In this document: piece after piece, positions 1-37,398 of the stretch | How the letters are laid out: each line of letters starts with the position of its first letter | Numbering within the stretch: position 1 is the stretch's first letter | Assembly: GCA_021795795.1 (NCBI GenBank) | Contig: JAJYPA010000025.1 | Span: 1 to 37,398, forward strand | DNA from: Pseudomonadota bacterium | GTDB lineage: Bacteria; Pseudomonadota; Gammaproteobacteria; Halothiobacillales; Halothiobacillaceae | Direction: 5' to 3' | Length of the DNA: 37,398 nt | Translations under genes and position numbers: made by a program | The notes under the pieces: generated by a model | Databases searched by the model: none | Told to the model about the DNA's origin: nothing | Seen by the model: only the letters and a program-made list of their open reading frames with translations

Positions 1-1
1 T

Positions 2-529
2 GCAGGGTTCCTTATCTGGCTGACCTTTGTCCAGCATATGGATCGTATAGCACCGATAATTCCTGCGCTACAAAGCTTCTGGATGAAATTGCACGTACCG
101 ATGATGTTTGTGGCATATGCCAACTTTACCATCGCCAGCCTGGTTGGTCTCGCTTACATTCTCGGCGACCGCTCGCGTAGAAACGGTGGCGGCGGAATTC
201 TCGCGCGGGCTCTTCCCAGCGGGGAGGCTATGGATAACATGATGTCCAAGGCAATTGCCTTGGGATTTCTATTGTTTACGATCGCCACCATCCTCGGTGC
301 AGTGTGGGCCGCCAAGGCGTGGGGCGGATTCTGGTCGTGGGATCCCAAGGAGACGTGGGCACTTATAGTTTGGTTGAATTACGCCGGATACCTTCACGCC
401 CGTACTAGTAAAGGATGGCGGGGTAAGCAGATGGCGTGGTGGTCCTTCATGAGTCTGTGGGTTGTGACATTCTGCTTTCTGGGCGTTAACCTCTTTCTAT
501 CCGGGTTGCATTCTTACGGAAAGCTCTGA
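2..529 (+). CDS. ccsA: Cytochrome c biogenesis protein CcsA/ResC (3' part)
   Basis: The frame is open from base 2, so the gene begins outside the window; the first internal ATG is at 38. The product is the C-terminal part of a multispanning membrane protein that, with CcsB/ResB, carries haem across the membrane and attaches it to apocytochrome c (System II). The family signature is plain: the tryptophan-rich WWD-type segment WGGFWSWDPKETWALIVW at about residues 91-108 counted from the internal ATG, flanked by hydrophobic helices and with conserved histidines nearby (YLHARTSKGW and LSGLHSYGKL). The protein ends normally at TGA 527-529. CcmF and CcmC share the WWD fold, but the DPKETW form and the short tail after it fit CcsA best. 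It seems intact at this end. Confidence 0.88.
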   Translation, partial: AGFLIWLTFVQHMDRIAPIIPALQSFWMKLHVPMMFVAYANFTIASLVGLAYILGDRSRRNGGGGILARALPSGEAMDNMMSKAIALGFLLFTIATILGAVWAAKAWGGFWSWDPKETWALIVWLNYAGYLHARTSKGWRGKQMAWWSFMSLWVVTFCFLGVNLFLSGLHSYGKL

Positions 530-703
530 TTGCCATTCGCGTTTAAGGATATTTCGTGCGGGGCGACATATGTTGGTGCGTGCCGGCAGATAATGAAGGA
601 CGCAAAGCATGGAAATGGACCGGCATGGTGGCGCTCCATTTATCTTCGGTGGATGATAAAATATGGATAGATGTCGGTTATTATCGGTATTGCAGGCGTG
701 GGC

Positions 704-1069
704 ATGAAATATCTGATGATTGTTGTTACAACCCTGAACATGGAAAAGAGCACAGCCATAGAGGCTGTTTTTAACCGGGCCAAGGAAGCCACGGCAGAGT
801 ACGATGTAGAAGTTATTTTGACTGGAGAATCTGGGGTTATTGCAACAATACATGCGGTAGAGAGTGGCTTCGACGAAGAATATCTGCGTCTACTATATGA
901 CTCTATGCGATCTGCAAAATCAGTCGGCGTGAAAATTAGTATTTGCGAACGATCTATAGAGTGGTGCAGTTTAAATAATGACGAGCTCATCCCGGAGATA
1001 GATGACATAGTCAGCAGTCAATATATTATGGAGCGGGCCGCACCAGATACATATGTTGCTTATCTTTGA
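704..1069 (+). CDS. Small DsrE-like protein
   Basis: This is a 121-residue soluble protein. The start at 704 (MKYLMIVVTT) is preferred over the in-frame ATG at 671 because the family begins with a beta strand of this kind; no strong ribosome site is visible for either. The opening beta strand, the amphipathic helix with AIEAVFNRAKEA, a second strand VEVILTGESGV and the later helix resemble the DsrE/DsrF/YchN fold, small proteins that often take part in sulfur relay or in unknown complexes. Cysteines at ICERSIEWC do not sit in a clear sulfur-carrier motif, so a persulfide role is not shown. It lies 175 bases after the ccsA-like gene on the same strand. The family assignment is moderate and the role unknown. 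Confidence 0.5.
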   Translation: MKYLMIVVTTLNMEKSTAIEAVFNRAKEATAEYDVEVILTGESGVIATIHAVESGFDEEYLRLLYDSMRSAKSVGVKISICERSIEWCSLNNDELIPEIDDIVSSQYIMERAAPDTYVAYL

Positions 1070-1480
1070 AGTTAGAATTGTGAAATAGAAGCGTTATGAC
1101 GCAATTCCACCTATCGTTCATAAAGGTTCATTGGGGGCGCACATAGTGACGGTGCTGGCGAGGGCATTCCGTGGTGTAGAATGACGGGAATGTCGTCCCC
1201 TCCGCCGTGGATGGCCCATGATAGTCTTTAGTATATGTGGTTGCTCTAATTATTATCAGGTGGTCGGATATACTTTGACGCTCTTTTGCCCGCAAAAAGA
1301 GGGTGACCCAATACAACTGATGTCTGAGGTGGTTTTTCGAGCTGCGCTGGCGTGAGCGTCTTTCCTGGCGCATGCTGACGAAACACATATGATGCTGCCC
1401 ATCAGCAATGCACGAATGAGCGTGGAATACTTTGGCGATGCTAAAGGCATAATTAATAGTCCTTTTATAACAAATGATGT
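1070..1480. other. Intergenic stretch, no recognisable gene
   Basis: I see no protein-like frame of family character here. An imperfect hairpin lies at 1281-1301 (CTCTTTTGC against GCAAAAAGAG) without a following T-run. The composition is mixed and the stretch looks like decayed DNA between the DsrE-like gene and mobile-element debris. Confidence 0.4.
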
Positions 1481-1661
1481 TTATCAATGGGCCACCAGGC
1501 TATCCCCCCTTCAAGGGGCGCATACAGTGGCACTGGACTTTTACGGCGTAGAAGCCCCGTCCCTCCCGTTCTTGAGAACGGCAGCCATAGGCTGATGGGC
1601 GGAGAGGGCGTCCACGCTATCGTAGCAGTACTGCCAGTATCGAAGGGTACCACGCTGTTCC

Positions 1662-1684
1662 TACCAGATTCCATGAATCTGGTA
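1662..1684. repeat. Perfect 10-bp hairpin
   Basis: TACCAGATTC pairs with GAATCTGGTA around a three-base loop. No T-run follows on either strand, so it looks more like a structural element of the repeat around it than a terminator. Confidence 0.55.
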
Positions 1685-1706
1685 CGCATTCACGCCCACA
1701 AGGGAG

Positions 1707-1731
1707 AACGGGATTGTCGGATCCCGTTTTT
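1707..1731 (+). terminator. Rho-independent terminator-like hairpin
   Basis: AACGGGAT and ATCCCGTT form an 8-bp stem around TGTCGG, and the right arm runs straight into TTT, giving five consecutive T. This is the classical form on the plus strand. No intact plus-strand gene lies just upstream, so it may be a relic carried by the repeat element. Confidence 0.55.
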
Positions 1732-1780
1732 CTCGTGGTTGCCTGGTGGGAGATAACATGGGTTCATCCTAAAAAAGCAG

Positions 1781-2160
1781 TTACGGACCGGCCAGAGCAG
1801 GAATCGCCCCATCGGGTAACCACGGTGATTGGGTAATTTGGGCGACGATATAGCGACGAGGAGGTCCCATGGCTGGTGCCCCAGCAACTGCTCCGCGGTC
1901 TGGCGAACCGCCCGTAAGCCTCGGCGGATATTCTCAAATCCGTGCTCGACCTTTTTCTGCGCGCCATGCATGGGCGTCAGGTAAAGCCGGGTCTGTCCAG
2001 CGTGTTTCGTGCTTCGGCCTATGGCGGACAGCAGCAATGGACGGCTGTGATGGCCTCTCGCCGAGGTTCCGGAAAGGCCAGTCGGGTATACCAGCTCCAC
2101 CAGTTGTCGATCAGCCCCACGGCGCGGGCAGAGAGCCGACAACACGCCAGATCACGGGTG
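1781..2160 (-). pseudogene. C-terminal fragment of a DDE-type transposase, frameshifted
   Basis: Read on the minus strand, three frames join into one protein-like tail: RLSARAVGLIDNWWSWYTRL, then SRPLLLSAIGRSTKHAGQTR with LYLTPMHGA and NIRRGLRAVRQTAEQLLG, then RYIVAQITQSP to a TAA at 1781-1783. From memory this matches the C-terminal region of a group of DDE transposases, but I cannot fix the IS family. At least two frameshifts, near 2050 and 1845, break it, and the catalytic N-terminal part is absent. The remnant abuts the ABC-ATPase fragment, so the insertion or a later deletion removed the rest of both genes. Confidence 0.55.
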
Positions 2161-2182
2161 CTGTACCCGCCCCAGTCACAGA

Positions 2183-2443
2183 CTCATTTCCAGCCCGGCG
2201 CACCCCTACACCGCGTCGGTGATGGATGCACGGCCACCCATGGTTCGCCAGGGAGATTTACCGCATCTGCCGCCTCCCGTCGGTGAGTCGCCCTCACCCG
2301 TGAATCCGCCCTCCGGTTGTGCTTTTCATGCCCGTTGCCCGAAGGCTGAGGCCATTTGCAGTAGTGATAGACCTTTGCTGAGTCCGGTCGGATCAGGTCA
2401 TCAGGTGGCTTGTCACGGCGGATTCAACGATTTGCACAAATAA
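2183..2443 (+). pseudogene. C-terminal fragment of oligopeptide/dipeptide ABC transporter ATPase (DppF/OppF)
   Basis: The frame runs from about 2183 to TAA 2441-2443 and reads SSPAHPYTASVMDARPP, then GDLP, then PPSGCAFHARCPKAEAIC, then GHQVACHGGF. This is the oligo_HPY region that closes OppD/OppF/DppF-type ATPases, with the HPYT motif and the Cys-rich CxFHxRCPxAxxxC motif. The nucleotide-binding domain (Walker A, signature and Walker B) is missing upstream, where transposase debris starts. It is therefore a dead gene end, not a short gene. No peptide permease genes remain nearby. Confidence 0.8.
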
Positions 2444-2621
2444 TGGGCACCAAAGCTGTGCATAGCACTAAAATGATACACAAGCTGTAAAAAAAGATGA
2501 GAATTAATATCTAAAAAAGTAAAAAGAATATGTTAAATAAAATGTTACAAAAAATACGAAGATGAAAAACTATGGCACAATAAATGCTTTCATACAGAAT
2601 AAGACGGATACTTAAACCTGA

Positions 2622-3574
2622 TCAGCACGATGATTCCGCTGCGCGGAGCCAGCGCTCGGGCCCGGGTCCTATGTTGACGGCAGCACGAAGCAAACTCATG
2701 GGCAAGTCCGCCAGGTTGAAACGGCGGTTGAAACGATAAGTCATGGTGGAGAGATAACGTTGCGCATATTTGCGAAACTTGAAAGCATGGTAGGCGCCGG
2801 AAAGGCCCGTTTTGAGGTTGCCCAGCACGGTGTTGACCCACCGGAACCGAGGCAAATCCCGGGGCTTGCGGCCCCCGGCGACGATCACCGCATGCGAGCG
2901 CCCCGCATCGGCTATCCCGTTGAAACAAGGGAGGCCATCGGTCAGGACCTGACATTCCGTATCCAGAGTACTGTACTCCCAGCCTTCCATGGCCGTACTG
3001 GTGCATCTTTTAATGGCGGTGAATCGCGCGTAGACAGGATGCGCCTGCGCATCGACCGAGACGGCAGCGACAAAGGGCACTTTGTTCTCGGAGCCCCGTC
3101 CAGGCTTGCCGCCGGAGCGTTCTCCGCCCAGATAGGCCTCATCGGCTTGTACGGAACCCTGCAGCGTGTAGAGTACTTCGCGTTCCAGCATGGACTGCAT
3201 GAGCTTGTGATGGATGCGCCAGGCCGTGGGGTAGCTGATACCGAGTTGGCTCTTCAGCGCCAATGCGGACAACCCGGTTTTCGCCTGGCTGATCAGGTAA
3301 ATCGCCAGAAACCAGCGCGTCAGGGGCAAGCGGGTCCCTTAAAAAAGGGTTCCGGCAATCAACGAAGTCTGGTGGCGACGATGACTGCACTGAAACGTCT
3401 TGCGCGAGCCGCTTTTCAGAACGGAATGCCGGGTACCACCGCACTGACGCAATGGAAGCCGTCCGGCCGGTGAGCCGATTCCAGGGCCGTAGCGCACTGC
3501 TCCTCGGTGCCAGAACGCTGTATGAAATCGGGGAGAGACAATCCTTTCTGAAACTGCTCACGGTTCATCGCCAT
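2622..3574 (-). pseudogene. IS1595-family (ISXO2-like) transposase, frameshift plus stop
   Basis: The minus strand starts with ATG at 3574 or 3568 (MNREQFQKGLSLPDFIQR). After GFHC the first zinc-ribbon CxxC is lost to a frameshift, and the frame resumes as QCGGTRHSVLK and KTFQCSHRRHQTSLIAGTLF. A TAA follows where relatives have a Gln codon, then GTRLPLTRWFLAIYLISQ and a long intact frame down to TGA 2622-2624. That frame holds the DDE-type ISXO2 domain (VQADEAYLGGERSGGK, ENKVPFVAAVS, LTDGLPCFNG, WVNTVLGNLKTGLSGAYHAF). The 235-residue remainder lacks the N-terminal DNA-binding part, so the element is unlikely to move by itself. It sits just before the APC permease and may have altered its promoter. 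Confidence 0.82.
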
Positions 3575-3704
3575 GGGACACCTCAACATCATAAGAATTA
3601 GTGGATTATATCAGGATGGATTACTGTATGAACGCACAGCTTGGACGTCGTGCTAATCAGGAAATATTTTGTCAAAAACTTGAACAACGCCGCAGGAGCA
3701 TAAT

Positions 3705-5357
3705 ATGGCAATAAACCATCCGCAAGGTGGAACAGTACACGGAAAACTTTTCCTCGCCAAGGGCCTGAAGCGAGACGGGACCATGCTGGGTCTGCTGTTC
3801 GCGAGCCTAACTGGAATTATTGGTTCTGGCTGGCTGCTGGGTCCGATGCTGACTGCTCAGGTCGCGGGACCCTATAGTATCTGGTCTTGGGCCATTGGAG
3901 GCCTATTAATTCTATCTCTTGCCCTTTGCTATGCCGAATTAGGACCCCTGATTCCCCGTAGCGGTGGTGCCGTGCATATCAGCCGGGTGGGAAACGGCCC
4001 CATGTTGGCTATGGTCTGGACCTGGATATTGTTTCTGGGCTATGTCACTACTGCACCAACGGAAGTGGTAGCCATGGTAACCTATGCTAACAATTACATC
4101 CCTGGGCTGTTGCAGTCTAACAGTTCTTTGTTGAGTGGACTTGGGCTGGTGGTCAGCGGCAGTCTGCTGATCTTGTTGGCAGCTATCAATATGTTTCGAA
4201 TTGGTACCATTCTCAATATTAGTCGCGTGCTGATGGTAATTAAATTATTAATTCCCTTGATCACCATCGTACTGTTCTTGAGTTATGCATTTCACCCTGA
4301 GAACTTGCATATGACGGCTGCCCATCATGCTGCTTATCTGAAGGGCATGTTTGCCAGTATTGCCACTACCGGCATTGTATTTAGTTATCTTGGCTTTCGG
4401 CAGGCAGTAGAACTGGGAGGTGAAGCAAAAAATCCAAGAGTCAGTATACCTGTAGGGGTAACCGTGTCAGTAGCCATTGGGATTGTGGTTTACGTGGGTC
4501 TTCAATGCACTTTTCTTTTGGGAGTAGACCCCCATTACTTAGCTGCAAAAGGGTGGGCTGGGGTAAACTTTCCAGGTATTAACGGACCTTTCGCGGCTAT
4601 CGCCGGGATGTTGGGCTTGGGATGGTTGGCTTATTTGCTTTACGCTGATGCCTTGGTATCCCCTGCAGGTACAGCAATGATGTATACGACAACCAGTTCT
4701 CGCATTACTATGGCGATTGGTGAATTGTATCCCAAAAAACCAACGTCTAACCTGACGACTATCAATAAAATTGGAGTGCCTTTTATTGCGGTTTTTGTAG
4801 TGATTGGTGTTGGTTTTTTGTTCTTGCTACCCTTTCCTTCGTGGCAGAAAATGACCACCTATGTAGCATCCATAACGTCACTTTCTTATGGTTTGGGGCC
4901 AATTGTCCTTTTGCAACTCCGCAAAGCTGCACCTGACTTACATCGACCCTTTCGTTTGTGGGCCGCTCCCGTTATAGCGCCATTTGCCTTCATCGCGGCC
5001 AACCTGATTATTTTTTGGTCAGGCGTAGGAACACTTAATTTTCTTTTTGGTATGCTGCTGATTTTTCTGGTACTAGCTTTGCTATGGTTTTACATCACCG
5101 GGCAGCACAAGATCACTGCCTTTGGCTGGAATTATGGCTGGTGGCTGATTCCCTATTTTGGAGGAATGTGGATTCTCACCAAATTGGGTACTTCAGAGGT
5201 GGGAGGCATTGGCTGGATACCATTTTATTGGGACATGTTCCTGGTGGCCCTATTCAGTTTAATGGTTTTGCAGCTGGCTCTTTATTGTGCCGTACCACAT
5301 TCGGAATCCCGATCTTATCTTGAACAATTAAGTGATATGCCAGATATTGGACTGTGA
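3705..5357 (+). CDS. APC-family amino acid permease
   Basis: This is a 550-residue inner-membrane protein with about 12-14 hydrophobic helices. Near the N-terminus it has the APC signature (MLGLLFASLTGIIGSGWLLG, the GI-GSG loop that binds the substrate backbone), followed by ALCYAELGPLIPRSGGAV, the usual conserved start of helices 2-3. FSYLGFRQAVELGGEAKNP is the typical APC loop with a charged motif. The start at 3705 has CAGGAG seven bases or so upstream. The family is sure; the substrate is not visible. It lies upstream of the amidase of the amino-acid oxygenase route but is separated from it by IS remnants. It could import the arginine or lysine which that route uses, though this is inference. 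The codons look less GC-rich than the flanking IS debris. Confidence 0.85.
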   Translation: MAINHPQGGTVHGKLFLAKGLKRDGTMLGLLFASLTGIIGSGWLLGPMLTAQVAGPYSIWSWAIGGLLILSLALCYAELGPLIPRSGGAVHISRVGNGPMLAMVWTWILFLGYVTTAPTEVVAMVTYANNYIPGLLQSNSSLLSGLGLVVSGSLLILLAAINMFRIGTILNISRVLMVIKLLIPLITIVLFLSYAFHPENLHMTAAHHAAYLKGMFASIATTGIVFSYLGFRQAVELGGEAKNPRVSIPVGVTVSVAIGIVVYVGLQCTFLLGVDPHYLAAKGWAGVNFPGINGPFAAIAGMLGLGWLAYLLYADALVSPAGTAMMYTTTSSRITMAIGELYPKKPTSNLTTINKIGVPFIAVFVVIGVGFLFLLPFPSWQKMTTYVASITSLSYGLGPIVLLQLRKAAPDLHRPFRLWAAPVIAPFAFIAANLIIFWSGVGTLNFLFGMLLIFLVLALLWFYITGQHKITAFGWNYGWWLIPYFGGMWILTKLGTSEVGGIGWIPFYWDMFLVALFSLMVLQLALYCAVPHSESRSYLEQLSDMPDIGL

Positions 5358-5385
5358 AGATATTATTGGTTCCTTATGGGATGCC

Positions 5386-6060
5386 TTACATGGATACCTC
5401 CATGTTCGCAAGAAATTCGCGATGTCTGGCATGTTGAGGTCCAGTTGCTGCCTTATCCCAAATCCCGCGATTGATATTGGAGGCTGGTCTCGATGTGTCG
5501 CATGACGGGTATGCGAGGGGTGATTGAACTCCAAGGTGCGTTATTTTCTGACGAATCTTCAGTCGTTGGTCGGTTTTTCGCTCGATTTCCGGGGTCATAC
5601 AGGCGCCAATGCGGAGCGCAGGCGCAGATCTACCGCGCCGGAGGCGTTCAATGGGACGGTGGGCGGTACGCCAGCCTTCGCCAAGGGCCGAGTGTTTGAA
5701 GGCGAAAGTCCTGCCGGTCTCTTCGCAGTAATTGAAGAGATCGGCCTGATAGCTGACAGAATCCGCGCGGATCGCCGCGAGGCGATGGCCTTTCGGTAGC
5801 CGCGCCTCGCTGGCTTTCACGAAGTCGAGGTTGGCGCTGGCGGGGGCGACGTTCCCTGCCTGGGAGTCATCATGAATCACAAACCCGGCTTTCGGCCAGA
5901 TGACCCACCATGGGCATGTTACCGCGTTCACCCTTGTAGGTCCATTCGGTCGAGCGTTTTTCCGCAATGATCTGGGTGGCATCCATATCCAGCGTGTGCG
6001 CCGTGCGTCCGAACTTCCGGAGCCTGCGCTCAACACTCGTTGTCAGGCGCTTCTTTAAAG
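5386..6060 (-). pseudogene. IS1380-type transposase remnant, frameshifted
   Basis: The minus strand has two frames that join near 5890-5900. The first reads SVERRLRKFGRTAHTLDMDA, TQIIAEKRSTEWTYKGERG and MPMVGHLAE. The second reads GFVIHDDSQAGNVAPASANL, EARLPKGHRLAAIRADSVSY and NYCEETGRTFAFK. This is the central catalytic part of IS1380-family transposases, with the Asp of LDMDATQ. Beyond about 5690 the similarity fades although the frame stays open to 5386. Its upstream side joins an IS110 fragment near 6050, so the element is both truncated and shifted. Confidence 0.7.
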
Positions 6061-6414
6061 CCCTTTTGGCGACCTGGCAGCAGATCGGAACCAAATTCAT
6101 TGCGTAAGCCCCGGATCTGGTTCACCTGCATCGTGCGCATCTTGATGAGTCGCTCCCGGATACGGTGTAGCGCCAGGATAGATTGCTGCCGCTACCAAGC
6201 GGACCTCATGACCGAGTTTGCGTAACTCCCGGCCTCAATAATGCGCACTTTCACACGCTGCCATCGCCACGATACCCGGTTGCCGATTAGCAAAGAACTC
6301 CAAAAGTGCCCGGCGCCTCATCTGTTTGCGATGAATCTCACCGGTCTCCATATCTACCCAGTGCAACTGCATGACCCTTTTTGCCAAATCCAGCCCATAA
6401 GTTGTAATCTACAT
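6060..6414 (-). pseudogene. IS110-type transposase N-terminal remnant
   Basis: Reading down from ATG 6414, the second codon is TAG. The frame then continues as ITTYGLDLAKRVMQLHWVD, METGEIHRKQMRRRALLEFF and MAACESAHY, a second stop, then GRELRKLGHEVRLVAA. A deletion and shift lead to LALHRIRERLIKMRTMQVNQ and IRGLRNEFGSDLLPGRQKG. This is the DEDD N-terminal domain of IS110 transposases (DLAK, ACESAHY) joined to the later helix that normally follows a DAADAEAI segment, which is missing. Two stops and an internal deletion make it a clear pseudogene. Confidence 0.72.
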
Positions 6415-6682
6415 GACGAGTCCTCCTTGTCCTTACCGTGGATAAATTTCCACCCTGGCACTTTGATGCCGTCCGGATCAAGCGGCGACTCCCCTCTGTA
6501 GCACCCCGCTGCCGGTTCCTGAGGGGAAGGCATCCATTACATCTCTAAAAATACTGGAAATACGCAGAAAAATAGGGGTAATGTAGAAAAATCATCTGAA
6601 AATGGCAAGGCGGGGGAAATATTCCGTTCTAAGGTCGTGAATTTTTTGTTATTCGAAGTGCCCTGTAAAGGTATGCCAAGGT

Positions 6683-6698
6683 TGGCCCAGGATTTGCC
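6683..6698 (+). promoter_or_regulatory. Sigma-54 -24/-12 promoter candidate upstream of the amidase gene
   Basis: TGGCCCAGGATTTGCC has GG and GC separated by exactly 10 bases and matches TGGCAC-N5-TTGC at nine of ten core positions. The start of transcription would be near 6708, 56 bases before the ATG. No clear NtrC palindrome is visible upstream, where IS debris begins at about 6500. Confidence 0.45.
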
Positions 6699-6763
6699 TG
6701 TTTTGTATATAGTACTTCCCGTCTAGGTTGTTCTCAGGAACCAGTACGCTTATAAGGAGTTCA

Positions 6764-7591
6764 ATGCAAATGTCTGATGCAGGCCAATTCCGTGTTGGAA
6801 TCTATCAATCTTCAACAGAAGACGCGAATGTCCCCGCCCGCCTGAATAAATTAAAAGACGGGGTGCTATCTGCAGTTGGTCGTGGTGTTGATTTACTGGT
6901 TTTCCCGGAGATGTATTTGACGGGTTACGCCATCGGATTGGAGGCAGTGAAAACCTTGGCCGAATTTGCCAATGGGGCATCGATGCAAGTCATCGCCGCT
7001 TGTGCGCGAGTAGCTAAAATGACTATTGTCTATGGGTACCCTGAGCGTGACCAGGCAGGGTTTGTCTATAATTCCATTAATGTTATTTCATCTAGCGGTG
7101 AACTACTGCAGACTTATCGCAAAGTTATGTTGTTTGGCAATGTAGATCGGACACAATTCAGTCCGGGGCAAGGCTATTGTTTGCCGATCATGCTACATGG
7201 ATTCCGTATAGGTTTTGGAATTTGTTACGACGTGGAGTTTCCAGAGGTGGCAAGAGCATTGGCATTGGCCGGCGCAGAAATGTTGGTGGTGCCGACAGCT
7301 AATATGCGTCCGTTTGAATCTGTCTCAGATCGTTTGATTCCAGCCAGAGCGCAAGAAAATGGGATATTCGTCGTCTATGCCAATTATTTTGGGCATGATG
7401 AGATGTTTGATTATTTTGGGAAAAGTGTCATTTGTGATCCATTTGGAAATGATGTTATACGAGCAGAGACCGGAGAGCATTTATTGGTCGCAGATATTCA
7501 TCATGATACTGTGCGTTCTGCAAGAGTATTGAATGACTATCTCAATGATTACCGACATGCGGCGATACATATCCGGGTAATGGAAGCGTGA
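6764..7591 (+). CDS. Nitrilase-superfamily amidase, DavA-like (5-aminovaleramidase or 4-guanidinobutyramidase)
   Basis: The protein has 275 residues and is soluble. The start at 6764 follows AAGGAG (6754-6759); ATG 6770 is an equally good alternative, while the upstream ATG 6728 has no ribosome site. The catalytic Glu-Lys-Cys triad of carbon-nitrogen hydrolases is complete: LLVFPEMYLTG (Glu, about residue 45), TYRKVMLFG (Lys, about 113) and FGICYDVEFPE (Cys, about 147). The phrases IVYGYPERD, LVVPTANMRPF and RAQENGIFVVYANY resemble the DavA delta-aminovaleramidase group as I know it. Such enzymes hydrolyse the amide made by lysine or arginine 2-monooxygenase to the free omega-amino or guanidino acid. 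A matching monooxygenase lies at 9953-11593. Family certain, exact substrate inferred. Confidence 0.8.
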   Translation: MQMSDAGQFRVGIYQSSTEDANVPARLNKLKDGVLSAVGRGVDLLVFPEMYLTGYAIGLEAVKTLAEFANGASMQVIAACARVAKMTIVYGYPERDQAGFVYNSINVISSSGELLQTYRKVMLFGNVDRTQFSPGQGYCLPIMLHGFRIGFGICYDVEFPEVARALALAGAEMLVVPTANMRPFESVSDRLIPARAQENGIFVVYANYFGHDEMFDYFGKSVICDPFGNDVIRAETGEHLLVADIHHDTVRSARVLNDYLNDYRHAAIHIRVMEA

Positions 7592-7620
7592 ACGCATGGA
7601 ATTGAAAGTGGTACATGTGA

Positions 7621-7794
7621 ATTTTTCCTCGGGAGATCACCGACTGTGACGTTTTTCGTTATCTGAGGAAGAGAGAGGCGTTTTATCCTGCCGTCATTCA
7701 GAGGGATTTGGAGAACGGCTTCTCCTGGAAGGTCGGCCGCAGAGAGTATAGAAAGGGCGGAATTTCCTTTGTTATCACGGAGCGGGAACGTTGA
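7621..7794 (+). other. Open frame of 57 codons without a start, unrecognised
   Basis: Between the amidase gene and the ISAs1 remnant, a frame beginning right after a stop at 7618-7620 reads protein-like text (CDVFRYLRKREAFYPAVIQ, DLENGFSWKVGRREYRKGG) to TGA 7792-7794. It has no ATG, GTG or TTG with a ribosome site. It may be a fragment of a lost gene; I do not recognise the family. Confidence 0.3.
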
Positions 7795-7798
7795 AATA

Positions 7799-8340
7799 CG
7801 CGGATGCAACCGCATCACTACCGGCGCTTTCGTACCTTGGCGGGCCGTGACATGCGCGAAGCAAACTGGGCAAGCGGCATCCCCTCCCGGCCATCCTGAC
7901 GGTGGCCGTGGCCGCCGTCCTGGCGCGGGCCGAAAGTTATACCGCCATCGCCGAATGGGGCGGTCGCCTGACCCAGGCCCAACTGAAGCGCACCCGCGCC
8001 CGGTTCGATCCCAAGACCAAGCGCTACGGCGCCCCCACCGAACCCACCATCCGGCGCGCCTTGCAAGGCGCCGATGGGCATGCGCCGGGTGCGGCGATCG
8101 ATGCCTGGCTACTGGTACGGCGGGCTTTGAAGCGACTGCGCCGTCTGCTCCAGGAGGTCGACATCGCCGGCAAGGTCGCCACTACCGATCCCCTGCATAC
8201 CCAGCGGGAAACCGCCCCCTTCCTCGTCGAAGAAAAAAAGCCGAGTATCTCTTCACCGCCGTCAAAGGCAATCAACGAAAACTCCGCGATGTTACTTTCC
8301 ACGAGGACATCTCCCAAGTCCGCACCAAAAACAGCCTGAA
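7799..8340 (+). pseudogene. ISAs1-family transposase remnant (internal deletion, frameshifts)
   Basis: The plus strand reads RFRTLAGRDMREANWASGIP, then after a shift near 7888 ILTVAVAAVLARAESYTAIA, EWGGRLTQAQLKR, PTEPTIRRALQGADGHAPG and AWLLVRR, then abruptly LLQEVDIAGKVATTDPLHTQ, RETAPFLVEEKK and, in another frame, AEYLFTAVKGNQRKL. These are the N-terminal DUF-like part and pieces of the DDE_Tnp_ISAs1 domain. The segment between AWLL and LLQE, which carries the first catalytic Asp (VDGK in relatives), is deleted. The element is dead. It separates the amidase from the monooxygenase and ureohydrolase genes. Confidence 0.72.
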
Positions 8341-8386
8341 AATAATCACATTCCACCAACACGGCTCCCTTAAGCCACCACTAAAA

Positions 8387-8671
8387 TCAGCAGCAGAAAG
8401 CCTCTGCTGCCATATTAGGCGAGTTTGACGGAGCCCTGGCATCGCTGCACCAGGCTTGAAATGCACGCTGCACTTCTGAGGAACGGCTACCCGATAAACA
8501 CGCGAACAGAAGTGCCGAAGTGCATTTATCGACAAACAAATGATCGGGGTTCTGCATCATGCTGAATTCCTTGTCCCGAGACACTTGAACACGCCCCCCC
8601 AAGGTGTCTACGATCATGGTCTGTATCGCTGCCGAAATAGTCTTTTGTGGCTGTTTTCCTTCTTCACCCAT
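8387..8671 (-). CDS. Hypothetical protein, possible IS remnant
   Basis: A 94-residue frame starts at ATG 8671 with GAGGA seven bases upstream; the ATG at 8689 lacks a site. Its first part (QPQKTISAAIQTMIVDTLGG) weakly recalls the N-terminus of some IS1380-type transposases, while the rest (MMQNPDHLFVDKCTSALLFA) matches nothing I know. It has no signal peptide or membrane helix. It lies between an ISAs1 remnant and a strong inverted repeat, so it could well be transposon debris rather than a working gene. Confidence 0.3.
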   Translation of the reverse strand: MGEEGKQPQKTISAAIQTMIVDTLGGRVQVSRDKEFSMMQNPDHLFVDKCTSALLFACLSGSRSSEVQRAFQAWCSDARAPSNSPNMAAEAFCC

Positions 8672-8689
8672 AGGGTGATCCTCTGTCAT

Positions 8690-8930
8690 CTAGGAAAGCC
8701 TCATCCTATCAAATGGCTAAACTCATTTCAGCAGCGGTAACTGCCGAATTTGGGATGAAATGGCGTGGCAATGATTCCGAGAAGCTTAAAACGTTCTCAT
8801 TGGCCGACCCTTTTTTTCAAAGGGTCGGCCACACGGCACTGTCACGGTGTCATGCACTTTCGTAGCACAACTAGAAAATAAAAACCCGGCAGGGCCGGAC
8901 TGAATATATAAACTAGAGATTTAACAACGC
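8690..8930. other. Non-coding stretch with a strong inverted repeat
   Basis: No gene is visible. It holds the 13-bp inverted repeat at 8801-8831 and otherwise looks like decayed transposon flank between the hypothetical frame and the end of the ureohydrolase operon. Confidence 0.4.
8801..8831. repeat. Perfect 13-bp inverted repeat, hairpin
   Basis: TGGCCGACCCTTT pairs with AAAGGGTCGGCCA around a TTTTC loop. On either strand the arm next to the loop is T/A-rich, but no T-run follows the stem, so it is not a standard terminator. It may be an end of a lost element. Confidence 0.6.
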
Positions 8931-8961
8931 AAGGAACGCTTGCTAAATGTAGGCGTTCCTT
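8931..8961 (-). terminator. Hairpin downstream of the ureohydrolase operon
   Basis: AAGGAACGC and GCGTTCCTT form a 9-bp stem around a 13-base loop, starting 12 bases past the stop of the ureohydrolase. The T-run on the minus strand is poor (GCGTTGTTAAA), so termination would be partial or the hairpin may protect the 3' end. Confidence 0.45.
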
Positions 8962-8972
8962 ATGTCGTTAAT

Positions 8973-9923
8973 CTATTTATGGGGGCTTGATGTAGCGAAA
9001 AGACAGAGCATTTCTCCGGCAATATGGGCGGCGGCAATGGCAGTAATTTCACTATGGTCATAAATGGGTGCCACCTCCACAACATCGGCACCGACCAGAT
9101 TTAAACCCGCCAAACCCCTCAGTATGCCCAACACCTGAGGATTACTAAGACCACCCACAACCGGGGTACCGGTTCCTGGTGCAGTAGCCGGATCCAAGCA
9201 ATCAATATCAAAAGTCAAATACACTGGACCATCTCCGAGTATCTCGCGAATTCGTCCGACCAGTTCTTTCTCCGAAAGCTCATGCACCATAGGCGCCGGC
9301 AGTTGGTGAATACCCAAGGTGTCATCATTCCAGGTACGAATCCCCACCTGTACTGAATGATCTACGTCAATTAGGCCCTCCTTCACGGCTTTGTAAAACA
9401 TCGTCCCATGACTGATACTTTCGCGACTTTTGTCGGGCCAGGTATCGGTGTGCGCATCAAAATGCAGCAAACGCATCGGCTGCCCATTGAATTCTGCGAA
9501 CGCAGCTAACAGAGGATAACTGACATAGTGATCTCCTCCGAAGCTGAGTAATCTGACGCCCCGCTGCAAGATCGACAGCGCATGTGTACAGATTTGATTA
9601 TAAATGGCCAATGGGTGATGTACATCTAACTGCAAATCCCCCAAATCGACTCCCCTGATTCTCTCCAAAGGATTGAAACCCCATGGGAACATTTTGCGTC
9701 GCGCCAACTGTGCACTTGCCGCGCGGATTGCCCCCGGACCAAAGCGGGCACCTGGACGATAGGTCGTCGCCAAATCAAAGGGAATACCGGAAATGACGAC
9801 ATCTGCGGATTCCTCCTCCCCAAGATCCGAGGCGCACCGCATAAAAGTGGAAATACTGTTGTAGGTGTTGATTTCCGGCTTTTGCCAGATATCAGAAGCT
9901 GGTCCACTGCGTTCCTGTTCCAT
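8973..9923 (-). CDS. speB: Agmatinase-family ureohydrolase (agmatinase or guanidinobutyrase)
   Basis: The protein has 316 residues and starts at ATG 9923 with AGGAGA five bases upstream. The binuclear Mn site of the arginase/agmatinase fold is complete: FGGDHYVS, HFDAHTDTW and DIDCLDPATAPGTGTP. The sequence resembles E. coli SpeB closely in places (HGTMFYKAVKEGLID, SVQVGIRT, VYLTFDIDCLDP). It hydrolyses a guanidino compound to urea plus the amine: agmatine to putrescine, or 4-guanidinobutyrate to GABA. It is the second gene of an operon, 29 bases after the FAD monooxygenase. That partner makes the amide precursor of 4-guanidinobutyrate if it acts on arginine, so guanidinobutyrase is a serious alternative to agmatinase. 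Both products feed the polyamine genes downstream in the window. Confidence 0.85.
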   Translation of the reverse strand: MEQERSGPASDIWQKPEINTYNSISTFMRCASDLGEEESADVVISGIPFDLATTYRPGARFGPGAIRAASAQLARRKMFPWGFNPLERIRGVDLGDLQLDVHHPLAIYNQICTHALSILQRGVRLLSFGGDHYVSYPLLAAFAEFNGQPMRLLHFDAHTDTWPDKSRESISHGTMFYKAVKEGLIDVDHSVQVGIRTWNDDTLGIHQLPAPMVHELSEKELVGRIREILGDGPVYLTFDIDCLDPATAPGTGTPVVGGLSNPQVLGILRGLAGLNLVGADVVEVAPIYDHSEITAIAAAHIAGEMLCLFATSSPHK

Positions 9924-9952
9924 GAATATCTCCTGGCCATAAAATCCTGTTG

Positions 9953-11593
9953 CTATAATTCAACTGGTCCCATCTCCAAAATACAATCTCCAGGTCCTGG
10001 GTTCTGTGGATGTGACTGACCACCTAGATGATGCAGGACGCCCCAGACAGCATTGAGGGCCGTTTGAATAGCCCCTTCTGCCCATCCGGGGGTAAACGAA
10101 ATATCGTCACCCGCGAGAAAAATGCCTCTTTGCGCAATTGGAAATGTTCGTTGATCAAAGTGAGTGTACATCATTCTGTTGTATCGATAGTGGCCGGGTA
10201 AAGCACCCTTGAAGGCACCCAGAAAATTTTCCTCCAATTCCCACGAGATTGTGACGGGGTTGCTTTTGATATGACTTGCTATATCCACATCAGGATAAAT
10301 CTTCGACAGGGATGACAAAGACAGTCTGGTACGTTTTTCGATGGAAAGAGGTAACATTTTTAGTGCGTCCCCCATCCAAGAGTAGGTCAGGCAAATAACA
10401 GCCGGTCGCTCCAAGCCATACTCAAAGAGGTAGGTACCACGTGTCAAACGGTCTGTGAGTGTCATACTCAGTGACTGAGTATCCACATTGTATTGTGGAT
10501 GTTTCCAGAAGGGTCGATCCACCAGCACGAAGGTTTTTGATGACTGCATATAGCGGGTTCGATCCAAAGCCATCCACATACGGTCAGAAAAAAGGGCCTC
10601 TTCTACTTCAATAGACGTAGTCAACAGCCAGCTTTGACATGTCAACACAACCGCCGCATAAGATTCGGCCATACCCCATTCGTTTTCAAGTACCAGAGAC
10701 GCATCATCCGTATGGCGATAGATCCGTTTTACTTTACCATGTGGAGCCCCGCCGTTCACTTCTTTCAAAGAGCTATCATGATGACAGCGACGACTCCAAA
10801 GGCCACACGGTACCTGTTGAGCACCACCCGCCACCATGTATTGATGATCATCAAACCCGCAAAAAACTACCCGAAAAATTTCCAGCATCGTATTCTGAAA
10901 ATCGGAGTCCCATCCCCCCGTACCAAAACCAATTTGTCCGAAGGTTTCCTTAAATTCGTAGGGAAGGTTCACAAATGCCTGCGCACTACATAGAAAATCA
11001 TAAAATGTCCGGTCATCCCAGCATCGAACCAGATCATTCCAGATTTCCTTGATTTTGTGGATATCTTTTTCGCGCATGGCCTGCTGCAGCTGATCCATTT
11101 GCCCGACTTCATTGAGAGCGTTGCGCCAAGCACTCATGATATGCGTAAAACTGCCTGGGAAATCTTCCAACCGACTTCCACGGTAGCGTTTTCCCAGAAG
11201 TTCGACAGTGGTATACCCCGCTGCCTCGGAAATGGGATTTGGAAAAGCTTGCCTGCGCAAGTTCAGCAAGTCGGCATAATGCCAGAATAGTTTACCCGAA
11301 GCAGGGAATCTCATCCCGCCAAGTTCCGCCACGATATCGCTATCGACTCCTTCAAAGCGATGCGAACGCAGGCGCCCACCTATCCAGCCCGCTTCATAAA
11401 CTACCGGCCGCAACCCAAGGCGCATTAATTCATAAGCTGCGACCATACCCGCTACACCTGCTCCAACAATGGCTACAGACATTCCCTTTCGATCCTCCGG
11501 CAAGCTCCCCAATCCTTGTTGGGCCGTTAACCAAGGCAAATAATCAAAGGGAAAATCTGGACATAATGCCTGAACATCTATGGATTCTGACAT
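9953..11593 (-). CDS. FAD-dependent L-amino acid 2-monooxygenase, DavB-like (lysine or arginine)
   Basis: The product has 546 residues, which fits lysine 2-monooxygenase (about 560). ATG 11593 follows AAGGA. A dinucleotide-binding motif for FAD is at about residues 41-70 (VAIVGAGVAGMVAAYELMRL then VVYEAG), followed by GGRLRSHRFEG and AELGGMRFP, the flavin amine-oxidase contact region. Further blocks match the DavB group as I recall it: FGQIGFGTGGWDSDFQNTML, LDRTRYMQSSKTFVLVDRPF, LGAFKGALPGHYRYNRMMY and a C-terminal FAD segment GIFLAGDDISFTPGWAEGAI. These enzymes decarboxylate and oxygenate lysine or arginine to the amide. The ureohydrolase 29 bases downstream argues for arginine; the DavA-like amidase at 6764 fits either. 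It has no signal peptide, so it is cytoplasmic. Confidence 0.85.
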   Translation of the reverse strand: MSESIDVQALCPDFPFDYLPWLTAQQGLGSLPEDRKGMSVAIVGAGVAGMVAAYELMRLGLRPVVYEAGWIGGRLRSHRFEGVDSDIVAELGGMRFPASGKLFWHYADLLNLRRQAFPNPISEAAGYTTVELLGKRYRGSRLEDFPGSFTHIMSAWRNALNEVGQMDQLQQAMREKDIHKIKEIWNDLVRCWDDRTFYDFLCSAQAFVNLPYEFKETFGQIGFGTGGWDSDFQNTMLEIFRVVFCGFDDHQYMVAGGAQQVPCGLWSRRCHHDSSLKEVNGGAPHGKVKRIYRHTDDASLVLENEWGMAESYAAVVLTCQSWLLTTSIEVEEALFSDRMWMALDRTRYMQSSKTFVLVDRPFWKHPQYNVDTQSLSMTLTDRLTRGTYLFEYGLERPAVICLTYSWMGDALKMLPLSIEKRTRLSLSSLSKIYPDVDIASHIKSNPVTISWELEENFLGAFKGALPGHYRYNRMMYTHFDQRTFPIAQRGIFLAGDDISFTPGWAEGAIQTALNAVWGVLHHLGGQSHPQNPGPGDCILEMGPVEL

Positions 11594-11882
11594 AATATGG
11601 TTCCTTATATGGAGGCCTCAGTTTGCGCAAGTGAACTTTCGCTCTTTGGCGATGTCAGGGCAAAGTACTGCCTTATATCCGACCGTTCGTGCGGGCGTTG
11701 CCCGATGGCCATATTAAAAATCCGCTGGAAGTAGCCTCGCTCACCACAAAATCACAAGAAAATATCTTAACATACTACTTTTAGGCTATTCTTCGTTCGA
11801 AATGCCGGTTTTTTGAGCTGCCACAAAGCTCTCCTAACTCATCGTATATCCCGCATTTCGGCCTAAACCTACCATCATGACG
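11594..11882. other. Intergenic region upstream of the monooxygenase operon
   Basis: These 289 bases contain the ribosome site AAGGA for the monooxygenase and probably its promoter, which I could not fix. A sequence resembling a sigma-54 site at 11658-11675 has 9 instead of 10 bases between GG and GC. No NtrC palindrome is visible. Confidence 0.4.
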
Positions 11883-12572
11883 CTATAATTTCATTTCCAG
11901 AATTTCCAGCAGTTCTTCAACATTCAAAACCTGACAATATATATTATTGATAATCTCTAGCTCACGATTATGCAACTCCTCAGTCCCAGCCGCACACGCG
12001 TCCTCAACAACCACAGTATCAAAACTTTCATCGGCGAGACTACGCACAGTAGACGACACACACTGATCTGTAAAAATTCCACACACGACGACGTGGTGTA
12101 TGCCCATGTTATGTAAAATAAGGCGAAGATTAGTTCCGGTAAGCGCCGAGTCCGTGGTCTTTGTCACGACCACTTCATTTTCCCGCGGTTTTATGTTCTC
12201 TATAATCTGAGATGCCTTCTGGTTATGTGGAAGAAGGATGTTATTAAAGCCCGGTCTCTTTTGACTAAGAGAACGATCTTTGCCATCAGCCGTGAGACAA
12301 GCAATGCGCGCGAAGAACACGGGCATTCCCCGCTCCCGAAAGTACCCTGTCAGCCTTACGACATTCGGTACTACTACGTTTTTCATCCGTGACCGGAAAA
12401 ACGCCCATTCACTCGCTTCGCCAAGATCGTCAGAACATGAAAAATAAATATTTTGCATATCGATGACTAATAGACCTGTTCTTTCCAACTTCAGCGTAAG
12501 ATCAGGTATCTCCGCGTGGTTATAATAAAAAGAACGATGCCTCTGCTTCCAGTGGTTGCCAGGCTTATCCAT
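11883..12572 (-). CDS. Isochorismatase-family cysteine hydrolase
   Basis: The protein has 229 residues. All three catalytic residues of the family are visible: Asp in GLLVIDMQNIYF (about residue 39), Lys in VVTKTTDSALTGT (about 138) and Cys in GIFTDQCVSSTVRSLAD (about 171). Members hydrolyse C-N bonds in amides, carbamoyl or hydantoin-like compounds, or isochorismate; sequence alone does not choose. The ATG overlaps the stop of the SDR gene by one base (TAATG), so the two are translationally coupled and share a promoter. This gene pair may finish a route begun by the divergent kinase/PLP-enzyme genes, for example release of ammonia from an amide, but this is inference. Confidence 0.8.
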   Translation of the reverse strand: MDKPGNHWKQRHRSFYYNHAEIPDLTLKLERTGLLVIDMQNIYFSCSDDLGEASEWAFFRSRMKNVVVPNVVRLTGYFRERGMPVFFARIACLTADGKDRSLSQKRPGFNNILLPHNQKASQIIENIKPRENEVVVTKTTDSALTGTNLRLILHNMGIHHVVVCGIFTDQCVSSTVRSLADESFDTVVVEDACAAGTEELHNRELEIINNIYCQVLNVEELLEILEMKL

Positions 12573-13342
12573 TATCCCCCCAAGGCCTGCGCACTCTCCG
12601 GCAGAGTTTGGCCACCGTCAACGATGATAGTCTGTCCAGTAATGTAGCCGGATGCTTCACCAGCCAAAAATAGTGCGGCATTTGCTATATCTTTCACATC
12701 ACCAAGACGTCCCAGAGGTATACTCGCCGCCATCGCGGCAAGATATTCTTTACCCATCCCCTCCAACCCCTCGGTAAGAATGTTACCTGGTAGTACCGCA
12801 TTTACGGTAATCCCATCCGCCGCACATTCTAACGCTGCGGTCCGCATAAATCCTAGCTGAGCCGCCTTAGAAGCGCCGTAATAAGACCATCCGGGAAATC
12901 CCGTAATCGGGCCCGTAATAGAAGACGTGATCACGATACGACCGGCCGTGCTCTGCCTGAGAAGCGGTAACGCAGCCTGAACCGTATAAATGGTACCCTT
13001 GACGTTGGTAGCGAGAATCTCATCCAGGGCCATGTTGGTGCTATCCCGGATGTAGGCCGATGGAAATATACCAGCGTTGGCACACACCACATCCAAACCC
13101 ATAAAACGCTGCTGAATGGCGTCAATGACCTTGTTTATAGAATTCCTCTCCGCAACATTACCTTTTAGGAAAATTAACTTCCCAGGCCCGGCACCCTGCA
13201 ACTCGTTAATAGTGTTTTGCCCATCATCGACGCTGCGTCCGCAAATAGCCACATCATATCCACTCTTAAAAAAACCAGCCGCCAGACCTTTGCCTATACC
13301 CTTGCTGCCACCTGTAATTAAAACCGAGCGTCGTCGAGCCAT
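12572..13342 (-). CDS. Short-chain dehydrogenase/reductase
   Basis: The protein has 256 residues, the classical SDR length. The NAD(P)-binding motif TGGSKGIG is at about residues 10-17, NAG at about 89-91, and the catalytic Ser/Tyr/Lys set in VITSSITG and WSYYGASKAAQLG. A C-terminal IIVDGGQTLP closes the FabG-like fold. Arg in CGRSVDD after the second beta strand suggests NADP. A strong site GGGAGGG precedes ATG 13342. It is first in a two-gene operon with the cysteine hydrolase and divergent from the kinase operon, with a shared 410-base control region. The substrate is unknown; a hydroxy acid, aldehyde or alcohol intermediate is likely. Confidence 0.82.
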   Translation of the reverse strand: MARRRSVLITGGSKGIGKGLAAGFFKSGYDVAICGRSVDDGQNTINELQGAGPGKLIFLKGNVAERNSINKVIDAIQQRFMGLDVVCANAGIFPSAYIRDSTNMALDEILATNVKGTIYTVQAALPLLRQSTAGRIVITSSITGPITGFPGWSYYGASKAAQLGFMRTAALECAADGITVNAVLPGNILTEGLEGMGKEYLAAMAASIPLGRLGDVKDIANAALFLAGEASGYITGQTIIVDGGQTLPESAQALGG

Positions 13343-13387
13343 AATTCCGCCACCCTCCCAAGGAGCTAGCTAGCACTTCACGATTAA

Positions 13388-13403
13388 AGCATTTATCATG
13401 CCA
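13388..13403 (-). promoter_or_regulatory. Sigma-54 -24/-12 promoter candidate for the SDR-hydrolase operon
   Basis: On the minus strand TGGCATGATAAATGCT has GG and GC 10 bases apart and agrees with TGGCAC-N5-TTGC at eight of ten core positions. The transcript would begin near 13378, 36 bases before the ATG. It faces away from the kinase-operon promoter. Confidence 0.42.
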
Positions 13404-13518
13404 AGTCTAGTTAGTGTGAAAACTGCGTCTTAGATCATTTCTTGAGTCAAACTATTCGTTAATTTCTCAACATCTTCAATCATTCACCAAGATAGTAATT
13501 GCGAGCGCGCTCATTTTT

Positions 13519-13535
13519 TGCACTATCATAGGGCG
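13519..13535. promoter_or_regulatory. Weaker NtrC-type site
   Basis: TGCACTATCATAGGGCG has a perfect left half and a right half with four of six matches to RGTGCA. Its centre lies 30 bases from the better site at 13549-13565, about three helical turns, as is usual for paired NtrC enhancer sites. Confidence 0.35.
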
Positions 13536-13548
13536 GAAATGTGAAATT

Positions 13549-13565
13549 TGCACTAAAATCGTGCA
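13549..13565. promoter_or_regulatory. NtrC-type enhancer palindrome
   Basis: TGCACTAAAATCGTGCA fits the NtrC consensus TGCAC-Y-N5-R-GTGCA except for one inner base. Its centre is about 119 bases upstream of the predicted start of the kinase operon and about 179 bases upstream of the SDR operon start. Confidence 0.5.
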
Positions 13566-13649
13566 TACGACTGCCCTGTTGAAAAAAGCTCAGGGGCCGC
13601 CTCCGCAAAGATCGTTGAATATAAACGTCCTTCTCATTTATCATTAACC

Positions 13650-13665
13650 TGGCTCAGATATTGCT
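13650..13665 (+). promoter_or_regulatory. Sigma-54 -24/-12 promoter candidate for the kinase operon
   Basis: TGGCTCAGATATTGCT has GG-N10-GC spacing and nine of ten core matches to TGGCAC-N5-TTGC, with the W after it. The transcript would start near 13676, 77 bases before the ATG at 13753. Confidence 0.5.
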
Positions 13666-13752
13666 TGATACCGTGGGTTCATTTATTTCTTCTAATCTTA
13701 GATAACTAACTTATGCGTCTGCATGATCCCATATCTATCCTGGACGGTATTT

Positions 13753-14730
13753 ATGATGGAAAACTTAATAAGCTTGATCACCAGACACGTAAAACGTGAA
13801 TATCCACAAATATCGCGAAATATTTTAAATATATCCTTTATAACGAGCTCTGAAAATTATACGTATAGACTAAATTGTGGAGAGAATAAATATTCTTTGA
13901 GGCTACAAATATCTGGATATCATTCTCGGAACGATATCCAGGCGGAATTACGTTTTGTGGAGATGCTCAACGATCGAAGTATCAAAATAGCCCGTCCGGT
14001 ATCCACATTCTCCGGGGAGAACGTGAGCACCTTTTCCGCACCAGCCGGTGACATTCTCGTTTCGATATTTGAGTGGATAGATGGAGAACATCCTACACCC
14101 GAACAATATTCACAAATCTATGGTCAGCTTGGATTAGTTATGGGCACCATGCATAATATATCCGAATCCATTACGCCACTTTTTTTTGGTCAACGACCAT
14201 TTTGGAATTTCGATAGAATAATTGGGGACAACGCCGTTTGGGGTAGTTGGTATCAGCCCCATTACGTTAGCCAAAAACAAGAAAAGCTTGTTAAGCACGC
14301 TATCCATGAAATACGGAAAAGGCTAGACCAGCACCATGGCAACAAAATATATGGATTAATTCACGCTGATATGCGCCCTACCAACGTTTTGGTCAAAGAT
14401 AATGAGTTAGTAATCATTGATTTTGATGATTGTTGCCACTCTTGGTATATGTTTGACATCGCAGCCTCTGTGAGCTTCCTGGAACACGATCAGAACGTAA
14501 CTTATTGGCTAAATAAGCTGCTTCGTAACTACTTAACAGTTCGCGATCTCCACCAAGGTGATTTAGATGTTCTACCATATTTTATTGCCATGCGGAGAAT
14601 ACAGCTCATGGCGTGGTACTTTTCTCATATAAACAGTGAGTTTGCAAAAACACTGGGGCCGGAGTGGTTCGCTTGTTCGTATGATGTTATCGAGCGAGTA
14701 CTGCAGGGTGAGTTCCGTTTCTCACGTTAA
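13753..14730 (+). CDS. APH/ChoK-fold small-molecule kinase (aminoglycoside phosphotransferase family)
   Basis: The protein has 325 residues from ATG 13753 (next ATG 13756); ATG 13723 has no ribosome site. It has the phosphotransferase fold: an N-lobe with YRLNCGENKYSLRLQ supplying the ATP-contacting strand, ILVSIFEWIDGEHPT as hinge, then the catalytic loop LIHADMRPTNVLV (HxD...N, with Ala instead of Gly) and ELVIIDFDDC, the metal-binding Asp. Relatives include hydroxylysine kinase, homoserine kinase II and SrkA; antibiotic resistance is unlikely. It is directly followed by a class III PLP enzyme of the phospholyase type, a pairing known from hydroxylysine and ethanolamine breakdown. The likely role is phosphorylation of an amino alcohol or hydroxy amino acid. 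The gene is notably AT-rich. Confidence 0.78.
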   Translation: MMENLISLITRHVKREYPQISRNILNISFITSSENYTYRLNCGENKYSLRLQISGYHSRNDIQAELRFVEMLNDRSIKIARPVSTFSGENVSTFSAPAGDILVSIFEWIDGEHPTPEQYSQIYGQLGLVMGTMHNISESITPLFFGQRPFWNFDRIIGDNAVWGSWYQPHYVSQKQEKLVKHAIHEIRKRLDQHHGNKIYGLIHADMRPTNVLVKDNELVIIDFDDCCHSWYMFDIAASVSFLEHDQNVTYWLNKLLRNYLTVRDLHQGDLDVLPYFIAMRRIQLMAWYFSHINSEFAKTLGPEWFACSYDVIERVLQGEFRFSR

Positions 14731-14752
14731 TTACTAACTTGCGAGGCCTATG

Positions 14753-16048
14753 ATGCTTAAACTAAACAGCTTCACTGCCACCGATAATAAAACCGTCCCA
14801 ACTCACATAATACGTAGAAGATCCGCAATTAGCCATCACTATGAGTTATTTTATCGTGAACCGTTAAATCCGGTACACGCAGAAGGCGCGTGGATAACAG
14901 ATGCGAACGGCAGGAAATATCTCGATGCTTATAATAATGTTGTATCGGTAGGGCATGGCAATCAACGAGTTATCGACGCCATGGCAACTCAAGCGAAAAC
15001 AATTTGTACCCATACCCGCTATATCAATGATGAACTGTGTAGATTATCGGAACGATTGGCAGCAAAACATGCGGGATATAATGACTGGAGATCTATATTT
15101 ACATGTAGTGGGAGCGAGGCTAATGACCTCGCGATGCGTATAGCCATGCAGTTCACAGGAGGCAACGGATTTATCGTCACCGATCACGCCTATCATGGCC
15201 TAACAGCGCTGACTCAAGCCATCACGACCTCCATGGCCGGTTACCTTGAATTATCCAGACGACTGGGATTAGAAGTCGTAGTAATCCCCTCCCCAGTTGG
15301 CAAGGGCGAAGGAGATTCCTTTATCGAAAACCTGCGTGGAGCGATATACGAGATGCAAAGTAAAGGTATGCGACTCGCGGGCGGTATATTTGATTCGTTT
15401 TTCACGAGCGATGGTTTGGGGTTAACGCCCAAAGGGTTCCTAGAGGAAGCGGTCACATTACTTCATGACAATGACGCCTTGTATATCGCTGACGAGGTAC
15501 AACCAGGGTTCGGCAGATCCGGTTCATATTTCTGGGGTTTCCAAACCCACGGTGCGGACCCGGACATCATTACTATGGGTAAGCCAATGGGCAATGGGTA
15601 CCCTATGGCAGCCATCATGTTTAAGGCCTTGTTAGATGACTACATAATGGATAGCTATTTTAACACCTTCGGCGGCAATAATGTGGCGGTCGCTGTAGGT
15701 CACGCAGTATTGGATGAAATTGAAGAGCGCAATCTTCTTGAAAATGCGCGCATCCAGGGGGATAAACTTTTTTTGGCATTGGACCAACTGAAAAAGTCCT
15801 ATGTAAATATATCCTCAATACGGGGTTCAGGAATGTCGATAGCGGTCGATGTTGTGACAGATGACGGCGCACCGAATGCTGAAGGGGCCCTTCGTATAGT
15901 CGAAGCAATGAAACAGCGTGGTGTAATTATTAGCACCAGCGGTCTCATGGGCAACACTCTCAAGATACGCCCGCTACTTATATACACTAACGAGGAGACA
16001 ACTTTTTTTATTGAACAAATTCAATCAGCTGTTAGAACTGTATTTTAG
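14753..16048 (+). CDS. Class III PLP enzyme, AGXT2/phospholyase-like aminotransferase
   Basis: The protein has 431 residues. ATG 14753 is preferred to 14750 because GAGG sits six bases before it. PLP-binding features are complete: SGSEANDLAMRIA (phosphate site), AYHGLT, ADEVQPGFGRSG (Asp for the ring nitrogen) and ITMGKPMGNGYP with the Schiff-base Lys. The N-terminal blocks YLDAYNNVVSVGHGN and THTRYINDELCRL are typical of the subgroup with ethanolamine-phosphate and 5-phosphohydroxylysine phospholyases and AGXT2. Preceded by a kinase (22-base gap) and followed by a permease, it may remove phosphate and ammonia from the kinase product. A plain transaminase is the alternative. Confidence 0.8.
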   Translation: MLKLNSFTATDNKTVPTHIIRRRSAISHHYELFYREPLNPVHAEGAWITDANGRKYLDAYNNVVSVGHGNQRVIDAMATQAKTICTHTRYINDELCRLSERLAAKHAGYNDWRSIFTCSGSEANDLAMRIAMQFTGGNGFIVTDHAYHGLTALTQAITTSMAGYLELSRRLGLEVVVIPSPVGKGEGDSFIENLRGAIYEMQSKGMRLAGGIFDSFFTSDGLGLTPKGFLEEAVTLLHDNDALYIADEVQPGFGRSGSYFWGFQTHGADPDIITMGKPMGNGYPMAAIMFKALLDDYIMDSYFNTFGGNNVAVAVGHAVLDEIEERNLLENARIQGDKLFLALDQLKKSYVNISSIRGSGMSIAVDVVTDDGAPNAEGALRIVEAMKQRGVIISTSGLMGNTLKIRPLLIYTNEETTFFIEQIQSAVRTVF

Positions 16049-16074
16049 TCGTTATAGATGTGGAGGTCAAGGAT

Positions 16075-17493
16075 ATGTCAACAGAGATTTTGGAAGGTAG
16101 TAATTTAAAGGAATCCAATCTTGGTTTTCCTGAAGCGATTGGTCAGTCACTGGCTAATATTTCCCCAACATTTACACCGGCGTTAAATATTGTTGCCGTC
16201 GTATCGCTCGCAGGCTTGGGAAGTTGGCTCGTATACGGTCTGGCGGCGCTAGCGCTTTTATTTGTTGGTTTAAATATAGCGACGCTTGCTGGGCGATTCT
16301 CCGCAGCCGGTTCGTTTTTTGTATTCATATCCCGCTCATTGGGGCCTATGTTAGGCGGTGTTGCTGGCTTTGCATTGGTTGCCGCATATATCTTTTGCGC
16401 AATGGCAGTTCTCGCCGGCTCGGAGATATTTGTGAAGGTGAGTCTTTTATCAGTAGGGGTTTCCATTGAGAATTGGATCGTTTATATTATCGTTGGATTG
16501 ATCGCAGGTTACCTGTGTTACAAAGATATCAAGTTTTCATCTCGGTTGAGTGTGGGAATAGAATTTTTATCCGTTGCAATAATATCTGTGATGTTGATTC
16601 TCTCCTGCATCAGGCATCCCACCATGCTATTCGATGCATCACAGCTCATGATGCATGGCGCGACATCAAAAGGTATGATGGAAGCCAGCGTGCTTGCTAT
16701 TTTTTCATTTGTTGGTTTTGAGAGCGCTGTAACTTTAGGTAAAGAAACGAAATCTCCGCTCACAACCATTCCGCGCGCAGTTATTACTTCGATGTTAGTT
16801 GCGGGTACATTTTTCATGTTTGTAGCGTACACAATGGTTATTGCTTATGCGAATAATACAACCGTATTAGGTAACGATACTGCTCCACTTAAGACATTGG
16901 TGAATGGTCTTGGCGGTGGCACTGATGCCGTTTTCCTGATTTATCTGCTTGCATCCCTAAGTGCCTTTGCTTGCGTGATAGCCAGTATAAATGCGGGAGC
17001 ACGATTGCTCTTTTCCATGGGACGTTATCAGTTTATTCATCGGTCCATGGGGTTGGTTCATGCTAAACACCAGACCCCCCATACGGCAATTCTCATTTCG
17101 ACTGCACTCACTATTATCGTGCCCCTGCTGATGTTATCTCAGGGTGCGATGAATACCTATGATATTGCTGGCACTGTTTCCACGTTTGGCTTCATTACTG
17201 CCTACGTACTGATCAGTATCGCAGCACCTGTCTACCTTGCGAAGCAAAAGCAACTCAAGGTACGTAACATTATTTATGCAGCAATTGGTATAGTGGCGAT
17301 GCTTGGTGCGTTCTTTGGATCAGTGTATCCGGTGCCGTCATATCCGTACAATGTGTTACCCTACATTTACTTGTCATATCTTATAGTTGGCTTGCTGTGG
17401 CTTTCCAGGATCAAGTATTCTGCACCACAGATCCTTCAAAAAATGAGTGAGGATCTGGAGTCTCAATCTTCCTATGTATTTAGGAGAAAATAG
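16075..17493 (+). CDS. APC-family amino acid/amine permease
   Basis: The protein has 472 residues and 12 or so membrane helices. ATG 16075 is chosen because GGAGG (16062-16066) lies eight bases upstream; a GTG at 16060 is in frame. The N-terminal segment NLGFPEAIGQSLANISPTF and the helix-6 region ASVLAIFSFVGFESAVTLG followed by KETKSPLTTIPRAV are typical of APC exchangers and symporters (YfnA/SteT-like and related groups). It is third in an operon with the kinase and PLP enzyme, 26 bases after the latter, so it probably imports their substrate. It ends in a basic cytoplasmic tail and is followed by a terminator hairpin. Confidence 0.82.
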   Translation: MSTEILEGSNLKESNLGFPEAIGQSLANISPTFTPALNIVAVVSLAGLGSWLVYGLAALALLFVGLNIATLAGRFSAAGSFFVFISRSLGPMLGGVAGFALVAAYIFCAMAVLAGSEIFVKVSLLSVGVSIENWIVYIIVGLIAGYLCYKDIKFSSRLSVGIEFLSVAIISVMLILSCIRHPTMLFDASQLMMHGATSKGMMEASVLAIFSFVGFESAVTLGKETKSPLTTIPRAVITSMLVAGTFFMFVAYTMVIAYANNTTVLGNDTAPLKTLVNGLGGGTDAVFLIYLLASLSAFACVIASINAGARLLFSMGRYQFIHRSMGLVHAKHQTPHTAILISTALTIIVPLLMLSQGAMNTYDIAGTVSTFGFITAYVLISIAAPVYLAKQKQLKVRNIIYAAIGIVAMLGAFFGSVYPVPSYPYNVLPYIYLSYLIVGLLWLSRIKYSAPQILQKMSEDLESQSSYVFRRK

Positions 17494-17534
17494 ACTAGTT
17501 AAAATTTATTTATTTTAATATAAGGAATAATATT

Positions 17535-17560
17535 GGTCTTCAGTGGTTCCGCTGAAGGCC
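17535..17560 (+). terminator. Terminator-like hairpin after the permease gene
   Basis: GGTCTTCAGTGG pairs with CCGCTGAAGGCC (two G-T pairs) around TT, a 12-bp stem, followed by TTTAAT. It lies between the permease stop and the phosphatase-kinase gene and would end most of the kinase-operon transcript, leaving the next gene to read-through or its own promoter. Confidence 0.6.
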
Positions 17561-17591
17561 TTTAATAGTTCAATGGGTATGTGGATACGTG

Positions 17592-19310
17592 ATGGAAAAT
17601 GATATTAATCATTTCAGTGATGAGTTTGAGGTGATTCTAGAGGGCCCGGTACCGGCGTATAGGGTATCGCTTTGGTCTCACATCGGAGTGAAATCTGCTA
17701 TCAATGAGGACTATGTTGCTTTTTTATCGTCCGAAAAGGCGCAGCGAGCTACTCGTGGTAGCATGTTGATTGTGGCGGATGGTGTTGGGAGTGCCAAGGG
17801 GGGGCGAGTTGCGTCTGAAGTTTTTGTCAGACAGTTCTTGTCTGGATATTATGAAGCACCTAATTCTCTTACGGTGGAGGCCGCCCTTGGAAGAAGTTTG
17901 GCTTCCGTAAATGAATGGCTTAACTATTACGGTAGAAATAGCTCTGATCTAGAGAATATGGCGGCAGTATTTTGTGCCGTAATAATACGTGGATGGGAAT
18001 GCTATGTCGTATCCGCCGGTGATGTAAGATGCTATCTGGTTCGAGGTAACACTATCGAGATGATTACAACTGATCATCTCATTAATGTTGGAACAGGGGG
18101 ATTTATTGCAAGGGCTGCCGGACTGGATGTTACGTTGAATGCGGAGATCATAAAGCTAAATATAGATGATGATGACAAGCTGTTCATCATGTCCGATGGC
18201 TGTTATCGGTACGTGACTCCTGAAACCATAAAACTTCTCACAGCAGAGCTAGCGGAAGGGCGGAATATAGCAGAAAAGGTCGGGCTCCTGGCACAACATA
18301 ATGGATCTAAAGATGATATTTCTGCAGCGCTCATCGATTTTCAGAATTTACCGAAAAAAACACTAACGTACTTTGAAAGTGCTTCGCGTACTCTTCCAAT
18401 GGGTCGGGTACCAACGGTTGGCATAGTGGTTGATGGTTATTTCATTGATCGAAAGCTATATGAGGGTCATTTTAGCGTGCTTTTTCTGGCTCGGGATGGC
18501 GGTAGCGACAGCGTCTCTTATGTCGTACTTAAATTTCCGAAAGTGAGAGCGCTTGAAGATGAAAACTTGCGCCGGTCTTTCGCAAAAGAGGACTGGGTTC
18601 TTTCTGCGGTATCCAGCCCTTGGCTGTCGAAGTCGGCTAACGATGATAGGCGCAGAAGTCAGCTTTATCTCGTGACACCATTTTATCATGGTAAGACACT
18701 TAAAGAATCTTTGAGCAGCTCTGATATGTCTTTTAGCGCAGGTCTCGATATTGCGCAGAAAATGGCAAAGGGGTTGTACGAATTACACCGATTAGGGATT
18801 ATTCACCGGGACATAAAACCGGATAATGTTATTCTGCTGGAAGATGGAGGATTGAAAATAATTGATTATGGATTTGCTTATGTGGCGGGATTATTGGATC
18901 CCGCGCCTGACGAGCCGCCCGGAACCCCTTTATATATGGCGCCGGAGTTGGTTAATGGTGTTCCCGGCGACAGCCGCTCAGATGTATACGCATTTGGAAT
19001 AACCTTGTATATGATGTTTTCCCGAGGGAAAACGCCGACTGGTATTCATGGCTACAGGAGGTTGCGTACGATCAATCCGAACTATCCAGTGTGGATAGAT
19101 CGCATTATTGAAAAAATGGTCAGAGCCGATGCTGCAGAGAGGTATTCTGATACTTTGGAGGTTTTGTATGACTTGGATAAGTATGCAGCGCTTGCGGAGT
19201 GGCCGGTAGATTCGGAAACCGGCGTGTGCATCAGAGTCAGGGAGGTAGTATTGTTGCGTTGGCTTGTAGTAGCGCTTGTTTTTGTTTTACTCTTTATGCA
19301 ATCAAAATAA
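17592..19310 (+). CDS. PP2C phosphatase-Ser/Thr protein kinase fusion with C-terminal membrane anchor
   Basis: The protein has 572 residues from ATG 17592 (GTG 17589 is in frame); no clear ribosome site is visible. Residues about 25-250 form a PP2C domain: SAINEDYVAF, MLIVADGVGSAKGG, SAGDVRCYLV, LFIMSDGCYRYV and GSKDDISAALID supply the metal-binding acids. Residues about 280-540 form a Hanks-type kinase: YVVLKFPK (ATP Lys), IIHRDIKPDNVIL (catalytic Asp), IIDYGFAY (DFG as DYG), LYMAPELVNG and SDVYAFGITLYMMF. The glycine-rich loop is poor. A hydrophobic helix, LLRWLVVALVFVLLFMQ, ends the protein, so both domains face the cytoplasm. Fusions of this kind sit beside nitrogen transporters in some proteobacteria. 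Here it follows a permease and may regulate it; that is inference. Confidence 0.85.
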   Translation: MENDINHFSDEFEVILEGPVPAYRVSLWSHIGVKSAINEDYVAFLSSEKAQRATRGSMLIVADGVGSAKGGRVASEVFVRQFLSGYYEAPNSLTVEAALGRSLASVNEWLNYYGRNSSDLENMAAVFCAVIIRGWECYVVSAGDVRCYLVRGNTIEMITTDHLINVGTGGFIARAAGLDVTLNAEIIKLNIDDDDKLFIMSDGCYRYVTPETIKLLTAELAEGRNIAEKVGLLAQHNGSKDDISAALIDFQNLPKKTLTYFESASRTLPMGRVPTVGIVVDGYFIDRKLYEGHFSVLFLARDGGSDSVSYVVLKFPKVRALEDENLRRSFAKEDWVLSAVSSPWLSKSANDDRRRSQLYLVTPFYHGKTLKESLSSSDMSFSAGLDIAQKMAKGLYELHRLGIIHRDIKPDNVILLEDGGLKIIDYGFAYVAGLLDPAPDEPPGTPLYMAPELVNGVPGDSRSDVYAFGITLYMMFSRGKTPTGIHGYRRLRTINPNYPVWIDRIIEKMVRADAAERYSDTLEVLYDLDKYAALAEWPVDSETGVCIRVREVVLLRWLVVALVFVLLFMQSK

Positions 19311-19337
19311 GTTCCAATATCCAGCCTTCACTCAAGA

Positions 19338-19895
19338 TTAAAAGGTCGGCGGGCTATTAGCACTAATGATCTCACAAATTTCATCACTATTATTCACAAA
19401 TCGATGCGGTAACTGACTGTTAAAATAATAGCCATCACCGACTGATAATATTTCTACCTTGTCGCCGACGGTGAGTTGTATGGTCCCGCAAACAACCACT
19501 CCCCCCTCCTCGCCATCATGACGAAGCATGGACTCCCCGGTATCAGCGCCTGGTTCGTAGTATTCATGTAGTATCTGCATCATCCGGCTCTTGGTCGGGA
19601 GGCCCAGTAGCTTCATAGTGATTTTACGCCCCACCGCTATGTCGGGTAGCTCATGGTCGCGAAAGAACACTTCCCCGGATGGAACCAGGTCTAGAGTAAA
19701 AAATTCCGAGATAGACATGGGGATTCCATCCAGGATTTTCTTCAGGGAGCTAATGGATGGACTTACCCGGTTTTGTTCAATCAGCGAAATGGCGCCATTG
19801 GTTACTCCGGCACGCCGGGATAATGCCCGTTGGGTAAGGCCATAAATCTTTCTGACGAGCTGCAGGCGCTGACCAATGTTTTCGTTATTGCTCAT
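19338..19895 (-). CDS. puuR: XRE-cupin transcriptional regulator, PuuR-like
   Basis: The protein has 185 residues, the same length as E. coli PuuR. Residues about 7-60 form a helix-turn-helix (LQLVRKIYGLTQRALSRRAG then GAISLIEQNRVSPSISSLKK), and residues about 105-180 a cupin ligand-binding barrel (YEPGADTGESMLRHDGEEGG, LSVGDGYYFNSQLPHRF). PuuR represses putrescine catabolism and is released by putrescine. It is the last gene of the transaminase-ald-aldehyde dehydrogenase run (31 bases after the latter), so it is probably co-transcribed and autoregulated. It converges on the phosphatase-kinase gene with 27 bases between stops. There is no obvious Shine-Dalgarno site, suggesting low translation. 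Confidence 0.82.
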   Translation of the reverse strand: MSNNENIGQRLQLVRKIYGLTQRALSRRAGVTNGAISLIEQNRVSPSISSLKKILDGIPMSISEFFTLDLVPSGEVFFRDHELPDIAVGRKITMKLLGLPTKSRMMQILHEYYEPGADTGESMLRHDGEEGGVVVCGTIQLTVGDKVEILSVGDGYYFNSQLPHRFVNNSDEICEIISANSPPTF

Positions 19896-19926
19896 GGGAA
19901 TGTCCGCTGGGTAAGGGGGCTAGATA

Positions 19927-21477
19927 TTATAGGGAACTCTGCGGATCTTGCAAAAAATTTTTGTCAGCTTGTGTCAATGGGTCGATATGTATCCATGTAG
20001 TTTTTAGGTCGGTGTACTTGTCAATCGCGTGTAAGGATTTATCCCGCCCGAATCCTGATTGTTTGAATCCGCCGAAAGGTACGGTAGCGTCACCTTCTTC
20101 GTAAGCGTTTATCCACACGGTTCCTGCCCGCAGACGCTTGGCCATGCGATGTGCGCGGCTGATGTTGCCGGTCCACACTGCAGCGCCCAGACCATAGGTG
20201 CTATCGTTGGCGATACACAGTGCTTCGTCTTCGCTGTCAAATCCAAGAACCGCGAGTACCGGTCCGAAGATTTCCTCCTGGGCGATGGTCATGTGACTTT
20301 GCACGTTATCGAAAATGGTCGGCGCGAGATAATAACCGCCGCTTTCCAGGCTTACGCGCTCTCCCCCCAAACGGAGACGCGCACCTTGTTTGCGACCAGC
20401 GTCAATATAACCCATAACCCGGGTCAGTTGTTTGTTGCTGATGATGGCACCAATCCTGGTAGTCGGATCAAGGGGATCCCCGGGTTTTAAAAAGGCTCCT
20501 GCTGCAATAACCTTTTCAACAAAGCTTTCGCGAATACTGTTTTCGACCAGCAAGCGTGATCCGGCACTGCAAACTTCGCCCTGATTAAAAAATATCGCCA
20601 TGGCCGCCGCTTGTGCGGCCGCATCCAGATCATCACAATCGGCGAAAATGATATTCGGACTTTTTCCCCCGCATTCCAGCCAGACCCTTTTCATGTTGGA
20701 TTGTCCAGAGTATTGCAAAAACAGTTTTCCAACCTCCGTTGATCCGGTAAAAGCCAGACAATCCACATCAGGATGCAAGCCCAGCGCTTTACCTGCGGTG
20801 GGGCCGTAACCCGGCAAAACATTAAGTATCCCCGCGGGAATACCGGCATCCAATGCCAATTCAGCCAGTCGCAGGGCGGTCAGCGGAGATTGTTCTGCCG
20901 GTTTCAATATTACGCTGTTTCCGGCGGCCAAGGCAGGTGCCACTTTCCACGCTGCCATATCGAGAGGGAAATTCCAGGGCACCACCGCGGCTACGACGCC
21001 CAGCGGCTCACGGGTAATCATACCGATGGAGCCTGCTTCCGTAGGCGCGATTTCGTCGTAAACCTTATCGGTCGCTTCACCATGCCAGGCGAAAGTGCGG
21101 ATGATTCCGGCCATATCAATATGGTAACTGTCGTGAATGGGCTTTCCCACGTCCAGCGTTTCCATGAGAGCAAGCTCTTCACGATGCCTTTCGATAATCT
21201 CTGCGAGTCGAATCAGTCGACGCCCGCGTTCGCGTGGAGGGAGTTGTGACCAGCGCCCATCCTCAAAAGCTTCGCGGGCATTGGCGACAGCGATGTTCAC
21301 GTCGGCAGAATCTGCTTCGGCGACCTCGGTCAACAACGCACCCGTAGCCGGATTCACACTGGGAAAGCGCTTCCGGGATACGGCATCCTGCCATTTTCCG
21401 TCAATGAATAGTTGGGTCGGGAATTTCATCTGCGCAGCCTTTGCGCTCCAATAGGCTTTGTCTGGAAAGGTTTCCAT
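19927..21477 (-). CDS. puuC: Aldehyde dehydrogenase, PuuC-like
   Basis: The enzyme has 516 residues. ATG 21477 (METFPDK) lies seven bases after GGAG, whereas ATG 21483, which overlaps the ald stop by four bases, is too close to it. NAD-linked family motifs are complete: VVPWNFPLDMAAWK, KPAEQSPLTALRLAE, FTGSTEVGKLF, the general-base Glu in VWLECGGKSPN, the nucleophile Cys in FNQGEVCSAGSRL, and EIFGPVLAVLGF. It oxidises gamma-glutamyl-gamma-aminobutyraldehyde and similar amino aldehydes (4-aminobutyraldehyde, 3-aminopropanal) to the acids. In context it serves both the gamma-glutamyl route and the direct transaminase route. Malonate-semialdehyde or succinate-semialdehyde oxidation is an alternative. 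Confidence 0.85.
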   Translation of the reverse strand: METFPDKAYWSAKAAQMKFPTQLFIDGKWQDAVSRKRFPSVNPATGALLTEVAEADSADVNIAVANAREAFEDGRWSQLPPRERGRRLIRLAEIIERHREELALMETLDVGKPIHDSYHIDMAGIIRTFAWHGEATDKVYDEIAPTEAGSIGMITREPLGVVAAVVPWNFPLDMAAWKVAPALAAGNSVILKPAEQSPLTALRLAELALDAGIPAGILNVLPGYGPTAGKALGLHPDVDCLAFTGSTEVGKLFLQYSGQSNMKRVWLECGGKSPNIIFADCDDLDAAAQAAAMAIFFNQGEVCSAGSRLLVENSIRESFVEKVIAAGAFLKPGDPLDPTTRIGAIISNKQLTRVMGYIDAGRKQGARLRLGGERVSLESGGYYLAPTIFDNVQSHMTIAQEEIFGPVLAVLGFDSEDEALCIANDSTYGLGAAVWTGNISRAHRMAKRLRAGTVWINAYEEGDATVPFGGFKQSGFGRDKSLHAIDKYTDLKTTWIHIDPLTQADKNFLQDPQSSL

Positions 21478-21479
21478 CG

Positions 21480-22601
21480 TCATTCTCCTTGCAACAAGAT
21501 TTCTGCGAGCATCAACTCAACGCCCAGCGCTTCGGCGACAGCGGGGCAGGTGATGTGACCATTGGCGACATTGAGACCATTGCGGAAATTGGTATCGGCT
21601 TTCAGCGCTGCTTTCCAGCCCAGATTGGCCAGGCGCAGGGTATAAGGTAGTGTTGCGTTGGTCAGTGCGAAAGTCGAGGTGCGCGCCACTGCGCCGGGCA
21701 TGTTGGCAACGCCATAATGCACAATATTGTCGATGATATAAGTGGGTTCGGCATGAGTGGTGGCATGACTGGTTTCGAAGCAGCCCCCCTGATCAATGGC
21801 TACGTCTACCAGCACGCTGCCCGCTTTCATGTGCTGGAGCATATCTTTGGTTACCAACTTGGGTGCACTGGCGCCCGGCACCAGAACGGCACCGATGATC
21901 AGATCTGCAGCAAACACACTCTCCTCAATAGACTCTGTCGTGGCGTATAGGGTTTTCAGTTGTGGGCCATATAGCCCGTCGATTTCGGCCAGACGGGGGA
22001 GGGATTTGTCGAGAATGGTGACGTCGGCCCCCAGTCCCATCGCGAGGCGTGCAGCGTTGAGCCCCACCACCCCGCCTCCGAGCACCGCTACTTTTGCGGC
22101 AGCCACCCCCGGCACGCCAGCCAGAAGAATACCAGCACCACCTGCGGCCTTCTCCAAAGCATGGGCACCCACCTGGACCGCCATTCTTCCCGCGACCTCG
22201 CTCATGGGAGCGAGCAAGGGCAGGCGGCCCATTTTATCAGTAACGGTTTCATAGGCGATGGCAATAGCACCGGAGCGCATGAGCAATTGAGCCTGCTTCG
22301 GGTCGGGTGCAAGATGAAGGTAGGTAAACAGAATTTGTCCTGGGCGCAGTTGTTCGCATTCCTGCGGCTGGGGTTCCTTTACCTTGACGATCATATCCGC
22401 CTGTGCAAACACCGCCTCGGCGGTTGTCAGAATTTCTGCTCCGGCGCGGCGGTAGTCGTCATCGCTTTTGCCAATGCCGATACCGGCGTTCTGTTCTATG
22501 AGTACCTGATGGCCGTGAGCGCAGACCTCGCGGACTCCGGCAGGAGTCATGCCGACCCGATATTCATTGTTTTTGATTTCTTTGGGGATACCAATTTTCA
22601 T
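21480..22601 (-). CDS. ald: Alanine dehydrogenase
   Basis: The enzyme has 373 residues, starting [20 protein letters not shown] at ATG 22601, ten bases past the transaminase stop; the longer frame to 22676 lies inside that gene and has no homology. Active-site residues are seen in [10 protein letters not shown] (Lys) and FTYLHLAPD (His). The NAD-binding Rossmann motif [17 protein letters not shown] is at about residues 170-186, and [19 protein letters not shown] and [11 protein letters not shown] are family blocks. It deaminates L-alanine to pyruvate and ammonia with NADH. Beside two pyruvate-dependent transaminases it can regenerate the acceptor and release nitrogen. The overlap with puuC shows translational coupling. 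Confidence 0.9.
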
Positions 22602-22611
22602 GATGTGCGCC

Positions 22612-23922
22612 TCAGGAGATAGTGCGCAGTACTTCGCGCAGGGTTTGGAAAAGTCGGTCGAGATGGGACATTTCAATAATCAGTGGCGGAGAGAGGGCGA
22701 TGGTATCCCCGGTGGCCCGGACCAGGAGACCAAGCTCCAGGGATTTGAGCAGAACTTCGTAACCACGTGCCCCGGGTTCTCCGACCTTCGGTTCCAGTTC
22801 GATGGCGGCCATCAGGCCGAGGTTGCGAATATCTGCCACATGGGGCAAATCGCGCAGACCGTGTACCATCTCAGCAAAGGAGGGTGCTATCAGGCTGCCG
22901 CGATGGAGCAAATCTTCTTTTTCGTAGATATCCAGGGCGGCCAGACCGGCGGCACAAGCCAAGGGGTGTCCCGAGTAGGTGTAACCGTGGAAAAATTCGA
23001 TTTGCTCTGCCGGGCCGCTCATAAATGCATCGTGCACGGTATCGCTGCTGAACACCGCGCCCATAGGTACCGCCGCATTGGTCAGACCTTTTGCCGTGGT
23101 CATGATATCCGGGGTGACACAGAAGTAATCGGAGGCAAAGGGTGTGCCGAGACGACCGAATCCCGTAATCACTTCATCAAAAATCAGTAAAATGCCGTGT
23201 TCCGTGCAGATATCGCGCAAGCGTTGCAGATAACCTGCGGGTGGAACAATAACGCCTGCAGAACCGGCAACGGGTTCAACGATAACGGCGGCAATACACT
23301 CTGCCCCATGTTTATGAATGAGATCCTCCAAGGCATCCGCCTTTTCTACGCCATAAAGAGGTAATCCCTGGCTGAACCGGTTGCGCTCCTGATCCAGTGT
23401 GTGGGGGAGATGGTCCACCGCCAGGAGGTTACCGAAAACGCGCCGGTTATTGGGGAGTCCTCCCACGGAGATGCCCCCGAAGCCAACCCCGTGATAAGCC
23501 TTTTCACGGCCGATTAATAACGTGCGTTGTGGTTCACCGCGCATAAAATGATAGGCCAGTGCCATTTTCAATGCGGTGTCGGCAGATTCGGATCCAGAGT
23601 TGGTGAAAAAAACGTGATCCAAACCCTTTGGCGTATATTTTATTAAGCGATCGGCAAACAGGAAAGGCAGGCTGTGGCCCATCTGAAAAGTGGGAGCGAA
23701 GTCCATTTCGCGCGCCTGTGCTGTAATGGCATCACTGATTTCGCTGCGACAGTGTCCGGCGTTGACACACCACAGACCTGCGGTGGAATCCAGTATCTCC
23801 TTGCCTTCGGCATCCCAATAAAACATGCCCTCAGCGCGTTCAAGCAGGCGGGGGGCTGACTTGAACTGACGGTTCGCCGTGAAGGGCATCCAGAAAGCAT
23901 CGAGATCGGAATGTGGGCTCAT
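22612..23922 (-). CDS. Beta-alanine (omega-amino acid):pyruvate aminotransferase
   Basis: This class III PLP enzyme has 436 residues, starting at ATG 23922 with CAGGAG upstream. Its opening, LDAFWMPFTANRQFKSAPRL, with GLWCVNAGHCR and FAPTFQMGH, is highly typical of the omega-amino acid:pyruvate transaminases. The PLP Lys lies in TTAKGLTNAAVPMG and the Asp in LIFDEVITGFGRLG; HVFFTNSGSESADTALKMAL and AYHGVGFGGISVGG are further family blocks. It moves the amino group of beta-alanine, and often GABA or diamines, to pyruvate, giving alanine and malonate or succinate semialdehyde. Beta-alanine arises from spermidine or 1,3-diaminopropane. It opens the transaminase-ald-puuC-puuR run behind its own promoter. 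Confidence 0.85.
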   Translation of the reverse strand: MSPHSDLDAFWMPFTANRQFKSAPRLLERAEGMFYWDAEGKEILDSTAGLWCVNAGHCRSEISDAITAQAREMDFAPTFQMGHSLPFLFADRLIKYTPKGLDHVFFTNSGSESADTALKMALAYHFMRGEPQRTLLIGREKAYHGVGFGGISVGGLPNNRRVFGNLLAVDHLPHTLDQERNRFSQGLPLYGVEKADALEDLIHKHGAECIAAVIVEPVAGSAGVIVPPAGYLQRLRDICTEHGILLIFDEVITGFGRLGTPFASDYFCVTPDIMTTAKGLTNAAVPMGAVFSSDTVHDAFMSGPAEQIEFFHGYTYSGHPLACAAGLAALDIYEKEDLLHRGSLIAPSFAEMVHGLRDLPHVADIRNLGLMAAIELEPKVGEPGARGYEVLLKSLELGLLVRATGDTIALSPPLIIEMSHLDRLFQTLREVLRTIS

Positions 23923-23942
23923 AAATAACTCCTGCGTGCAAA

Positions 23943-23971
23943 TGAGTGTCTATAATAATCAACAGACATAA
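23943..23971 (-). promoter_or_regulatory. Sigma-70 promoter of the transaminase-ald-puuC-puuR run
   Basis: On the minus strand TTGATA (23966-23971) and TATTAT are 17 bases apart. The -10 hexamer is embedded in ATTATAGACACT, a 12-mer also found upstream of the importer operon (36541-36554), so it may include an operator. It fills most of the 70-base gap after puuB. Confidence 0.5.
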
Positions 23972-23992
23972 AATTATCAATGCTAATTCTGG

Positions 23993-25264
23993 TCATAAAA
24001 AATCACGCAATCGAAAATAGGTGGTCGCCAGAATCAGGGCGGGGGTACGAAAGACCTGCCCACCGGGAAATTTTTGGTGGGGAATACGCGCAAATACATC
24101 AAAATCTGCGGCCTGTTTGTCCACCAGATCAGCCAGCAGCGTTCCGGCCAGGCCGGTCAGGGCGACGCCGTGTCCGGAAAAGCCATGGGCAAAATAGATG
24201 TTGTCTGTTAAACGTCCGAAATGTGGGGCGCGATTGCGGGTTATGGCGACATTCCCTCCCCAGACATATTCGCCACGGACCTCCACAAGCTGGGGAAACA
24301 CCTGCCGCACACGGCGCAGCATGGATTCCCCTAGGTTTGTCGGGGTAATAGCGGAGTAGCTGACTCTTCCGCCAAAAAGTAGGCGGGTATCCGCCGAAAG
24401 GCGAAAGTAGTCCAGTATAAAATTCAAGTCCGCTACGGCAGCATTGTGTCCGATGAGGTGTGTTGCACAGTCTGTACCCAGTGCTTCAGTGGCAATAATG
24501 TAGGTGCCTGCCGGCATCACATAGGGCGAGATGGCAGGCATCAAGCCGCCGAGATAGGCATTTCCGCAGAGCAACAGAAACTTCGCAGATATGCTACTAG
24601 TAACGGTGTTGATCTGTATCCGCCGCCCTGGGGTGACTTGTGTTGCCGGACTGTGGGTATAGAGTCGTGCCCCTGCATTCTGCGCGGCTTTGGCGAGCCC
24701 CAAGGTATAATTGAGGGGATGGAGGTGTCCCCCTTTGGGGTCAAAGAGAGCGGCCTGGTAACGGGGGCTGTTGAGTTCCGCAAGTAGAGCGTCCTTGCTG
24801 AGGAGGCGGGTTTCACCGTGTCCCAGTTCCGCAAGTTGCGTCTGCCATTCCTGCAGTTGACGAACTTGACGCGGCTTGACTGCCGCATGGAGATAGCCCC
24901 ATCGCAGATCACACTCGATCTGATGCTTCTCCACTCGATCGGCGATGGTATCGATGGCTCGTAGTGAAAAGTCCCAGAGCGCTCTGGCATCCTCTTGGCC
25001 CACGAGTTTTTCCAGAGCAATTTGGTCAATAGCCAGACCGGGTACAATCTGCCCGCCATTTCGTCCTGATGCACCCCAACCGATTTCCTGGGCTTCGAGG
25101 AGCACTACCGACTGCCCTCTCTCTGCCAGATTCAAGGCTGCAGAAATTCCGGTCAGGCCGCCGCCGATGATGGCAACATCTGCAGTTTCGTCTTCCTGCA
25201 AAGACGGGCAGATAATCTGCTGATTTTGTGTGGCTTGATAATAGTTTTGGTGGAGCACTGCCAT
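23993..25264 (-). CDS. puuB: Gamma-glutamylputrescine oxidase PuuB-like (FAD, DAO fold)
   Basis: The protein has 423 residues, taking ATG 25264 seven bases after the stop of the ligase upstream. The longer frame to 25354 would overlap that gene and shows no homology. The FAD-binding Rossmann segment is VAIIGGGLTGISAALNLAER, followed by EIGWGASGRNGGQIV, as in PuuB. Blocks such as QIECDLRWGYLHAA, GGHLHPLNYTLGLA, GNAYLGGLMP, FILDYFRLSADTRLLFGG and FAHGFSGHGVALTGLAGTL follow E. coli PuuB in order. It oxidises gamma-glutamylputrescine to gamma-glutamyl-gamma-aminobutyraldehyde, ammonia and hydrogen peroxide. It is fourth in the puuA-spuC-spuB-puuB operon; a promoter and the next run follow. Confidence 0.87.
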   Translation of the reverse strand: MAVLHQNYYQATQNQQIICPSLQEDETADVAIIGGGLTGISAALNLAERGQSVVLLEAQEIGWGASGRNGGQIVPGLAIDQIALEKLVGQEDARALWDFSLRAIDTIADRVEKHQIECDLRWGYLHAAVKPRQVRQLQEWQTQLAELGHGETRLLSKDALLAELNSPRYQAALFDPKGGHLHPLNYTLGLAKAAQNAGARLYTHSPATQVTPGRRIQINTVTSSISAKFLLLCGNAYLGGLMPAISPYVMPAGTYIIATEALGTDCATHLIGHNAAVADLNFILDYFRLSADTRLLFGGRVSYSAITPTNLGESMLRRVRQVFPQLVEVRGEYVWGGNVAITRNRAPHFGRLTDNIYFAHGFSGHGVALTGLAGTLLADLVDKQAADFDVFARIPHQKFPGGQVFRTPALILATTYFRLRDFL

Positions 25265-25271
25265 TTTCTCT

Positions 25272-26615
25272 CTAGCTCCGCTCGAAATACCAGGCGTATT
25301 CCAGAGGATGATAAGCATTCTGGAATTTATTGAACTCATGTTGTTTGACGGCATTAAAAAGTTTGACGAACGGAGCTCCGAGCAGCGGAGCCAGGCACTG
25401 ACCCTGACTCAGAGTCGATAAGGCTTGATCCCATCTGCTGGGTAATATGATTTGCGAGACGTTCCCTTCCTTGTTTGACACATAGGCATTGCCGGCGACG
25501 GCTGGCGGTGCTGAAACTTTATTCTGAAAGCCATATAACATGCCGCCGAGTACCGCAGCCAGTACCAGATAGGGATTGGCGTCGGCGCCCCCGAAACGGT
25601 GTTCAATCCGCCTCGCTTCGGGCTCCGAGCGCGGGATGCGTAGCGCTGCGGTCCGGTTATTCTCACCCCAACATGCGAGTGTTGGGGCGTAAGAGCCGAC
25701 CTGAAAGCGTCGGTAGGAATTCGCGTGTGGCGCCAGCAATGCCACCGCCTCAGGCATGGTAACGAGCATCCCCCCGAGGGCCTGCTCCAACAATTCTGGC
25801 TGTTTGGTGAAGGCATTATGGCCTTCGCGGTCCACGAGGCTGACATGTACGTGCATCCCTGACCCCGCTTCTGCGGGATACGGTTTTGCCATGAACGAGG
25901 CTGTGTAGCCGCAGGCGCCGGCCACCCCCTTGATCAGTCTTTTTAAGGCCCAGGCATCATCCGCAGCGCGCAGGGCATCACAGCGATAGTGTAAATTCAC
26001 TTCAAACTGGCCGTGGGCATTTTCGGAAACCACGGCCTCCAAGGGCAGATCATAGGCCGCCGTCGCTGCACTCAATTCCGAGAAAAACTGTTCGTGAGCA
26101 TCAATGCTGTCGAGGTCATAAACCTGGATATCTCCGTTGTTACTTAGGAATGGTGCTTGCGCAGTCTCCTCCTCCGGTCGGGGGAGGAGATAAAATTCCA
26201 GTTCGAATGCCACCTGCGGGAAGAGGCCTAGTGCCGCCAGATCGGCAAGCAAGCGTTTGGCCAGGGCGCGCGGTTCGCCGTAAAAACCCGCGTTCTCCGG
26301 CCCCTGCATGGTCAGCATCAGATCTGCTGCGGAGGCACGTCGCCAAAGAGCCGGCCTTAGCATATGTTCCAGACAGAAACAGGGATAGTCGGCATCTCCA
26401 CATTCCCAGACCAGACCGGTAGCCTCCACGGTGTCTCCGGTAATATCCGCCGCAAACATGGAAGCCGGGAGGCTGATACCATTGCTCAGCACCTTTTCCA
26501 GCATAGCGATGGGGATGCGTTTACCTCTGGCAATACCATTGATATCGGGAAGGATGAGATCCACCGATTGCGGCATTGTCCCCACAATGGCGAGGTTCTC
26601 AAACGGGCTGGACAT
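25272..26615 (-). CDS. spuB: Gamma-glutamylpolyamine synthetase, glutamine-synthetase-like (SpuB/PuuA family)
   Basis: The protein has 447 residues, starting at ATG 26615 with AAGGA eight bases upstream, inside the end of the transaminase gene (17-base overlap). It has the catalytic domain of type I glutamine synthetases: FELEFYLLP and NAHGQFEVNL (metal Glu), GSGMHVHVS (His), HANSYRRFQ, NNRTAALRIPR and IEHRFGGADANPYLVLAA. The ammonia-site and adenylylation loop of true GlnA are absent, as in PuuA relatives. It joins glutamate to one amine of putrescine or other polyamines using ATP. It is the second such gene here. Pseudomonas also has two or more with different polyamine preferences, so the pair probably divides substrates. 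Confidence 0.83.
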   Translation of the reverse strand: MSSPFENLAIVGTMPQSVDLILPDINGIARGKRIPIAMLEKVLSNGISLPASMFAADITGDTVEATGLVWECGDADYPCFCLEHMLRPALWRRASAADLMLTMQGPENAGFYGEPRALAKRLLADLAALGLFPQVAFELEFYLLPRPEEETAQAPFLSNNGDIQVYDLDSIDAHEQFFSELSAATAAYDLPLEAVVSENAHGQFEVNLHYRCDALRAADDAWALKRLIKGVAGACGYTASFMAKPYPAEAGSGMHVHVSLVDREGHNAFTKQPELLEQALGGMLVTMPEAVALLAPHANSYRRFQVGSYAPTLACWGENNRTAALRIPRSEPEARRIEHRFGGADANPYLVLAAVLGGMLYGFQNKVSAPPAVAGNAYVSNKEGNVSQIILPSRWDQALSTLSQGQCLAPLLGAPFVKLFNAVKQHEFNKFQNAYHPLEYAWYFERS

Positions 26616-27996
26616 GTCTGATTCCTTCAATTTTATTAGCACAGAGATCGGCCCAGGTGCTGTCCAGTGCCTTGCGGGCTTTTTCCAGTAATTCGTCCAC
26701 ATGGGCTTTGCTGAACATCAGGGGCGGGGAAATGATCATGGTGTCGCGCACCGCACGCATTACCAGGCCGTTGGCGAAGCAGTGGTCGCGGCAGCGTGTG
26801 CCCACTTCACCTTTCGTTCCAAAAAAGCGGCGGGGAGATTTGCTCTGGACCAGTTCGATGGCGCCCAGCAGGCCGATGCCGCGTACCTCTCCGACCAGAG
26901 GATGATCCTTCAGATCGCGCAGGCGGGTTTGCAGATAGCCGCCGACTACAGCCGCATTTTCGACCAGACCTTCATCCGCAATAATCCGAATATTCTCGAG
27001 TGCCACGGCACAGGAGACGGGGTGTCCGGAATAGGTAAAACCATGCACAAATTCACTGCCCTTGTGGATGATAGTATTGGCCACGCGGTCGCCTACCATG
27101 ACAGCAGAAATAGGCAGATATCCTGAAGACAGTCCCTTGGCCAGGGTCATGAAGTCCGGTTGGATATCATAAAGTTCTGAGGCGAACCACTTGCCGGTGC
27201 GCCCGAAGCCGGTGATGACTTCATCTGCAACCAGTAAAATCCCGTATTTTTTGCAGATGCGCTGGATTTCTCCCCAATAGCTGGCGGGCGGAACAATCAT
27301 GCCGCCGGAACCCTGGACCGGTTCACCGATAAAAGCTGCCACCTTATCGGCCCCCAATTCGAGAATGCGTTCCTCCAGAGCTTGAGCGGCCTGAATGCCG
27401 AATGCCTCGGCGTCTAGCTCAGTATCTGCTCCGAATAGATAGGGTGCAGCAATATGGGAAAAACCGGGTAGTGGAACGCCGCCCTGTCCGTGCATATGCG
27501 GGCCGGAAAGACTGGCGGTGACGCTGGTACTACCATGGTAACCATGATTGCGACCAATAATGATCTGGCGCTGCGCTTCCCCCTCCAGTTCCCAGTAATA
27601 ACGCACCATACGGACAATGGTGTCATTGGCTTCGGATCCAGAGTTGGCATAAAAAACATGGTTCAGCCCGGCTGGTGTCCGCGCGGCAAGTTGCTGCGCC
27701 AGCTCGATACTCGGAACGGTGGCCGTCTTAAAAAAACTGTTGTAGTAGGGCAGTGTGTTCATCTGGCGGGCGGCAGCGTCGGCAAGCTCTTTCCGCCCGT
27801 AGCCGATATTGACGCACCACAGCCCGGCCATGCCGTCGAGAATTTTATTGCCGCTGATATCCCAGATATAGGCGCCTTCGGCCCGGATGATAATTCGCGC
27901 GCCGCCTTCCTTACCCAATGCCTCTGTATCGGTAAACGGATGCATATAATGGGTTAAATCTGACTGTCGTAAATTCTGAGCGTTATCGTTCATCAT
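26599..27996 (-). CDS. spuC: Putrescine:pyruvate aminotransferase (SpuC-like)
   Basis: The enzyme has 465 residues. The start is ATG 27996 (or 27993), with GGAAGAGGA upstream. The N-terminal block LTHYMHPFTDTEALGKEGG, then GLWCVNIGYGRKEL, follows the SpuC/PatA-like class III transaminases. The PLP site is formed by YANSGSEANDT, HGYHGSTSVTASLSG, VADEVITGFGRTG (Asp) and TLAKGLSSGYLPIS (Lys). It converts putrescine plus pyruvate to 4-aminobutyraldehyde plus alanine, the direct route that bypasses gamma-glutamylation. It lies between the two ligase genes with 26 bases before and an overlap after, hence in one transcript. The alanine it makes is a substrate for the ald product. Cadaverine and spermidine are plausible extra substrates. 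Confidence 0.85.
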   Translation of the reverse strand: MMNDNAQNLRQSDLTHYMHPFTDTEALGKEGGARIIIRAEGAYIWDISGNKILDGMAGLWCVNIGYGRKELADAAARQMNTLPYYNSFFKTATVPSIELAQQLAARTPAGLNHVFYANSGSEANDTIVRMVRYYWELEGEAQRQIIIGRNHGYHGSTSVTASLSGPHMHGQGGVPLPGFSHIAAPYLFGADTELDAEAFGIQAAQALEERILELGADKVAAFIGEPVQGSGGMIVPPASYWGEIQRICKKYGILLVADEVITGFGRTGKWFASELYDIQPDFMTLAKGLSSGYLPISAVMVGDRVANTIIHKGSEFVHGFTYSGHPVSCAVALENIRIIADEGLVENAAVVGGYLQTRLRDLKDHPLVGEVRGIGLLGAIELVQSKSPRRFFGTKGEVGTRCRDHCFANGLVMRAVRDTMIISPPLMFSKAHVDELLEKARKALDSTWADLCANKIEGIRHVQPV

Positions 27997-28022
27997 GCTG
28001 GTCCTCTTCCGACGTTATTCCC

Positions 28023-29390
28023 TTAGACATTGAGAAGCAGGTGTTCCCGCTCCCAGGAGCTGATAACCCGCAGATAGGTTTCATATTCCAGACGTTTTAC
28101 TGCGGCAAATACCCGCACGAATCTTTCCCCCAGCAAGTTTTTCAGATCGTTACTGTGTTCCATCAGATTCAGGGCGTGGGAAAGCTCCCGGGGTAGTGCA
28201 TAAGGCAGGTCGTAGGCGGAGCCCCGGTAGGGCGGCGAAGGTTCCAGGTGTTCGACCATGCCCAAATACCCGCAAGCCAATGCGGCAGCAATGGCCAGGT
28301 AGGGATTGGCATCGGCACCGGGCACCCGGTTTTCCACGCGAATATTGGCCGCATCGGCGTAAGGTACGCGCAGTCCGCAGGTGCGATTGTCGTAGCCCCA
28401 CTGAAAATTGATGGGTGCATCGGAGTGTCGTGTCAGTCTCCGGTAGGAGTTCACGTTAGGGGCAAATATAGCCATGACTGCAGGCAAGTATTTTTGTTGG
28501 CCTGCGATAAAAGATAAAAATAAAGGACTGCCACTGCAGTTGCCGTTGCCGTTGCCGTTGCCGACCGCATCGGTAAAAAGGTTCTGCCCCGTATTCATAT
28601 CGAGCACGCTCTGATGCAAGTGCATGGAGCTTCCCGGTTGGCCTTCCATGGGTTTCGCCATGAAAGTGGCATAAATTTCATGGCGCAGAGCGACTTCGCG
28701 TACCGTCCGCTTGAACAGAAAAACCTGATCGGCGAGATTGAGCGGCTCTCCATGCAGGAAGTTGATTTCGACCTGTCCTGCGCCTTCCTCGTGAATCAAC
28801 GTATCCGTATCAAGCTTCTGGATTTCGCAAAAGTCATACATTTCTTCAAAAAGTGGATCAAATTCGTTGACCGCATCAATGCTGTAAGACTGCCGGCCGG
28901 ACTCCTGGCGTCCGGAACGGCCTATCGGAGAAACAAGGGGGTAATCAGGGTCGGTATTTCGGGCCACCAGGTAAAATTCCAGCTCGGGTGCGATCACAGG
29001 CGACCAGCCTCTCTCTTTGTAGAGGTCCAGGACAACTCGCAATACGGCGCGGGGCGCGATGGAAACTTTATCTCCATTGATATAGTGACAATCGTGAATG
29101 AGCTGTGCAGTCGGCTCCTTGGCCCAGGGCACCAGACGCAGGGTATTTTCATCGGGTAACAGTTGCATGTCGATGATGGCGGGATCTGAGCCGGTTTCAT
29201 CATCCTCGGGATACTCTCCGGTTACCGTTTGAGTATAGATCGATTCCGGGAGGCGCAGAGTGCCGCCCTTTAGGTACTTGTCAGCGGGGACGATCTTGCC
29301 GCGAGGAATTCCGGTGAGATCGGGGACGAGGCACTCTACCTCAGTAATACCATATTCGGTAAACCAGGATTTGAAATGGTCTGTAACCAT
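28023..29390 (-). CDS. puuA: Gamma-glutamylputrescine synthetase PuuA-like (SpuI)
   Basis: The protein has 455 residues, starting at ATG 29390; the Shine-Dalgarno site is weak. Type I glutamine-synthetase catalytic motifs are present: APELEFYLVA, HEEGAGQVEINFL, GSSMHLHQSVL, NVNSYRRLTRHSD, DNRTCGLRVPY and VENRVPGADANPYLAIA. The N-terminal beta-grasp domain begins VECLVPDLTGIPRGKIVPA. It makes gamma-L-glutamylputrescine from glutamate, putrescine and ATP. An unusual GNGNGNGN run at about residue 280 is coded by four copies of a hexamer. It opens the puuA-spuC-spuB-puuB operon behind a good sigma-70-type promoter at 29425-29453. SpuI of Pseudomonas appears the closest match in context. Confidence 0.86.
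   Translation of the reverse strand: MVTDHFKSWFTEYGITEVECLVPDLTGIPRGKIVPADKYLKGGTLRLPESIYTQTVTGEYPEDDETGSDPAIIDMQLLPDENTLRLVPWAKEPTAQLIHDCHYINGDKVSIAPRAVLRVVLDLYKERGWSPVIAPELEFYLVARNTDPDYPLVSPIGRSGRQESGRQSYSIDAVNEFDPLFEEMYDFCEIQKLDTDTLIHEEGAGQVEINFLHGEPLNLADQVFLFKRTVREVALRHEIYATFMAKPMEGQPGSSMHLHQSVLDMNTGQNLFTDAVGNGNGNGNCSGSPLFLSFIAGQQKYLPAVMAIFAPNVNSYRRLTRHSDAPINFQWGYDNRTCGLRVPYADAANIRVENRVPGADANPYLAIAAALACGYLGMVEHLEPSPPYRGSAYDLPYALPRELSHALNLMEHSNDLKNLLGERFVRVFAAVKRLEYETYLRVISSWEREHLLLNV
28539..28562. repeat. Hexanucleotide tandem repeat inside puuA
   Basis: Four perfect copies of GTTGCC, coding Gly-Asn repeats on the minus strand. Because the unit is six bases, gain or loss of a copy keeps the reading frame, so only the length of a surface loop would vary. 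Confidence 0.9.
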
Positions 29391-29421
29391 GCGTAATCAC
29401 CATTGCAAGTTAATTATATTA

Positions 29422-29436
29422 AACACTATAGGTGTT
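29422..29436. promoter_or_regulatory. Palindrome over the -10 of the puuA promoter
   Basis: AACACTATAGGTGTT has perfect AACAC and GTGTT arms around a five-base centre and covers the -10 hexamer. This is a natural place for a repressor such as the PuuR-like protein, although it differs from the asymmetric E. coli PuuR box. Confidence 0.4.
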
Positions 29437-29453
29437 TTTGTGGAACATAACAA
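29425..29453 (-). promoter_or_regulatory. Sigma-70 promoter of the puuA operon
   Basis: Minus-strand TTGTTA (29448-29453) and TATAGT (29425-29430) are exactly 17 bases apart. The start of transcription would fall near 29418, about 28 bases before the puuA ATG. Confidence 0.55.
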
Positions 29454-29461
29454 CTATCTTA

Positions 29462-30175
29462 CTAAAAATGTTTATTTAGTGATGAGCGGATAAAGTCCTT
29501 CCAAAGGGCTTTCTGTCTGGAGCTATCCGCGCCATCAATCTCTGGATGCCACTGCACACCGATGCACCAGGGATGAGTGCATAATTCGATGGCTTCTATG
29601 GTTCCATCGCTGGCATCAGCGCTGATGCGTAAACCACTGCCCAAGTACCGGATAGACTGGTGGTGCCAGGAAGCAACGGTGAGGGGTTGCTCTCCCAGAA
29701 GCACTGAGAGCGCGCCGTCGGGCCTGAGTTGAACTGTATGTGGAATCGGGCCACTTGGTTCCGCCCGGTGGGATAGGGTATCGCCTACCACATCCGGCAA
29801 GTGCTCGTGGAGACTGCCGCCAAGCACAATATTCAAGAACTGCATTCCACGACAAATGGCCAGTACCGGGATAGAAGAATGGACGAGTGCTTTAGTCAGA
29901 GCAAACTCGAAACGATCACGCGTCTCACTGAGTCCATAAAGTTGGGCATGGTGAGTATCGCCATCATAAAGAGCCGGATTTATATCACCGCCACCAGTCA
30001 GTACGACTCCATCGAGACGCTGCAGTAACGCGGGAATCGGCGTTTCTCCGGGGGGCAGGAGAATAGGGATGCCGCCGGCAGTCTCCACAGCACGCACATA
30101 TTCAAAGGGCAGCATATAGCGTCCTTTGTCATCTATTGCGTAGGTAGTCAGTCCGATCCAGGGTAGGTTTTGCAT
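29462..30175 (-). CDS. puuD: Gamma-glutamyl-GABA hydrolase PuuD/SpuA-like
   Basis: The enzyme has 237 residues and a class I glutamine-amidotransferase-like fold (peptidase C26). The nucleophile Cys lies in VLAICRGMQFLNIVLGGSL (about residue 112) and the His-Glu pair in CIGVQWHPEIDG (about 217). LDGVVLTGGGDINPALY is the oxyanion-side block found in PuuD. It cleaves gamma-glutamyl-GABA to glutamate and GABA, the last step of the Puu pathway. It is 11 bases after the SDR gene, so the two are co-transcribed, and it is followed by the puuA promoter. The length (E. coli PuuD 254) and all catalytic residues suggest a working enzyme. Confidence 0.87.
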   Translation of the reverse strand: MQNLPWIGLTTYAIDDKGRYMLPFEYVRAVETAGGIPILLPPGETPIPALLQRLDGVVLTGGGDINPALYDGDTHHAQLYGLSETRDRFEFALTKALVHSSIPVLAICRGMQFLNIVLGGSLHEHLPDVVGDTLSHRAEPSGPIPHTVQLRPDGALSVLLGEQPLTVASWHHQSIRYLGSGLRISADASDGTIEAIELCTHPWCIGVQWHPEIDGADSSRQKALWKDFIRSSLNKHF

Positions 30176-30186
30176 GAACGTCTCTC

Positions 30187-30927
30187 TTAGCGGCGGAAAA
30201 TCTTATCAACGCGGGCCTGATCCAAAGGGCGAATGACCATACTGTCGATATTCACATGAGCTGGTCGCGTAACCGCCCAGGTTATGGCATCGGCGATATC
30301 AGCAGCGCTCAGCGGCTCCATGCCAGCATAAACGCTGTTCGCACGAGCGGCATCGCCGCCGAAGCGGGTTAAGCTGAATTCTGTCTCCACGAAACCGGGA
30401 TTAATTTCCGTAACACGAATGGGTTTGCCCAGCCACTCCAGCCGCATGGTTTCGCTGATGGCGCGGACGGCATGTTTGCAAGCGGTATAGCCAGCCCCTC
30501 CGACATAAGTCTCAAAGCCTGCGACACTGCCAATGTTGACGACGTGGGAAACGTGGCTGCTATCTGCCAGAAGGCGCGGATAGAGCGCCTTGCTCATGCG
30601 GGCCAGCCCAAGCACATTGGATTGGTACATATCCAGCCACTGATTTTCGTCCATGCTGGCGATAGGCTCCAGGCCCAGCGCACCCCCGGCGTTGTTGATG
30701 AGAACCTGAACACTACCAGGTAATTCATTGACGAATTGCTGCACGGAATAGGTCTGGGTGACATCCAGAGGGAGTGGAATTGCGCCATACTTTTCTGCCA
30801 AAATGTTGAGGCGGCTCATGCGGCGGGCACCCATGAAGACGCGGAAATCTGCCTCTACCAATGCCCGTACCGTTTCCGCCCCGATTCCCGACGAGGCACC
30901 GGTGATTACTGCAACCTTTTTAGTCAT
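30187..30927 (-). CDS. SDR oxidoreductase, YdfG-like
   Basis: The enzyme has 246 residues from ATG 30927, which has AAGGAG nine bases upstream; ATG 30933 is only three bases from that site, and the frame extends to 30969 without homology. TGASSGIGAET is the cofactor motif, GARRMSRL suggests NADP, LINNAGGALGLEP is the NNAG block, and GSVAGFETYVGGAGYTACKH holds the Ser, Tyr and Lys. The blocks RVTEINPGFVETEFS and PAHVNIDSMVIRPL resemble E. coli YdfG, a serine/3-hydroxy acid dehydrogenase that reduces malonate semialdehyde. That compound would be made by the beta-alanine transaminase of this cluster, so detoxification or recycling of semialdehydes is a sensible guess. Confidence 0.78.
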   Translation of the reverse strand: MTKKVAVITGASSGIGAETVRALVEADFRVFMGARRMSRLNILAEKYGAIPLPLDVTQTYSVQQFVNELPGSVQVLINNAGGALGLEPIASMDENQWLDMYQSNVLGLARMSKALYPRLLADSSHVSHVVNIGSVAGFETYVGGAGYTACKHAVRAISETMRLEWLGKPIRVTEINPGFVETEFSLTRFGGDAARANSVYAGMEPLSAADIADAITWAVTRPAHVNIDSMVIRPLDQARVDKIFRR

Positions 30928-30956
30928 AAACATAAACTCCTTGTGGAAATAAAAGC

Positions 30957-30990
30957 CCGGATACGGCAACTATTGCTGCACCATATCCGG
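30957..30990 (-). terminator. Terminator after the permease gene
   Basis: Read on the minus strand, CCGGATATGG and CCGTATCCGG pair (one G-T pair) around a 14-base loop and are followed by GCTTTTATTT. It lies between the permease stop and the SDR start, so the downstream SDR-puuD pair depends on read-through or a further promoter in the short gap. Confidence 0.6.
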
Positions 30991-31021
30991 AGTGAAATTG
31001 AACGCGTCTTTAACAAACCTT

Positions 31022-32413
31022 CTACGAAATACTTTCTGTGACCAGCGCCGGTTGTGCCGGTGCGGTATCTTTTGTCCGACTTCTGAAGAAAACCAATCCC
31101 AACAGTAATCCACCGAGACCTACCAGATTGGTAATCATCCCGAAGGTGGTTACCGCGTAACCGGCCATGATAAACAGAAAGATGCCGCTGGCGCCAGGGA
31201 AAATACAGAAGCTGAGCCCGCGCAGAAAGGACAGCTTGAAACTGTCCCGCATCATCCATGCCGCTGCCAGACCAGCCAGACCATAGTAGTAAGCAACTTG
31301 AATGCCGATGGCATTGACCGAGTCGTTGATGATGGTGCTGATGGATGGCATGAGCGACGATGCCCAGATGGCGGCCACCCCGAGTACGATGAGCACATAC
31401 ATCGCCTTCACGGGAGTTTGCGTGCGCGCATCGATATCCCCCAGTTGCCGGGTGAACAAGCCATCTCTACCCATAGCAAACAGCGTCCGGGAGAACTGCA
31501 GCATGGTCGTTTCTAAAGTCGCAATGGAGGACAGCATCACCGCAACCGTAGCCATCAGGGCGCCACTACGTCCCAGCCCTGAGGCAACCGCAATATTATA
31601 AACGATATTATCACTGAGACCGGAGGCCTCTTTCACCGAAAACAAAAACAATGCGGCCAGAGTAAAGGTAACGTAAAAAGTAATGGTCACGAAAACACTT
31701 CCAAAGCCACCGTTTCCAGCATTTTTCTCAGCCTTTTTGGTTTCCTCACTAAGATTGGAGGTTACATCCCAACCCCAATAAAAGAAAATCACGACCAGTG
31801 CGGATTCTGCAAAGGTTTTCGGGCTGTAGTCAAAATCGAACCAAGACCAGGAAAAGATATTCACTGCACCATGTATCCCGATGTGCACGAAAGCCGCGAT
31901 ACCTACAATGCTCAGAATGATGAGTTCCATGGTACTCATGATCATCTGCAGCTTACTCGTCAGCTTGATGCCGGCGATGAGTACCACCGCAACCGCCAGA
32001 AACCACAAGGTCGCCACGGAGGTGGTCGCTACCACGCTGCTGGTAAGATGGGGGGCCACATAATCGAGGGTGGAGGTGGCAATGGGCATGCTCCCCGTAA
32101 CCATGAATACCAACGAAGCGACAAGTAGGGCCCACCCCGAAAGAAAGCCTGGTAGTTTCCCGAAAAGTTTTGACGTCCACTCATAGGCAGCACCCGCACT
32201 GGGCATACGGCTGTTCAGTAATTTGTAGGCAAGTGCGATTCCTAACATGGGAATGGCAAATATGAGCAAACTACCGGGGGCGAGGACGCCTGCGGTACCA
32301 ATGAGTGCTGCGGTGGTCGCCGCGATAGTGAATGCGGGCGCGCTGCCAGCGATGCCCATCACAATGGATTCTATAAAAGATAAACTATCTCTGCGTAACT
32401 GGTTCGGTTTCAT
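31022..32413 (-). CDS. APC-family permease, probably polyamine (PuuP-like role)
   Basis: The protein has 463 residues and about 12 membrane helices. The APC N-terminus is SLSFIESIVMGIAGSAPAFT, with NSRMPSAGAAYEWTSKLFG as the helix 2-3 region and VVIFFYWGWDVTSNLSEETK as the helix-6 loop. ATG 32413 is preceded by a weak site (GGAGAA). Its place between the binding protein of the polyamine importer and puuD suggests putrescine or another diamine as substrate, as for PuuP, but the sequence does not prove this. A hairpin upstream and a terminator downstream set it apart as a single-gene unit within the block. Confidence 0.82.
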   Translation of the reverse strand: MKPNQLRRDSLSFIESIVMGIAGSAPAFTIAATTAALIGTAGVLAPGSLLIFAIPMLGIALAYKLLNSRMPSAGAAYEWTSKLFGKLPGFLSGWALLVASLVFMVTGSMPIATSTLDYVAPHLTSSVVATTSVATLWFLAVAVVLIAGIKLTSKLQMIMSTMELIILSIVGIAAFVHIGIHGAVNIFSWSWFDFDYSPKTFAESALVVIFFYWGWDVTSNLSEETKKAEKNAGNGGFGSVFVTITFYVTFTLAALFLFSVKEASGLSDNIVYNIAVASGLGRSGALMATVAVMLSSIATLETTMLQFSRTLFAMGRDGLFTRQLGDIDARTQTPVKAMYVLIVLGVAAIWASSLMPSISTIINDSVNAIGIQVAYYYGLAGLAAAWMMRDSFKLSFLRGLSFCIFPGASGIFLFIMAGYAVTTFGMITNLVGLGGLLLGLVFFRSRTKDTAPAQPALVTESIS

Positions 32414-32436
32414 GACTATTCTCCAAAAAATATCGT

Positions 32437-32458
32437 ACCGGAAGCCTAAGCTTCCGGT
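32437..32458 (-). terminator. Hairpin between the binding-protein and permease genes
   Basis: ACCGGAAGC and GCTTCCGGT form a perfect 9-bp stem around a four-base loop. On the minus strand a T6 run follows after six other bases, so termination may be partial. It lies just upstream of the permease ribosome site. Confidence 0.5.
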
Positions 32459-32534
32459 GACACTGCATTAATGGGAAAAACGACATCTAAGATACCCCAA
32501 ATAAATCGACTGCATTACTGTACTTACAAAGTGA

Positions 32535-33614
32535 TCACTGACTTCGAACTTCTGTCCATAGCTGGTTATATTCGGTCAGCTCCTTACCAGAGAGCTGGGG
32601 CAAATATTTCAGCCGCTCCAGAGTCTCCTTATTCGGCAAGAAATAATGGGTTTTCAACAACGGCTTCAAATAGGTTACCGACGCTGCATTGGGTGAAGCA
32701 TAATTATTATAATTGGAAAGTTCCGCACCTATTTTCGGCCTAAGAATAAAATTAATGAAATCATAAGCCAGAGCCTTGTCCGGCGCATTTTTTGGAATGC
32801 ACATATTGTCGACCCAGATTTCGGCTCCGGATTTTGGCAGAATATAGTGAATACGTCCAAATTTTCCGGGATGCTTGAGGATGTCATAGGAAATCGTACC
32901 GCTGAACATGATTCCGGCAGCAATGATTCCTTTCGTTAAAGCATGGCGGGCCGGGGTACCATCCATAAAGCCCACAAAATTATGACGTTTTTCTGTGGCT
33001 ACTATGAGTTTTGCCGCTTTTATCCAGTCTGCGGTGCCTTTGCAGTTAAAGCCATACCCAAGATACGCACAGGCCGCACCAATTGTATCCTGACCACTGC
33101 CTCCCATCAGCGCAAACGGATATTTCTCATTTAACTTGGGATCAAACAGTAAAGCCCAACCATCAGTATTCTCTGGAAGCTTAACTTTACTGCTGTCATA
33201 GCCGACACCGGTCATACCCCATTGATAAGGCACGCTGTAGGTATTATGTGGATCATATTCCGGATTCTGAAATTGTGGCATAAGATTTTTCAGGTTAGGA
33301 ATGAGTTTGGGATCCAGCTTGGTCAACAGACCAGCATCTACCATCCGTTCGATGTAATAATTGGAGGGTACGACAATATCGTATTGTGAGTCACCGCCGG
33401 CTTCGAGTTTTGCGGACATCTCTCCAAGAGAGTTGTAATAGTTCTGCACGACCTTACAGTGGTATTTTTCCTCAAATTTCTTGATGATTTTAGGCGACAT
33501 ATAGTCGGTCCAATTGTATAAATATAAAGTAGGCACGGCGTCGGCGAGCAGCGGCATGCAGGCCAGAGCGAGCGCGAAGCTGGGTTTTACTATAATTTTA
33601 AACGAGTGTCTCAT
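32535..33614 (-). CDS. potD: Spermidine/putrescine-binding periplasmic protein (PotD/PotF)
   Basis: The protein has 359 residues with an N-terminal signal peptide (basic MRHSFKIIVK, hydrophobic FALALACMPLL, cleavage after ADA at about residue 26). The mature part begins TLYLYNWTDYMSPKIIKKFE, the family start with the polyamine-contacting Trp/Tyr. SQYDIVVPSNYYIERMV, VPYQWGMTGVGYD, EIWVDNMCIPKNAP and NYASPNAAS are further PotD/PotF blocks. ATG 33614 has AGGAG nine bases upstream. It captures polyamines for the importer encoded just before it; the hairpin after potC probably adjusts its level relative to the membrane subunits. It is last in the importer operon. Confidence 0.88.
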   Translation of the reverse strand: MRHSFKIIVKPSFALALACMPLLADAVPTLYLYNWTDYMSPKIIKKFEEKYHCKVVQNYYNSLGEMSAKLEAGGDSQYDIVVPSNYYIERMVDAGLLTKLDPKLIPNLKNLMPQFQNPEYDPHNTYSVPYQWGMTGVGYDSSKVKLPENTDGWALLFDPKLNEKYPFALMGGSGQDTIGAACAYLGYGFNCKGTADWIKAAKLIVATEKRHNFVGFMDGTPARHALTKGIIAAGIMFSGTISYDILKHPGKFGRIHYILPKSGAEIWVDNMCIPKNAPDKALAYDFINFILRPKIGAELSNYNNYASPNAASVTYLKPLLKTHYFLPNKETLERLKYLPQLSGKELTEYNQLWTEVRSQ

Positions 33615-33636
33615 ATTGTCATTCTCCTGTATTGGC

Positions 33637-33660
33637 AGTAGTAAAAAATAGTTTACTACT
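33637..33660 (-). promoter_or_regulatory. Hairpin over the potC stop
   Basis: AGTAGTAAA and TTTACTACT form a perfect 9-bp stem around AAATAG and overlap the TAG stop of the upstream permease gene. Such intercistronic hairpins often stabilise or thin out parts of an ABC-transporter transcript; it lacks a clean T-run. Confidence 0.5.
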
Positions 33661-34450
33661 TATCATCCATACGCATAACTGTTCCGGCCAGAGCGATGGT
33701 GATACTTGCGAGTACCAGTATGGAAGCAATCGCGTTTATTTCTGGCGTTACGCCTTTTTTAGCAATAGCGCCGTAGATATAAATGGGCACCGTAACGCTA
33801 GACGGCCCCGCTGTAAAAAAACTGATAACCAGATCGTCCAGGGAAAGAGTGAATACCAACAGAAAGCCTCCCAGGAGCGTCGGGCTGAGGACGGGCAAGA
33901 AAAGGTGCCGCAGGACTTTTCCATGGTTACCGTACAAGTCGTGTATTACATCAATGAGTTGTGGATCAATGGTGCTTAATTTTGCATATACGAGCAAGGC
34001 AACATAAGGTAGCTCGAAGGTGATATGAGCAAGGATCATTGTCGGAAGTCCAGCTTGAAGCAGTCCGGTATAGCGATTGATATAATTAAAAAATACCATG
34101 TCCGCGATGCCGAAAATAATGCTCGGTGTAATAATCGGCAGATAAATCAGGTAACTGGCAGATCTTCTATGGCGGGGCCGCATAGCCGATAGCCCGTAAG
34201 CGAGAAACGTACCCAGTATTGTCGCCGAAATTGCGGACAATCCTGCCAGCAAAATCGAGGTGACGAAGGCTTGACGAATATCTGTAGAGGACAAAAGATC
34301 GACATACCATTGTGTGGTAAATCCCGCGCTGAGCCCCTCACCTGGTTTTCCGAAGGAATAAAGAAATACCAGAACTAGCGGTACATATAAGAACAGGTAG
34401 GTACACCCGGTAAACGCCTGACTCATCGCTCGGTATATATTGCTCTTCAT
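33656..34450 (-). CDS. potC: Polyamine ABC transporter permease (PotC/PotI)
   Basis: The protein has 264 residues and six membrane helices. The start is ATG 34450, overlapping the TGA of the preceding permease gene (ATGA); the longer frame lies inside that gene. The EAA loop that contacts the ATPase is DVIHDLYGNHGKVLRHLFLP, with the LSPTLLGGFLLVFTLSLDDL region typical of PotC/PotI. It pairs with the PotB-like subunit to form the transmembrane path. Coupled translation with it and a shared operon make the assignment firm. Confidence 0.88.
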   Translation of the reverse strand: MKSNIYRAMSQAFTGCTYLFLYVPLVLVFLYSFGKPGEGLSAGFTTQWYVDLLSSTDIRQAFVTSILLAGLSAISATILGTFLAYGLSAMRPRHRRSASYLIYLPIITPSIIFGIADMVFFNYINRYTGLLQAGLPTMILAHITFELPYVALLVYAKLSTIDPQLIDVIHDLYGNHGKVLRHLFLPVLSPTLLGGFLLVFTLSLDDLVISFFTAGPSSVTVPIYIYGAIAKKGVTPEINAIASILVLASITIALAGTVMRMDDK

Positions 34451-35337
34451 AGCGTTGGTCCTTCCTGTCTCCCCGTTAGGCGGCTCAATAACTTCAGGAT
34501 CAGGAGCAGTATGAAGGAAATGCCTATCAGAACTACGGAGAGGGCTGCACCATAAGGCCAATCCGGCGTGGAAGAAAACTGGTTGGCGATCAGATTTCCG
34601 AGCATCAGAGATTTATTGCCTCCCATGAGCTCTGGAATGATGTAGTTACTGAAAGATGGAATTAGTACTAAGATTGCACCAACAATGATGCCGCCCATGG
34701 TTTGTGGAAAAATGATCCGTAAAAACACCGCCAAGGGACTGGCATAAAGGTCCTGAGCCGCTTCGCACAAAGACCAGTCTATTCCTTCCATAGCGGCATA
34801 TATGGGAACAACCATATAGGGCAAGTAGCTGTAAACCAGGCCAATGAAGACGGCAAAACTGCTGGGATACAAACCCATATCTGGTTGAATCCACCCGATG
34901 GTGGATGCAAGGTGGGACAGCATAGTGTTGGGGCCCAGCAATTCCATCCAGGCGTAGGCGCGGACCACCTGATTGGTCCAGGATGGAATAATAATCAAAA
35001 CTAAAAGCAACGGTTTGAGATAACTTCTGGATTGGCTGATAGAATAGGCTACAGGAAAAGCAACAATCAGACTTGCGATGGTGGTAATAATGCCCTGTAG
35101 GATGGAGCGACTTATGATCATGATATTCGCTGGAGTCCAACCAAAAAACATGAAGCCGACGACTTCCTTGAATGCATCCAGGGTGATCGGTAGCGCTGGT
35201 AATCCGTATGGATTGGCGCTTGCGAAAGCAATCGGCAGGAATAGTAAGGTGGGTAGAACTAAAAAAATACTGATCCAGAATAATCCAGGGGCAGAAAAGA
35301 GTACTGTTTGGAATCTGTATGTGGAGTCAGCATTCAT
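34447..35337 (-). CDS. potB: Polyamine ABC transporter permease (PotB/PotH)
   Basis: The protein has 296 residues and about six membrane helices. ATG 35337 has GAGGA upstream; ATG 35333 is out of frame. The EAA loop is LCEAAQDLYASPLAVFLRII followed by FPQTMGGI, and IIPSWTNQVVRAYAWMELLG and VIPELMGGNKSLMLGNLIAN are PotB/PotH blocks. It is second in the importer operon, 34 bases after the ATPase gene, and overlaps potC by four bases. Confidence 0.88.
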   Translation of the reverse strand: MNADSTYRFQTVLFSAPGLFWISIFLVLPTLLFLPIAFASANPYGLPALPITLDAFKEVVGFMFFGWTPANIMIISRSILQGIITTIASLIVAFPVAYSISQSRSYLKPLLLVLIIIPSWTNQVVRAYAWMELLGPNTMLSHLASTIGWIQPDMGLYPSSFAVFIGLVYSYLPYMVVPIYAAMEGIDWSLCEAAQDLYASPLAVFLRIIFPQTMGGIIVGAILVLIPSFSNYIIPELMGGNKSLMLGNLIANQFSSTPDWPYGAALSVVLIGISFILLLILKLLSRLTGRQEGPTL

Positions 35338-35371
35338 TTAAGTAATTCCTCGTCCATTGAGTCCGTCATTT

Positions 35372-36520
35372 CTAATATCCTTCCAATGGGATAATATCAG
35401 AGGCTTCAATAACGGCGGTCACTTCGGAGCCAGCGCGCCAGCGGGGCTCGCCATGAGCACTTGTCGATGCTAGTAATTCCACTCCATTAATATCGATGAT
35501 ATATTCAATTTTTGCACCCATATAAAGGACATTTTTAATGGTGGCCTTAAGTATATTTGTATCCGGCGGGGCTGTTGTATCCATTGGCGCCAAAAGCGTA
35601 ATATCTTCGGGATGAACGGTGACATGCTGAATGCCGGCGTCAAGTGTCGGAACATCGCAGAGTTCGCCGATGGGGGTAATGAAAGCATTATGTGGCAGTG
35701 CTTGGGTCAGCCGGATGATGTTGGGGATACCGAGGAAGCGAGCGACGAATATATTGCGCGGATGTTCATAGATGTCTGAGACCCGGCCAACCTGCTGTAA
35801 ACGACCATGATTCATAATGCCAATATGATCGCTCATGATCATGGCTTCTTCCTGATCATGAGTAACAAAAATAAAGGTCATGCCCACTTTTTTCTGCAAA
35901 CGCAACAGTTCCAGTTGCAACTCCCGACGCAGTTTGGCGTCCAGAGCGGAAAGTGGTTCGTCCAGTAATACGACATCTGGTTCGTTGATCAGTGCCCGGG
36001 CCAAGGCTACCCGCTGCTTTTGGCCTCCCGAGAGTTGATTGGGTTTACGTTCTGCGTGTTCACCGATTTGCATAGAATCAATCATCTCCAGCACACGTCG
36101 ATGGCGCTCTGCTCGCGGGATCCTGCGCATTTTCAAACCAAATTCGATGTTTTCCCGAACAGTCATGTGGGGGAAAAGGGCATAAGACTGAAAAACGGTG
36201 TTCACTTGCCTTTCGTGAGCGGGAATGCCGACGATGGAGCGTCCACTAATGGTGATATCACCATCGACAATCGGCTCGAAGCCACCGATCATTCTTAATA
36301 ATGTCGTTTTGCCACAGCCGGATGGCCCCAATAAGGTAAAAAAGCTTCCTGAGGAAATTTTCAGGCTGACGTCCTCTAGCGCGACTACCCCGTTAGCAAA
36401 ACACTTGCGGATATTGGTAATGTCCACACTTCCTTTCTGTTGCGCAGATGCCGGAACGGAATCGGTACTGCAATCCCCGGATCCGATGGCGTCAGCCTGG
36501 GCATAGCTGAATTCCGGCAT
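35372..36520 (-). CDS. potA: Polyamine ABC transporter ATPase (PotA/PotG)
   Basis: The protein has 382 residues. Nucleotide-binding motifs are complete: Walker A LGPSGCGKTTLLRMIGG, Q-loop VFQSYALFPHMTV, signature LSGGQKQRVALARAL, Walker B DVVLLDEPLSALD and switch His in FVTHDQEEAMIM. A TOBE-type C-terminal domain (about residues 290-380) follows, as in PotA/PotG/PotF-type importers of 370-380 residues. An N-terminal extension of about 30 residues precedes the first strand. It powers uptake of putrescine/spermidine by the adjoining PotBC-D subunits. ATG 36520 is preceded by a G-rich site. It is first in the operon and lies behind a predicted sigma-54 promoter with a distant NtrC palindrome. 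Confidence 0.9.
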   Translation of the reverse strand: MPEFSYAQADAIGSGDCSTDSVPASAQQKGSVDITNIRKCFANGVVALEDVSLKISSGSFFTLLGPSGCGKTTLLRMIGGFEPIVDGDITISGRSIVGIPAHERQVNTVFQSYALFPHMTVRENIEFGLKMRRIPRAERHRRVLEMIDSMQIGEHAERKPNQLSGGQKQRVALARALINEPDVVLLDEPLSALDAKLRRELQLELLRLQKKVGMTFIFVTHDQEEAMIMSDHIGIMNHGRLQQVGRVSDIYEHPRNIFVARFLGIPNIIRLTQALPHNAFITPIGELCDVPTLDAGIQHVTVHPEDITLLAPMDTTAPPDTNILKATIKNVLYMGAKIEYIIDINGVELLASTSAHGEPRWRAGSEVTAVIEASDIIPLEGY

Positions 36521-36540
36521 ACTATCTTTAACCCCCCTTC

Positions 36541-36554
36541 AAGTGTCTATAATA
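36541..36554 (-). promoter_or_regulatory. Shared motif in the importer leader
   Basis: Minus-strand ATTATAGACACTT here and ATTATAGACACTC at 23945-23957 are nearly identical. At the second site it overlaps a clear -10. It may be a sigma-70 -10 element or an operator for the local PuuR-like protein. Confidence 0.35.
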
Positions 36555-36557
36555 TTA

Positions 36558-36573
36558 AGCAAGTTATATGCCA
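36558..36573 (-). promoter_or_regulatory. Sigma-54 -24/-12 promoter candidate of the importer operon
   Basis: Minus-strand TGGCATATAACTTGCT has GG-N10-GC spacing and nine of ten core matches to TGGCAC-N5-TTGC. The start would be near 36548, 28 bases before the ATPase ATG. Confidence 0.52.
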
Positions 36574-36738
36574 GCACCTGGACCGAATGATGATTGTTTA
36601 TGGTTGGGCAGGCGTGTCGCCTAGGAAGTCTCTGTATATTTTGAGGTTCATAGTCACGCATGGCCTTGAGAAGGTGCGCAGTCGGTATCTGTTCTCTACC
36701 GTTTCCGGGCCGTGCTGAAAGTCTATCAATGGATCTGT

Positions 36739-36755
36739 TGCACCAAAGTGGTGCA
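36739..36755. promoter_or_regulatory. NtrC-type enhancer palindrome upstream of the importer
   Basis: TGCACCAAAGTGGTGCA is a perfect TGCACC-N5-GGTGCA, the NtrC consensus. Its centre is about 199 bases upstream of the predicted sigma-54 start, within enhancer range. It lies next to an IS3 remnant but not inside its coding part. Confidence 0.55.
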
Positions 36756-36791
36756 TATTGTGTCTGTTAGAATCTTTTTGATGCAGACGGT

Positions 36792-36897
36792 GACCTACCC
36801 CGGATTTTGAGGAGGGTCCTTTTTCGACGAGAGTGGAGTCATGATGAACAAAGCTACAACACCCTAATATTCCCTTGAAGTACGCGAATGCGCGGTG
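36792..36897 (+). pseudogene. IS3-type element left end with orfA start, truncated
   Basis: From TGACCTACCCCGG, a typical IS end, the sequence runs through GAGTGGAGTC to ATG 36841, then MMNKATTP, a stop, YSLEVRECAVR, which matches the start of an IS3-family OrfA (helix-turn-helix). After about 36897 the similarity stops and another gene fragment begins on the opposite strand. Only the first ~18 codons remain. Confidence 0.5.
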
Positions 36898-36899
36898 CG

Positions 36900-36989
36900 C
36901 AGCTGCCCCTGCTCATCGAGCTCCCAATGACGCTGCGGATACGCATAGGGGGAATTGAGGATGGGTTTTTCAAAGAAAGGCTTTTGCAT
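36900..36989 (-). pseudogene. N-terminal fragment of a restriction enzyme (type III Res/DEAD-like)
   Basis: On the minus strand ATG 36989 opens MQKPFFEKPILNSPYAYPQR followed by HWELDEQGQL. This is the characteristic start of a family of large DEAD-helicase restriction proteins (BPTD_3080-type) of around 1000 residues. After about 30 codons it runs into the IS3 remnant and ends at TAG/TAA. It shows that a restriction gene once lay here and was destroyed by insertion plus deletion. Confidence 0.55.
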
Positions 36990-37241
36990 GGTTATTTATG
37001 GTCTGCGGCAGCCAAACTTTATCGTCTTTATAGCCTATAAAGGGCCTGCTGGCGACCTGGAGACGGGCCACCCTCCTTGTCGTGAGCCGCTATAATGGGA
37101 CGGAAGACATAAAACCCGCAGTATGGCGACACTGGCAGCCATTTTCCCGGGACACGGGATACCCTAGGAACGGACGTTACAAGGCGACGCCGCCGTATTG
37201 CCGGATATCCCATGAACCCGCCTGGCGGGAGGAGGTGAAGC
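36990..37241. other. Leader of the ADP-ribosylglycohydrolase gene
   Basis: A TATAAT hexamer lies at about 37091-37096 (CCGCTATAATGGG) without a good -35, and GGGAGGAGGTGAAG precedes the ATG at 37242. No gene is seen in these 252 bases. Confidence 0.4.
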
Positions 37242-37398
37242 ATGCAACGCGTAGCGGGTGCCGTGATGGGTGCCCTGATTGGTGATGCGCTGGCTTTGGG
37301 GTGTCATTGGTACTACGACCTTGCCGAACTGCGGCGGGAATGTGGCCCCTGGATTACCGACTATCTCACGCCGCGCCCCGGCCGTTATCACAGTGGCC
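37242..37398 (+). CDS. ADP-ribosylglycohydrolase family protein (5' part)
   Basis: The frame begins at ATG 37242 after a strong ribosome site (GGAGG, 8-9 bases upstream) and runs to the window end (52 codons). RVAGAVMGALIGDALALGCH followed by WYYDLAELRRECGPW is the family start: the GxxxGDALG-like motif that binds the first magnesium, then the conserved HWYYD. Members cleave ADP-ribose from protein or nucleic acid (DraG, ARH3) or hydrolyse related substrates. The rest of the gene lies outside, so the subfamily cannot be given. It reads away from the importer operon. Confidence 0.8.
   Translation, partial: MQRVAGAVMGALIGDALALGCHWYYDLAELRRECGPWITDYLTPRPGRYHSG

Follow-up and report, generated by a model that had tools for sequence, protein, structure and literature searches.

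A probable, apparently shell-free gene module for aminoacetone and (S)-1-amino-2-propanol catabolism in an Acidithiobacillus ferrooxidans-like bacterium

Introduction

Which amine might be degraded through an APH-fold kinase, a class III PLP enzyme and an APC permease that are encoded divergently from an SDR and a cysteine hydrolase? The question is raised by five adjoining genes of an Acidithiobacillus ferrooxidans-like bacterium, located in a 37,398-nucleotide stretch of DNA (the whole stretch analysed, hereafter the window). A first-pass annotation had proposed a pathway not described before, with hydroxylysine or ethanolamine as leading candidates for a substrate that is imported, phosphorylated and cleaved by elimination. 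Based on the evidence assembled here, the module is probably one for shell-free catabolism of aminoacetone and (S)-1-amino-2-propanol.

Results

The five open reading frames lie where they had first been placed, and their families agree with Pfam. SDR (12572..13342, minus strand; adh_short, PF00106 and PF13561) is followed by HYD (11883..12572, minus strand), an isochorismatase-like cysteine hydrolase of 229 aa (Isochorismatase PF00857, 122 bits); their one-base coupling is borne out by the sharing of TAATG between SDR stop and HYD start. On the plus strand, divergent from this pair, stand KIN (13723..14730; APH PF01636, 80 bits), PLP (14750..16048; Aminotran_3 PF00202, 230 bits) and PERM (16060..17493; AA_permease PF00324, 94 bits, also PF13520), separated by gaps of 19 bases (KIN-PLP) and 11 bases (PLP-PERM). 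The class III PLP enzyme thus comes next to the kinase, as expected of a member of the pathway. Since the database protein P0121 has 325 aa, the true start of KIN may be 13753 and not 13723. From the gene spacing alone we infer the likely transcription units; scans of the region gave no excess of promoters (12 sites versus 13.5 in shuffles) or terminators (6 versus 5.8).

The SDR carries the most specific substrate information. Its bit scores are 294 to 6ci8/6ci9, 282 and 274 to two further mycobacterial SDRs, and then 148; in Foldseek, ranks 1-9 are all chains of 6ci8/6ci9, the mycobacterial RMM aminopropanol dehydrogenase (entry named aminopropanol dehydrogenase with aminoacetone), at 55-56% identity. 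The window SDR is 51-59% identical to 18 kinase-linked SDRs from other bacteria and 92% identical to that of locus L095, and its motifs TGGSKGIG and YGASK are intact, with the catalytic meaning that we presume for the intact motifs of SDR, KIN, PLP and HYD alike. By these likenesses the enzyme would be of the (S)-1-amino-2-propanol/aminoacetone dehydrogenase type. The SDR had been thought to change the redox state of the pathway product; its relatives act on aminoacetone and 1-amino-2-propanol, upstream of the kinase, and the SDR step would precede phosphorylation and not involve the aldehyde, its direction being presumed. Hydroxylysine and ethanolamine consequently give way to 1-amino-2-propanol, to which the SDR points, as lead substrate; hydroxylysine was discarded in that role as no linked gene supports it.

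Sequence and predicted structure of KIN are consistent with the APH-fold 1-amino-2-propanol kinase type. Against solved structures, phmmer gave 148 bits for 6ef6 and 62 for the next entry, and the predicted model (pLDDT 91.3) returned 6ef6, named 'microcompartment-associated aminopropanol kinase', at Foldseek rank 1. The motifs IHADMRPTN (213-221) and IDFDD (232-236) of KIN are intact. The kinase alignment comprised the window protein and 24 of the 120 listed homologues; the homologue searches each gave a list of 120 out of 7980, 135 and 7307 matches. KIN scores up to 200 bits, above the 148 for 6ef6, with enterobacterial and Acinetobacter kinases that have no linked SDR, and ethanolamine is therefore still a possible substrate.

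The PLP enzyme is predicted to be a phospholyase of the ETNPPL/5g4i type. Its best solved relatives are the phospholyase 5g4i (297 bits) and the ethanolamine-phosphate phospho-lyase 6tor (244 bits); both outscore the next solved enzyme (about 150 bits) by at least 94 bits. A midpoint-rooted tree, built from one class III enzyme per locus with rows of more than 470 residues trimmed to the last 470, sets PLP apart from the two ordinary class III transaminases of the window, which form long branches, as the annotation's own check had demanded. The motif GKPMGNGYP (277-285) is intact in PLP; the pattern GKPMGNGxP occurs in 44 of 45 rows on PLP's side of this midpoint-rooted tree and in none of the 18 and 2 rows elsewhere. 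Solved-relative scores, kinase fold match and tree together uphold the kinase-phospholyase logic first put forward.

A scan for kinase loci, of which the best 80 of at least 580 confirmed ones were kept, places the pair in wider context. Within 5 kb of the kinase, 32 of these best 80 loci have a phospholyase-type gene, 17 have another class III family, none has both and 31 have no class III enzyme. The second family, putrescine-aminotransferase-like, is typical of shell-type loci. Because it never occurs within 5 kb beside the first family, the pattern suggests that its members, too, could be phospholyases. Passages of PMC6620236 offer two schemes for the aminotransferase-like enzyme of the shell locus and treat it as a transaminase in both.

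Whether the kinase works mainly on ethanolamine, releasing acetaldehyde, phosphate and ammonia while SDR and HYD serve some other neighbouring substrate, can be judged from the distribution of the genes. Among the best 80 of at least 580 kinase loci, an SDR of at least 230 bits is found in 29 and is absent from 51, and 20 combine a phospholyase-type gene within 5 kb with absence of such an SDR; these figures agree with an ethanolamine pathway, as do the divergent placement of SDR and HYD relative to KIN and PLP and the rank of an ethanolamine-phosphate enzyme as second-best solved relative of PLP. In the 369 genomes of the class, however, KIN occurs in 14 and SDR in 8, and 7 have both as compared to 0.30 expected (P = 1.5e-10, with genomes treated as independent, though they are related). 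Considering also the close kinship of the SDR with a dehydrogenase for a secondary amino alcohol, we regard the ethanolamine reading as unlikely and retain aminoacetone and 1-amino-2-propanol as the probable substrates.

Conservation of the neighbourhood, on which the first-pass annotation had made its proposal depend, is found in other genomes, and KIN, SDR, HYD and PERM co-occur above expectation. Loci L095, L096 and L125 were added as carriers of module relatives outside the best 80. KIN and SDR are not always adjacent, lying 4.4 kb (L095) and 5.5 kb (L023) apart in Acidithiobacillus. Transposase-like ORFs, as read by eye, occur upstream of the module in the window and beside the L095 module, and might indicate that mobile elements gathered five unrelated neighbours; co-occurrence far beyond expectation, and the fact that three genomes from the Acidithiobacillus family set retain the gene group, largely refute this, leaving it barely credible. 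A plasmid origin was set aside after a megablast-level comparison of a 15.1 kb stretch with 72,556 plasmid records gave no match.

HYD has D38, K138 and C171, which we take to be an amidohydrolase-type triad; when it is aligned with 120 listed homologues, these positions are conserved in 97% or more of the sequences, HYD included. Its best solved relative, YecD, reaches only 62 bits; in curated families of known amidohydrolases of the isochorismatase superfamily it scores 70 bits for the biuret hydrolase BiuH (cut-off 370) and 67 for RutB (cut-off 378), far under both cut-offs. HYD may, by its distribution, belong to the pathway, because it is shared with SDR above expectation: of the 369 genomes of the class, 8 have SDR, and 5 of these also have HYD (0.35 expected, P = 4e-6, genomes treated as independent). 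HYD is clearly unlinked in 2 of these 5, and 11 of the 16 class genomes that have it are without SDR. In the flanks of HYD in 15 further class genomes (ORFs read by eye, several contigs short), the neighbours are mostly unrelated, and synteny therefore gives no function; only in L125 is HYD seen together with KIN and a further class III enzyme. HYD follows urea-transporter-like genes in L117, and its neighbours in L124 are an aminotransferase and a Pot-like transporter.

PERM would provide the locus with an amine permease. Its relatives at E <= 1e-60 are confined to 4 of the 369 class genomes, 3 of which also have KIN, SDR and HYD; identity is 50% and 41% to the permeases of genomes G324 and G418, and 24-29% to seven permeases of kinase loci outside Acidithiobacillus. 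Adjoining PERM is PPK (17589..19310, plus strand), by Pfam a fusion of PP2C phosphatase and Ser/Thr kinase and a possible regulator; it adjoins PERM also in L095 and L129, and in L097 it lies beside HYD, not PERM. In L095 and L128 the module contains or adjoins a gene for a copper amine oxidase, which would suit an amine substrate.

The surroundings also bear on the identity of that amine. Agmatinase-like, flavin amine oxidase and Puu-type genes flank the module on both sides in the window, and KIN is only 28% identical to 6ef6, both of which would accord with the same kinase-phospholyase chemistry on a different hydroxylated amine from arginine or polyamine metabolism (such as 2-hydroxyputrescine, 4-amino-3-hydroxybutyrate or 5-hydroxylysine). 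The loci L128 and L129 (16 kb each), however, have the module without relatives of the window's Puu/Pot genes except for a generic class III enzyme and an aldehyde dehydrogenase, the latter encoded within the module itself, and the SDR identity to the aminopropanol enzyme likewise argues against a polyamine-type substrate, which we consider very improbable. The PuuC-like aldehyde dehydrogenase of the window (19927..21483, minus strand; 662 bits to PRK09847 PuuC, below the model cut-off of 850), with a PuuR-like gene beside it, is primarily a member of the polyamine cluster. It is the only aldehyde dehydrogenase nearby, and no acylating one was seen in the module.

The module apparently has no microcompartment shell: no shell genes (PF00936, PF03319) were recognised in the translations of the 37 kb window, 20 proteins of which were scanned with Pfam, and the organism may lack a shell. 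Among the kinase loci, where the shell search covered 33 of the 80 genomes, L048 exemplifies a true shell locus.

Discussion

Degradation of aminoacetone and (S)-1-amino-2-propanol by the module is suggested to proceed as follows. PERM would import the amine, and SDR, using NADP(H), would interconvert aminoacetone and 1-amino-2-propanol. KIN, of the APH fold, would form O-phospho-1-amino-2-propanol, from which PLP would eliminate phosphate and ammonia. The resulting propionaldehyde would be oxidised by a general aldehyde dehydrogenase, for which the nearby PuuC-like enzyme is a possible candidate. Nitrogen is the likely gain. In the three related genomes prpB has no match, and use of propionyl-CoA by the methylcitrate route is therefore unsupported in them; tdh has matches in all three, none above the curated cut-off, and an internal source of aminoacetone is therefore likewise without support.

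For HYD, translated with SDR, a substrate-level role is putative; our guess is that it feeds the pathway by cleaving an amide or carbamoyl compound derived from aminoacetone or the amino alcohol. That HYD is an overlooked entry enzyme freeing the amine from such a conjugate and that, in addition, the AutA-type class III enzyme is a phospholyase, an alternative for the same step, is a tentative proposal to which we give a minor chance. If HYD were an entry enzyme, the natural substrate of some loci would be a conjugate instead of the free amine.

An amine pathway that is described, though thinly characterised, is thus placed in a bacterium related to an acidophile that oxidises iron and sulfur; it apparently lacks a microcompartment there and has the ETNPPL type of phospholyase. 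In literature titles and abstract beginnings, no aminopropanol pathway of Acidithiobacillus was recognised. Two points become testable, namely the target of the linked hydrolase and whether the aminotransferase-like enzyme of shell loci is a phospholyase or a transaminase.

The idea of a wholly undescribed pathway does not survive comparison with the RMM/Aut locus, described in passages of PMC4207490 and PMC6620236 as comprising permease, SDR, phosphotransferase, aminotransferase and aldehyde dehydrogenase; structures of its kinase and dehydrogenase are solved and named for aminopropanol, and they are the closest solved matches of the window SDR and KIN. RMM1, in the former source's account, carries unnamed hydrolases. 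The window module resembles the RMM/AAU (Aut) locus of Rhodococcus and Mycobacterium in having permease, SDR, APH-fold kinase and class III PLP enzyme. It differs in that GntR regulator and dedicated aldehyde dehydrogenase are missing inside the module, a cysteine hydrolase is added, and PLP is of the ETNPPL/5g4i type whereas that of the shell-type loci is putrescine-aminotransferase-like. A comparable arrangement exists in Mycolicibacterium llatzerense (L076), with a phospholyase-type PLP enzyme (323 bits), a permease (65 bits), KIN and a 58% identical SDR, and no BMC domain found in its genome (G030); unlike the window, the L076 locus has no HYD relative at E <= 1e-8, and its permease is only 24% identical to PERM.

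The pairing of kinase and phospholyase has older parallels. In the early 1970s, Jones, Faulkner and Turner reportedly described, for Erwinia and Pseudomonas, a pathway with an amino-alcohol O-phosphate phospho-lyase, in which the two enzymes lead to the aldehyde; to our knowledge, its genes were not known at the time. In two Pectobacterium loci (L028, L031), no more than 1.5 kb holds both a KIN relative and a gene of the phospholyase type. Hydroxylysine kinase with 5-phosphohydroxylysine phospholyase, and ETNPPL, whose structure entry is 6tor, come from these two protein families as well and share the elimination chemistry; compared to these systems, the linked SDR of the window fits 1-amino-2-propanol better.

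Gene organization and substrate assignment

The five open reading frames delimited by the first-pass annotation proved complete on translation, and family searches returned the families it had named: on the reverse strand an isochorismatase-like cysteine hydrolase (HYD, 11883-12572) and a short-chain dehydrogenase (SDR, 12572-13342), with the HYD start and SDR stop overlapping by 1 base, and on the forward strand an APH-fold kinase (KIN, 13723-14730), a class III PLP enzyme (14750-16048) and an APC permease (16060-17493), spaced by 19 bases between kinase and PLP gene and by 11 bases between PLP and permease gene. Motif reading found the catalytic motifs of KIN, the PLP enzyme, SDR and HYD intact. 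Among the matches listed, Acidithiobacillus ferrooxidans supplies the nearest database proteins that carry a name, P0121 for KIN (100% over 97%) and P0241 for HYD (99%). A fusion of PP2C phosphatase and Ser/Thr kinase (17589-19310, +) adjoins the module permease, likewise in locus L095 and in L129 (14040-15773), and may control the transporter.

Aminoacetone and 1-amino-2-propanol are the likely substrate pair, as indicated by the SDR, which in sequence search matches the solved structures 6ci8/6ci9 (294 bits), followed by two other mycobacterial SDRs (282 and 274 bits) and then by scores of at most 148. The Foldseek list for its structure model (mean pLDDT 87.9; 50 matches listed) is led, at 55-56% identity, by the 'RMM microcompartment-associated aminopropanol dehydrogenase NADP + aminoacetone holo-structure' and the 'Structure of the microcompartment-associated aminoacetone dehydrogenase'; next come the two mycobacterial SDRs already seen in the sequence search, and the remaining SDRs among those 50 show 28-37% identity. 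For KIN, sequence search gave 6ef6 at 148 bits and three others at no more than 62, and the KIN model (pLDDT 91.3) again ranked 6ef6, 'Structure of the microcompartment-associated aminopropanol kinase', first in Foldseek (TM 0.82-0.85, 28% identity); amicoumacin and homoserine kinases ranked below it. The PLP enzyme is closest among solved enzymes to the phospholyase 5g4i (297 bits) and to 6tor, ethanolamine-phosphate phospho-lyase (244), the next scoring 150. On these best solved matches the kinase-plus-phospholyase reading holds.

Two PLP enzyme families beside one kinase family

Genome contigs were scanned with a kinase alignment, and the best 80 of 580 loci were kept. A phospholyase-type enzyme lies within 5 kb of the kinase in 32 of these 80 (12 with an SDR of at least 230 bits) and a different class III enzyme in 17 (15 with SDR); 31 have neither (2 with SDR) and none has both. 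The SDR is present in 29 loci altogether. A PLP tree of 65 rows, rooted at its midpoint and with the two remaining class III enzymes of the window as long branches, places 45 phospholyase-type rows, including the window's PLP enzyme, on one side, and 18 other kinase-linked enzymes with those two window enzymes on the other. The motif GKPMGNGxP occurs in 44/45 rows of the phospholyase side, in 0/18 of the other kinase-linked enzymes and in 0/2 of those remaining window enzymes. The best solved relative of one of the 18 (L060) is a putrescine aminotransferase. Because the two PLP families alternate beside one kinase family, both are suggested to perform the same step.

Characteristic of shell-type loci, the second class III family is a possible alternative phospholyase. 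Shell proteins (PF00936) were found in 15 of 33 kinase-locus genomes tested, one of them the Acidithiobacillus genome G001, where only a fragment lies at a contig end. Adjacency to the kinase was checked in one locus, L048, which has two BMC genes and a EutN/CcmL gene within 2.4 kb upstream of kinase and SDR.

Distribution and the hydrolase

At E <= 0.001, kinase matches occurred in 7 and hydrolase matches in 5 of 29 genomes from the family of G001 (A. sulfuriphilus). Strong relatives of both were confined to G001, G059 and G035 (34, 46 and 80% kinase identity to the window; 64, 61 and 89% for the hydrolase), and in all three kinase and PLP gene are kept together and the SDR lies beside HYD. 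The module is thus patchy in the Acidithiobacillus family, 26 of the 29 genomes being without it at this level. The G059 SDR (L096:9891-10661) appears split into two fragments, perhaps by frameshift or sequencing error. Copper amine oxidase genes are seen inside or beside the module in two genomes, at L095:11182-13143 and L128:14007-15947; in G035 such a gene stands between kinase and SDR. BBP2-type (OmpL-like) outer-membrane porin genes lie nearby at L096:3429-4580 and L095:5192-6355, with a similar-looking porin-like frame, read by eye, in L097; none was noticed in the window's module.

Across 369 genomes of the class to which G001 belongs, taken as Gammaproteobacteria, HYD (E <= 1e-50) was found in 16, SDR (1e-65) in 8, kinase (1e-20) in 14 and permease (1e-60) in 4. 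Kinase and SDR share 7 genomes (0.30 expected, P 1.5e-10), HYD and SDR 5 (0.35, P 4e-6) and HYD and kinase 6 (0.61, P 6e-6); excluding G001, the centre of the set, gives P 4e-9, 6e-5 and 6e-5, respectively, all of these hypergeometric values being other than strict probabilities because the genomes are related. Three of the four permease genomes hold kinase, SDR and HYD together. In the five HYD-SDR genomes the two genes are adjacent in G001, 1.8 Mb apart on one contig in G418 and clearly apart, well inside two long contigs, in G324; in G206 and G275 they lie on different short or broken contigs, both SDR copies at a contig start and the G206 HYD near a contig end, so that in these two genomes HYD and SDR may or may not be linked. 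HYD of at least 200 bits appears in 4 of the best 80 of 580 kinase loci (L023, L047, L075, L078), all among the 29 with SDR. Against such a tie, 11 of the 16 HYD genomes are without SDR, and HYD mostly sits among seemingly unrelated genes. Taken together, HYD is either an amidohydrolase of wider use that serves this pathway as one of several, or a gene with no more than a loose connection to the pathway.

Discussion

With family and predicted fold of the module enzymes established here, we infer substrate and flux as follows. Import of the amine would precede interconversion of aminoacetone and 1-amino-2-propanol by the SDR, phosphorylation by KIN, and elimination by the PLP enzyme to propionaldehyde, phosphate and ammonia. 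The aldehyde would then be oxidized; the window module has no ALDH gene within it, and a nearby PuuC-like enzyme may serve. Loci L128 and L129 have an ALDH gene inside the module, whose genes run GntR-UTRA regulator, SDR, second-family class III enzyme, kinase, ALDH and permease. A search of three Acidithiobacillus-family genomes gave 0 matches to prpB, which would fit nitrogen scavenging over carbon use.

Other amine genes surround the module. A large polyamine cluster (19338-36520, -), recognized by family and curated-model matches, comprises a PuuR-like regulator, PuuC-like ALDH, alanine dehydrogenase, two class III aminotransferases, PuuB-like oxidase, two glutamine-synthetase-like (PuuA) genes, PuuD-like amidotransferase, a permease and a Pot-like transporter, the Puu and Pot names being in part our presumption. 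Close together on the other side lie genes for a carbon-nitrogen hydrolase (6728-7591, +), agmatinase/ureohydrolase (8973-9923, -), flavin amine oxidase (9953-11593, -) and APC permease (3705-5357, +), from their sequences a candidate arginine 2-monooxygenase route, in which arginine is converted via guanidinobutyramide and guanidinobutyrate to GABA; a literature search with these terms gave nothing naming Acidithiobacillus.

The five-gene set is a real, coherent gene group of known kind. The chemistry suggested by the first-pass annotation stands, KIN and PLP enzyme being closest to aminopropanol kinase and phospholyases; its view of the pathway as undescribed gives way to the published RMM/Aut route. 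The abstract of the kinase paper reportedly proposes a phospholyase route and a kinase widely distributed with a candidate phospholyase. In PMC6620236 the Aut pathway is predicted in two versions, both with an aminotransferase making lactaldehyde; according to PMC8007038, which refers to the papers on kinase and dehydrogenase, RMM received its new name because it apparently serves aminoacetone utilization. Compared with these systems, the window module is a variant that apparently lacks a shell and has one additional hydrolase; RMM1 itself has hydrolases, and we make no claim that HYD is new to the literature.
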